Source: Odiellus spinosus (lineage: Eukaryota > Arthropoda > Arachnida > Opiliones > Phalangiidae). Taken from it: 64,000 nt of DNA. This document shows, piece by piece, positions 1 through 64,000 of this stretch. The DNA lies in the NCBI GenBank assembly GCA_963920705.1, contig OY987231.1:6689424-6753423 (forward strand), written 5' to 3'. Below the pieces are notes generated by a model. That model had not been told where the DNA came from and did no database searches. It saw only the letters and a list, made by a program, of their open reading frames with translations. Position 1 is the first letter of the stretch. The number at the start of each line of letters is the position of its first letter. A program made the position numbers and the translations under genes.

Positions 1-129
1 ACGATTATTTCCCTGAAATTTCCAGGTCCAAAACCACAGATTATATTAAGATGAACTATGAGAGATAGTCTCACTAAACAAGTCGCATTTCTGTCAGTAA
101 AATGGAGTAATAACATTGGGACACTCTAG

Positions 130-500
130 TCTATCCCATTTAGATCAAATATACCCAAACCTCAAATTTTCCTGAATTTCATTAATATTTTTAAGTTTCC
201 CTGAATTTCATTAATATTTTAAAGTTTCCCTGAATTTTTAGTCTTTAATTTATTTCCACCCACATTTACAGGTTTTTATGAATAGTGATTATTCCCAACT
301 CATTGGCAGTCATCACTACCTTGGGCACAACGCGATATAGTAGAGTAACAGGGTTGGCACAGTTTTTTCAGATTCAAATCCCTGACTTCCTCAGGTTTTC
401 CCAGACCTTTTCCAGGTTTTCCCTGACTTTTTCCAACGATTTATTCCTGACCGTTTTAGCTAATACTACCCAATTTTTAACCTTTTATTTTTTATGTAAT
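130..500. repeat. Dispersed 'CCTGA / TTTCC' repeat (family H), fragment
   Basis: The stretch repeats short phrases such as CCCTGAATTT and CCCTGACTTTTTCC. The same phrases, on either strand, recur at about 3300-3470, 6812-6900, 14120-14230, 16060-16320, 26540-26840, 27200-27470 and 27640-27715. It is an old interspersed repeat without coding content. The long 23-bp minisatellite at 30-31.5 kb is built from the same wording. No gene is seen between 1 and 1020. Confidence 0.6.
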
Positions 501-522
501 TGCGTTCGCCAAACCTTTTGCC

Positions 523-707
523 TAGGGGTCCGACACCCTTGAATTCGCTGTACACCTGAGTTCACCGAGTTTATGCACTGTCAAAGCTATAGCTTTGACA
601 GTGCATGGAGTTAGATCTCTTATGAACTCAGAGTTCAGTTTTGATAGTGCAAAGAGTTAAAAAATTTTGTACACCTGAGTTCGCGAGTGTCTGCCCTTTC
701 GCCTTTT
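523..707. repeat. Fold-back repeat, family D, copy 1
   Basis: A roughly 180-bp element whose two ends are related inverted copies: the left end has GGGGTC(A/C)GACACnCTTGAATTC and the right end GAACTCGCGA-GTGTCTG-type wording in the opposite sense. The interior carries GCACTGTCAAAGCT and its complement AGCTTTGACAGTGC. Related copies lie at 2738-2812 (half), 8598-8752 and 19917-20070. It is non-coding and MITE-like, with no clear target duplication. Confidence 0.6.
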
Positions 708-1021
708 GCACGGTCATAGCTTCAAATCTTTTCTGCAGACTGCAGATAATGATTGTAATTTCCTGGCTTTTTGAAAGATCTTTAAATTCCTGGACTTTTT
801 AAAATATCTTAAAATTCTCTGACTTTATATAGGGCTCATTTTTGGACTTATGTAGGAATTATAGGTTTTTATTTTTTTAAAAATAGGATATTATAGAATA
901 ATCTTGAAACTATAGGATATTATGGAAACTATAGGTTAGCCCCGTATTTAATTTTCCAGTTATACGGAAACTACTTCCTCGCAAACGCGATATCCACGGC
1001 TTAGTAGAATTTGTTTATAAA

Positions 1022-1606
1022 AGCTGCGTTCATACTGGCCATGGAATCGATTTAAAACGTTTCGCTAGAGTCGTGTGAACAGGAAGCCGGCTTTCTCGAA
1101 TCGATTTCTCGAAACTGCTTCGGAAACCAGTTTCATACCGATTCGGTTTCTACAACCGATATATGAAGCTACGATAAATCGATTTGGGAAGATAATGCGT
1201 GAACACGTGACGCTTAAAATGATTCCTGGCGATTTGAATATCGGTTTGATTTTACCGTTTCAAACCAATTAAGAAATGCTACATTGAATTAGTCTGAAAC
1301 CGTTAAGAGCTATAGCTACGGTCACACTAGCATTTCTTAATCGATTTGAAACGGTAAAATTAAACTGATATTCAAATCGCCAGGAATCGTTTAAAGCGTC
1401 ATGTGTTCACACATTTCCTTTATAAATCGATTTATTGTAGCTTCATCTATCGGTTATTGAAACCGAATCGGAATGAAACCGGTTCAGGAATCAGTTTCGA
1501 GAAATCGAATCAAATCGATTCGTGAAATGACAATTTTCCGTGCACGCGACTCTAGCGAAACGTTTTAAATCGATTCCAAGGCCTAGTAAGAACGCGGCTT
1601 ATATGA
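1022..1606. repeat. Two family A MITEs in inverted, head-to-head arrangement
   Basis: Two roughly 290-bp copies of one element face each other. The first runs in the opposite sense from GCGTTCATACTGGCC to about 1300. The second starts at the CTACGGTCACACTAG word near 1315 and ends with CCTAGTAAGAACGCGGCT. The body is rich in ATCGATTTGAAACGG and ATCGATTC words. Other copies lie at 14256-14650, 14985-15767 (interrupted), 22157-22445, 22590-23000 (diverged) and 43425-43722. Small open frames inside are incidental. Confidence 0.7.
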
Positions 1607-2737
1607 CATTTCAAGGAAATACGGAAAAATATAGTAAATGTTTGAAAATATAAGATATTATAGAAATTATAGGACCACTGGGCTGCCTGCCATTGGTTCG
1701 TGCCTTTAGAATGCGGGGTTTGGTGAGCAGCAGGAAAAAACTTTCACAGGAGCGCCCAGAGGACTCGCTAAAAACACTCGTTCTACCCCGTTAATGAAAA
1801 TACTGACAAACCCAGACGCATAAATCTAAAACTAAGACGGGCGAGTAACCTATCCCGTTCTCGAAGTACTCCTAGGTACAAGGATACCTCCCTCCGCGCC
1901 CAAAAAAAGACTCGGGAAGTCTGAACCAAAATCCGGGATATTTTTCTAGAAACTCATCATTTCATTGGCCATGACATTTTTTGTGGTTGGGGGGGGGGGG
2001 GATTCTTCATTGTCGCTAAAAAAAGTCGATTAGTAAATTGCGCCCGCTAATTCGAAAAACGAGGACTCCCAGGAATTAATTGTCTTGGCACTAAGGAATG
2101 CCGACATCACTAACAAGAACAAGATAATTCGGGCCTTGGAAGATACAATAGACGCCCTTTGAACACGATTTTTATCGAAACATCATCTAACTCCTTATTC
2201 TTTCTTAACAACTACACGCATTAGGACGTAGTCGTAAAGACAGCGAAATGATGTGTACTTTCGTCATCAGTTGCCTAAATCTAGAAGGAAACGGGGTTGA
2301 AAATAACCTGGAAATAGCGGTATCCGCTTTTTTTAGTCAAGGGCTCAAAGATTTTTTTAATTATTGAACAACAGTTCCTGCGTCAATGCAAAGATTTCGA
2401 AAATTTATTAGAAAACATTGAATGACGACCAAGAGCAATAAGGATCTTTTCTTATTGGACAACCAACCCCACCCCCGAAAATGAAAATGTTGCTGGACAA
2501 TCATTGAGGACCTACTTCCATAATTTTGCCATCCTGTATTTTACGCAGTTAAATTTTGAAGGCCTTTGTCAAGGTCGTTTCTCTAAATCAGTATTTGGGA
2601 CCGAAAACTATCACCGCGCCGCCCTGTCGGTAGCTGTTGAAAACCCATGATGTTTATCGAGTTTAAATCGTGGCTACATACTGGATTCTGGAATCAACCT
2701 TGGATTAATTAATAGGCACTATTAATTAATCCATGGA
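1607..2737. other. Non-coding stretch, nothing recognised
   Basis: No open frame with coding character and no strong repeat was found. There is a G-run at about 1987-2000 and scattered pyrimidine tracts. Confidence 0.5.
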
Positions 2738-2812
2738 GGGGGCAGACACTCGCGAACTCAGGTGTACAAAATTTTTGAACTTTTGCACTATCAAAGCTTG
2801 ATGTAAACTGTC
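2738..2812. repeat. Family D fold-back repeat, half copy
   Basis: The segment reads GGGGGCAGACACTCGCGAAC, then AGGTGTACAAAATTTTTGAAC, matching one arm of family D. The second arm is missing. Confidence 0.55.
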
Positions 2813-2999
2813 AAGCGAGAAACCTCCAACCCAGGCCTTCTATTCCTCTTCTTTCTACTCTCTATGGAATAGCGATCCTAGCGTCGAAAATCTTAGCTTC
2901 CATCCCCATAAAATGGTTGAAGTACGGATTTTGACGTAAAATTTCATCAACGAGTCTACATATACTTTATTTTTCTTCAACACCAATCCGTCAAATATC

Positions 3000-3230
3000 C
3001 AGGAACGGAAATTTTCTTATTGGACAATTTCCCAGTAGCCCCATTCACAAATTTATATGACATTTTAAAAAGGTTATCCGAGATTGTCAAATTACCTGTA
3101 AGAGCAAGTAGTTTTTTGTCTATCTTATAAGATAAATGTCCAGTGACCCCTTCTCGAAAAACACAAGTTATGGGACATTTGGAAAATATAACTGACAATG
3201 TCCAGTGTCCTGTGCTTATTTCTGTCTCTG
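3000..3230. mobile_element. Non-autonomous hAT-like MITE, copy 1
   Basis: The element begins CAGGAACGGAAAT and ends ATTTCTGTCTCTG, imperfect inverted termini. It is flanked on both sides by the same 8 bases, CAAATATC, a hAT-type target-site duplication. The interior alternates TTATTGGACA and GTCCAGT phrases. Two better-preserved copies lie at 9288-9525 and 10148-10385. It has no coding capacity, so it must have moved in trans by a hAT transposase not seen in this window. Confidence 0.85.
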
Positions 3231-3299
3231 CAAATATCATTAGTATATAAATCGATAAACAGAAGTAGGATATTCCAAGAGACATTGACAGATCGATTT

Positions 3300-3470
3300 A
3301 TGATTTTAATTATGATTTTTCATGATATTTTCCCTGTTTCCCAGATTTGTAAGAATACTGTACCATAAATATCCCTGATTCATGTCAAATCTTTAAGAGT
3401 TTCCCTGATTTTTGCCAAGGTTCAAATTCCATGATATTTCTGGTTTGTATGAACCCTGCCATTTGATTTT
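3300..3470. repeat. Family H dispersed repeat fragment
   Basis: The fragment carries TTTCCCTGTTTCCCAGATTT and AGAGTTTCCCTGATTTT phrases typical of family H. It is non-coding. Confidence 0.5.
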
Positions 3471-4369
3471 CAGAATCAGTAACATGATCACTTTAAAAAA
3501 GAGTGCATGAAAATGTTTCCCGCGTTTGACGTCAGAAGGGATTATTTTCTTTTCCGGTTTACGTAAGAATTAAAAGAAAGAAAAATTCGTTTCTTTCGTT
3601 AAAGTGATAATAAAAATAAACCTCAAATATGACTTTTAAGACTTTTGAAGGAAAATCTCATTTTTTAAAAGGAATAAAAATGCATTTACGGTAATTTATC
3701 TATTTGTTTTGGGGAGTCAATTATTTGACGCTTGTTAGTCAAGCTGAGTAGTACGTAATGGGGGTATATAATGATGAAACGGTAATTAAGGAAGACTGCC
3801 TTCGTTTAACGTCTGGGCGTGTTTCTAGTTTGTACTAAATAGGAGGACATTTTTCGAATTAAGCCTTCTAGAAAGAAATATTTGTCTCCGTCTTTGGCAC
3901 GAGGCCGAAGGAGGTCATTCTAAGAAACATTTTTCAAAGTAAACTATCTACGAAGCTCAGTCTTTGAGGGGGAAAAACCTTTTCATTTAAAACAAAACAT
4001 TCTAGTCTCCTTGAAATTAGAATACGAACACAGTTTAAACTATAACATTTCTCGTAAATCAAAAGATTAATTTAGGGTACCGAAAAACTTCCCTAGCTTT
4101 TCAGAATTTTCAATAATCTGTGAAAGCTTCCTTCACTGATTCAAATACTTAACCATAATTTCCTTACTTACGCTTAATTTTACCAGGATGCTCAACTTTT
4201 CTCTTACCCCTTTGATCTCTAATTATAAACCTTTATGATGAAATTTGTTTCGGCTCTACTTTAATTCTCTAATATGATCGAATACCCACGTAATTATCGA
4301 TAATTTGAAATGAATTGTTTTACACTAAAAGCAAATATGTAAAAGAGACAATACTTAGAGCTCACCTTG
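3471..4369. other. Non-coding AT-rich stretch
   Basis: No feature is recognised. There is no long frame, no fold-back and no tandem array. Confidence 0.4.
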
Positions 4370-4640
4370 TTGGGTTTCTAGAGGTCTTGAAAGTTGAAGG
4401 TTGCCATTGAACGAGTCTAAAGAAGCTGGAGCAAACGTAAGATTCCAATTTAAAGGTGGTAAAGATTCCAATCATCTTCAGATTCTTCTGGATTTTGGTG
4501 ACATTTAATAGCCCACTTATTAAAAAAACAATGAAACTTTAGTTTCAAAATTGTAAACGGATGAAAACGTTAAATTTGAACATACTCAATATGCAACGTC
4601 GGCGTCGCTATCGATCCCGCGATTCCCACCATTGCAGAAC
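4370..4640 (-). other. Possible exons of an unrecognised minus-strand gene
   Basis: On the minus strand, about 4370-4434 reads as a possible internal exon: an acceptor ending GCTCCAG, an open stretch of about 21 codons and the good donor CAAG|GTGAGC. Upstream, about 4580-4640 holds a GC-richer open stretch starting ATGGTGGGAATCGCG with a GTATGT donor near 4582, preceded by ATTTTAG. The phases can be joined through the C that opens the second piece. Neither protein piece resembles a family I know and no further exons were found. The splice sites could be chance. Confidence 0.2.
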
Positions 4641-5532
4641 GTTAGACCTAAAACTAGGCTTAGCGACCAATTATAATATTCAATTCAAACACTCGATTTA
4701 AAAAAAAAACTTATTTGCGGCAAATAGATTTCACACCGTGGCATACATAAGTTCCCGGCTTCATTATCTCGCATTAAAAAGTCAAATGAATAAGTTTAGC
4801 AAGTTTAATTCAATAAATTTTACTTCGAATAAATACCGCGTCGTCCATCGTCCTCTCCTACCGTCGTCGATCAGTCAGAAAGAGACGCATTCAAAATTCT
4901 GGCCAATAACACCGGTGTCGCGACGTACATATATTGATATTATCTTTTTCAGACCTTACTATAATTTTTTTTCCCTTTGGAGCAGTATTAAAATATCTAC
5001 ATTGACTGAAACGGGTCTACGATACTAATCACTTTTTTTTAAACTGTATACTCTACAGCAATCCCTTTTGGGCCCTGAGCGGATGTGATAAATCAGTTCT
5101 ACGAGACGACAACGTGTGGAGAAGGGAGTACTTAGGGAACAGGAAGGACTGACCTATTACGGACATTCAACAACACTCCCCGGGGCCGAGGGACCTGTAG
5201 GTCCAACAGCCAAACAGGCTCCGACACACCGTATTACGGGAGCGTGCCACACTCCCGGTCATTGGCAGCACTCCCTGGAGTCAAGGGACCCTGGGCTAGA
5301 ACAAGGCGTCTGTGTATAATTCGTACCCAAGTACCGCATAAAGAGAAGTAGACGACGCGAGACAAATGATGAGGGCAGAAAAAAGCTTTATACATGATTC
5401 AAACTTAAGAGGGAAAATGCAAGGTTTCGACTTTCGAGAATCGAGACCTCTAGCTGTTTGACATGAGTGATGAACATAACCATTTAATGGACTTTTCCCT
5501 TCCTTATGTCAGTCAGGCAAACAGCATAATTA
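4641..5532. other. Unassigned stretch with a GC-rich island
   Basis: Most of this is AT-rich and featureless. The part from 5100 to 5330 is clearly GC-richer and holds two loosely repeated halves, each with TATTACGG and later GGGACC/CCTG words. A 67-codon open frame at 5116-5319 follows from that composition. I see no splice sites or family resemblance that would make it a gene. Confidence 0.35.
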
Positions 5533-6131
5533 GCAGACGACAAAAACTCCCATCTCAATTATAAACTTTAACCTCAAAATCAGGTTCATATTAAGAATAA
5601 TCTATTTCATTTCTCACTACATGTATCATTAAGAGTGAATCAGGAGTAATTTTATTACAATCGTCATAGTCTACTTAATGGGGACCACTTTCATCCCTTT
5701 TATTGACAGACTCAAAGCTTACCTAACCAAGAAGGATCAGATAAGGAGAGGAAATGTGGGGACGGCGCGGTTCCTACTGCGTCGGCCTAAACTCCCACTC
5801 TGGGAGAACGGGGGTAGAGACGTTTCGTGGTAAAATGTTGTCACCTGGGTAAAACGAATCCTTTATGAGACGCGCTAGCTAGCGACCACGTGACAACAGT
5901 TTACCTCGAGAATTTCCTATCCCCCCTTTCCACCCGAGTGGGAGGTTGGCTCTTCTCTCTCTAACTCAACGCAGCCTCACATTTCCTCTCCTTATCTGAT
6001 CCTTCTTGACCTAACTTAGGTTCTTGAGAAGCATGCGTTCTAAAGGCCTTATCTGCTCATAAATGTACCCCTTTAAAATGCTCTTCCCTTACGCACGCAG
6101 ACTACAAGTTGTTGTGGAAGACGTCGTCTGC
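5533..6131. mobile_element. MITE with GCAGACGAC termini, interrupted by a second MITE
   Basis: The element starts GCAGACGACAAAAAC and ends GACGTCGTCTGC, short inverted ends flanked by TA on both sides. The last 90 bases (TATCTGCT, CTTTAAAAT, CTTACGCAC words before the terminus) match the end of a second copy at 25764-26051. A different 281-bp element is inserted at 5728-6008. Without it, this copy would be about 310 bp, close to the 288 bp of the other copy. It is non-coding. Confidence 0.75.
5728..6008. mobile_element. MITE with perfect 31-bp terminal inverted repeats, nested in the element above
   Basis: The left end begins CAAGAAGGATCAGATAAGG and continues to GAAATGTG at 5758. The right end, 5978-6008, is its exact reverse complement over 31 bases. 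The 7-base word ACCTAAC flanks it at 5721-5727 and 6009-6015, a probable target duplication. The interior is unrelated to the host element and has no open frame. Perfect termini suggest a fairly young insertion. Confidence 0.85.
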
Positions 6132-7040
6132 TATACTACAAAAAGGAGGCTACTCAGGCTACTTTAAAGGGAATTTCGAAATCGCAAATAGTCCCTTTAA
6201 TAAGAGACGACCTCTAGCTTACAACCCCTGAGGAAACCTTGCATAGATTGAGGGTATCAAGTCATATGGTTTCATTCTTAAGTCCGGTGGATCCCTTTGA
6301 CAGCCCCTAGATAATCCAGGAAGAGAAGTCACTCTTGGTAATCTGGTGGAAGACTAGAACTAGACTACTTTCCTGGATCTCCTGTTGTAGTTATTCGATA
6401 CTTTGGAATATGTATAAGTGTATAAAACCCCTCTAGTTAATTAATAAACCAGTCTAAAGGTTTAACTGCCATAGTTTATTTATTGACAACATTTATATAT
6501 TACAATCTTCATGCTCTGATTTTAATTAAATAGCCGAAACATGATCTCAGGTTCTGATTTTACTTCAGAAACACGATGCTAGGTTCCGATTTAACTTCAG
6601 AATGTAAACTTTGGGTTCAGATTTAACCTAGGAGGCACAAGATTGCGAGGATAAACACCAGAGTCTAAAATGTCTTTTATAAACACCAAATCAGTTGAAA
6701 CTTGGAACACAGAGTTGGTTCTCTCATTGGACCTAATTTTCTCATTCGTTTCTTTTCCCAAGCAGCTTTTTTTGTTGTTCAAACTCTTCGTACATGGCCT
6801 GGTTCGTACAAAATTTTGGAAGTTTATTCCCTGACTTTTCCAGGTTTTCCCTAACCATTTCTAAATAATTTCCCTGACCAATTTTAATTTTTTACATGAA
6901 TTTATTCTTATGGAAGAGTTCTCGGCAATTCTCACTTTTTACGTGACATAGTTTATCAATCAGGGTCGATAGTATATTCAGAATATGTGAAAAAATTTCT
7001 TTACGCAAAGATTTTCAGAGTATAATAATTATGTTAAAAT
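6132..7040. other. Non-coding stretch with a family H fragment
   Basis: No gene is seen. Three loose direct repeats of a GATTTnACTTCAGAA phrase occur at about 6520-6640, and a family H fragment (CCTGACTTTTCCAGG) at 6812-6900. Confidence 0.4.
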
Positions 7041-7049
7041 TTATTGGTC

Positions 7050-7720
7050 AAGTTTCGAATCTGGAACTTCTTTTGGTGGTTTTATGTTGGTTTTGAGGTC
7101 CTATTTCCATTAAAGCGAGTTGAGTCCGATCAGTTCATTAGTTTTGTCAAAATAAAATATTTAAAATCCGGATTCCCCATTATAAAAACCCATAGGGCGA
7201 TGATAATGTATTATTTTGAGTATCTAATTCATTCTGACCGGGTTTTTTCCTCGTAATTAGTTACGTAAATCATAATTACTTCGTTTAATTGTCTTTAAAC
7301 GAGAAAAAATCCGGGTAAAATCAACCAAATAATTCAAATAAAGCATTAATTGGAACCCTATGGAGATTAACATGCGAAATCTGAATTTAAATTATTTTAA
7401 TTTGACAAAACGGATTGGTCCGAACTCGCTTTAATGGAAGTAGGACCCCAAAATCAACCGAAATCCATCAAAAGAAGTTATAGATTCGAAACTTTATTTT
7501 TAGCCATTTTCGAAAAAAAACAAAAAACTGAAAAAAGGGAGAATGAAATTTTGTGATTTTTCGCGGAGTTCAACAATAGGAAAAAAAAAGTTTCGAATCT
7601 GAAACTTTTTTTGTTGGATTTCGGTTGGTTTTGGGGTCCTCTTTACATTAAAGCGAGTTGAGTGCGATCAGTTCATTCATTTTGTCAAAATACAATGTAT
7701 AAAATCCAGATTCGCCATGT
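7050..7720. repeat. Three copies of a 130-bp repeat in +, -, + order
   Basis: The phrase TTTCGAATCTGGAACTTCTT, followed by TTAAAGCGAGTTGAG and ATCAGTTCATT, appears at about 7055-7190, in inverted form at about 7376-7495, and again direct at about 7588-7715. The first two form a large fold-back with a spacer of about 190 bp. The third may be a solo arm of another copy. It is non-coding and its family is unknown. Confidence 0.6.
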
Positions 7721-8597
7721 TAAATTTCCATACCTTTAAATTATGCAAAATTAAATATAATTTACTGAATATGGTTTCACTTTTTAATAGGTAATAAAGG
7801 TCAGCGGTGATCAATTTTCGATCTCGTTTGAGTTTCAAATTATATTTGGTTTTAATGATTAATTAAATCACGATTAGAGGATAATATTAATCATAGTTTT
7901 ACGTAGCGTCTAAAAACAAAATATTTAAAATCCTTGAAGTATAAGGGTCAATCCATGTGAATTCGACTTTAGGAAAAAAAGGGCCTATTTTTAAATTTCA
8001 AGCCTCATTTTTCTACGGATACATAAGCGGAAGAAACTAATATTTACCGCCTTTCAAAGTATTAATTTTTTATCATGGGTTATTGAAGCAATTTCAAAAA
8101 GATTCTTGGGTACTTGGGTATTTAGAAACATTACATTTCCCCGTAATTGGCCAGGATTTTACCTAATCCTAGAGGTAGCTAGCTCTGAAGTCATATTTAC
8201 CAAGACTTCGATTTAGACTAAGCAATGGAATATGTAGTTAATTACCATTGGTTTTTAACTGTAATTGAAATTTGACTATCCTAGTTTTGACCAGTTTAAG
8301 ATACGTTTACATATGAATTTTTTCGACCAAACTTTAATTTGACTGTAGCCTAATCTTTTTCATAGATTGTTCTCAGTTTAGTTTCGCTTGTGAAGTTGTT
8401 AGCTTTGCTATTTATTTGTAACTTTAATCAAATTTGCACACTATTAACACTTTTAAGAAATGGCGATTTTGGGAATTATTTCTAAAGCAAGATATTTTGA
8501 CTTTTTGAGCCAATTTTATTTCGGGTGAGGGCGAAACAGTTTCAAGATTACATTTAATTAGTTTAAGTTACATTGTTTTCGTGATACCGGACTCATC
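7721..8597. repeat. AT-rich DNA with one arm of fold-back family N
   Basis: Bases 7945-8080 carry AGGGTCAATCCATGTGAATT, a GGCCTATTTTTAAATTTCAA block and TTTTTCTACGGATACATAAG. The same blocks form both arms of the fold-back at 32325-32945. Only one arm is present here. The rest of the stretch has nothing recognisable. Confidence 0.5.
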
Positions 8598-8752
8598 GCG
8601 AGGGGGAAGAAACTCGCGAACTCAGGTGTATAAAATTTTTGATCTCTTTGCACTATCAAAGCTGAACTCAGCGTTCATAAGAGTTCGGACTCCATGCACT
8701 GTCAAAGCTGAATTCGGGTGTACAGCAAATTCAAGAGTGTCAGACCCCTCGG
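8598..8752. repeat. Fold-back repeat, family D, copy 3
   Basis: The copy runs from AACTCGCGAACTCAGGTGTA through GCACTATCAAAGCTGAACTC to GAGTGTCAGACCCCTCGG. It is in the opposite sense to copy 1 and its two arms can pair. The 83-codon open frame across it is incidental. Confidence 0.65.
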
Positions 8753-9287
8753 CTCATCGTACCACTTTAAAGTCATTTAAATATAATAATTATCGCGTAG
8801 GTTTAGTGAATTATCGTTATGAATTGCATTGACAGAAACCAATATATTTTTAAGTATGGTTTAAAAATTCCAAAAACTAAATTCTTTTTTGAATATTTCT
8901 TAATTATATTCTTTAATTTGCTGTTTTTTTTTGGGCTGAATATTGTCGAAATTTTCACGAGTAATGAAGTCACCAATATAACCAATTAAACACGAAATTA
9001 AATTTTCGTATTCAGGGTTCATAAAAAATTGTAAAACTTGGAAATTTTATCGAATGTTTAAAGAAAATTACGAAAAATCGGTAATTTTTGATAATATTGC
9101 AGGGAAATAGGTAAATTTGAGTTACGAATACATTTTCGCCAATAAATTGTAAACGAAAGCTATGTCATAACAGGCATTTCTACTTTTAAAACTATTAGGA
9201 TGGAAACTTAGGATATTTTATAGTGCATATGAACGCGGTATAATCATGGAGCCTCTAACACAGAAAACTGTGGTAACGTCCCCCTTT
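8753..9287. other. Non-coding AT-rich stretch
   Basis: No feature is recognised. The only open frames are short and low-complexity. Confidence 0.4.
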
Positions 9288-9525
9288 CAGGGACGGAAAT
9301 AAGAAATTTTTCTTATTGGACAAATGTCCAGTAACCCCCCTTTAAAATTCAAAAGTTATCGGACATTTAAAAAAATTACCGGACAATGCTACATTTCCTG
9401 TATTAAAAAGTACTTTTTTTTATCGGACATCTGTCCAGTGACCCCTCTTAAAAATAAAAAGTTATCGGACATTTGGAAAATTTATCGGACAAATGACCAG
9501 TGACTTGTGCTTATTTCCGTCCCTG
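9288..9525. mobile_element. Non-autonomous hAT-like MITE, copy 2
   Basis: The termini are CAGGGACGGAAATAAG at the left and the exact reverse complement at the right. The 8-base target duplication CCCCCTTT abuts both ends. The interior holds two half-unit repeats, each with TTATCGGACATTT and GACAAATG(T/A)CCAGT words, suggesting internal duplication. There is no open frame. It is close in sequence to the copy at 10148-10385. Confidence 0.9.
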
Positions 9526-10147
9526 CCCCCTTTAGCTTCGAGCAGTGCTAAGGAAATTTAGAAATTGTGCAAAAAAGAGGCATAAATTTCGAACGATGTG
9601 GTAGATTGGATAAGTTTGACGTTAATAGCGTTCGTATATTCCCTGCATTTTGTTGGAGGAAAACAGATTATAGAGAAACAAATGAGTATAAAGTAAGAAT
9701 GCCTTTAGTACCGTTTAAATATCAGTTTCCCCGATTTTTCGCACCCCGAAGCAAAAAGAAGTCTCCCTTTCGCTATAGGAGACAACATTCCTTGAATAGA
9801 TTTATTATCTCTTTATCTATTTGATTAGGTACAAATAAGAGACATCACAAACTAGACTAGAAAGAAAAAAAATTAAGCCTTGGAAAGCAGACGACATTTT
9901 CGTCGACAATATATGACGTCAAAGATAGTTTACATGGGTTCGGTATGACCGACAGGCAAAAACCAATAATAGGTACCTTTTTTGTCTAGGGGGAGACTAC
10001 GAGCTACCACTCCCTGTATTAAAGGCTCCATGGTAAAATAACCAGGGAGTTTTAGTGGCTGCGTTCAGCTAGCGACTAGCACCAAAGCTTGGCTACCGAA
10101 ATCATCGGTTCGTCGTTGAATGGAAATTCTGTTTTCCTGTTTATAGC
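9526..10147. other. Unassigned stretch between two hAT-like MITEs
   Basis: An 85-codon open frame at 9567-9824 (+) shows no known family, signal or splice context. A GCAGACGAC word near 9888 matches the terminus of the MITE at 5533-6131, but no matching second end was found. Confidence 0.3.
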
Positions 10148-10385
10148 CAGGGACGGAAATAAAAAAAAATTCTTATGGGACAAATGTCCAGTAACCCCTT
10201 TTTAAAATTCAAAAGTTATCGGACATTTAACAAAATTACCGGACAATGCTACATTTCCTGTATTGAAAAATAGTTTTTTTTATCGGACATTTGTCCAGTG
10301 ACCCCCTCTTAATAATAAAAGTTATCGGTCATTTGGAAAATTTATCGGACAAATGACCATTGACTTGTGCTTATTTCCGTCCCTG
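10148..10385. mobile_element. Non-autonomous hAT-like MITE, copy 3
   Basis: It has CAGGGACGGAAATAA at the left, CTTATTTCCGTCCCTG at the right and the 8-base duplication TTTATAGC on both sides. It is the same length as copy 2. It landed at the edge of the long hairpin at 10390-10450, whose TTTATAGC shoulder supplied the target site. Confidence 0.9.
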
Positions 10386-10389
10386 TTTA

Positions 10390-10450
10390 TAGCCTCCTCG
10401 TTCACGCGCTTCCGGGGCGCTCGCTCTATAGCGCGTGATCGAGGAGGCTA
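10390..10450. repeat. 21-bp inverted repeat with a 19-base loop
   Basis: TAGCCTCCTCGTTCACGCGC plus T at 10390-10410 pairs with AGCGCGTGATCGAGGAGGCTA at 10430-10450 with one mismatch. The hairpin is GC-rich in an AT-rich region and would be very stable. It may be a tiny palindromic element or a structured RNA; nothing decides between these. Confidence 0.7.
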
Positions 10451-11540
10451 TCCAATCGTTCCCCGACGCAATACCGGCGCAAATCGTTTTAAAAAGCTAA
10501 TTTAAAGATAATTATAATGAGTGCAAACTAAGCCATTACAGAGAAAGCAATCGTAAAATATGTCGACCGAGACTCAAATCATACGAAAAGGTTTTGATAA
10601 AGTTGGGAAAGGCTACGACTTCCCAACTTCGTTCTATCCTACATGCCAGTAAAGTAATGTATTTCTTATGGAGGCAGTATTTCCGGTCTCTGTTACTGAA
10701 TTGGGAATAAAACAATTTGAAGAGAGACTCTGAAATCAGTAATAGACTTTCGCGAGTCTGGCGGACGCTTTCAGAAATGACACTGTGTCACTGCATGACA
10801 GACTGGGAACTGTAGTTGCGGCAGTCAATGACTGACTGACACACTCGTTGTAGCGTAACGGTTTATGTTGATGAGGATTGCGTGTTCAATAGTTATAATG
10901 GTTCATTCTTCGATTGTAAAAGGTAATTTTGAGTATTTGTTAATCTAATCTTTATAAATAATCCCAAAAACATTTTCCGAGTACGCGAGAAAGACATTGA
11001 CTGTTTTTCTTTACCAAGGCCTAACACTACACAGCTAAACTTCGAAGTAGAATCTTGGTCTATTCGTCCGCTGGCGTAACGAGTATTAGTATGGAGTTCG
11101 AACACATGGATACACCATTGTGTTTGCAAAGTATCTTAGCATAAAGGACAAGGCTTAAAGGTTCCTTAATGTAGGGTAAAAGATCTACTTTTAGCTGGGC
11201 GTATTATCACATGGATAGTGTGGACACTAATCTCAAAGGGAGGGAGAAACAACCAAAATTACTACTCCAAATTTTATAATCTGGGAAAACAATTGTTTGT
11301 ATTTTACCAGAAATACCCCTATTTATGTTTTACATAGTATAAAATCGGATTTGTTGCTGTTGTGTTTGTTAAAATGATTATTTTTTAAAAAAATCATTCC
11401 CACGAGGTCGTTACTCTCAACAATTCAGCCAGCAGAGAGAACTATTTTATTTTCCCCTTCTAACGCCTGTTAACAAATGCCTCATTAAAGGGCGCCATCG
11501 ATTCGCAACAGGCAAAACCTTGTTTATTAATTATTTAAAA
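10451..11540. other. Non-coding stretch, nothing recognised
   Basis: A 78-codon minus-strand frame at 10893-11129 has no coding signature. TGACTGACTGACACACTCG-type simple sequence occurs near 10830. No repeat family was identified. Confidence 0.4.
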
Positions 11541-11556
11541 TATTTCTTAGGTAAAC

Positions 11557-11863
11557 GAACGATGAAGTGATGATGAGTCATCTAGTATCGACCCGAAAGA
11601 GCCCGCGAGTGGCCGACGCCGATGGAGCAAGTTCAAGGCGTCTGAAAGACCATTCACGACTTCGCGTAAAAATGTTCAAACCCTACACTGATCTGAAAGT
11701 TGGGCAAATTTTATCAACGAGCTGTGTAGTACCTTCCAAAGCCCGACGAGTGTGTTTATTCGCGTTTGTGTATTTTTTCCGAATCGCGCGAAGTGTGAAC
11801 ATTCTGGACCTACGCTTTATTTTGGATAAACTCAAGCAGCATTCATCTTAGACCTTCAAACTG
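11557..11863 (+). other. Possible non-coding or short-coding first exon
   Basis: A CpG-richer 300-bp island holds a 94-codon frame beginning MMMSHLVSTRKSPRVADADG, ending at 11851, followed at once by a good splice donor (AAACTG|GTAAGTTTTT at 11863/11864). The protein matches nothing I know. The composition and donor suggest a first exon with the frame as an upstream or chance ORF. No partner exon was found before the Ty3/gypsy fossil. Confidence 0.25.
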
Positions 11864-12239
11864 GTAAGTTTTTATATAAATTCCATTTTTTTTTTTTTTT
11901 TTTTTTTGTTGTTTTGTGACGATATTAGTTTAATCGTGGTTATCTACAATATTGAAATCGAATAATTTAATACACACGGTTGAGAATTGGGTGTAATATG
12001 AAGTAATTTGCGGGGTTCCTTCAACTTCCTTCATGTAAATTTCTCTACTTTATAATTAATCCTAATGATATGAGGCAACTTTTAATTTTGAATCTGAAAC
12101 TTCTATCCTAATATTCCAATTGTGATACTTAATAGGGAATTTTGGGTAAGTTGGACCCAGAATTTTTTCACACGTACGCTGATAACTTTTAGAGGTCCCC
12201 AGTTTCGTCGTAGAGCTAACGTTTTTGCTCGACAGTATA
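11864..12239. other. Non-coding stretch with poly-T tract
   Basis: A pure T run of about 22 bases sits at about 11886-11908. The phrase CACACGTACGCTGATAACTT near 12170 recurs in slightly changed form near 28690, just before the 173-bp satellite. Confidence 0.4.
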
Positions 12240-13400
12240 ATTAGACAATTTTGAAGCCGCCTCTCGTTTGTTTTTTTAAGCCTCTTTAGTGGATTGGGGC
12301 CCCTTTGAAATTTTCACGTAAGCTCCACTGGTTGGGTCCTCGCTCTCAGGCTTTTGTTCAGACTCCGTATCAGACGATGATGTTTTGTCTACAAGATGGT
12401 TACGCCATCTAGTATTGAGAAATTCTCGCACGTAATACAAATATGTTATTGATACATCTTTTTTTTTTGGGTAATTGTACTGACTTTAAGTTAGTTTGTA
12501 TACAAATTTAAGTTGTTTAAATGTTCAAACGTTGAGGTGATTTAATCACTCGCAAAGTAGGTTGTTGCCTAGTTTGTGGTGGATGAGAGTGTTACGTCAA
12601 TGGTGTGTTGGTTTTGAAGACTGGGATGGTGTTTGCGCCTTCGCTGGTGACTGTTTATTGGCCGTATCATCCTGTGTAATGAAATTGACACAACCTATCG
12701 AATACTAGCCCCAAAGCTCTCCTTTTCTATTAGCGCGTATCTCGTCTTAGTGTTGGTTTAGGCCGCTAGAGACGCGTCAGCCACTGACTAGTTTCCATTG
12801 CTGAACGAGGCTTCTGTTGAAACCATCGTCTTTTTGGATGGGTCGTAAAATTGTAATACCGGCTTACTGATAAGAACATTTTGTACGTATTTCTACTCTT
12901 TTTCACGCTTCTCTGACCATTGACACTCTAGATTTTGCTTTAGAAATGCCTGGTGGAGTAGATAGTTTTGTTTCGAAGTTGTCTACAAAATTTACTATTC
13001 CCAATCTCTTTGAACTTCCGCTCTTGATTTCGGAGTCGGCATTTTTGTTATAGCTTCAATTTTTCTTGAATCCGGTCCTGTGCCGTATTTTTCACCCATA
13101 TAGATAACTTCCGTAGCTCGAAATATACATTTATCTGGATTCAGAGTAAGATTTTTCCGCTTCGAGTTTGGCTAAGGCTGAGTGTTAATTTTAATCACAC
13201 TCCCATCGTCCCGAATTTGCCTTGTTCCTTTTTGCAAATGGCTTGAAAACTATTTCGCTCGCTGGGGCTATCCCTAACGCCATTCGGAGGGAATTGAAAG
13301 TGGTGATCAACTCACTTCCCTCGTCTACAAGTATTTGATTGCGTCCAATTTCGTTACACGGCTCCAACTAATTCCTCTTCAATTTTCTCCTTTAATTTAT
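12240..13400 (-). mobile_element. Broken Ty3/gypsy retrotransposon fragment (pol)
   Basis: Read on the minus strand, the segment shows parts of a Ty3/gypsy-type polyprotein in the expected order: the end of the reverse transcriptase with its connection region (about 12.9-13.35 kb), a piece with RNase H character (about 12.6-12.85 kb), and a stretch resembling the tail after the integrase (about 12.24-12.48 kb). Material between the parts is missing, and no LTRs, gag or protease were found. It is an old, broken fossil with several breaks. Confidence 0.7.
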
Positions 13401-14255
13401 TCCTATTTTTTTTAAATAATTTCCATGGATGCTCCTCAAATTCCATTTATGGATTGGTTACCAAGTATCATCAAATCATCAAAAACATAATAAAACCCAA
13501 TATCCGTCCGTCCGTAATCCTTCTAGACAAGTCTGGAGAGGTCTAAAATATTCTGGAAAGTGCTTGAAAGTTCTGTAGGTTCTGGAATTGTTCCGTGACT
13601 TTTCACGAGTCTCATATATGAATATTGTGGCTAAATTATATTCTCGCCGTTATTATTTAAAATATATACATAGTTTCATTTCGCATTTGTATAATTACAC
13701 GTTAAATTTTATCTAGGAAACATTATTTACGACTTGATAACGTAGTTGAAAGGGTTTCCGTGTACAGTATATATACACTATAATAGTTCAATCGCTAAAA
13801 TTAGCATATCTCCTATCAGTAACGCGTAATCAAAAGTGGATTAAATTATCTCAAAAATAGATGTAATATATCCACCACTTTCGCCCTTCACTCGAGAGAC
13901 ACAAAAATTGATGACACGCTAAAATCCTTCAGATAAAATGAAATTTATTAAGTTATTTTGCTATAATACATATACAAGTAAATATACTGTAAGACTGAAT
14001 AACTGGGATTATTGAATGAAATGGAATGTTTTAATGCTATTTGTAGGAATCTTAAGCCTTTTCTCACTTTTATTGTCAAATAAAATATTGACTACGTACA
14101 TGTTAAGTTAATTGAGCAAAATCAAAGGTGGAATACCTGGAAATATCAAGGAATTTCAGTGTTGGCCGAAAAAAAAACAAAAAAAAACCGAGAAATATCA
14201 GAGAAATTCAAATAATTTATCGCAAATTAGGGAGATTATGGACATTTTTTAAACT
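13401..14255. other. Non-coding stretch
   Basis: No gene is seen. A cluster of TCTGGA/TTCTAGA words at 13525-13605 resembles loose heat-shock-element spacing but is irregular. A family H fragment (CCTGGAAATATCAAGG) lies at about 14120-14230. Confidence 0.4.
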
Positions 14256-14650
14256 AAAGCTACGGTCACACTAGCATTTCTTAATCGGTTTAAAACGGTA
14301 AAATCAAACCTATGTTCATATCACCAGGAATCATTTTAAGCGCCAAGTGTTCACGCATTAGCTACGTTCACACTAGCGTATACCAATCGATTTGAAACGG
14401 TAAAATCAAACCGATATTCGAATCGCCAGGAACCGTATCGTTTTAAGCGTCACGTGTTCACTCATTATCTTCATAAATCGATTTAAATAGCTTCATCTAT
14501 CGGTTGTTGAAACCGTATCGGTATGAAACTGGTTCCCGAAGTAGTTTCGAGAAATCGAATCAAATCGATTCGAGAAAAGACGGTTTGCCGTTCACACGAC
14601 TCCAGCGAAAGTTTTAAAACGGTTTAAATTGATACCAAGGCAGTAAGTAA
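14256..14650. repeat. Family A MITE, one partial and one full copy
   Basis: A truncated copy (CTACGGTCACACTAGCATTT to about 14360) is followed directly by a full copy starting CTACGTTCACACTAGCG and ending with GATACCAAGGCAGTAAG. Both run in the same sense. Confidence 0.65.
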
Positions 14651-14830
14651 CGTTTTAGGTTCCATATCTTTTAGAATCATAGTTAAAACCTGTCTGGCTT
14701 CTTTTTGCCTACCCTGTAAATGATACCGATACATCATGAAAGCCCCTCGTTCATGATATATCGCTGGAATTTACAGGTCAATGAGTAATTAAACACCCTC
14801 GTTAATTACGGAAGGCTATTTGTTACCCTT

Positions 14831-14982
14831 TAAGCCGCGTTCACACTAGAGACTTTGAAACCGTTTTTATTGGAAAGGTAATATTATACATTTTGGTGTG
14901 ATCAAAAAACCCAATTAACACTTCGAAGAGTCGATTTGAATATTCGAAACGGTTTCAAAGTATCCAGTGTGAACGTAGATTA
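14831..14982. repeat. Family B MITE (fold-back), copy 1
   Basis: The ends GCGTTCACACTAGAGACTTTG and CAAAGTATCCAGTGTGAACG are near-complementary, continuing inward as AAACCGTTTT / AAACGGTTTC. Other copies lie at 20107-20293, 23339-23520, 23947-24131, 27785-27900 (partial) and 53020-53098 (partial). The outer words are shared with family A, so the two may be related. Confidence 0.65.
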
Positions 14983-14984
14983 TA

Positions 14985-15767
14985 TCTGCGTTCATACTAG
15001 GCCTTGGAATCGATTTTAAACCGTTTCAAAACGTTTCGCTAAAATCGTGTTAACGGGAAACCGTCTTTTCTCGAATCGATTTCATTCGATTTCTCGAAAC
15101 TGCTTCGGGAACCAGTTTCATGCCAAATCGGTTTCCACAGCCGATAGATGATCGAGCTACAATAAATAGATTGATAAAGATCATGTGTGAACACTTGACA
15201 CATTGAAAGGATTAATGGCGATTTGAATATCGGCTTAATTTTACCGTTTCAAATCGATTAAAGGGAGAATGAAAGGCCAAAACAACCTATTTTTAATCGA
15301 TTAAAAATGCTAAAATAATGAGAAAAATCAATAATATAACTCGCCAAAAATATTTCGTTATTTTATAATCAATTTCCAAAGTTCCGAAACTTGCAGATGC
15401 TAATTGCCTTGGCTGCATAGCTCGGCGAACTAGGCGAGCACGAGCCGTATTTTTTTAATATTCCCGTCTGATCTAGTCACCAATCACGAACGAGTACGCG
15501 TATTTTTAAAATACGCGTACTCGCTCGTGATTGGCAACAAGAACAGCCGAGAATATTAAAAAAATACAGCTCGTGCTAGCCTAGTTCACCGAGCTAGGCA
15601 GCCTAGGCTTAGCATCAGAACTTTGGAAATTGATTATAAAATAACGAAACATTTTTGGTGAGTTATATTATTGTAAAATTCTCATTATTTTTAATCGATT
15701 AAAAATAGGTTGTTTCGGCCTTTCATTTTCCCTTTAAGAAATTCTTGCGTGACCGTAGCTTATGTTT
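14985..15767. repeat. Family A MITE interrupted by a TTAA fold-back element
   Basis: A reversed family A copy runs from TGCGTTCATACTAGGCC to AAATCGATTAA, is broken at 15261, and resumes at 15734 with TTAAGAAATTCTTGCGTGAC. The two parts join to the normal family A order when the insert and one TTAA are removed, so the insertion came later. Confidence 0.75.
15262..15733. mobile_element. TTAA-type fold-back MITE (family C-like)
   Basis: The element starts AGGGAGAATGAAAGGCC and ends with the near-reverse complement GGCCTTTCATTTTCCCT. TTAA flanks it at 15258-15261 and 15734-15737. It is almost one long palindrome, centred on the GTACGCGTATTTTTAAAATACGCGTAC region near 15510. The TTAA target and AGGG start match the Kolobok element at 47786-52380. 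Confidence 0.8.
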
Positions 15768-16059
15768 CATGTTCTGATATTTTCTTGTAACGGATACCCC
15801 ATTTCCATGATATGTCGCTGGGATTTCTAGGTTAATCAGTACACGAGTCATTAAATAGCTTAGTTATTTTATCAAGATTGTGATATCTAACCCCTTAGAT
15901 TAGGGTGTTCCTTAATCTTCCTGAAAATAATACCGATACATCATGAAAACCCCACTTCCATGATGTATCGCTGGAATTTACAGGTTAATCATACATGAGT
16001 CATTAAACATCTTAGATAATTGAACAGGGCTATGATTGGCTGCTCCTTCACGGTTTATA

Positions 16060-16690
16060 CAAATCTGGAAAACCTGGAATATCTGGAAATATCAGGGGAA
16101 TATGAATTTTTACAAAAAACCATTAAAAAAAAAAATTTTAAACTCTTATAAAATTTGCATAAATCAGAAAACTTCATTGGCAATATCTCGGTACGACCTT
16201 AATCATATAAATTAATTGTATTTATTAGGGTTTTTAAAATCAGTTGGAGGGCCTGGAAACCCATTGCTAAAAACGGAATAAAACGGAAACTGGTTTTTCA
16301 AATGTTGTATGAATCCTGAAAATCAGCAATGTTTCTGTTGTATACGCAGTAGTCATTTCCGGTTTCCGTTCCGCCCTTAATATCTTATCTTCTCACTAAA
16401 GATAAAGCTAGTAAAAAAGTAAGACCAATAAAATATAACGCTAACGTACTTTACAAGCTTGAAAAGTATGTTCTCATGTCTCCCGATTGTTATTAGTTCT
16501 CCCAAAAACATGTAGTCCCATTTCACTCAACCCATAGGCTAGGTTAGATTGGGAGAAATGGGAATTGGGAGAAATTAGAATTGGGCAAACAGCTTGAAGC
16601 ACACGCAGGTACTAGCCTTTGACGAAAAACAAACTCGTTTTCCTTTAGAAAAACCAACAACCATCTTAAAAATTTGAAACAAAAATTCCA
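16060..16690. other. Family H fragment and unassigned DNA
   Basis: ACAAATCTGGAAAACCTGGA and similar phrases mark a family H copy at 16060-16320. The rest has no recognised feature. Confidence 0.4.
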
Positions 16691-16699
16691 TTGAAACAT

Positions 16700-17176
16700 A
16701 AACTACTGGACACCTATCTAGGCTATCTTGATAGATAAAGAGGAATAACAAAACCTGCAGGTGTTCATAAGCATTGTTTGTCCATAGCAGCTATGCACGA
16801 GGTTTTGTTAGTTCCTACTCTTGCCAGGACTGTTTGCCGCTAGAGGGCGCTTATGAACGCTATCTAGGTTTTCATTTTCCCCTTTACCTATAGTCCTGGT
16901 CGATTTGCCGGAAATGGGCGCTTGTTTCATAGCCGCGCCGCCATCTTTTTGTAGTAACAGGCTGCCAGACTATTTCTAATTTTATTTCCCACAAACCAAA
17001 TTCAAGTTGTTAGTCTGTCGCTCTCCACTAGAACAGATCACTAGAGCAGACGAAAATTTCACACTACAAAAAGATGGCGGACGATCACGTGACAAAAGTT
17101 CCCCGCCAAAATTTTCACGAGGGTCTCTAGACTTCCGGTTTTGGAAATCTACCAGGACTATCAAGATAGGTGATCA
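16700..17176. repeat. Cluster of nested fold-back elements
   Basis: Outer words CACCTATCTAGGCTATC (about 16709) and CTATCAAGATAGGTG (about 17158) are inverted. Inside, 16892-17160 is a second fold-back with AGTCCTGGTCGATTTGCCGG at the left and the inverted form CCGGTTTTGGAAATCTACCA plus GGACT at the right, and with CGCCATCTTTTTGTAGT / ACTACAAAAAGATGGCG internal arms. At 16757-16860 there is also a part copy of the element at 18739-18908. The small minus-strand frame here is incidental. Confidence 0.55.
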
Positions 17177-17418
17177 GTAGTTAGCCCTAGATCGAACCAT
17201 ATTAAAATCCAGTTATTTATTTGAATCGCTTTTGCTTAACGCCAATAAGCCTTTGCTACTTTCTCACTTCCGGTAACGCGATATTCAAATTTTACTCAAC
17301 CGCGCGTGGCATTATCTTGACGTACCTTCAGTGACTACTATTTTTACGCGGAAGGATTTCTTACATTCTCAAATCTCACTCGTTATTGGTATAATGTACG
17401 CGGTAGTAAAGTTCACAA

Positions 17419-20400
17419 CTACAATCTTACTGTGCCGACATAAACAGTTACGGGAGAATTGATGACAGAAACGCGTCTCTTTCCCTGGACGTTGACGTCA
17501 TCAGTCCGCAAGTTGGTAATTTTAGTTCCAATTACCGTTTCGTTCGCGTCATTACGCCTACTTCGGGGAAATATGATGGCGTCCAGACTAGCAATTGGTT
17601 GCTCGAACGTCACGTGACAAATATAAGCGAATGAGAAGGAGAGAGCGGCGAAACCCAAATAGTGTATAACCTAAACAAAAATAATGAATCATCATTAAAA
17701 ATCTTTCGTCTTTAATAGACTCTAGGAGACAACAGGCACTTGAGAACTCTCTGCGCTGCCCCGTTTGAAGTTAAACCCATTGGTAAAAAATAGTCTATGA
17801 TACCTCTGTTCAAGCTTGAATTCCCCCTGGAATAGGTCTAGGACCCCAGAAACAAATGGTAAACACGAAATCGGTGAAGGGAACTGTTCCGAGTTGATGG
17901 GTCGCGAATTGTTAAACGGTGGAAGGCTAGCCCATAAATGCGTTCTGTTATCAATAATCTACTAAAACAATCAGAGAGGGGGAAAACTAATTAATTAGTC
18001 TCATCTTCTATTGTCAATTACAATTTTTGTGTGCGAGATTTTACGATTTTCAAAAGAATTTGCGATTTCAAAGCTACTTTTGGGAGAGATTTCGGAATAT
18101 CAATGTTAATTTTTCATAGGGAGCGTTGAGAGATTTTGGGATTTCGAGTATAGGTACTACGAAATTTGAGCAAGGGTCTGACCCCTCGGCCAATCTAGGG
18201 TAAGAAAATAAATGTAGATTGTATAACAGCGATATAGATGGTCGTGTCTACTTTTTGTTTCTGTCCTTACGCTAAAAACTCTTAACTTACCATTTCCATG
18301 TGACCAAAGTATAAGCGTTCCCTGGCTTGTCCGTGATAATAGAACATGACAATTGGGTGCAACAGGTACGCGAAGTACACGAGTTTGTCTAAGGGCACGA
18401 AGGCTTTCCAGGACAGGAAACGGTTGATAACACCACCGTGACCAGTCATACAGGCGACCGTTATCCAAGCTACCGAAAATGCCCATAGAGATCTATTGGA
18501 GGCCGCGTAGAGGGCGGAAAATATGACGTAATTCTCCCCTTCGTAGTTGAACTCGTAAAGGCCGTAGATACAAACGGCCATACACAGAAACGCGCTGATC
18601 CAAGCTACGACTTGTTGAAGCTGAGGAATTAATTATTCCTGTGTTTAGTGTAGGTTTGATTGTAATCCGGAAAAGTAATTAACGCCCTCGACATATCTAT
18701 GATTATTTAAAATGAACACCTATCTTCGTAGATAAAACCTGGCGTTCATAAGCTTCCTCTAACGGCTAAAAGTGCTGGCAAAAGTAGCAATTAACTAAAC
18801 CACGTGCGTGGCTGCTATGAGTAAAGAATTAGCAGACATGCACTTGGTTTTGCTAATTCCTACTTTTGCCAGCACTGTTTGCCTTTAGAGGACGCTTATG
18901 AACGCCAGTTTTTTGGTTGTTCTTAAGATATAGGTGTACATTGTTAATAGTTAACGCCAGCCCTAATCGATCTCGAGCGGGCGCGAGTAGAAAAAAATAG
19001 CTACCACCCCTGATAAGCTTCATTGACTTGGACTCTTCCTCGAGATTTTGAGTAGGGGGATATTCTCAATATTGTATTCCCACACAATTTTATATATTCT
19101 CCTAGAGACGGTACTTCGCGTTTCAATATTTAAACCTACAGCAACCGTTTGAGTTCCTCAAATCAATTGTCTTCCGCTCGCCAGAGTTAACGACGTTTAC
19201 GGATAAGGTTGGGACATAAATTACTTTCTGGTTCCAAAGACGTACTCAATTATTTACCTTGGTAAAATATATCTTATCTTTTTTGGACAAAAAATATCCA
19301 ACGAGTAATCCTATACAGTAAGGAGCCATGTGAGTCGAAGGTCGGATGTAAATTTTACTTAGAAGCTGGTCCCAAGTACTGAAAACAAAAGAAAGGCTTA
19401 CAATTATAGGATAGACAATAGTTCAAAAGGAAATATATAATTTTTTGACCAGATCAATAAGTTACTAGTTAGAAAAGTGTAGGCCTAATGCAATGTTGTA
19501 GCGAGATTGAAAGAAAAGTTGAAATGGGCTCTTGAAAGTGAGTTGAATGGGCTGTAGTGGCCGGATCTCTTGATTTCCCCACGAATTCCCTCTTCTCTTA
19601 TACAACCTTAGCTCCATTTGGCGGAACGGCGTTTAGTTAAATATATTTAAATATTTCAGTTTTATCACTGATTTTAAAGCAATAATACTAGTAACATTGG
19701 TTGGATTTTATCGATTGGGATAAGATATAGTGTGAATGTAGATAAATTATATGACATCGTGTTAACGTAAGATCCCCTTCATTCGTTCTCCGATTATACA
19801 TGGGTTCTTGTTATACACTCTTCAGGCCAGGAGTAATTAGCCGGTTTAATTACTAATAAGGCTATGTAAACCTCGGTTAAATCTGATTAAGTTGGCTAAA
19901 TTAAAAGGGTATAAGCGGAGGGGTCAGACACTCTTGAATTCGCTGTACACCTGAGTTCAGCTTTGACTGTGCATTTAGTTCGAACTCTTATGAACTCTTG
20001 AGTTCAGTTTTGATAGTACAAATAGTTCAAAAATTTTGGACATCTGAGTTCGCGAATGTCTGCCTCCTCGTTATAAGCGTCTGTTCCGAAAAAGGTAGGA
20101 TTACTTAAGATAAGTTCACACTGGACATTTTTAAACCGTTTTCAAACCGTTTCGAATATTAAAATTGACTCTTGAAGATATTGATTTGTTTTTGATCAAA
20201 GATTACACCGTTGTGACCCCAAACATTATATAATTTGACCTTTCCAAACGGTTCAAAACGGTTTCAAAGTCTGTAGTGTGAACGCGACTTTAGTTAAAGT
20301 TACCTGCTGTCTAAAACCGTCAATGCCACAGCTGGTGGGAAATTGTTGCGCACATTCACCATAGCCGTAATTGCGGACGACAATAAAGCCGCGAACAGGA

Positions 20401-21469
20401 TTACCGATACGCCCAATTCGGGTTTTCTATAATTAAAGAAATCTTAATTTTAGTACGAAATTAATTATTATTACGGAAAAGTATATACAATATAATCATA
20501 CTTGAATAAAAGCCAAAGAAATACGACACTGATAAAACAGAATTGCATCGAAACGGCCAAAAACCACATATGGAAGAGACACTAAATTAATTTCGGGTTA
20601 AATATTAAATCGTTTAATCATTAATATTTTGCTGTTTAATTAAAGGATGGGTCTCGTTTAATTTGTCGTTATGATAAATAGCACTCGCTGACGTCGACAA
20701 ATTGCGACCAATCATTGCAAAATCAGGTTATAAATTTATTTCAAAGACGCGATTAAAAATTGGTCTCACCATGCACAATTCATTCATAAATAAATAAAGA
20801 ATATTTGTCTGGCTTTAGTAGATTAGTGAGGGGGGCTCAAAAGAGGAGGCGGATTTTATTTTCCTTGGGTAAAACCGGGTCGTAACCAAGGCAACCAAAG
20901 GTTTTGGCTACTTCTGCTAGCAACGTCAATTCAAGAAAATAAGATTTTTATGAAATTTTGATTGCCTTTGTGGGGAGGAACTCTCTTCCCTGGGCTATGA
21001 GTACAATAAAAGTGGGCTATGAGTTGTTGTTAGGTTGCATTCTCCCTTTATGTTACACTTTTTTTCGATCCACTAATTCGAGGCTCCTATACACATTAGC
21101 CCAGCCAAGACGGTGTAATGAGTTTTGAAAATTAATAATCGTGTTTCTTTTGTCCAATTTTGTCGTAATTAGTCTGTTTTTCAGCTCCAGGGCTTCCACC
21201 AGGTCCCTAAAATACCTAAAACCCCCTACTTTTTTTTGAGGTCCCTAAACCACCATAAAATCATGATTTGGTCCTTAAATCACCATAAATTTGTGGTTTT
21301 GGTACCTAAATCACCATATTTCTAGTAAATTTGGTTAAAAGTACCGTCGTCCTATAATATTGAACCCAAATTTAGGTCTGCTAAGTCGAAAAACTGACAG
21401 CGACGAAAACTAAGTCAGTATGATATAATGTGATAAAATTAAAGTCAGATTTGTGATAAAATGCATTTA

Positions 21470-21502
<33 letters not shown>

Positions 21503-24500
21503 ACTTTAAAAGTCATTTTGTGCAAATTGAAGATCTAGTTTCTTCTTCAATTGGTTCCTATTTGCTCCCTATTTTAAAAATTTTGGTTCCTATTTTACCC
21601 AATTTCTAGCCTGAAAATCCCCTATTTCCCTATTTTTTTAAGATTTTGGTGGGAGCCCTGCAGCTCTATTATTAAACACGTCATTCTAAACGAAACCCGT
21701 CCATTTATATTCGATTTTATACGTTTTCATTGATGTCCCAAAAATTCTGAATGAACAATAAATTCCTCCACCAAGTCGTTTCGCAAACTTCAACATTATC
21801 AACGACAAATTCCTTCCATTGTGGTCCATCTCCCCATAACGGTAACGTTAAAAAAATGGCTATCGTTATCATTGTAGCTGGTAGTAATCTTAATAAATAC
21901 AAATTATATTACGTGTAAGATTAAAACGAAGGGCGAAAAATGATTTAATTACTTAAAAACTTACCTAATAAGACGTCGTAAGACAAAACGGACAAAAAAC
22001 GCTGGTCCAACAGAGGCCGCAACTCGTTTTCCCAAAATGTACGTTACCAAGAAACCGCTGAATGAAATATAATTAAGGTTCGTTTGATCAGAAACTACAG
22101 TTACGTTCGCACTATCAAATCCAGATAGATTTGAAACTCTAATATCGGAATCTAAAAGCTACGGTCACACTAGCATTTCTTAATCGATTTGAAACGGTAA
22201 AATCAAACCGATATTCAAATCGTCAGGAATCGTTTTAAGCGTCACGTGTTCTCGCATTATCTTCATAAATCGATTTATTTTAGCTTCATCTATCGGTTGT
22301 TGAAATCGAATCGGTATGAAACTATATAGTTCCCGAAGCAGTTTCGAGAAATCGAATCAAGTCGATTAGAGGAAAGACGGTTTCTTGTTCCCACGACTCT
22401 AGCGAAACGTTTTGAAATGGTTTAAATCGATTCCAAGCAGCTCAAAAGTCACGTTCCCACTATCCAAATTGATTTGAAACGGTATAATCGGAAACTAAAG
22501 TCACATTCACACTATTAAAATCCAAATCGATTTTTAACGGTATTTAAATCGACAGGAATTTTTTTAAGCTCTTCATAAACTGATTTAATAGCCACGTTCA
22601 TACTAGACCTCGATTTCGTTTCAAACCGTTTCCAAACGTTTCACTGCAGTCGCGTGAATGGGAAACGTTTTTTTCTCCCATCGATTTGAATCGATTTCTC
22701 GAAACTGTTTCGGGAACCAGTTCCAAACCGTTTCGGCTTCAAACCACCGACAGATGGAACTATAATAAATTGGTTTATGAAGATGATACGTCAACAGATG
22801 GGGAGCTTAAAACGATTCCGAGTGATTTAAGAATCGATTTGAATTTGTCGATTCAACTCGATTGGGTACTCAAGTGCGAAGGTAGCTATTGTCGTTTCAT
22901 TCGCGTGCTGATGAAGGAGTATCGATTTGAAACTGATTCCCGAAGCAGCTTCGAGAAACCCATTCAAATCGATCACTCAAGAAGCTTGACAGTCTCGACT
23001 AAAGTAGATCATCCATAGGAAATTTCACCATTTCCCACCAGCAAAATTACTATCGGGGTCATCCATAAAATACATTTTACACACCTAACGAAGAAGAATG
23101 TGTCTACAGACACTGATGCGTTGTTAACAGCGCCGAATAAAAATTGTTCTCTGAAGTCATTGTAACTTAATAGACGTCCTAAAAAGATAATTCTATTTTT
23201 AAACCAGTTCTAATTGAATCCAAAATAATCGACAATTGGTTGAAAATCGATTTCCAAATAATCGCCAAAGTACATTTTCAGTATATGTTTAATAATTGAA
23301 TTAAAAGTTTAGTTTAGTTAACCGTATCCGAAATATTTCACGTACACACTTGACTCTTTGAAACCGTTTTCAAACCGTTTGGAATGTTCAAATCGACTCT
23401 TCGAGATCTTATTTGGATTTTTTGATGAAAGATCTACACGGGTGACCCCAAATTTTTCTAATTTAACCTTTCCAACACGGTTCAAAACGGTTTCAAAGTA
23501 TGTAGTGCGAACGCAGCTATTTAGTTACCTTATTGTATTATGTCCAAAGTTGTATTTGGTACGTAGCTTGGCACTGGCAGGAGGATACATTAGGTTAGAC
23601 TTACACCATCAACCAAAGTATATCCAAGACAGTTATACTTGACATTGACAACAAATTAGGTTATATAGGCCTATGCCAGGGGTTTACCGCGTAAAAAATT
23701 CCATGTAGGCATAGTCCTGAGATAACGTTTGTCATTGCGTGATAACTAAATTTGGTTAGCTTTTCCGCGTTCAAATAACTCCAACGAATAATCCTGGACA
23801 GTGCTTTGTTGTTCGTAAACACGTAACCTAACTCAATTCGGGCCTCGTCAACTTGAATTACAATTTAAAGAATTGAAAAAATTCCCAAGATTGTTTTTAC
23901 AGACGCGTGATGTCATAGTTGATATTCATTCCAATGTGGTCACATAAGCTACGTTCACACTTGACACTTTGGAACCGTTTTCAAACCGTTTCGAATGTTC
24001 AAATCGACTTTTTAAGATTTTAATTTTGTTTCTTGATCAAAGATCTACAAGGGTGACCCCAAAATTTTATCATTTGACCTTTCCAAAACGGTTGAAAACG
24101 GTTTCAAAGTCTGTAGTGTGAACGTAGCTAATGAATAACCAAAGAAATTGGCTTTCCCAATCAGGAAAAATTTTCTAGTTTGGTCAAAAACGACACAAAT
24201 TGGAAAATTCCAACAGAATTAACAAAATTAACCAAGAACCTGAATTCAATGAAAGTGAACTAAAATTGCCTTTTGTTCATCTTTGTTGAATTCGGGTTAT
24301 TCGAATTCTTAACCAAATTAGGCCAAAGAAATCGGCTTACCCTCATTGGGTAAGCCGATTTCTTTGGCTATTCTATGGGAACACAATCAAATGACGTAAG
24401 GCGCGTGTAAAAACAGCCTGGGTAATTTTATAAAATCTTGAAAATGAAATTCACGTGTTCGACCCGAATAGAGCCAAGTTGCGTGTCTACTTAATTTAAT

Positions 24501-27500
24501 GGGGAAAATCTTCTAGTTAATTTTGATGGACTCAATTTGTCGATTATTTGGTACTTTCAATTCTTTATCGCGTGTCGATTAATTGGGAATTCGACCAAAT
24601 GACACTTTTGTAGTCTGTAGACCATTTGAAGTTCGATCAAACGAACCCCTTTTCGATCGTACGACCAATATACGATTTAACTTACGCAATCTGAAGAAGA
24701 ATGGAACAACTGGAAAGAAATACGTATGCGCCAGAATTATCCACATAATAGAGAAGAACCTTATTCCGCACAGAAAATTAAGAGATGTACCAGACTCCCT
24801 CGTTTCGACCGAAATTAATTTCAAAGTGTTTGAAAACAATGAAAATCCCATAAATATGCATCGACCTGAAATTGTTAACGTTAATACAAACAATCAAACG
24901 AGGCAGAAATGGCTTGCCGATTCCCAAACGACTCTTTAAATCAGATATAGAATAAATGTTCGTTGTCGCACCTTTCTCCATGATACGTCCTTTCCAGGGT
25001 TGTTTGTCATTAAGTCTCCAAATGATATCAACCGCGGTACCAATTAGGCATAATAAACCTAACAGGGCAAACAAGCACCTGATAATTGAATTAGAAACTA
25101 GATTTGAAATATATTGATAACGACTGACTTCAAGTTGTAAGTCATAGACAATATATACAGAATCATGCCATGCCTAAAATTGGGTATGTTCTGTTTCCGG
25201 TGGCTGACTATTGGCCCCAAAGGCAATAACGTAATTGAAACGTCACGTAATTCTTATGACGTAAGAGATATCCAGCCAGCCATTCTGCCAGTACCGGAAA
25301 CCAGAACCTTCAGTTTTCCCAGCGGCCAGGATTTCCCAAGACTCCTAGACATTCCGTATATGCTATTATAAAGTGGATTAACTTCTGTACAAAATAATGA
25401 GAATTTTCGTTTGTCGTTGCTATTTTGTTCGCAACGGCCGCCATTGAACCGCATCCTACCCCATTCTGGTTCGCCTTTTCTCCTTCTATAATTCTGTCTT
25501 GCATTAACTCCTTCCCCGCATTTTGCCGGAAAATAGAAATTAAGATAATTCAAATTAAATAACTCAAGCTAAGGTTGCTGACCCAGTTGGAAAAACGTTA
25601 CAGGGAACAATTTTTTGAGGTTAGTTCGATGGTTCCTCGGGTTTCCCTTTTAGGCCTATACCCACTAGTGTCGCTCCGTAGTTTCCACACTCCTAATGCG
25701 TAACGTCACTCTCACATGTGACTTTTTCAAACTAGGTCCGCTGCCCCCCAAAGTTGTTACAAAGCAGACGACAAAAACGGGACCCATATATCATCAAATC
25801 AATGGGCATGATCACAGCCATCCAATAGAAATAATATAAAACCAAGGTCTCTGAAACAACTTTGGACTTGCTTTTAGTGTTTTTAGTGACGAATTTGAGG
25901 GCTCGTAACATAATTCTATTCATCAAGAACAAAATAAAATGTTTGCCCTTTAAAGGCCCTATCTGCTTTGGTATATGACCTTTAAAATCACCTTTCCTTA
26001 TGCACACAGCCTGCTTTGACTGTACAATTTGTTATGGCCAACGTCGTCTGCTAATCAACGAAAGACGCCGATTTAAAGGGCCTTTAAACATCGCATATAT
26101 AGAGTCCCTTAAGGACATTCGTAGTTCAATAAAATTCCACTATTTCGTTAGAAATCAATCCACTTATAGCCTTAATTTATTTACTAACCCGATTATGATT
26201 TGGTGTAACTTCCACGGTAGTGATTCATTATTAGTGCAACTTATGACGCTTATGTTGAGCTCAAAAGGATCTCCGACTAAGTGTGTAAAACGTGCGATTA
26301 CTGAAAGTTCCAGAATTAAAGGAATTGAAAATAAAAACCTACACATTTGTAGTCCTCTAGTAACGTCATCTTCGCTACAAATAGATGGCACGCATAAACC
26401 GAGCCTTCCAGCGAAGTATCGTCCACTGTCCCTAAGTCTTAGTAACCTGTTGAAAATCTGAAGTACCCTAGCTTCTTTTAACAAAACGCCCAGGGATGCT
26501 CTTAGACGATTAAGAAATGGACAACGAACAAATTGTTCAGGGTTCATACAAACATGGAAATCCTGGATATCTCAGGGAAATTTAAAAATAGTAGTGAAAT
26601 TCGGGGAAGTCAGGGAAATTTGAGGTCTAAATAGGACGATAGGTTGTTTCATCAATATACAAAAAACTCTCCAGTTAGGATGTCCTAATGCTATTACCCC
26701 ATTTTATTGACAGAAGTGGGTAGTTTAGTGGGTTCGATTCTTGGATCTAGAAATTTCAGGGAAATATTTGTAGAAAAACCTGGAAATTTCAGGGAAATCG
26801 GTTTCGCATTTAAGTTGTATGAATCGTGGCTTTTTTTCTTGCGATTTATTTAGCTTACTGTCCATTTCTTAATGGTCCTAGTTTCAAGGTCAACTTACAG
26901 TTTTTGACTGTTCGAGTTGCATCACTACTGATCCATTTTCTCCTCTACCTTTTGACTTGGGTGTTAGCTTAAGTAGCTCGGGTAAGGCCGTTTCAACCAG
27001 GCAATATTTTCCACGAAAACTGATGCCTCGAATTCTGCCATTACTTAAGCGTTCTTTCGTGGCCGTGACATCCATACATTCGTCGAAATCGCCGAAATCG
27101 GTGGCAGTGCCGTCAAAAAGACCGGCTGGACTACGACCACTAGCGTCGAGTACTGTAATAAATTTAAAATTCGTGTAGAAAAGTTGTATTTACCCTTAAC
27201 GGGGTTCGTACACGACCTGAAAAGCCTGGAAAGTCGGGAAAATCGAAATTGACCCAAAAGATCAGGGAAAGGTTAGGGAATTTGCAAATGAGCCCAAATG
27301 GTCAGAGAAATTAAATATTTTGGTACATTAACAAGGTTCGTACACGACCTGGAAAACCTGGAAAAGTCACGGAATTTGGAAATTGGCCTAAAAGGTCAGG
27401 GAAAAGTCAGGGAATTCAAAAATGAACACAAATGGTCAGAGAAATCAAATATTTTGTTACGTGTTAAGGAACTGTTTATGATTGGTTGACCAATTGTATC

Positions 27501-30500
27501 ATAATTATTATAAACTGATAATATTTGCCTAAAGATAATTTTATCCCTCATATTCTGAGTAAACTATCCACCCTGATTGATAAACTACGTCAAACTAAAA
27601 GTGAGAATTGCCAAGAAAAAAAGATTTTTTTCGGGAAAATTATTTAGTAATGGTCAGGGAAAACCTGGAAAAGTCAGGGAAATTAACTAAATTTTGTACG
27701 TACCCTGCCTTACCGAACTTAGTTGGAAACGCTGATTAGTACAAAATTATTTGGTTTTTAACCAGTGTAAGGGATGGATCACCTTAGCTACGTTCACACT
27801 AGACACTTTGGAACCGTTTTCAAACTGTTAAATTTTTCAAGCAAATAGTTCAATTTTGGTACAATAGATATCTAAGGTTCACCCCAAAATTTAAGACTCG
27901 TACTATATAAGATGGGAGGAGATCCCAAACTACCAAATTCCCTTTATTGTTCCACGTAATGTTCCAGAACTTTTCGAGTATAATTATTTAGATTACAGTG
28001 TTTTTAAAGAAATTCCAATAAGAATCATCATTAACTTATGTTAATTTAATAGCGAATGTCCTCTTTTATTCGCACTGTGCACTAGCAATATTATAATGAA
28101 ATTTTAAATCTAGGCGTAATGTTATTTTTATTCCGCTTTTTTCCTTATTCGAAATTTTTTGAACGAAATCGCGTTTTAAGTGAAAAGAAAGAGAAAATGG
28201 GTGACAACGAATTAAAATATATTTCATTTGATGAAATTTCCGGTCCGTGTTAAACCATCCGCGCGTGAGCGAATTCAAGCGCTGGCGCGAAAAAGCCTTT
28301 TCCCTTTTAAACCAATCAAAAGGGCGTATATCGACCAAGTTGAGCAATAATGTAAACCTACGAATTATATAGCTTAAAGAACATTTGAAATATGAAATTA
28401 CTCCGAATACCCTGCAAAATAGACCCTTTCTAAAGATGTAAATCATTCTTCCGCGCTTGCAATTGAAGTGAGGCTGTCACGGATTTTTCACGAAATTCAA
28501 ATTGAGTAGCATTTTCGGAAAGATCGTTATGAAACTATTCAAATTATATATATTCATATGTCATATGGGAAAAAATGACCGAAAAAGTACTTAGTTCAGA
28601 AAGTCAACTACCGTTCGTACGATAATTGTTGTTAATTACGTTTCAGAAATAAAGTAAGTCATCAGAGGCAGCGCCTGGAATTTCTCACACGTATGCTGAT
28701 AATATTTAGAGGCCCCATTTACACTGATAGAAATCGAGCAAATATCCAAAAATTATCCATATCTTAAAATGGACGTAACTTTTCTCTCTAATCTGCTAGG
28801 CATAAACCGATTGCACCATTATAAAGAAGACATTCCCAAGATTAATTTAAAATAATAAAATTGACACGAACCCCTCTTTAAAGATTATTCTGCCACTGAC
28901 AGAAATCGGGCTAAAACCCAAAATTGACCCCTATCTTGAAATGACCGTATCTTTTCTTTACTATCACCGAGCCATAAATGGATATCACCATTAGAAAGAA
29001 GGCATTCCCTAGATTAATTTAAAGTAATAAAATTGACATGAGCCACTCGTTAAACATTATACCGCCACTGATAGAAATCGAGGAAAAATCCGAACATTGA
29101 CCCCTATCTTGAAATGACCGTATCTTTTCTCTACTATCACCGAGCCATAAATGGATGGCACCATTAGAAAGAAGGTATTCCCTAGATTAACTTTAAGTAA
29201 TAAAATTTACATGAGCCACTCATTAAAAATTATTCCGCCACTGATAGAAATCGAGCAAAAATCCGAACATTGACCCCTATCTTGACATGACCGTATCTTT
29301 TCTCTACTATCACCGAGCCATAAATGGATAGCACCATTAGAAAGAAGGCATGCTCTAGATTAATTTAAAGTAATAAAATTGACATGAGCCACTCGTTAAA
29401 GATTATTCCGCCACTGATAGAAATCAAGCAAAAATCCGAACATTGACACCTATCTTGAAATGACCGTATCTTTTCTCTACTATCACCGAGCCATAAATGG
29501 ATAGCACCATTAGAAAGAAGGCATTACCTAGATTACTTTAAAGTAATAAAATTGACATGAGCCACACGTTAAAGATTATTCCGCCACTGATAGAAATCGA
29601 GCAAAAATTCGAAAATTGACCCCTATCTTGAAATGACCGTATCTTTTCTCTACTATCACCGAGCCATAAACCGATAGCACCATTAGAAAGAAGACATTCC
29701 CTAGATTAATTTAAAGTAATAAAATTGACATGAGCCACTCGATCGCCATGGATTATTCCGCCACTGATAGAAATCGAGCAAAAATACAGGTGACCACATT
29801 TTCTAAATCTTATTATTTTTCGTGTATTTTCATGTGTTACTATAAGTAATTATAAGTTGAACCAAAATTTTTTTGAAAAGAGAACACTATATAACTTCAT
29901 ATTTGAAACCTATATTTTCCTATAATTTAAATAGTAATTCTCCAATATTTTCCTATATTTCTAAAAACATTATTCTTGTAAGCTCCTAATTGATGATAAA
30001 TTCCTATCGATTTTAATTATATAATTATATTCCCATAATTTTTTTTTGTTGCCACCCTGGTCTGGTAATTTATTGAAAAATGGTAAGGGAATTTTAAAAA
30101 TTATCAGGGAATTTATAGAAAAATGGTCAGGGAATTTATAGAAAAATGGTCAGGGAATTTATAGAAAAATGGTCAGGGAATTTATAGAAAAATGGTCAGG
30201 GAATTTATAGAAAAATGGTCAGGGAATTTATAGAAAAATGGTCAGGGAATTTATAGAAAAATGGTCAGGGAATTTATAGAAAAATGGTCAGGGAATTTAT
30301 AGAAAAATGGTCAGGGAATTTATAGAAAAATGGTCAGGGAATTTATAGAAAAATGGTCAGGGAATTTATAGAAAAATGGTCAGGGAATTTATAGAAAAAT
30401 GGTCAGGGAATTTATAGAAAAATGGTCAGGGAATTTATAGAAAAATGGTCAGGGAATTTATAGAAAAATGGTCAGGGAATTTATAGAAAAATGGTCAGGG

Positions 30501-31923
30501 AATTTATAGAAAAATGGTCAGGGAATTTATAGAAAAATGGTCAGGGAATTTATAGAAAAATGGTCAGGGAATTTATAGAAAAATGGTCAGGGAATTTATA
30601 GAAAAATGGTCAGGGAATTTATAGAAAAATGGTCAGGGAATTTATAGAAAAATGGTCAGGGAATTTATAGAAAAATGGTCAGGGAATTTATAGAAAAATG
30701 GTCAGGGAATTTATAGAAAAATGGTCAGGGAATTTATAGAAAAATGGTCAGGGAATTTATAGAAAAATGGTCAGGGAATTTATAGAAAAATGGTCAGGGA
30801 ATTTATAGAAAAATGGTCAGGGAATTTATAGAAAAATGGTCAGGGAATTTATAGAAAAATGGTCAGGGAATTTATAGAAAAATGGTCAGGGAATTTATAG
30901 AAAAATGGTCAGGGAATTTATAGAAAAATGGTCAGGGAATTTATAGAAAAATGGTCAGGGAATTTATAGAAAAATGGTCAGGGAATTTATAGAAAAATGG
31001 TCAGGGAATTTATAGAAAAATGGTCAGGGAATTTATAGAAAAATGGTCAGGGAATTTATAGAAAAATGGTCAGGGAATTTATAGAAAAATGGTCAGGGAA
31101 TTTATAGAAAAATGGTCAGGGAATTTATAGAAAAATGGTCAGGGAATTTATAGAAAAATGGTCAGGGAATTTATAGAAAAATGGTCAGGGAATTTATAGA
31201 AAAATGGTCAGGGAATTTATAGAAAAATGGTCAGGGAATTTATAGAAAAATGGTCAGGGAATTTATAGAAAAATGGTCAGGGAATTTATAGAAAAATGGT
31301 CAGGGAATTTATAGAAAAATGGTCACGGTATTTTTTAAAAAAATGGGCAGGGAATTTTTTAAAAAAATGGTCACGAAATTTTTTTTAAAAATTGTCAGGG
31401 AATTTATTGAAAACATGGTCAGGGAATTTATTGAAAACATGGTCAGGGAATATTTTGCAAAATGGACAGGAAATGTATTGCAAAATGGTCAGGGAAGACC
31501 TGAAAAAGTCAGGGAAATTCATTCCGAAAATATTGTTCGAATATTCTTCTAGTAGCGTCTAATTTGACGAGAATTATAGTTTTGTAAATATAAAATTAAT
31601 AAATAAATAAGGCACTTATACTCACAACTTATAGCCCAATCGCTCAAGTGTCTCGCCCCTCGTATGGTGTAATGTATCGCTTCGGAACACGGGATGGACA
31701 ATCGCGCTTCGCGACTGATCTTAAGAGCTATCGGTAGCATCTCTTTCATAAACATATTCAACACTGCCTTGTTCTTTCGTTCTAACTCTTCCAAAGTTTT
31801 AGATTGATTTTTGAAGAAACTTTGAATACCCGATTTGCTTCTTCGTGTAAATCCATCGCAAAATGTCAACGCGTTAAGCAAAAACAGTAAAACAAATCCA
31901 ATTCCGAGTCTTTTTAGATTCAT
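17419..31923 (-). CDS. NRF-6-like membrane acyltransferase (nose resistant to fluoxetine family)
   Basis: A complete 14-exon model, 764 codons: 31626-31923, 26899-27152, 26343-26457, 26189-26300, 24972-25078, 24686-24865, 23085-23148, 21965-22057, 21723-21888, 20502-20581, 20304-20426, 19258-19378, 18291-18620, 17419-17670. All junctions are GT-AG and in phase. Residues 1-25 form a signal peptide. An extracellular NRF domain follows (IPCSEA; LLDASGRSPAGLFDGT; GKYCLVE; LGLCVPSICSEDDV; VISCTNN). Then comes an acyltransferase-3 region with multiple membrane spans, including the catalytic-type GIRFFSIMWIILAHTY, SVDTFFFVSGFLV and IYIRP, ending in TFEQP before a polar tail. The family (C. elegans NRF-6, insect homologues) handles lipid or yolk transport and drug uptake; the substrate here is unknown. 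The exon 6/7 junction is least certain: the interval is about 10 residues short, so a tiny exon may be missing, and 23150 is an alternative acceptor edge. Confidence 0.9.
17671..18290. other. Intron 13 of the NRF-6-like gene, with family I repeat
   Basis: Bases 18030-18190 carry GGGAGAGATTTCGG and AATGTTAATTTT words ending GGGTCTGACCCCTCGG. A related repeat with the same GGGAGAGATTTCGGGATTTC phrase lies at about 55510-55670. Confidence 0.45.
18739..18908. mobile_element. Fold-back MITE in intron 12 of the NRF-6-like gene
   Basis: CTGGCGTTCATAAGC at the left and GCTTATGAACGCCAG at the right are perfect inverted termini. Pairing continues with few mismatches for about 50 bases, including GTGCTGGCAAAAGTAG / CTACTTTTGCCAGCAC. 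Part copies lie at about 16757-16860 and 46005-46085. It is non-coding. Confidence 0.8.
19917..20293. repeat. Family D copy 4 followed by family B copy 2
   Basis: Bases 19917-20070 repeat the family D order (GGGGTCAGACACTCTTGAATT to GCGAATGTCTGCC). Bases 20107-20293 are a family B fold-back (AAGTTCACACTGGACATTTT to TCTGTAGTGTGAACGCGAC). Both lie in intron 11 of the NRF-6-like gene. Confidence 0.6.
20582..21722. repeat. Intron 9 of the NRF-6-like gene, with a poly-A-bearing fold-back at 21188-21662
   Basis: The repeat's outer words CAGGGCTTCCACCAGG and TTTTGGTGGGAGCCCTGCAG are inverted. Inside are several direct CCTAAA(T)CACCATAAA phrases and a pure A run of about 30 bases at 21471-21500. Near 21030-21055 a lone GTTAGGTTGCATTCTCCCTT marks one end of a family C element. 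Confidence 0.5.
22157..23000. repeat. Family A MITEs in intron 7 of the NRF-6-like gene
   Basis: A full copy lies at 22157-22445 (CTACGGTCACACTAGCATTT to ATTCCAAGCAG). A shorter piece follows at about 22450-22590, and a diverged reversed copy at 22595-23000 (CACGTTCATACTAGACCTCG onward). The 110-codon frame in the last copy is incidental. Confidence 0.6.
23339..24131. repeat. Two family B MITEs in intron 6 of the NRF-6-like gene
   Basis: Copies lie at 23339-23520 and 23947-24131. Each has GTTCACACTTGACACTTTGG-like left ends (the first is altered), the internal phrase GGGTGACCCCAAA and AACGGTTTCAAAGT right ends. The second copy has nearly perfect outer arms (AGCTACGTTCACACT / AGTGTGAACGTAGCT). 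Confidence 0.65.
24125..24430. repeat. Family G fold-back MITE copy 1, rearranged
   Basis: Phrases CCAAAGAAATTGGCTTTCCC, TTGGAAAATTCCAACAGAAT and TTGGGTAAGCCGATTTCTTT recur. Better copies lie at about 37130-37420 and 62395-62700. A hairpin GAAATCGGCTTACCC / GGGTAAGCCGATTTC at about 24330-24365 marks an internal join. Confidence 0.55.
25764..26051. mobile_element. MITE with GCAGACGAC termini, copy 2
   Basis: It starts GCAGACGACAAAAAC and ends AACGTCGTCTGC within intron 4 of the NRF-6-like gene. Its last 100 bases match those of the copy at 5533-6131. No TA duplication is kept at the left. The 91-codon minus-strand frame across it is incidental. Confidence 0.65.
26540..27900. repeat. Family H fragments around NRF-6-like exon 2, plus a partial family B copy
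   Basis: Phrases such as TTCATACAAACATGGAAATC, GGTTCGTACACGACCTGGAA and AAAGTCAGGGAA recur at 26540-26840, 27200-27470 and 27640-27715, flanking exon 2. A truncated family B copy (CTACGTTCACACTAGACACT) lies at 27785-27900. Confidence 0.55.
28465..28650. repeat. Family L repeat, copy 1
   Basis: The phrase GAGGCTGTCACGGATTTTTC, then AGTAGCATTTTCGG, AAGATCGTTA and TATTCATATGT, is repeated at about 63725-63900 and, inverted, at about 34440-34720. It is non-coding. Confidence 0.5.
28708..29795. repeat. 173-bp tandem satellite, about six units
   Basis: The word CCGCCACTGATAGAAATC starts units at about 29062, 29235, 29408, 29581 and 29758 (spacings 173, 173, 173, 177), with more diverged units before, from 28708. 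Each unit also has ACCGTATCTTTTCTCTAC, GAGCCATAAATGGATAGC and AGTAATAAAATTGACATGAG. Inner units are the most alike, the first two the most diverged. The array lies in intron 1 of the NRF-6-like gene. Confidence 0.85.
30060..31540. repeat. 23-bp minisatellite, about 53 near-perfect units
   Basis: The unit is GGTCAGGGAATTTATAG followed by AAAAAT. Units are virtually identical from about 30104 to 31320 and degenerate at both sides. The right side has TTTAAAAAAATGG variants, then CAGGGAAGACCTGAAAAAGT, which is family H wording. It lies in intron 1 of the NRF-6-like gene. Open frames within it are artefacts of the repeat. Confidence 0.95.
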
Positions 31924-32324
31924 ATTCTTCTGTTAGTTTGAACGAGACAAATACGGTTCGAAAAGTTATATTACAAATAAAAATATCACTATACTGTTGT
32001 TAAATCCACAAAACGGGTGATTTTCAACAGGCTTTCTCGATCGGACTGTTAAATGACTCGATTTAAAATCGAAATATACGATTTTTTTAACAGTTAACAA
32101 TATCTCGTGACTGTTCTTAAATCCTTAAGCCCGAAACAATGAGAGTAATTTCGAACACGCTTTCTCCAACTGTGAAATGTTTCGGAAATGAACGCGATTT
32201 GAATCCCCACCTTCCTCAAAATCTAAAAATCCGATTTCCTCAATAAGCTTTTTTCTCGTTGAGGTTTGATCTTCGTTACGGCAATCCAAGTCAAACCTTT
32301 AAAGAGAGAATGCAACCTAATAAC

Positions 32325-32945
32325 AGGGTTCGTACATCAACCATTATTTTTCTACGGATATATAAGCGTAACAACTGATATTTACCAAGTTTCAGACCCC
32401 AAAAAAAAAATACCCTAATTTTTTTTTTTTTTTTTTTTTTTTTTCATAAATTTGGATTTAAAATTTTCAAATTGTGTTTCCTCTAATATCTTTAGAATTA
32501 ACAGACTTAAATTACTAAAAATTCATATTATAGACGAAAAAGAGGTGCTGAATACGAATTTAAAGACTAAAACACTGGGAAAAAATTACAGAACGAGATA
32601 ATTTCAATTTTTGGGGGTCTCATAGGGGCTAAATTTGAGACTTGAGCGTCACCTTCAAAAATTCTGAAAATTTAATTTTTGTGGCCCAACAGGCTATCTA
32701 CTTTGAATTATAAACGGGATCAACGAGAAACAATTTTAAATTGCAAAACCCAATTTGAAAATTTAAAATCCAAATTTATGCAAAAATTTTTTTAAAAATT
32801 ATAACTTGAGGAATAATTGTTTTTGAAACTTGGTAAATCAGTTTCTTACGCTTATATATCCGTAGAAAAATAATGGTTGAAATTTAAAATTAGGCCCTTT
32901 TTCATCAAGTCGTATTCACATGGATTAACCCTATTGTGATGGTGA
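32325..32945. repeat. Fold-back element, family N
   Basis: ACCATTATTTTTCTACGGAT plus ATATAAGCGTAAC at about 32340-32375 is mirrored by GTTTCTTACGCTTATATATC plus CGTAGAAAAATAATGG near 32840-32880. The right side continues into GGCCCTTTTT and CACATGGATTAACCCT, seen in one-arm form at 7945-8080. It has a poly-T run near 32418-32444. It is non-coding, and a family C end (GAGAGAATGCAACCTAATA) adjoins at the left. Confidence 0.6.
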
Positions 32946-32999
32946 TTCCGAAAATAAATTCTAAAGCTGCTCCATTTTTAGCTCAAAGTTTCCCTTTAA

Positions 33000-33260
33000 A
33001 CTAGAAATCAATTTGGAACTTTCCCGGAAAATAGGCTTAGCTGGATTCATGGAGATTTGGAATTTCTTCGCATTTAAGGGTCATCGGCCAATGGGATGTT
33101 ATTGGAAGGTCTTAACCCACGGGCCTTTGCTCATTTGTCGTTGACCCATTAATGCAAAGAAATGCAGGATCTCCATGAATCCAGCTAAGCCTATTTTCCA
33201 GATAAATTTTAAATTTATTTCTAGATTAATAACTGTTTGTAAATCTTTTACTGGTGGATT
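33000..33260. repeat. Family C fold-back MITE, degenerate copy
   Basis: ATAGGCTTAGCTGGATTCATGG at about 33030 and CCATGAATCCAGCTAAGCCT at about 33170 form the core inverted arms seen in better copies at 33916-34350 and 62800-63267. Outer ends are eroded. Confidence 0.55.
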
Positions 33261-33915
33261 TAGCCCATTTAAACGATAATGAATCGATAAAAAATTTATT
33301 TCTCGTAATGAAATTCGCGAGGTTGGCGCGAGATCAATTTGACAAGACCCGAATCGATTCGGCAGTTGCGTATTTACTTTAATTTTGACGCGAAAGAACG
33401 AAAGTTTCATCATTTTTAGATGATCTCGAAGTTAATATTGCGTGACTATGCCTATATATTGATCGAATTATTTTTAATTTTTCCTTTTTTTACTAAAATA
33501 TTTTCCTATATACTTTATAAGGATGTTACGTTTCGATTGCTACATCCGAAATACGCGTGTGCTTTCTGTAAGGAAATGTAAAAGACCATTTATCAATAAA
33601 ATTAAGTTAGGTTACTATTAAAAGGTAAAATATGTCACAACTTACGCAATTAATCACTTATTTTTTGTTATAAATTTATTTCAAGGAAAAGTCTCAACTG
33701 GTCGTGTTAAAATTAAAGTAAAAGTTAACGACTAAAGGGATAGTATCACGATTTGGTCAAAATTGGGACGTAAAGAGCGCAGGGAAAAAATTATATATAC
33801 AATTGTCTCCCCCAACGAAGATCTTGAGTTTGACAGTCAATACTGAAGCTTGATGGTCGCTTTTAAATAAACAATAGTTGAACTATAGTTCGACTTTAGT
33901 TCAACTCTAGTTCAA

Positions 33916-34350
33916 AGGGAGAATGCAACCTATTTACAAGTGATTTTTTTATCGATTCCTTATCGTTTAAATAGGCCTAATCCACCGATAAAATGTTTAC
34001 AATACAAATATTAAACTAGAAATAAATTTAAAACTTACCCTGAAAATAGGCTTAGCGGGATTCATGGAGATCCTGATTTGCGTCCGTGTAAGGTCTAGAA
34101 ACCAATGAGCAAAGGCCCGTCGTTCACGCGAGATCTCCACGAGACTTACAGTCGCGTGCGATTGGTCGCTAGACCTTACACGCGAGGAAATCAGGATCTC
34201 CACGAATCCCGCTAAGCCTATTTTCAGAGTAAGTTTTAAATTTATTTCTAGTTTAATATTTGTTTGTAAATATTTTCAGTAGTGGATTAGGCCTATTTGA
34301 ACAATAAGGAATTGATAAAAAATCACTTGTTGTTAGGTTGCATTCTCCCT
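33916..34350. mobile_element. TTAA-type fold-back MITE, family C
   Basis: It starts AGGGAGAATGCAACCTA and ends TTAGGTTGCATTCTCCCT, followed by TTAA; the left flank is TCAA, one base off. Inner arms are AATAGGCTTAGCGGGATTCA and GAATCCCGCTAAGCCTATT. The centre holds ACGGGCCTTTGCTCATTGG-type sequence in inverted form, shared with the degenerate copy. It is non-coding. Confidence 0.75.
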
Positions 34351-34439
34351 TTAACTATAATCATAAATATATAGATTTTTTTTATTATTATTTTCAATTT
34401 ATAACGTAGTTTATTTCTGGAACCTAATTAACGATACTT

Positions 34440-34720
34440 TTCATACGAAAGGTAGGCATAGTTGACTTTCTGGATTAAGTACTTTTACGAAAAAGACCGC
34501 GCGAAAGCGACGGTGTCACTTGTCAGATCGCGCGAGAATCAACTGTTTTCTCTACAATAGCCGCGTGACAGTATTATTTTAAAAATTTGAAGAATGGCGA
34601 TTATATAATTTACATATGTAGATTTATTTTGAAACGTTTATCAACGATCTTTCCGAAAATGCTACTAAATTTCCATTTGAAGTTCATGAAACATACGTGA
34701 CAGCTTCACTTTAGAACATA
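34440..34720. repeat. Family L repeat, inverted copy
   Basis: TTTCCGAAAATGCTACT and ACGTGACAGCTTCACTTTAG are the reverse complement of the 28465 copy. TGACTTTCTGGATTAAGTAC mirrors its far end. Confidence 0.5.
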
Positions 34721-35687
34721 CAATTAATATGATTAGCCCCAAACGGTTTTTAAGGTCAAACTATGAAGTTTTAAAAAAGGTCAACTGTAAAGATCTTTTG
34801 TCAAAAAACAGAATTATAACTTTAAAAAGTTGATTTCAATATTCTAAACTGTTCGAAAACAGTTTCAAAGTTACTATTGTGAACCAAGAATAGATTAAAC
34901 ACTAAATCTATTCTTGTGTGAACATATAGCTTAGTAATTAAAAATAAATTTCGTAACTCCATGTGTAATTCTTCTACCGTGATTATTTTTAAAATTATCA
35001 ATAAATCTATGGACAATAATAGTTTCTACATTTATAAAACATAAGCCTTGTTTTTAAAATGGCTAATTTTAAAAATAAAAAATCTCGAATGATCACGCGC
35101 TACAAATCTAGAACGAATATGATTGGTTGAGGCCCAAACGTGAATTTAGCAACAAAATGAAACAGAAAAATGTGTTTCCTTTTCCACTTTTTAGTTGAAT
35201 TTTCGGAAAGAAAATCTAGTTCGTGGTTCATTACGAATAAAGTGTAAGAATTGAGAGTTATTCTACTAAATTTTCCCGACTTGAAAATATATCTTAGGTG
35301 ACGTAGTATAGCCACCAAAGATCTAAATTATTTTCGAATTAATGGCCAGGAAAATCATTTTCAAAGTTATGGTTACTTTACCTCTTTAAGGATGTAGGAA
35401 ACAACTTAAAACTACTAACGATTTGTTTCACAAAAGGATATGGAAAATAAATAAAAAGTAATTCTAAATACTAGACCAATCGGAAACGTTATAGAAAGTT
35501 TTCCGTATTAAAATTATAGTCGAATTTCTTCGCTTGATAATCATCCTAAACTAAATATGTTATTTGAACGTCGACCATCTTTTAGCTTTTCACATCACTA
35601 TCAACTTATAGCCTTCCGTCTTTTTCGTCACGCCTAAATGACGTGCTTCGCGAGTTTCGAAAGTTAAAGGGTATAAGTTGGTATTAA
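34721..35687. other. Non-coding AT-rich stretch
   Basis: Nothing is recognised beyond scattered short frames. Bases 34820-34900 carry faint family B wording (AAACTGTTCGAAAACAGTTTC). Confidence 0.4.
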
Positions 35688-36384
35688 AGGGAGGGTGAAG
35701 TGTAAAATTAAGAGATTTTTAACCTTCTATTAATTATAAGACATATCTGCGTAGTTAACAATACACCATTTAGCTCTTCCACTGTACGCATGCCCGCGCT
35801 CGAAACGCCTACTACTGGCGAAAAATAAAACGTTCGCTCGGTGAGGCGCGTGCATTACCCGAGGCATTACCCCATGTTGGTTTTTTCCCTGCCATTTTCA
35901 CCAAGCGGAAGTTCGCCCTATGCACCTATAGCGCCCCAAGTAATGGCTAAATGGTCTATTCGGGAAATATACCATAATGATTTTAAGAATCAAAATAGAT
36001 CCAGATTTCACTGCTCTTTTAAATTGAAACCCCCTGCAACCAATCGCGTAACACCGTGCCTTCCAGCGAACAAAATACTCGTGGCTCGCGCTCTGTCGAG
36101 CGTAATTATAGCGCGAAAAGCTATAAATGACGCGCGCGCGATGTGAAAAACGTAGTGCTCGACATAGCCATTAGTATTTTGTTCGCTGGAAGTCAGGGAT
36201 TAACGCGGTCGGATTAACGCCATTGGTTGGAGGGGTATTAGTTTAAAAGAAGAGTAAAATCTGGATCTATTTTGATTTTTAAAATCATTGGGATACATTT
36301 CCCGAATGATTAACGACGAGGACAGGTCTTATAATTGTTAGAAGAATCGATAAAAATCTCTTGATTTTATTTTTCACCCTCCCT
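35688..36384. mobile_element. TTAA-type long fold-back element
   Basis: It begins AGGGAGGGTGAA and ends TTCACCCTCCCT, with TTAA at 35684-35687 and 36385-36388. Arms also pair at TCAAAATAGATCCAGATTT / AATCTGGATCTATTTTGA and CGTGCCTTCCAGCGAACAAA / TTTTGTTCGCTGGAAG. The centre is CpG-rich. The 101-codon frame at 35841-36146 follows from this palindrome and is not a gene. Confidence 0.75.
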
Positions 36385-36559
36385 TTAAGAATCCAGTCTA
36401 AAATACATGACAACGTAAAACGCTATGTACGAGGTGTATTGATATCAGTTTTTTTTCCTCACACCTTATTCCCTCCCTCAACACTCGTTGATTATTTCTA
36501 TTTAGCGGGAACGCTATTTAATTAGCGTGGTTCTTGGATACCATTCATTTTGGTGTGTT

Positions 36560-37030
36560 TCTATTTCGCCCAGTCTCAATTGGCCCAATCCAAACTGGCC
36601 CAATTACCACTTAGCCCAATCCCAATCGTCCTAATTTTAGAATTTTTTCAAATAAAGGCATTTTCAATGCTTAATTTTTATTCAAAAAATACATTATTTT
36701 ATTTAAGTATTATTTAACTATCATTACCCAGCCTTACCGATCCGTACCCAGCCTTACCGATCCGAACCCAGCCTTACCGACCCGAACCCAACCTTACCGA
36801 CCCGAACCCAACCTTACCTAACCGAACCCAGCCTTACCGAACCGAACCAGTAAAAAAAATATCGTATTTAGAATTAAAAGATGCAGCATGAATATTTAAG
36901 GTCAAAGGGGAATTGGTGAATACGCTTAAATGGGAAGCGGAATTTTCGGTCTGGGCCAATTGGGAATCCATCATATTGGGCCAATGGAGCTCCATTGTGC
37001 CAAATTTTTGGGCTAAAGGGGTCCAAACCA
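36560..37030. repeat. TGGCCCAAT-rich fold-back with a 20-bp tandem array
   Basis: The left part repeats TGGCCCAATCC / TTAGCCCAATCCC. The right part has the inverse (TGGGCCAATTGGGAATCC, TTGGGCCAATGG). Between them, 36727-36848 holds about six units of a 20-bp repeat whose units read ACCCAGCCTTACCGATCCGT with changes. It is non-coding. Confidence 0.6.
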
Positions 37031-37129
37031 TTTTAAGAAAACACGAAACTGCTGACTCGCCAATTTGATTTCCCGCTCCAAGGTCACGAATTTAATCAAA
37101 AAGAAATTAAAAAATACCTAGGCTGTTTT

Positions 37130-37420
37130 TACATTCACGCGTGACGTCGGTTTTACTTTTCATTTCAATACGCTTCCATAGAATAACGAAAGAAATCGGC
37201 TTACCCAATAAGGAAAAATCGCCTAATTTGGTCAAAATTAATGGTCCAAATTGGAAGATTCCAACATAATTCGAATTATGCATGAATTTGGATCATTTTT
37301 GACCAAATTAGAAAGTTTTCTCATTGGGTAAGCCGGTTTCATTGGTTATTCTATGAGAGCGCATTGAAATGAAAAATAAAACTGGCGTCACGCGGTAATT
37401 TTTCTATTTCTTTTAATTAA
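37130..37420. repeat. Family G fold-back MITE, copy 2
   Basis: ACGCGTGACGTCGGTTTTAC and CAATACGCTTCCATAGAATA at the left are mirrored at the right by TTCTATGAGAGCGCATTGAA and AAAACTGGCGTCACGCGG. Arms continue as GAAATCGGCTTACCCAATA / CATTGGGTAAGCCGGTTTC. It is a near-complete palindrome. Confidence 0.65.
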
Positions 37421-38319
37421 ATTCGCTACTTTGGTGCGAGATTAATTTGATTGAGGCCCCAATCGAGCCAGATGTCTTGCCTACTATAATGCTTTTCGTA
37501 TTTTCATGATATTTATGATTGTCGATTGTGAAAATAAATTCAAAATATGTTACATTTCTAACTGATAGTTTTCCTTTTTCGCGTACACAGTGGTACGCTT
37601 CGTTGAATCATAAATAATTTGTATCAAATTAATGTACCAAACTGCTCAAAATTCCAACCGATTTTATAGTTGGCGATTTTAAGGATTTTTCAGAAATTAT
37701 AATTTTTAAAGGACAATTTATAATCATAACTTGTTTTAAGGAAAAGAGTGGCTTTAACGCGAAATTAACGATATCCCTTTGCCTTGTACGAGAGCTTTAC
37801 TCAACTTCGTCGTAGAAATAGGTCGAGATTAAAATTAAGATATCAGTAATGATAGGAAAAAGGTTATCAGTGTAAAAGAACTTTAAAGAAGAATCTCATT
37901 TGTCAGCATTTTTGAATATTCATAACTAATTACAAGTTTTGAGTCGCGTGTTCTCATTTTGTTGATCTCAATATAAAACCATAAACCTGAAATTATACGA
38001 GACTTGCCCTTTAAAGAGAGACTTAGAGATTTAATTCAATTGGAACCAGCTCTGCCATCTATCTCGGACTTTTCAAGGCACTACAATCATTTTCGCGAAA
38101 CATTATTCATATCTTTGTTTTCGAGGCTTATTTTGGTTTTTACCTTAAGCTGTTTAAAATTTTGTACCGTTGTTTATTTTTCTTATACCAAGAACTCATT
38201 TATGTTCTAAGAATATTGGAATACGGCGTATAGTTTATTTGTTCATTCAAAACGGTACAAAAACTGTTTCAAAGAACACGATAGAATGTGGCTAGGTTGT
38301 TTATCAAAGCCGTCGTCAG
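37421..38319. other. Non-coding AT-rich stretch
   Basis: There are no recognised features apart from faint family B wording near 38250-38275. Confidence 0.4.
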
Positions 38320-39752
38320 CCGATACACATATCACGGTTTAACCGATACACGTATCTAGGTTTAACCGATACACGTATCGAGGTTTAACCGATACACGTA
38401 TCGAGGTTTAACCGATACACGTATCGAGGTTTAACCGATACACGTATCGAGGTTTAACCGATACACGTATCGAGGTTTAACCGATACACGTATCGAGGTT
38501 TAACCGATACACGTATCGAGGTTTAACCGATACACGTATCGAGGTTTAACCGATACACGTATCGAGGTTTAACCGATACACGTATCGAGGTTTAACCGAT
38601 ACACGTATCGAGGTTTAACCGATACACGTATCGAGGTTTAACCGATACACGTATCGAGGTTTAACCGATACACGTATCGAGGTTTAACCGATACACGTAT
38701 CGAGGTTTAACCGATACACGTATCGAGGTTTAACCGATACACGTATCGAGGTTTAACCGATACACGTATCGAGGTTTAACCGATACACGTATCGAGGTTT
38801 AACCGATACACGTATCGAGGTTTAACCGATACACGTATCGAGGTTTAACCGATACACGTATCGAGGTTTAACCGATACACGTATCGAGGTTTAACCGATA
38901 CACGTATCGAGGTTTAACCGATACACGTATCGAGGTTTAACCGATACACGTATCGAGGTTTAACCGATACACGTATCGAGGTTTAACCGATACACGTATC
39001 GAGGTTTAACCGATACACGTATCGAGGTTTAACCGATACACGTATCGAGGTTTAACCGATACACGTATCGAGGTTTAACCGATACACGTATCGAGGTTTA
39101 ACCGATACACGTATCGAGGTTTAACCGATACACGTATCGAGGTTTAACCGATACACGTATCGAGGTTTAACCGATACACGTATCGAGGTTTAACCGATAC
39201 ACGTATCGAGGTTTAACCGATACACGTATCGAGGTTTAACCGATACACGTATCGAGGTTTAACCGATACACGTATCGAGGTTTAACCGATACACGTATCG
39301 AGGTTTAACCGATACACGTATCGAGGTTTAACCGATACACGTATCGAGGTTTAACCGATACACGTATCGAGGTTTAACCGATACACGTATCGAGGTTTAA
39401 CCGATACACGTATCGAGGTTTAACCGATACACGTATCGAGGTTTAACCGATACACGTATCGAGGTTTAACCGATACACGTATCGAGGTTTAACCGATACA
39501 CGTATCGAGGTTTAACCGATACACGTATCGAGGTTTAACCGATACACGTATCGAGGTTTAACCGATACACGTATCGAGGTTTAACCGATACACGTATCGA
39601 GGTTTAACCGATACACGTATCGAGGTTTAACCGATACACGTATCGAGGTTTAACCGATACACGTATCGAGGTTTAACCGATACACGTATCGAGGTTTAAC
39701 CGATACACGTATCGAGGTTTAACCGATACACGTATCGAGGTTTAACCGATAC
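38320..39752. repeat. 23-bp minisatellite with palindromic core, about 62 units
   Basis: Each unit is AGGTTTAACC followed by GATACACGTATCG. The second part holds the inverted pair CGATAC / GTATCG separated by two bases, so each unit can form a tiny hairpin. Only the first two units differ. The array ends about 80 bp beyond the stop codon of the first NACHT gene, so it lies in or next to that gene's 3' region. Confidence 0.95.
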
Positions 39753-39830
39753 TCCAAAATTTTTTCGGGCTCAAACAATTCCAAAACTGTCACGATATTG
39801 TTCCTTTATCTCGAAGATTATTTTTACATC

Positions 39831-42800
39831 TTATAAGCTCTGATGAGAAAGTTTCTCCATATCTGGATACGAGGTTTCCGGGTGAAAAAATCTATAATCT
39901 GAAACCAAATATCAGATCATTAATGTTAAGGCTCGTGATAAATTTATAGGGGGAGTCGAAGATTTCGGACTCTTCAATTTCGCTTTTAAAATACAACGAA
40001 TCCCCCATGGGCCCTGTAAATACGTGACATGGCGTGTTTGCCGTCGAATTCCCGACAACTAGTGGGATTTGTCACGAAAAATGAAACTAAATAACCATAC
40101 GAAATAGACTTCATGCGTTTATTTTGACCCCCCCTCAAAGGGGGTAGGTAATCATGCCGTCACTGCGCATGAGGTCATCATCCCCCTTTATAGTTCTGAT
40201 TCAGTGGGTTGCCTACCCGTTTGAAAGAGATCAAAATAAACGCAAGAGGTCTATCACGAACAGAGAAGATGGATCTACAGAATCCTTCTATACGAATACA
40301 AGTCATCCCAGGGTTTGCTAACCTAGGTTTCACCAATTTCGTACATGGACATATATACTTACAAAACTCTTTTTCCAATACAATGTTGTCCTTTTCCTTC
40401 GCTAGAAACCAATCTTCTTCATTGAAATCCAGTCCTACAAAATGGGCCGATACACTCCACGCAACTTGACCGCTAAGGCTAACGTTCAACAGGATATTAT
40501 GCGATTCCTTCCCTCGAAGTGGGAAATGGCTGAAAACTGCCACGATACTAATTTGTTTCGCGACCTGTTCATTTTCCAACATCGCCGACAAAAGATCTCG
40601 ACCAATTATATGTTCCGCAAAAATCAGTCTCGATCCGAGATAACCTCGACTTTCTTTCTTATTGTACAAAAACATTTCGAGATGTCCCAGTTGCTTCATT
40701 TGGTGGCTGAATTCTTCTAGGGAATTACGATAAACTTCATCATCGCTGAAGTAAAATCTTCCGTTTTTCAATATATCTTCAATCGTGATATCATTAACGG
40801 GATTCCAAGACGTAATAAACTGGACCCTTACAACATATCGGCCGCTAGTGAAAAGTTTCACGTCATTGGGACTTCTAACATGTAGCTCAAAACTGTGGGG
40901 TCTTAACTTCTGCATTACGAATGCAATTTTATCGTCCGTTGTATGTTGGCTATCGAATCCATTTTGCAAATAGCTGGTGGTAACGTAATCTATCACAAGT
41001 TTGTGAATGGGTTCGACCCAGTTGGCTCGCTCCCACGATTTGCTCAAAGATTTAATGGGTTGAAGTATCCCGCATTCCAGAATGAATTTCCTTTCGAGCT
41101 CGTTTTCGAACAGCGTTTCGATGTCCGTCCTCGGGCAAGATAACTTCATTTTCTGCAGATTGCCGAGATAAAACTCTCCCAATTTGTGAAACAAATTCAT
41201 CATAGTAATTTGGTCCATGGATGAGGACAATCGTTCGCGACATTTTGTTCCCATTAATAACAAAACGTCTTTCATGACGGACGATGGGCTTTTAAGTTCT
41301 CGGACGTCCTTGTTCAGAAAAAGGTAGCAGATTAGGTGAAGCATGAACGGCGTTATTTTCGTGTTAAATCGCAAAATATACTTGTTCAGACAAGACATTA
41401 TTTCAATTTGCCTGATGGTGTTGAAAGGAAACATGTTTTTCACGATTTTATCGGTGGACTCACGCGTCAGGCCTGCTATTCGATAATGGCGCTGGAATAA
41501 TTGTAAAAATTCGGTTTTTTCCGTCGTTCGAGACGTGACGATTATGGTAGAGTTCCTAAATACCATCTGGGACGCGTCCGTTTTGAGTTTAAGAGAATTT
41601 ACGAAACGTAATCGTTTGATTTCGCTCAACTCGTCAAATCCGTCGAGAATAATGAGAATTCTTCTGGCGTTCTCTTGAAGCGCCCGAAGCGTAAAATCCG
41701 CTTCGACGTTCGAAGAAGCGTTAACTTGACAAAACATTGCCAGTCCGTTTTCGAGGGAATCTTTTTCCAGTAAATCCCTGAGCCTGAACATTATTAACAA
41801 ATGAAAACCTTGAGCCAAGTTATCGATTTTTCCAACACTCCAGTCGTAAGCGATTTTTAGACACAGGGTTGTCTTTCCCATGCCAGCTTCTCCTCTAACG
41901 AGAATCCTCTTCGGAGGAACTTGGTGTCCCTTCTCCGGTAATAAGAAGTCGTTCAACTGGACCGACTCCATTTTCAACAGTTTTCCGCTTCGGCTCAACT
42001 CTTCCACTTCCATTTGGACGTAAAAATCTTCCGGCTCCAAATCGATATCGATGAGGTTGCCCATGGGTTTAGCCCAAGCCACTTCCGAAGAGTACAATGT
42101 CCGCAAACTATCCCTGACATCCTCGATATGTTTATTAAGTTCTGCGGAATAAAGGATTTTTATTATTACGTGGTAAAAAAGACGTTCAATTAAACCGTAT
42201 ACTCGAAAAACGCCATTCGGGCGCCTTTTCGTTCGGTTTAAATCTCAAGATTTGAATAAGGCATAACCATCTTCAAGTTGAAACCAAAATTAAGTAGGAT
42301 GAAGTAGGTAAGCCCCCAAAAAAGGAAAGGTCCAAAAAACTTTTCAAATTGCCTTTTGAATCGAAATTAACATACATACGATTACTTAACTTTCTCGGTG
42401 CAATTTAACCAAGGTAACAAAAAAATTATATTTATAGGTACAAATTATAGGATTTTATAGGACCACCTGGGAATTATAGGTTTTTATAGTACCACTTAGG
42501 AATTATAGGTTTTTTATAGGACCACCTGAGAATAATAGGTTTTTTATGGAACCACGTGGGAATTATAGGTTTTTATAAGACCACCTGGGAATTATAGATT
42601 TTTGTAGGACCACGTGGGAATTATAGGTTTTTATAAGACCACCTGGGAATTATAGGTTTTTATAAGACCACCTGGGAATTATAGGTTTTTATAGGACCAC
42701 CTGGGAATTATAGGTTTTTATAAGACCACCTGGGAATTATAGGTTTTTATAGGACCACCTGGGAATTATAGGTTTTTATTGGTATTATAGGTACTCTGGG

Positions 42801-44168
42801 AGCCTTTCAGGCCTAATCCACCAGTAAAAAAATGTACAAACAAATATTAAACTAGAAATAAATTGAAAATTTTAATGCATGGCGATCCTGAACTCCCCAT
42901 ATAAGGACCATCGTTGATAGTCTTGATATGGGGAGCTCAGGATCTCTATGAATCCAGCTAAGCTTATTTAATAAGTTTTAATTTTATTTCTAGTTAAATA
43001 TTTGTTTAATATTTTTTTTTAACTGGTGGAATAGTGCTATTTAAAGTTAAACAATAGGTTTCATTCTCCCTTTAAGGAAGGTTTAATGAAATTGTAATGT
43101 AATTAAAAATTTTTAATTAAATTTTGATTAAATTTTATGGAAGTTGTAATGAAATTTTAAGGAAATTTCGAAGATTCCCCAATTAATTTTTACACCTTGT
43201 AGGAAACACCTGACCTCCAATTAACGGGGTGACCACGCCATTGTGAAAGGTGCTTAATATTGTCTAAAAGTTTAAAACCTATAAGGTGGTTCGGGTTAGC
43301 GCATAATTTTTTAATTTTATACTCCTAATGCTGCGTTTCTATTATTTTCTTTCCTAAAAGACGCGCGTTTAAACATAAAACATATTTCGACAGTGATGGA
43401 GGAGTATAATAGAAAAACATTTTAGCCGCTTTCATACTAGGCCTTGGAATCGATTTACACCGTTTCAAAACGTTCCGCTCTAGCCGTGTGAACAGGAAAA
43501 CGTCTTTACTCGAATCGATTTGATTCGATTTCTCGAAACTGCTTTGGGAACCAGTTTCGTACCGATTCGGTTTCAACAACCGATAAATGAAGCTACGATA
43601 AATCGATTTATAAAGATAATGCGTGAACACGTGACGTATAAAACGATTCCTGGCGATTTGAATATCGGTTTCATTTTACCGTTTCAAATCGATTAACAAA
43701 TGCTAGTGTTACCGTAGCTTTAGTGTACACTCACCTGCCTCGATCTTTTTGGCCGGATCTGCCGGGTGATGATGGTGTATGAAATTTACTTCCGCTTCCA
43801 CTACGCGGTTATTCTACAATCACGGATATAATCTTAAAGACTGGCTATATAGTCAAATATATAAATCCAACATACCTCGCCTCCTATAATGTTTATTTGT
43901 GTTTCAACGTCATTATTTAAGATACCTCTGAAAGAGTTTAAGTGGAATTCGCATTCCTTGATTTTACACGAAAAACGACATTAACAAAAATTCATATTTC
44001 AAACGGAGAATTTTGAATTCGATGGTTTTGGAATCTTACTTTCAATTCTTTCGGCGCGAAGGATTGCGCTAAATTGACGCAATCGTTTCCACTCGAATCT
44101 TCCTTTTTTGACAAGGACTCATCGTCGCCAGAGTCATCTCGTTCTCGGTCCTCTTTAATTGAAGCCAT
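39831..44168 (-). CDS. NACHT-domain NTPase, NLR-like, copy A
   Basis: Five exons, 711 codons: 44040-44168, 43876-43956, 43735-43813, 40363-42141, 39831-39898. All are GT-AG and in phase, and all are shared with copy B. Residues 1-43 are acidic and polar. Residues 60-85 hold TQINIIGGENNRVVEAEV, then FIHHHHPADP. The NACHT NTPase follows: P-loop GEAGMGKTT at about 180-188, Walker B ILIILDGFDEL at about 257-268 and TSRTT at about 299, then a helical region. The C-terminal part has no LRR, WD or ankyrin repeats that I can see. The family acts as nucleotide-switched oligomerising sensors, often in innate immunity or cell death; the role here is inferred. A longer read-through tail to 40178 exists, but the strong donor TTTT|GTAAGTATAT and a conserved last exon (RFFHPETSYPDMEKL) favour splicing. 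Confidence 0.88.
42440..42790. repeat. 29-bp tandem array in intron 3 of NACHT copy A, about 12 units
   Basis: The unit reads GACCACCTGGGAATTATAGG followed by TTTTTATAA or TTTTTATAG, with small variations. Similar wording (GGAATTATAGGTTTTTAT, GGATATTATAGAAA) occurs singly at 845-920 and 1650-1680. Copy B has no such array. Confidence 0.85.
42806..43071. repeat. Family C fold-back MITE, left end missing
   Basis: The arms GGCCTAATCCACCAGTAAAA and ACTGGTGGAATAGTGCTATT are inverted. The right end TTCATTCTCCCT is followed by TTAA. The left terminus is replaced by the 29-bp array. It is absent from copy B's intron, so it was inserted after the duplication. Confidence 0.65.
43425..43722. repeat. 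Family A MITE in intron 3 of NACHT copy A
   Basis: A reversed copy running from CTTTCATACTAGGCCTTGGA to TGCTAGTGTTACCGTAGCTT. It is absent from the matching intron of copy B, so it was inserted after the duplication. The 101-codon minus-strand frame over it is incidental. Confidence 0.75.
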
Positions 44169-44597
44169 TTTCTAAAACTAAACCTTTATAATTTCCCCAA
44201 GATGTATTCTGTAATCCAACGGGATTTAAGTTTTAGTTTCTTACTCTGTTGGACGAGTTTCATTATCCCATGGCGGCTAATCAAAAGTAATCTGACCGCT
44301 TAAAACGCTCGGAATCAAATGATTCTTCTTTCGTTCTCGGAACTTTTTGTCGTCTCCTTAAATCCGAATGTTCATAAACATAGCTTCTTCTTTTCTGCGA
44401 ATACAGTTTTTTAAAACCCATTCTCGACGCGGGCCGTGCAATGTCACGAAACAGATTATTTTAAATTTTGGTAGATTAGATTAATTTTATCTCTACATAT
44501 TTCAACGACTTATCTTTCTATTTTCTACCTCAGGGTTATTAACAATGGACACCTTAATAGCCACACATCTCATGTTAGTTTAACCTAACCTAACCTT

Positions 44598-45611
44598 AAT
44601 GAGAAACGTTTTAATTTTTCATGAGAAACGTTTTAATTTTTCATGAGAAACGTTTTAATTTTTCATGAGAAACGTTTTAATTTTTCATGAGAAACGTTTT
44701 AATTTTTCACGAGAAACGTTTTAATTTTTCACGAGAAACGTTTTAATTTTTCACGAGAAACGTTTTAATTTTTCACGAGAAACGTTTTAATTTTTCACGA
44801 GAAACGTTTTAATTGTTCATGAGAAACGTTTTAATTGTTCATGAGAAACGTTTTAATTGTTCATGAGAAACGTTTTAATTGTTCATGAGAAACGTTTTCA
44901 TTTTTCATGAGAAACGTTTTCATTTTTCATGAGAAACGTTTTCATTTTTCATGAGAAACGTTTTCATTTTTCATGAGAAACGTTTTCATTTTTCATGAGA
45001 AACGTTTTCATTTTTCATGAGAAACGTTTTCATTTTTCATGAGAAACGTTTTCATTTTTCATGAGAAACGTTTTTATTTTTCATGAGAAACGTTTTCATT
45101 TTTCATGAGAAACGTTTTCATTTTTCATGAGAAACGTTTTCATTTTTCATGAGAAACGTTTTCATTTTTCATCAGAAACGTTTTCATTTTTCATCAGAAA
45201 CGTTTTCATTTTTCATCAGAAACGTTTTCATTTTTCATCAGAAACGTTTTCATTTTTCATCAGAAACGTTTTCATTTTTCATCAGAAACGTTTTCATTTT
45301 TCATCAGAAACGTTTTCATTTTTCATCAGAAACGTTTTCATTTTTCATCAGAAACGTTTTCATTTTTCATCAGAAACGTTTTCATTTTTCATCAGAAACG
45401 TTTTCATTTTTCATCAGAAACGTTTTCATTTTTCATCAGAAACGTTTTCATTTTTCATCAGAAACGTTTTCATTTTTCATCAGAAACGTTTTCATTTTTC
45501 ATCAGAAACGTTTTCATTTTTCATCAGAAACGTTTTCATTTTTCATCAGAAACGTTTTCATTTTTCATCAGAAACGTTTTCATTTTTCATCAGAAACGTT
45601 TTCATTTTTCC
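44598..45611. repeat. 22-bp minisatellite with ordered variant blocks, about 46 units
   Basis: The core GAGAAACGTTTT is joined to (A/C)ATTTTTCAT. Variants occur in runs: first TTAATTTTTCATGAG, then TTAATTTTTCACGAG (about 44706-44800), TTAATTGTTCATGAG (about 44805-44885), TTCATTTTTCATGAG (to about 45170) and TTCATTTTTCATCAG (to the end). Since 66 bp is three units, open frames of 191-196 codons run through it; these are artefacts. It starts about 430 bp upstream of NACHT copy A. Confidence 0.95.
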
Positions 45612-47034
45612 ATACGCGACGACTTATTTTTGGTCATTTCTGGGGACATCTGACTTCAGGTTTCAGACTTCAGACAGCACGTTACAAAGTAATAGCCTAC
45701 ACCTTCGGTGTGGCTAAAAAGTAATAACGAAAGTCGGCCATAAGCGCGTCTTTTAACGGCCTAAACAATGCGGGAAGATAAGAAAATTAAATATTCGTAT
45801 AAAACTCGAATATTTTATTTGAAATTCCTGCCCTAGAACCATAGCCTACGTTATGTATACCAAGAATCATAATACTGAACAAACCTGCATAAAATAAGCT
45901 AGTCAGTAAGAGAACGTAACTAAACAATAAATTACTCTTTATCTTTATCACTTTGCGGCGTTAATACGAAGCAATAACGTAATATAATAACAGGCTTGTT
46001 GACTGCTATGGATGAAGAATAACCAGACGCCCACGTGGTTTTGTTAGTTCCTACCTTTGCTCGCACTCTTTCACATTGTTGTCTTTTAGGTATTAACTTG
46101 TCTATTGTTCCTAGTCCTAGGTGTTATCCGCTTTTAGCGCTTACAATTTAATCGCATGTACGGAAGGTTTTTCCCTTATCTTCTGATCAGACGTAGACTG
46201 TTTATATGTCCTTGACTAAAATTAATAATACTCTAAAATATCTGGTATAAGTATGCCATCTGTGGACGAAATTTTGTAATGTATTTAATCGCGATTCCAA
46301 TTTAACCATTTTTTGATCATCGTTTATATCGTTTCGAATAATTTTTCGTCATTGTACGAATTCCATAAAAAAACTATATTATTCAAAATTGAAAATGAAT
46401 GCTGTGAATTTCGTGGTATTGAGTGTAGATGGCACCGATAAAGGCTAAAACACTATCTAATTAGCCACCCCTTTTGAAATAGTTTTATCTAGCGTAAGTT
46501 GAGATACTGGGTCAAAGACCCAGAATGATTTTAGATGGCTGAATGGACAGGATAATAATTTTTCTTTTAAAACTTGGAAGATAATTGTCCAAAAGTAAAA
46601 TAATAATTAATTTTAGTTATAATCTGATATATATTAAAAAGGGTGGAATTAAAACGTAATTGGAGCTGATCAAATCGACTATTCAAGACGGGAATCGTCG
46701 AAGGTCGATCGCGAACTTTTCGAAGTCGATCGCGAAGTGTATTGGGTTTGACTGATTTGAGACAAAAAATTTATATAAAGGCTTTAGATGTAGGAAAACC
46801 GTTTTGAGTGCATTTTCCCAAGCCTTGGCGGAGACCATTTTGATATATTCTTCTCCCGAGTCTTTAGTGATAGAAATACCTCGCAAATTATCAAACAATT
46901 CGGAGCAAGTTGACTATAGTCTACAGCTTAGCGTTAAAGATATCATCGTTAGTAGGAATTAATAAAAGTTTCTTAAATCTCCCGTAGTTATTGCTCGACA
47001 TTTGCTGAGTCGGTTCGCTCTCAAAAGGTCGCAT
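45612..47034. other. Intergenic, including the duplicated NACHT upstream segment
   Basis: Bases 46005-46085 are a part copy of the MITE at 18739-18908 (GTGGTTTTGTTAGTTCCTAC). Bases 46260-46510 match 57190-57440 of duplication block B. No gene is recognised; short minus-strand frames near 46.7 kb lack support. Confidence 0.5.
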
Positions 47035-47335
47035 CTCGAAAACAGCGCTTATCCAAAACAGCGCTTATCCAAAACAGCGCTTATCCAAAACAACGCTTAT
47101 CCAAAACAACGCTTTCCCAAAATAACGCTTTCTCTAAAACAGCGCTTTCCCAAAATAGCGCTTTCTCTAAAACAGCGCTTTCCCAAAATAGCGCTTTCTC
47201 TAAAACAGCGCTTTCCCAAAATAGCGCTTTCTCTAAAACAGCGCTTTCCCAAAATAGCGCTTTCTCTAAAACAGCGCTTTCCCAAAATAGCGCTTTCTCT
47301 AAAACAGCGCTTTCTAGCTCTAAAAGAGCGTTTCT
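47035..47335. repeat. 33-bp tandem array made of two half units
   Basis: Units alternate AAAACAGCGCTTTCCC and AAAATAGCGCTTTCTCT. The left edge has a shorter AAAACAGCGCTTATCC form. All half units contain AGCGCT, a 6-base palindrome. As 33 is a multiple of three, open frames on both strands are artefacts. Confidence 0.9.
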
Positions 47336-47449
47336 CAAAAAATCGCCGCTTCATAAAAATTTAAGGCACTATACTAGTAACCAAACTTAACCTAAAAGCT
47401 TTATATACATATTAAAGAGCACATTCCCAAAAGGGCGCTTCCCCATGCA

Positions 47450-47600
47450 TAAGAGGATTGGGGTCGATTTGATCGAATCCCAAATGATCGAACGCTGTCT
47501 CAAATGATCGAAGGTCATATGATCGAAATTATTTGGTTTTAAAGGTAGTCTCAATTGATCGAATATCATTTGATCGAAGTGTCATTTGTACGAATGCTTC
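47450..47600. repeat. ATTTGATCGAA-rich repeat, left piece
   Basis: Words AAATGATCGAA, CATTTGATCGAAGTG and GATTTGATCGAATCCC recur. A matching GATCGAAT-rich piece lies beyond the Kolobok element at 52385-52620. Confidence 0.6.
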
Positions 47601-47676
47601 CTGATCGAAATCAATTTTAGGAGGAAACTTCTAAGACTTGAAGCCCTGCCCGTTTACGCTTCCCTTCCATTGGACC

Positions 47677-47735
47677 TAAACTAACCTAACCTAACCTAAC
47701 CTAACCTAACCTAACCCAACGTAACCCAACCAAAC
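47677..47735. repeat. Interstitial arthropod telomere-type repeat (CCTAA)n
   Basis: About six perfect CCTAA (TTAGG on the other strand) units are followed by degenerate ones (CCCAACGTAACCCAACC). TTAGG is the usual telomere unit of arthropods. The run is internal, between a minisatellite and a transposon, so it is an interstitial tract. A tiny three-unit run occurs at 44580-44595. Confidence 0.8.
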
Positions 47736-48257
47736 ATAGCCAAGCTTAGGCTTAAGTATTTTTTTGTACAAAAAAACCTACTTAAAGGGTTACCGACAGT
47801 TAAGTATTCTAATTTTATATTATTGTCTAATGATACTATTTGTATGGTAGAACTAACGCTGAAGCCGAATTTATCGACGGCTTAAATTAAATATAAGTAT
47901 TTAATTTATAAATTAACAATTAAAACTCTCCCTAGATTGCTTTTAGCCCCGCCCCCTTGATTTTTTTCCTTCAGGGGCAGAGGGTCTTTCCCTCAATGTT
48001 TTTATCAAGTACGTCACGGGAAAAGAAGGGCGGTGCTATTTCCCTCTGCCGGAGAAGAAAAATCAGATTAGGCCCAAAAGCAGCTGTTTACTTTTTCGTA
48101 GAGGTCGAGGTAAAGGTTTCACTACTCCTGCTAGTTTTTGCTTTAAGTTTGTTCCTAATTTTTATATAATCGTAGAATAATAAATAAAGTATAGTAGAAT
48201 AATCGAGTATAATTATAAATATAAATCAGAAGTTTCGTAGTTCGAAAAATCTAAATC

Positions 48258-51057
48258 ATGAATAAGCCTTGCTATGCCTACAAATGCATAGCTCCTGGAT
48301 GTGAGAAAGATAATTTCTGCCTTTCTAAGGAGAAGGGCTTATCGTTTCACCGTTTTCCAAAAGATTGTACTTTACGAACAAAATGGGTTGCTGCAATGGG
48401 TATACCGTCTGACCAAATTAAAACAAGCAGTAGAATATGTTCAAATCATTTTACGAATGAATGTTACGAGCATCAATTAGATGCTTTAGTAAATATTGAT
48501 CCAATATACCACACAAGAAAACTTTTAAAAAGGGATGCAGTCCCAAGGGCTAAGAGAAAGCTCGTGGACCTAACGAGCTCGAGAAATTCCGTAGAAATTT
48601 CCGTTAATGACTCTACAATTAATGATATTAATTCTGATGCTATGGAGCTTGAAAATATTCCAAGCCCTGCTAAATCATCGCTTAGTCGGAAAAAAGCAAG
48701 ATCTTTGGTAATCGATATCCACTTAATCTTTGAATGAATTTGCCATTAATATTATTATGTATTTTAGGACTCGTACTCGCCATATAGAACCGTGCAAACC
48801 GAATCTGTTGGAATACAGTCAGTTTTGCATCCACCAAGTACTTCCAGAGGTATTCAAGCATACATTGCGACACCCTCAAAAAATAATTCAACTCAAACTA
48901 CAAAAAGACAATCAAACAAAAGTAAGAAAAAATAAAAAATAAAATTTGTAAAATAATTAATCCACAGTTATCGTTACACATTCAAGGTTGCCAGGCTTTT
49001 CCTAAGGTCCATGATAAAGGCACCCAAACGATTGATAAATATGATGCGCTTGTGAATGAATTTATAGTATCTCGTACGGAAGATGTGTATGATTATGAAG
49101 AAATAAACGATGGTATTGATGGTGGCGAGGAAATTAGAGATCCGTTGGATACAAGTTTTAGTCCTTCATCGCTAGGAGAAGATGATGTTTTTGAGTATAG
49201 AAATATTAAATTAAATTCTAAAATGTTGGTAGTTTTTAAAAAATATTCTTTTCAAGGTCAAGAAAGGATCATGGCGCACCTGACGATCGCAAGTACATTG
49301 TCTTTGAAACGGCCTTGCTACAACTTTTTGTTTTTTGTACACAATGCTTATCTAAATGTACAGCCATCACGTCAGTTTCTGGCACGATGATTACGGTACA
49401 AACTAGTTGTCCCAACAACCACTCCAATATATGGCGTAGCCAACCATTACTTGGTCGTAAACCTGCAGGCAACATAATAGTTGCGTCTGCAATGTTATTT
49501 GCGGGACTAAATCCAGAGAAAACGTTACGCATGTTTCGTTTTGCAAACATTGCAACATTCGACTTGCGAACATTTTACCGTATGCAGAAGGCTTATCTTT
49601 TCCGCGCTATAGATAATGTAAGAACTGACACGAGTATGAATTTAGAGTTATAATAAATATACTAAAATTTGTGATATTTTACGCTTAGGTTTGGAAAAAT
49701 AATCAAGAAACATTACTTAGATCGTTAAAAGGCCAAGATTTAATTTTGGGTGCAGATGGTCGATGCGACAGCCCAGGATTTTGTGCGAAATATGGCAGTT
49801 ATTGCTTTATGGAAAATAAAATCAAAAAGGTTATCCACCTAGTTTTGCTACAAGTATGTATATAATTAATTACACAAATAACAGTAATAATATAATAATA
49901 TAATTACAAATAATTGCAGAGTAATCAAGTCAAAAATAGTGTAGCGATGGAATTAGAGGGTTGTAAACGTGGATTGGAATTTCTCAAAAATCAAGGATTG
50001 AATATCGGTTACATGGTGACTGACAGACACAAGCAAATCAGATGCTATTTGCGAACCCACCATAAGGACATAGTACACCTTTTTGACGTTTGGCATTTGG
50101 TAAAATGTAAGTATAGAGTTTAATGGGAAAATGAAATGCTTTGGCTAAGTACTTTGAATTAATTTGCCTTAAAGCTGTGAAAAGCAAAATAGCGGCTGCG
50201 TGCGGAAAAAAGAAAAGCATGGAGATTTTACTCTCTTGGAGTAAAAGTATCCAAAACCATCTGTATTGGATAGCTAATTCTAGCGGAGGAGTGAGCGAAC
50301 TTATGCAAGCTAAATGGTGCTCTATTTTGCGGCATGTTGTAAACCTGCACACTGGTCACGAACCACCATTTGAGGCATGCGAACATAAAGAGCTGGTTGG
50401 AGAGAGGCCCAGGAAGTGGATGAAGAAGACAACAGAGGCATACGTCACTCTATCAAAAATTATCAATAATCTTACTAAAGATATTGGGCAATTGGCGTGG
50501 GTATGCCAAACTTCCTCAGTGGAAGCTTTTAATGCGGTTGTTATCCAATTTGCACCAAAACATACGCATTATTCATTTCTTGGCATGAAAGCTCGGTACG
50601 TGAAAATTAACCTAAAAAACTTAATAAATACAATAACAAAACCATTGTTTTAGACTTACATTAGCGGCTCTTCATTATAATGAAAATTCTACAAAAATGC
50701 AAGCTACAACCAAAAATGGCAAACGCCGGTGGAATATATTTTTCCCCAAATTTAAGTCTGGTGAATATTCCGTTCGACCTATCATGATGGCATCTACTTA
50801 CGGTACATAATATATATTAAATTGATTTATTAGATAGAAACACAATAATGGTTTAAAATTATATTTCAGAATACGTTGAAGACTTAATGGAAATGGTCAC
50901 CATATTCGCAAATGCGGAAACCTATGGAAAAGGGAACGAGCTATCGATTATAGAATTGGGAGAAACACCAGAGCCTTTAGCTTCTAAATATGACAAGCCA
51001 AACAAAGATGAAGCTGTAGCATCTTATGAGAAGTCTAAAAGGTTTCATGAATCATAA
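48258..51057 (+). CDS. Kolobok-type transposase with N-terminal THAP domain
   Basis: A nine-exon model, 759 codons: 48258-48707, 48768-48921, 48987-49228, 49294-49617, 49689-49853, 49920-50106, 50175-50595, 50654-50802, 50870-51057. Residues 1-95 are a THAP zinc finger (C10-x4-C15 ... SRICSNHF, with FHRFP and KWVAAM), which binds the element's own DNA. The catalytic core shows ADGRCDSPGFCAKYGSY, MVTDRHKQIRCYL, HLFDVWHLVK and SSVEAFNAV, which supply likely acidic residues and the D-x-W-H motif of this family. Two splice choices are weaker: acceptor at 48986 (CATTCAAG) and the 65-nt intron 49229-49293; without them the frame breaks. The fit of all other junctions argues that the gene is intact. 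Confidence 0.85.
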
Positions 51058-51297
51058 CCACTAAATCAGCTAAGAATGGCAATAAAATTTTATAAAACAA
51101 CGAAATCAAATTTATTTGTCTCCGTTGTTTTCTGGCAACTAGCCTACCTCGGTATGCGGCCCCTATTTTCAGAACCATACAGCTCTGAAACTACAACAAT
51201 TAAAAAAAAAAAATTGCCCATAACACGATAGATTAATTCAAAATGATTTATTAAAATAAAAGCGTGTACAATTCAAATTACACTTTCTTTGCCACTC

Positions 51298-52027
51298 CTA
51301 ATGTCTGCATCGTCTTCTGGCAAGTATGGGTCGAAAACCACAGTACTCGTCCGATGGGAACGCGGCTCTAATTTTAATTACAACACAACTGGGAATTGGC
51401 AATCTGCTCCCAGGTAAAAACCAATAAATCCACCTGATAAATCTACGATAAGCCAGGTATCTATAGGTTCTGTAAATATATTAGAATAGTTAACATAAGC
51501 TTCTGATTTAAGGTGTAGGTTCAAAAATTTTGCACTTACTCGTGTATCAAACCTTGCAAAGGCTCGTTAACTTGTCTCCCACCATTGGGATTAACGAATT
51601 CTATATAACTTAGTCGTAACTGGGGTTGATGGGTACACGTACCGTGAAATTCTTCATGCTGCGTTATACATGTTCCATTGAGAATTTCACCATCGACTTG
51701 TTCATATTCCCGGCAGCAAACGCTCTCCGCGTTGGTGTCCATCCTCTGGCAAAAACCGCAAGTACACCAGTCGGTGTTTTCTAGTCTATTAAACTCGACT
51801 TGTGTAGCTGGTGCCTCGTTTTCTACCTCATTTTCCTCACTTTCAGTCTCAGACGCCAGTGGCTCAAATTGGTAGGGCTGTATACCATTACCATGATGAG
51901 GCTGGTGGCCAAGGCCTAATTCATTGCCCATAGCTTCGGCATCATCCGAGCTTTCTAACTCGCTAAATTCATTTTCCGACTCTTCCGACAAGTCCGAATA
52001 GTAAATGGATGATTCAGAATCTGACAT
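51298..52027 (-). CDS. P2X7 C-terminal-domain-like zinc protein, second gene of the Kolobok-like element
   Basis: Two exons, 51540-52027 and 51298-51469, joined in phase (CACGA|GTAAGT and TTTACAG|A) give 219 codons. Residues 1-75 are very acidic and serine-rich (SDSESSIYYSDLSEESENEF). Then comes a cysteine cluster, NTDWCTCGFCQRM and ESVCCREYEQV, and further CITQ/CTHQ positions. Exon 2 supplies YRYLAYRRFIRWIYW, PIPSCVVIKIRAAFPS and YCGF, the end of the same fold. This matches the cytosolic zinc-binding domain of vertebrate P2X7 receptors (P2RX7_C type). No channel region is present. It lies inside the transposon and converges on the transposase, so it is an accessory element gene; its role is unknown. 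Confidence 0.85.
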
Positions 52028-52384
52028 TTCACTTAAAAACTATTAATAGAGTGTTTAAATTGTTTTAAAGTTTTAGTAAAATCGCGATAAAATGTCGCCA
52101 AAGAATTTCAGAAATGGAAAACCACGTGACATTAGTCGGCCAATCACACGAGAGATAAAAAATAACCAATCTTGTTTGCCTTACTCATATACGTCATTTT
52201 TAACCACTCCCTCGCAGTAATATTCAAAAAGGCGAAAACTTCATACTTAATTAAAACTATTAATTTCTTAATTAATAAAATACAGTTTTAAAAAAAAAGT
52301 AAGAGACCATATTTGGTTAATCCCAAGGTTGGATTTTCAGCAGAAAAACCAGACTTTTCATCTTAGCTGTCGGTAACCCTTTAA

Positions 52385-52620
52385 TTAGTTCGATCATTTT
52401 AGGTTCGATCTAATGAGAATAATCCCTAAAGGATTTAGTTCTACTACAATAGTATTTTAAATACTACTACTTCGATCAATTGTAATTCGATCCAATGGAC
52501 ATCGATCAAATGCCACAAAAGTTAAAACGAGAATAAAATAAATTTGATCGAATTCGATTCGATCATTTGAAACAAAATTTGATCGAATTCGATCAGACAT
52601 TTTTCGATCTAATGGAAATA
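52385..52620. repeat. GATCGAAT-rich repeat, right piece
   Basis: Words such as TTCGATCAATTGTAATTCGA, GACATCGATCAAATG and AAATTTGATCGAATTCGATC continue the repeat seen at 47450-47600. The transposon, telomere run and other DNA now separate them. A long A run follows at about 52665-52683. Confidence 0.6.
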
Positions 52621-53062
52621 AACCGCATAGGAGTGGTTTTCAAACAAAAAGTGCTAATTTTCCAAAAAAAAAAAAAAAAAAACTTTTTTAGGGTAAAGCG
52701 TTTTTTTGGGAAGTGCTCTAATGAGGGTCACCCGGGTTTTTTAGTCGATATTTAGAACTATTATATTAAATAATCTCTTGTTTTGGAGTGGTCGGGAAAG
52801 AATATTTTAATATACAATTATGTCAAAGTGGTCACAAAAAAATATAATTATTGTAGTTTTTTTTTTCTTTTTTTTTTTCGATCTCTATGTAGGAAAGGGC
52901 ACGCGTAATTGTTTTTGTAAATCGAGGAAAATACAAATATCATTGAAAAAAGTCTGGCGAGCTCTTATTCAATTTATTCAAGATATTAGTTGTATTTCTC
53001 GATCAAGAATCTTCACCGATGACCTCAAAATTGTATGATTTGACCTTTCGTAAACGCATTGT
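52621..53062. other. Intergenic stretch with a partial family B MITE
   Basis: Homopolymer A and T runs lie at about 52665 and 52855-52880. Bases 53020-53098 are one end of a family B MITE (ACCTTTCGTAAACGC, CAACGGTTTCCAAGTCTCTAG), which runs into the last exon of NACHT copy B. Confidence 0.55.
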
Positions 53063-56000
53063 TCACAACGGTTTCCAAGTCTCTAGTCTGTCTAAGCTAT
53101 GGTCAAGTTCATCAACATTTGTATACGGGGTTTCCGGACGAATCATTTTATAGCCTGAAACCGGATATCAAACCATTAATAATGTTAAGGCTCCTGATAA
53201 ATTTCTAGGAATAGGTTAGTAAACCTTTCTATTCGTGGAGTCCAAGATTTAGAAATAGCTATAGTCGGATTTTTCAATTTGCCTATTGACATACAAGGCG
53301 CGCTGCGCGCGGGATACGGTAAAACGAAAGACTCCTCTTTGGGCCTGTCTTGGACTCCTCGGAGGGGGAGTAAGTGTAGAAGGAGGTTAAAAAGGTATCT
53401 AGGAATCACCAGCGGTGAAAAAGAAATGTTGCAAATATGCTACAGTTTACGAATTTGCGCATGAGCGAAAGACGAAAATAAGTAACTATACGCAATTACG
53501 AACAGCGAAAATAGATCTGCTGAATGCGGAAAAACTCCTACGAGTCATCTCAGGATTTGCTAACCTACGGCTCCCCAATTTTGTACATGAACATATACTT
53601 ACAACACTCTTGTTCCAATACAATATTGTCCTTTTCCTTCGTTGCAAACCAATCTTCGGCATCGAAGTCGAGTCCTGTAAAATTGACCGATACACTCCAC
53701 GCTACGTGACCGCTTATGCTAACATTAAATCGGACATGAAGCGATTCTTTGCCCAAAAGTGGGAAATGGCTGAAAACCACCCCGATACTAATTTGATTCC
53801 CGACGTGTTCATTTTCCAAGATCGCCATCAAAAGATCTCGACCAATTATATGTTCCGCAAAAATCAGGCTCGATCCGGGGTAACCTGGATTTTCTTTCTT
53901 ATTGTACATAAACATTTCAAGATGTCCCAATCGCTTCAGTTGTTGGTTGAATTCTTCTAGGGACTTACTATAAACTTCATCATCGCTGAAGTAAAATCTT
54001 CCGTTTTTCAAAATATCTTCAGTCGTGATATCATTAACGGGATTCCAAGTCGTCAAAAACTGGACCCCAACAGCCAACCGACCGCTCGTTAAGAGTTTCA
54101 CGTCATTGGGACTTCTAACATGTAGCTCAAAACTGTGGGGTCTTAGCTTTTGTAATACGAATGCTATCTTATCGTCCGTTGTATGTTGGCTATCGAATCC
54201 ATTTTGCAGATAGCTGGTGGTAACGTAATCTATCACAAGTTTGTGAATGGGTTCGACATAGTTGGCTCGCTCCCACGATTTGCTTAAAGATTTAATGGGT
54301 TGAAGTATCCCGCATTCCAGAATGAATTTCCTTTCGAGCTCGTTTTCGAACAGCGTTTCGATGTCCGTCCTCGGGCAAGATAACTTCATTTTCTGCAGAT
54401 TGCCGAGATAAAACTCTCCCAATTTGTGAAACAAATTCATCATAGTAATTTGGTCCATGGATGAGGACAATCGTTCGCGACATTTTGTTCCCATTAATAT
54501 CAAAACGTCTTTCATGACGGACGAAGGGCTTTTAAGTTCTCGGACATCCTTGTTCAGAAAAAGGTAGCAGATTAGGTGAAGCATGAACGGCGTTATTTTC
54601 GTGCTAAATCGCAAAATATACTTGTTCAGACAAGACATTATTTCAATTTGCCTGATGGTGTTGAAAGGAAACATGTTTTTCACGATTTTATCAGTGGACT
54701 CACGCGTCAGGCCAACTATTCGATAATGGCGCTGAAATAATTGTAAAAATTCTGTTTTTTCCGTCGTTCGAGACGTGACGATTATGGTAGAGTTCCTAAA
54801 TACCATCTGGGACGCGTCCGTTTTGAGTTTAAGAGAATTTACGAAACGTAATCGTTTGATTTCGCTCAACTCGTCAAATCCGTCGAGAATAATGAGAATT
54901 CTTCTGGCGTTCTCTTGAAGCGCTCGAAGCGTAAAATCCTCGTCAACGTTCGAAGAAGCGTTAACTTGACAAAACATTGCCAGTCCCTTTTCGACGGAAT
55001 CTTTTTCCAGTAAATCCCTGAGCCTGAACATTATTAACAAATGAAAACCTTGAGCCAAGTTATCGATTTTTCCAACGCTCCAGTCGTAAGCGATTTTTAG
55101 ACACAGGGTTGTCTTTCCCATGCCAGCTTCTCCTCTGACGAGAATCCTCTTCGGAGGAACTTGGTGTCCCTTCTCCGGTAATAAGAAGTCATTCAACTGG
55201 ACAGACTCCATTTTCAACAATTTTCCGCTTCGGCTCAACTCTTCCATTTCCATTTGGACGTAAAAATCTTCCGGCTCCAATTCGATATCGATGAGGTTGC
55301 CCATGGGTTTAACCCAAGCGACTTCCGACGAGTACAATGTCTGCAAACTATCCCTGACATCCTCGATATGTTTATTCAGTTCTGCGGAAAAAATGTCAAA
55401 CTTTATTGAAAGGGAACATTTTAGTAGTAACTATAGACGATGTCGGCGTTAACTTTTTTTCGACAGTATCTGTGAGGGGTCTCTAGCAGATTTAACGCTG
55501 GTATCGTGGCAGCCGAGGGTTCGGACACTTGTCATTATTTTGTACTGGATTTTGGGATTTCGGAAAGATTTTGAGTTTTTAAAACTGTTTTGGGGAGAGA
55601 TTTCGGGATTTCAATGTTAATTTCACATTCGTTTTCGGCCGATTTAGCAAGTGTCCGACCTTTCGGTGGCAGACCGATAGGGTAAACTCAAACGTTCCCT
55701 TTTACTCTACGAGTCCCCGAATTTACACATATTATGTCATTGATTGGGCGAGGTATTATAAAACGGAGCTGAAATTTTGGCACGAGGACGACCAATTAGT
55801 TTAACACCCTCCAACAGACGGGGTGGCCACGCCCACTCACAGCGAAGTCTATTCACGACCGGAACGCGTTTAGGTGACGCTGCACCGCTGACGCTTTTGT
55901 TGTCTGCTAAGGGATTGATCCCCGTTTTAAGCCAATCGATCATAGATTTCGATCGCTATTAATTAGTTCCGTCATTTTGCATCGAAAGTAAGTTAGTGTA

Positions 56001-56566
56001 AAAATTTAAAACCGAAAAGGGGGTTTGGGCTAGCCCATAGCTGATCTATTTTACACTTGTAATTCTATTGTTTCCTAAAATACGGGCAAAACACATTTCG
56101 ACTGTGATGGAAGAGTATATTTGAAAAACCCAGAGGCTTAAACTCACCCGCCTGGATTCTTTGGGCCGTATCTTCCGGGTGATGATGGTGTATGATATTT
56201 ACTTCCGTTTCCACTACGCTGTTATACTACAATCACGGAAATAATGACTTAAGGTTTCGATATACAGTATATCATTTCAACAAACCTCGCCTCCTATAAT
56301 GCTTATTTGTTTTTTAACATCTTTATTTAAGATTCCGCTAAACGAGCTTACGTGGAACTCGCATTCCTTGAATTTACACGAAAATCAATATTAACAAAAA
56401 TTCCTTTTTCAAACGGAGAATTTTAAATTTAATGGTTTTGGAATCTTACTTTCAATTCTTTCGTCTTGAACGATTGCTCTAAATCGACGCAATCGTTTCC
56501 ACTCGAATCTTCCGTTTTTACCAAGATATTTTTGTCTTCAATCTGATCTTCTTTACTTGAAGCCAT
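53063..56566 (-). CDS. NACHT-domain NTPase, NLR-like, copy B
   Basis: Five exons, 715 codons: 56450-56566, 56286-56366, 56148-56226, 53603-55381, 53063-53154. Splice sites and phases match copy A; exon 4 is 1779 nt in both. The protein keeps the acidic start, the KKQISIIGGEYNSVVETEV segment, the HHHHP motif, P-loop GEAGMGKTT, Walker B ILIILDGFDEL and TSRTT. Exon 4 is nearly identical to copy A, while exons 1-3 differ more, which fits faster change in the N-terminal signalling part. The last exon (KMIRPETPYTNVDELDHSL) is homologous to copy A but runs eight codons further into family B MITE sequence before its stop. Intron 2 uses a weaker GTTTGT donor. Innate sensing is inferred from the family, not shown. 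Confidence 0.87.
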
Positions 56567-57440
56567 TTTCTAAAACTAAAGCTATCATAATTTTTCTCTC
56601 TAATCCAACGCGAATTAAGTTTTAGTTTCTTACTCTATTGGACGAATTTCATTAGCCGATCGCGTCTAATCAAAAATAATCTTCCGACTGCTCATTGTTC
56701 ATTGGTTTTAGGAGGTTTTCGGAGTCTTAACCCCCAAATGTTCGTAAACATATGACGTTTATTAATACTTTCGTTTCGTACATTACAATTAGATTATTAG
56801 TACGATTTCCAAGAATAATTTTATCACTACTACGCGTATTGGAACGGCATACCATTTTATCTATTACCTCGGTTAAAACCTCTACTGGCGCCTACAGAAT
56901 CGCCTCTTACAGCTCCAGACTCCAGTAACTGTTATAAAATATGAAACTATTTTCGTTTAAGGTCAATGGCATCCAGAAATAATTAAATTAATTAAACTGC
57001 AAGCGAGTACTCAGTTAAGAACTTGTTGGGTCAGTGATATTCAAATATTATATATGTACAGTACTTTACATTAATAATAAAGTTGTTTATTAAAATCAAC
57101 AAAATATGTAGAGATGAAAATGTTCTTGGCTGGCTATTCGTTGATGGGTTGTAAAAAATATCCGTTTTCGTAAATATCTTCGGAGAATAAGCCCTCTATG
57201 AACGCAATATTGAAATATATTTAATTATGATTACAATAATTACTATTTCATCATAGTATATAGCTTCGAATATTTTTCTTAGTTGTACAAATTCCATAAA
57301 AAAATATTTTTCAACGAATGTTGTGGAATTCGTGATATAATGAGTTACTATAGATGGCACCAAATCTAGGCTAAAATGTTATTTCTTTCATCTAAGCCAC
57401 TATTTCGAAATAGTTCTATCTCGCGTAAGTTGAGGCACGT
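53085..57440. repeat. Segmental duplication, block B
   Basis: The partner of block A, in the same orientation, starting about 13.3 kb to the right of it. Introns align between the blocks except for elements present only in A, so B is nearer the ancestral length. A fold-back-like repeat at about 55510-55670 (GGTTCGGACACTTG / CAAGTGTCCGACC) sits in B's intron 3 and is absent from A. Confidence 0.85.
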
Positions 57441-58804
57441 TAGTATAATCTCACCATATATTTATAAAATATAGGTTTCCGAACTTTTAAAGGGATTAAT
57501 AACAGAAGTGTGTAATAATTGCCGTCAATATTCGGGAGAAGTATGATTTAATTCTACAAAAGTACGCCAAAATTTATCGCATGATATTGAATACACTTTT
57601 TTCCCCATTGACCACATCTCTCGGTGTCGCTTCGCTAAAGAGAGCAAGATGGTTTGAGGACCACGGTGTTACGCAAACACGACGACTTGTTTTTCGCGTA
57701 AGCATTGGCGGGTGCGGCGGAAATAGACCTGATCGCGATATTTTACCAAAAGTAAGTGTAGGCGAAGTGAAAATCAGTTATGGTCGACTAAAAAGTTAAT
57801 AACATATTCCGCAAAAGTAAAGTTCATCCAGCACTGAAACCAAAAAGTTGACGTCATATAGCTAAGCTGGAACGGATACACTACCACCCTTATTACCCTT
57901 GATTTTACTCTTCCTGGAGATTTTGAGTCAGTGACGGAGGAAAATTCCATCCAATATTTACGCTTGGGTGTCTCAAATCATTCGGATACGGTTCGCCAAA
58001 GTTTCAATTTGAGGGTACTTTGGTCCAATATGTTATGAACTTTTGATCTAGCCAATATCAGAAAAGGCTGGAAAATTGAGCGCCTACCGGTTTACAATAT
58101 CCGAATCAATGCCCCATAGTCCTTCTCTTGGGCAAATGAGAAATTACTCTATACCTTGTGTAAAGATCTTTAAATTTATTAAGAGCATAGAGATGTTACG
58201 AAAAATAAATAAATAAAACAACCAAATCTCGTACTAGAACGGCCATCCTGCTTCTGCCCGTAGACACGTGATATAGACAGCCAATTTCGATGAGATAATC
58301 TTTCCCTGGGAATATCTCGAGTCTGGAAGCTCACGTTTTAGCATAGACAGATCGTGGAAAAACTATCTCTGTTCTCTCCGCGCACGTAGACACGATCTAG
58401 GTTTGAGAAGCGGCTCTGGGTACTACTACTTTTTACTTCGGAGAATGGCCGCAAGGTGGAATGAAACAAATTTTACGAAGGGGTTTTTACCTCTGACATA
58501 AGCCGCTCCTCCTCGGTATCTCTGTACTAGACTTCCTATTATTTTATTAATTTCTGATGTTACGGGAACGACTTCAAGCTTCAAATAATTCTTCCAAATG
58601 GCGGGGTTAACGTCACCCGAATATCAAGACTAAAACAGGTCGCCATTTTGGCACGTGGCTGATATATCCAAAGCTATAATTAAGGCGCGTTCTGATACGT
58701 TATTGGTGACCGTTCGCTTGTCACGTTTTAGATTTTTAACTTAAGTTCAGTATTCAGTGAAATAGATCAAATAATTAGATTTATTCAATTATATTTTTAC
58801 ACTT
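57441..58804. other. Intergenic, no gene recognised
   Basis: A 72-codon frame at 57581-57799 (+) has no supporting signal. Bases 57870-57960 share loose wording with 18990-19060 (TCTTCCTGGAGATTTTGAGT). Two near-repeats of CGTAGACACG(T/A) occur at 58258 and 58384, too short to interpret. Confidence 0.4.
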
Positions 58805-61800
58805 TCACGTGCCTTCGCCGCCGCCATCCTCGTCGAGAGCTTGTTGAATCAAGGCGATTAGTTGTTCTAAGAGTTCCGTATTGCTAACGCTATTGCCGAA
58901 ACCGCCCGTGAATCCATTGATGGTCGAAACGGGATAAGCTACTGTCTGCACAGGCATGACGTAATAGACAACGGGTTGAGCCATTTGGTAACCACCGTAG
59001 TAGCCCCCGTATCCACCGCCATAACCTGTTATTTATTTTTATAAAAATAATTTAGGTTAAGTAATACATTTTTAAACTAGAAACGAGTGGCCAGTCACTC
59101 AGAGTAATCGGTGTACAGGCTGTACCTTTGATTGTACTAAAGCAATTACGCAAAATATTTCAAATCCTTGCCTTTGACAGTGCTAAAATGATTACGCGTA
59201 ATCCGTAATCGGTGTACAGGGAATCCGAGTGTGATTAGCCCCTTCGACTAGAAATTCGAAATTTTCGACTCGTATCCGATTCGAAACCATTTCTTAAGGA
59301 CACGACAAGTTAAGTTTTCCGGGTTGAGTTTTCGAGTTTTCCAGGACTCGAAGACTCGACGAGTCCAGTTTTCCAGGACTCGAAGACTCGACGAGTCCAG
59401 TTTTCCAGGACTCGAAGACTCGACGAGTCCAGTTTTCCAGGACTCGAAGACTCGACGAGTCCAGTTTTCCAGGACTCGAAGACTCGACGAGTCCAGTTTT
59501 CCAGGACTCGAAGACTCGACGAGTCCAGTTTTCCAGGACTCGAAGACTCGACGAGTCCAGTTTTCCAGGACTCGAAGACTCGACGAGTCCAGTTTTCCAG
59601 GACTCGAAGACTCGACGAGTCCAGTTTTCCAGGACTCGAAGACTCGACGAGTCCAGTTTTCCAGGACTCGAAGACTCGACGAGTCCAGTTTTCCAGGACT
59701 CGAAGACTCGACGAGTCCAGTTTTCCAGGACTCGAAGACTCGACGAGTCCAGTTTTCCAGGACTCGAAGACTCGACGAGTCCAGTTTTCCAGGACTCGAA
59801 GACTCGACGAGTCCAGTTTTCCAGGACTCGAAGACTCGACGAGTCCAGTTTTCCAGGACTCGAAGACTCGACGAGTCCAGTTTTCCAGGACTCGAAGACT
59901 CGACGAGTCCAGTTTTCCAGGACTCGAAGACTCGACGAGTCCAGTTTTCCAGGACTCGAAGACTCGACGAGTCCAGTTTTCCAGGACTCGAAGACTCGAC
60001 GAGTCCAGTTTTCCAGGACTCGAAGACTCGACGAGTCCAGTTTTCCAGGACTCGAAGACTCGACGCGTCCAGTTTTCCAGGACTCGAAGACTCGACGCGT
60101 CCAGTTTTCCAGGACTCGAAGACTCGACGCGTCCAGTTTTCCAGGACTCGAAGACTCGACGAGTCCAGTTTTCCAGGACTCGAAGACTCGACGAGTCCAG
60201 TTTTCCAGGACTCGAAGACTCGACGAGTCCAGTTTTCCAGGACTCGAAGACTCGACGAGTCCAGTTTTCCAGGACTCGAAGACTCGACGAGTCCAGTTTT
60301 CCAGGACTCGAAGACTCGACGAGTCCAGTTTTCCAGGACTCGAAGACTCGACGAGTCCAGTTTTCCAGGACTCGAAGACTCGACGAGTCCAGTTTTCCAG
60401 GACTCGAAGACTCGACGAGTCCAGTTTTCCAGGACTCGAAGACTCGACGAGTCCAGTTTTCCAGGACTCGAAGACTCGACGAGTCCAGTTTTCCAGGACT
60501 CGAAGACTCGACGCGTCCAGTTTTCCAGGACTCGAAGACTCGACGAGTCCAGTTTTCCAGGACTCGAAGACTCGACGAGTCCAGTTTTCCAGGACTCGAA
60601 GACTCGACGAGTCCAGTTTTCCAGGACTCGAAGACTCGACGAGTCCAGTTTTCCAGGACTCGAAGACTCGACGAGTCCAGTTTTCCAGGACTCGAAGACT
60701 CGACGAGTCCAGTTTTCCAGGACTCGAAGACTCGACTAGTCCAGTTTTCCAGGACTCGAAGACTCGACGAGTCCAGTTTTCCAGGACTCGAAGACTCGAC
60801 GAGTCCAGTTTTCCAGGACTCGAAGACTCGACGAGTCCAGTTTTCCAGGACTCGAAGACTCGACGAGTCCAGTTTTCCAGGACTCGAAGACTCGACGAGT
60901 CCAGTTTTCCAGGACTCGAAGACTCGACGAGTCCAGTTTTCCAGGACTCGAAGACTCGACGAGTCCAGTTTTCCAGGACTCGAAGACTCGACGAGTCCAG
61001 TTTTCCAGGACTCGAAGACTCGACGAGTCCAGTTTTCCAGGACTCGAAGACTCGACGAGTCCAGTTTTCCAGGACTCGAAGACTCGACGAGTCCAGTTTT
61101 CCAGGACTCGAAGACTCGACGAGTCCAGTTTTCCAGGACTCGAAGACTCGACGCGTCCAGTTTTCCAGGACTCGAAGACTCGACGAGTCCAGTTTTCCAG
61201 GACTCGAAGACTCGACGAGTCCAGTTTTCCAGGACTCGAAGACTCGACGAGTCCAGTTTTCCAGGACTCGAAGACTCGACGAGTCCAGTTTTCCAGGACT
61301 CGAAGACTCGACGAGTCCAGTTTTCCAGGACTCGAAGACTCGACGAGTCCAGTTTTCCAGGACTCGAAGACTCGACGAGTCCAGTTTTCCAGGACTCGAA
61401 GACTCGACGAGTCCAGTTTTCCAGGACTCGAAGACTCGACGAGTCCAGTTTTCCAGGACTCGAAGACTCGACGAGTCCAGTTTTCCAGGACTCGAAGACT
61501 CGACGAGTCCAGTTTTCCAGGACTCGAAGACTCGACGAGTCCAGTTTTCCAGGACTCGAAGACTCGACGAGTCCAGTTTTCCAGGACTCGAAGACTCGAC
61601 GAGTCCAGTTTTCCAGGACTCGAAGACTCGACGAGTCCAGTTTTCCAGGACTCGAAGACTCGACGAGTCCAGTTTTCCAGGACTCGAAGACTCGACGAGT
61701 CCAGTTTTCCAGGACTCGAGACTACTCGAAACCCAAAAACAGGAATAGTATATTAGCCATTTTCACTAAATCAGACTAGACAAATAAAACCATTAACCCC

Positions 61801-63467
61801 CACGATATCCGTAAGTGTATGACTTTGACTGTCCTCCCGAGTTGGTGTTCATCATGTTATTGATGTTGGCCAATAGAGCGTTATTTCCGGCGACTTTAGA
61901 GAGCTTTTTGGTGAATCCGTAGATGTCTTTCCACATTAAGATTTTGCTTGCACTCGAAGCTTCTCGTTTCGTCCTGTTGCATTTTACATCCCCGATATCG
62001 TTTCCTTGACATGAAGCTTTAACCGAGGCTAAAACAATAACAATGTCTTACGAACTTAGTTAGACTTTTTATGAGGGACTGGTTAACCGTAAGTTTGTAA
62101 TGAAATGCGGGACTTTCTGGATTAAAGTTGAAAATTTTAGCTGGCGAAACAATAAACAAACAAAAAACTAGCAATTTCCTGAGCTATGACGTAGAACAAC
62201 TTTTTCTAGCTAAGCTCCTCCCCCTTAATAATCCCAATTAATTAAAAATTCAGGAAATGTCTCTGAATTGGGAAAATAATCGTAAAAGATTCAGATACCT
62301 AAAGGAATTAAGTTAAAGTAGACATGGAATTTGACTCGATTTGATCTCGTGCCAAGCTCGCTAAGTTAATCACAAGAAATCGAAAAAATCGCGAGGCTTT
62401 TTTACATACGCGTGGCTTCGGTTTTAATTTTCATTTCAATGCGCTATAAAGAATCGGTAATAAAATCTTCTGTTTTCGTCTGAAATGGTCCAAATTGGAA
62501 AATTCAAACAGAATTCGACCAAATAGGCATGGACCAAATGCATTTTAAATTTTGGTTCACTTTTGTTGAATTCGGGTTATTTCCCTTGATAAATTTGATC
62601 GAATTCTGTTGGAATTTTTCAACTTGGATCATTTTTGACCAAATAATTAGAAGACTTTTCCTGATTGGGTAAGCCTTTTATATGGGAGGATATAGAATTT
62701 GGGACGAAATTTTTTTCAATTGGGATTGAATTGGGGAGCTGTTCGCGAGATTAATTTGACAAGGATCGAATCGAGTCAGTACTTTCTTGTGTACTTTAAA
62801 CGGAGAATGCAACCGAAGTGGATTTTAATCGATTCCTGGTCGTTTAAATAGGCATAATCCATCAGTAAAAAATTTCAAATAAATATTAAACTTGAAATAA
62901 ATATTTCTAGCTAGCTGAACTCCTCGTATAAGGACTCGCGACCGATGGCATTGAACGATGGCTCTTTTATTGGGAATGCGGGATCTCCGTGATCAATGTC
63001 ATTGGTCGCTGGTCCTTATACGGGTAGGTCAGGATATCTCCATGCGTATAAGAGCTAGCGACCAATGAGCAAGGGCCGTCGTTCCAATAACATTCGATTG
63101 GTTGCTATCCCTTATATGGGGAGTTCAGGTGATTTCCATAAATCTTGCTAAGCCTAATTTTTTTCTAGTTTAATATTTGTTTTTAATTTTTTTTACTGGT
63201 GGATTAGGCATATTTAAACGATAAGGAATCGATTAAAAATCACTTGATGTTAGGCTGCATTCTCCCTTTAAGAGGGGCTTTAACCTAGAGGTATAAAATT
63301 TTGGATAAAAAATTGGTGTATCCTTGACTTTAACAATTAAATTGATGAATATATACCCAAAGATTGATTCTTACAGATTCTACGAATGTTAAGTTTTATA
63401 CCTTACCAATATTTAATAATACACCACACACATAGAGCAACGGTAGTAATGATGCCCTGAGCCGCAT
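58805..63467 (-). CDS. Small secreted protein with a Gly/Tyr-rich segment
   Basis: Three exons, 63407-63467, 61804-62028 and 58805-59025, in phase, give 168 codons. Residues 1-26 are a signal peptide (MRLRASLLPLLYVCGVLLNI, then ASVKAS). Next comes a Cys- and Lys-bearing part (CQGNDIGDVKCNRTKREASS), a possible dibasic cleavage site (TKR), then helical sequence (WKDIYGFTKKLSKVAG). The segment YRYGGGYGGYYGGYQ spans the exon 2/3 join, followed by PVVYYVMPVQTVAYPV and an amphipathic end (LLEQLIALIQQALDED). It matches no family I know. Gly-Tyr repeats are seen in cuticle, silk, adhesive and antimicrobial proteins. Intron 2 (2778 bp) contains the 32-bp array; its donor is GTGGGG, weaker than usual. 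Intron 1 holds two fold-back MITEs. Confidence 0.75.
59331..61731. repeat. 32-bp palindromic minisatellite, about 75 units, in an intron
   Basis: The unit is GTCCAGTTTTCCAGGACTCG followed by AAGACTCGACGA. GGACTCG and CGAGTCC are inverted with nine bases between, so every unit can form a hairpin. Nearly all units are identical. A few read GACGCGTCC instead of GACGAGTCC, three of them in a row near 60060-60130 and single ones near 60514 and 61154. One unit near 60735 reads CTAGTCC. The 471-codon plus-strand frame through it is an artefact. Confidence 0.95.
62395..62700. repeat. Family G fold-back MITE, copy 3
   Basis: TACATACGCGTGGCTTCGGT and ATTTCAATGCGCTATAAAGA open it. Inverted phrases TCCAAATTGGAAAATTC / GAATTTTTCAACTTGGA and GAATTCGACCAAAT / ATTTGATCGAATTC follow. 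It lies in intron 1 of the secreted-protein gene. Confidence 0.55.
62800..63267. mobile_element. TTAA-type fold-back MITE, family C
   Basis: It begins ACGGAGAATGCAACC and ends GGCTGCATTCTCCCT, with TTAA at 62796-62799 and 63268-63271. The arms include AGGCATAATCCATCAGTAAAA / ACTGGTGGATTAGGCATATT. The centre has several inverted pieces around CGACCAATGAGCAAGGGCC and ATTGGTCGCTGGTCCTTATA. It lies in intron 1 of the secreted-protein gene. Confidence 0.75.
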
Positions 63468-64000
63468 TTTATTCCACACTGAAGGATAGCGATAGAAACC
63501 TTATGTATTGTTATTCATCGAATCGTAGGGTTAATTTATGAGGCAACCCATTTGAAATTAACGGTAAGTAAACGATACAAAATGAGCAGGTGATTAAACA
63601 ACGCGAAATTCAATAAAGTCGAAACGTCATTATTATTTGCAATAATTGTTTCTATTATAAATCGTACGAAGATAGGTACTGAAGATAGGTTTACCCTATA
63701 TCTATTATTCGTTGTCCTAATGAGAAGCTGTCACGAATTTTTCATGAACATCAAATGGAAATTGAATAGCATTTGCGTATAGATCGTTAAAAAGCCATTC
63801 GAAATAGATATTCATATGTAATAGAATGAAAATTACCGCGACAGTAAAAATACATATTTTATAATCGCCATTTTGAAATTAAATTCCCCGCGATACTACG
63901 TCATCACTATGGTCTCGAGGCTGTTGTAGAACCATAGAGGTTAGAAAGAAGAGGAGTAGAAGGTTTGGCTTGGATGTTTCTCGCTTGAAAATTTACATCT
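63468..64000. other. Upstream region of the secreted-protein gene with a family L repeat
   Basis: Bases 63725-63900 match the repeat at 28465 (AGAAGCTGTCACGAATTTTTC, ATAGCATTTGCG, TAGATCGTTA, ATTCATATGTAATA). No promoter motif is clear enough to name, and no further gene start was found before the window ends. Confidence 0.45.

What the first reader, a model, noticed from the sequence alone, without database searches (positions are those of the whole stretch)
39831..56566. A tandem pair of complete NACHT-domain NLR-like genes
Two five-exon genes with identical splice phases, both with intact P-loop (GEAGMGKTT), Walker B (ILIILDGFDEL) and TSRTT motifs. NACHT NLR-like genes are patchily distributed in arthropods and seldom described. 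The pair has no recognisable LRR, WD or ankyrin sensor, so what they sense and how they signal is open. Exon 4 is nearly unchanged while exons 1-3 differ more, an uneven pattern typical of evolving immune receptors.
Basis: partly seen in the sequence, partly recalled or inferred. Interest (0 to 1): 0.85.

Follow-up and report, generated by a model that had tools for sequence, protein, structure and literature searches.

The report
Twin LRR-less NLR-like genes, probable arthropod
Two neighbouring, intact copies of an immune-receptor-like gene with a NACHT switch domain lie in what looks like an arthropod genome; the NACHT identity is real, but both ends of the proteins match no known domain, and the near-identity of their middles looks like recent copying between the twins.

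Summary
Both genes lie on the minus strand with five exons, GT-AG introns and matching phases, encode 711 and 715 aa, and have no internal stop. Pfam NACHT is the only family above its cut-off (E 7.1e-21 and 1.8e-20; next best 22 bits); the best solved relative is NLRP3. No LRR, WD, ankyrin, TPR or death-fold family was listed.

The evolutionary reading is only partly right. Exon 4 is not uniformly conserved: a break near residue 500 separates a 97.4% identical NACHT tract from an 86.7% identical remainder. Synonymous divergence dips too: dS 0.28 in exons 1-3, 0.08 in the tract, 0.25 in the remainder. That fits gene conversion between older paralogues. The ends are less constrained (dN/dS 0.65 and 0.47, against 0.17); positive selection is not shown.

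Most likely these are LRR-less NLR-type STAND switches with an unrecognised N-terminal signalling part and C-terminal sensor; the mechanism is inferred. An LRR-less NLR-like gene is already reported in shrimp (PMC12370184, passages), so this is a new member of a known kind. AlphaFold models were unusable (pLDDT 31-32). Organism and expression are unknown.

The parts
39831..44168 (-). Gene A, start codon to stop codon, 711 aa; exons 44168-44040, 43956-43876, 43813-43735, 42141-40363, 39898-39831
   Evidence: NACHT E 7.1e-21
53063..56566 (-). Gene B, start codon to stop codon, 715 aa; exons 56566-56450, 56366-56286, 56226-56148, 55381-53603, 53154-53063
   Evidence: NACHT E 1.8e-20
40363..42141 (-). 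Exon 4 of A: pre-NACHT segment, NACHT and most of the C-terminal region; open for 592 codons
53603..55381 (-). Exon 4 of B: same, open for 592 codons, no indel against A
41868..41893 (-). Walker A (P-loop) of A
55108..55133 (-). Walker A (P-loop) of B
40928..42139 (-). Low-divergence tract of A (codons 1-404 of exon 4, residues 97-500), probably homogenised with B
54168..55379 (-). Low-divergence tract of B, partner of the tract in A
40364..40927 (-). Diverged C-terminal part of exon 4 of A (codons 405-592), no known domain
53604..54167 (-). Diverged C-terminal part of exon 4 of B, no known domain
43735..44168 (-). Exons 1-3 of A: N-terminal tail, no known domain
56148..56566 (-). Exons 1-3 of B: N-terminal tail, no known domain

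Best explanation
The pair are paralogous, protein-coding NLR-type STAND switches of an animal, probably an arthropod. Shown: a NACHT domain with intact Walker A, Walker B and TSR motifs in two intact genes of identical structure, with NLRP3 the closest solved relative, and purifying selection on the NACHT tract. Inferred: ADP-bound monomers are held closed; a ligand or guarded host protein acting on the C-terminal region (residues about 500 to the end, no known repeat) releases the switch; ATP-driven oligomerisation then gathers the short N-terminal tails (residues 1-95) to recruit a partner. Inferred from divergence: the switch core was recently homogenised by gene conversion while the two ends kept older differences, so the copies may differ in input and output but share one switch.
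For: NACHT is the only Pfam family above cut-off in either protein. Of 37 PDB sequences listed at E up to 1, 32 are named as NACHT or NLR proteins, 1 is BIRC1 (NAIP, recalled to be an NLR), 2 are listed only as uncharacterised (5irl, 5irm; NOD2 by recall) and the 2 weakest (5il7, 6he4) are unrelated; the best is NLRP3, 7.8e-8. Both exon 4 frames are open through 592 codons without an indel between them. dN/dS in the tract 0.17, bootstrap 0.08-0.35. Conversion: synonymous differences 19.0 of 254.0 sites in the tract, 12.5 of 52.8 in exons 1-3 and 24.8 of 115.5 in the remainder of exon 4 (Fisher p 0.0019 and 0.0002; the two flanks p 0.84); change-point gain 36.1 lnL units against at most 9.8 in 500 permutations.
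Against: No transcripts, no outgroup, no third copy. No known signalling domain at the N-terminus and no known sensor at the C-terminus. The winged-helix assignment rests on a recalled motif resemblance near residue 475. Immunity is inferred from family membership only. dN in exons 1-3 (0.184) is close to the divergence of introns 1+2 (0.158), so the N-terminal tail is little constrained, which sits poorly with an essential signalling part. Tract and remainder were split at a change-point found in the same data, so those p-values are optimistic; four-fold sites alone give 10 of 140 against 9 of 47, p 0.026.
Confidence: 0.66

Rival explanations
1. An ordinary NLR whose death-fold and LRR-like parts have diverged beyond profile detection; nothing about its architecture is new.
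For: Short single-sequence queries against profiles miss remote relatives, and no deep alignment could be made; both AlphaFold models failed, so the folds are unknown.
Against: Strict LRR pattern 0 in each C-terminus, loose pattern 2 in each against shuffle means 1.9 and 2.0; no death-fold family at E up to 10 in residues 1-116 of A and 1-112 of B; residues 1-95 leave little room for a death fold after an acidic first stretch (7 basic, 12 acidic among the first 43 in A, 6 and 12 in B).
Confidence: 0.3
2. The N-terminal tail signals by an amyloid (RHIM-like) motif coded by exons 2-3, as in fungal NLRs and the fly IMD pathway.
For: The sequence QI(N/S)IIGGE(N/Y)N(R/S)VV in both copies resembles RHIM-type motifs in composition; predicted aggregation-prone stretches overlap it in A and B (scale from memory); amyloid tails on NLRs are established in fungi (PMC7889193, passages).
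Against: The RHIM core and its insect variant are absent from both proteins. The best ungapped match of the N-terminal 100 residues to human RHIM cores is beaten or equalled by 87 of 300 shuffles in A; in B by 13 of 300, but there the best match is a different place (residue 90). The aggregation-prone stretches are 3 of 27 in A and 4 of 27 in B that start before residue 130, and the strongest lie elsewhere. No second copy of the motif in six frames, a weak test since the motif spans an exon junction.
Confidence: 0.1
3. A NACHT protein with a housekeeping or non-immune role, such as scaffold or RNP factor, rather than a receptor.
For: NACHT is found outside immunity (the telomerase subunit TLP1, PMC8195603 passages); no immune partner domain is present.
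Against: The closest solved relatives are NLRs; tandem duplication with diverging ends is less usual for a conserved housekeeping gene (general knowledge).
Confidence: 0.2
4. The low divergence of the NACHT tract comes from selection alone, on protein and on synonymous sites, without gene conversion.
For: dN/dS is lowest there (0.17), and the tract contains the catalytic motifs.
Against: dS falls more than threefold relative to both flanks, and the flanks agree with each other.
Confidence: 0.2

Closest known systems
Vertebrate NLRs (NLRP3, NLRC4, NAIP)
   Same: NACHT with Walker A, Walker B and TSR motif; local similarity to NLRP3 from just before the P-loop to Walker B, E 7.8e-8
   Different: No PYD, CARD or BIR found at the N-terminus and no LRR at the C-terminus; only 711-715 aa
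Shrimp LRR-less NLR-like LvNLRPL2
   Same: Arthropod NLR-like gene stated to lack the C-terminal LRR domain (PMC12370184, passages)
Shrimp LvNLRC
   Different: 1485 aa with a C-terminal LRR domain, which the window genes lack
NACHT protein on a plasmid of Candidatus Megaera polyxenophila (WP_282487231.1)
   Same: Alignable from the pre-NACHT segment through NACHT; tblastn E 5e-6, 24-25% identity
   Different: A much longer bacterial protein; in its first 1000 aa no further similarity above chance

Membership tests
NACHT clade of STAND NTPases | Pfam NACHT profile above its curated cut-off and above other P-loop families | tested here: met
   75.2 and 73.9 bits against cut-off 26.7; next best 22.3 and 21.6, below its own cut-off of 24.8
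NACHT clade of STAND NTPases | Walker A, Walker B and TSR motif intact | tested here: met
   GEAGMGKTT, ILIILDGFDEL and TSRTT in both proteins
NACHT clade of STAND NTPases | Winged-helix domain after NACHT | tested here: inconclusive
   Only a recalled motif resemblance (IHKLVIDYV, residue 475 in A); AlphaFold model unusable
Bona fide animal NLR (NACHT plus LRR) | C-terminal leucine-rich repeats | tested here: not met
   No Pfam family at E up to 10 in the C-terminal 179 (A) or 188 (B) residues; strict LRR pattern 0, loose pattern at shuffle level
Bona fide animal NLR (NACHT plus LRR) | N-terminal death fold (CARD, PYD, DD, DED) or BIR | tested here: not met
   None listed at E up to 10 in residues 1-116 of A and 1-112 of B; a divergent fold is not excluded
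RHIM or cryptic RHIM amyloid-signalling protein | Core tetrapeptide [IV]Q[IVL]G or the looser [IV][QHN][IVL]G | tested here: not met
   0 matches in A and in B
Animal immune receptor | Induction by, or protection against, infection | not testable with these tools

The most novel reading that the evidence does not exclude
An LRR-less arthropod NLR subfamily with a new N-terminal signalling module (exons 1-3) and a new non-repeat C-terminal sensor fold, in which gene conversion keeps one common NACHT switch across paralogues while the input and output ends diverge.
Probability: 0.28. Interest if true: 0.65.

Novelty: new member of a known kind. Interest (0 to 1): 0.42.

Why it matters
Drosophila and C. 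[quoted passage not shown] The two copies form a natural test: same switch, different ends, so exchanging ends between them in a laboratory insect cell line would show which end sets input and which sets output.

Tried and rejected
Relatives. Viral contigs with the exon 4 protein of A (no pattern match) and with a three-sequence profile (160 stretches, none confirmed), genome contigs twice (12 and 104 stretches, none confirmed) and phages at E up to 0.01 gave none. Plasmids at E up to 0.01 gave 2 records with bacterial NACHT proteins, of which I fetched 1. No eukaryote collection was available, so distribution in arthropods could not be tested.

Structure. AlphaFold2 on exon 4 (two rows, mean pLDDT 31.1) and on the C-terminal 188 residues of exon 4 (two rows, 31.8). 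Both are meaningless; no fold search was made.

Weak hits rejected as below cut-off: BRCT (E 0.007) and BORCS8 (0.011) on the N-terminus of B and HATPase_c_2 (0.16) on that of A; NPHP3_N and AAA-type models on the NACHT region; NCBIfam PRK13695 (0.0029) and TIGR02928 (0.068) on the P-loop; PADLOC mad8 (0.0058). PDB search with residues 44-116 of A gave nothing better than E 0.79, and with the last 179 residues nothing better than 0.95.

RHIM idea: tested and its core not met. Upstream GAAACTAAAA in both copies lies in flanks that are 80% alike over the 150 bases before the start codon; STAT-like matches also occur but at different places; given no weight.

Papers. Seen as passages: PMC8195603, PMC12370184, PMC9531809, PMC7889193, PMC7308585, PMC5606592. 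The rest were seen as listings with the start of the abstract.

Full report
What was checked. The two genes were rebuilt from the sequence. Gene A: exons 44168-44040, 43956-43876, 43813-43735, 42141-40363, 39898-39831, 711 aa. Gene B: exons 56566-56450, 56366-56286, 56226-56148, 55381-53603, 53154-53063, 715 aa. Both are on the minus strand. All 8 introns begin GT and end AG, and the cumulative phases are 0, 0, 1, 1 in both. Neither spliced frame has an internal stop. In exons 1-4 the only length difference is 12 bases in exon 1, in frame; exon 5 is 68 bases in A and 92 in B. A tblastn of both proteins against the window at E up to 1 finds, besides the exons of A and B, only one 28-residue match at 62064-62144 with E 0.69, so there is no sign of a third copy here.

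What the proteins are. Pfam NACHT reaches 75.2 and 73.9 bits against a cut-off of 26.7; every other listed family is below its own cut-off, the next at 22.3 and 21.6 bits. In the PDB the best matches are NLRP3 chains (E 7.8e-8). Of 37 sequences at E up to 1, 32 are named as NACHT or NLR proteins, 1 is BIRC1, 2 are listed as uncharacterised protein and 2, the weakest, are unrelated. A two-row profile gives 14 sequences at E up to 0.001, 13 named NLRP3 and one a fusion whose name is cut off in the listing. The alignments printed run from just before the P-loop to Walker B. A bacterial NACHT protein on a Megaera plasmid aligns over the pre-NACHT and NACHT part at 24-25% identity; no direction of transfer can be drawn from it.

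What they lack. Residues 1-116 of A and 1-112 of B: no Pfam family above cut-off at E up to 10. The last 179 residues of A and 188 of B: no Pfam family listed; strict LRR pattern 0 in each C-terminus, loose pattern 2 in each against shuffle means of 1.9 and 2.0. So no sensor repeat and no signalling domain is recognised. Two AlphaFold jobs with two-row alignments gave pLDDT 31.1 and 31.8 and were discarded; HMMER filters and shallow queries mean that divergent known folds are not excluded.

How the copies diverged. Exon identities are 0.79, 0.85, 0.86, 0.94 and 0.71; introns 1 and 2 are 0.89 and 0.81; introns 3 and 4 are 0.49 and 0.57, close to unalignable apart from their ends. Intron 3 of A carries a minisatellite and dispersed repeats that recur elsewhere in the window. 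Within exon 4 a change-point at base 1211 of the 1776 compared (residue about 500) separates 2.6% from 13.3% difference; the gain of 36.1 lnL units was reached in 0 of 500 permutations, maximum 9.8. dS is 0.284 for exons 1-3, 0.079 for residues 97-500 and 0.252 for residues 501-688; the tract differs from each flank (p 0.0019 and 0.0002) and the flanks do not differ (p 0.84). For exon 4 as a whole dS is 0.128. Four-fold sites alone agree more weakly (10 of 140 against 9 of 47, p 0.026). The split was chosen from the same data, so these p-values are optimistic. dN/dS is 0.65 (0.29-1.58), 0.17 (0.08-0.35) and 0.47 (0.27-0.81). The simplest reading is an older tandem duplication followed by gene conversion of the NACHT tract. 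The ends are less constrained than the switch; positive selection is not shown. Against an important role of the N-terminal tail, dN in exons 1-3 (0.184) is close to the divergence of introns 1+2 (0.158).

The organism. Not named, and no whole genome is held. A TTAGG-type array at 47674-47735, weak nose-resistant-to-fluoxetine and acyltransferase matches and a THAP frame fit an arthropod, but this is an inference.

How it probably works. Shown: an intact nucleotide switch domain of the NLR type under purifying selection. Inferred: closed ADP state, activation through the C-terminal part, oligomerisation, recruitment of a partner by the N-terminal tails. A RHIM-type amyloid version of the last step was tested on sequence and its core was not met.

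Comparison with what is known. An LRR-less NLR-like gene is reported from shrimp, and NLR or NLR-like sequences from crustaceans and ants are listed in a figure legend of the same paper (PMC12370184, passages); [quoted passage not shown] I file the pair under NACHT STAND proteins and call it NLR-like, not a bona fide NLR, because the LRR test was not met. It is a new member of a known kind, with two ends whose nature is open.

Noticed in passing
48255-50653 (+): THAP-domain reading frame (E 8.6e-16) followed by three further frames in the same direction without a Pfam match, between the two NACHT genes; looks like a P-element-like transposon (that name is from recall).
   Followed up: partly
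51539-52039 (-): Reading frame matching the P2X7 receptor intracellular domain (P2RX7_C, E 7.5e-9, above cut-off), with no other family in that frame.
   Followed up: no
47674-47735: Interstitial TTAGG-type telomere-like array (period 5, about 12 copies, 85% match; an exact 15-base pattern gives 4 overlapping matches, none in 100 shuffles).
   Followed up: partly
30058-31496, 38320-39752, 44599-45610, 59335-61723: Long, very homogeneous minisatellites of 22-32 bp units (96-99% match, 46-75 copies), two of them flanking gene A; the 32-bp one is open in several frames and gives long spurious ORFs.
   Followed up: no
18285-26571 (-): Frames matching acyltransferase 3 (E 0.00027) and the nose-resistant-to-fluoxetine N-terminal domain (E 0.015), both below Pfam cut-off; possibly exons of NRF-6-like genes.
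   Followed up: no
43419-43727 with 1098-1599, 14250-14641, 14979-15261, 22155-22437, 22589-22863: Dispersed repeat of about 280 bp inside intron 3 of gene A that recurs in these other places of the window at 75-91% identity.
   Followed up: partly
46236-46503 and 57172-57434: A further 73% similar stretch upstream of the two genes, so the duplicated unit probably reached beyond exon 1; in A the 22-bp minisatellite lies in between.
   Followed up: no
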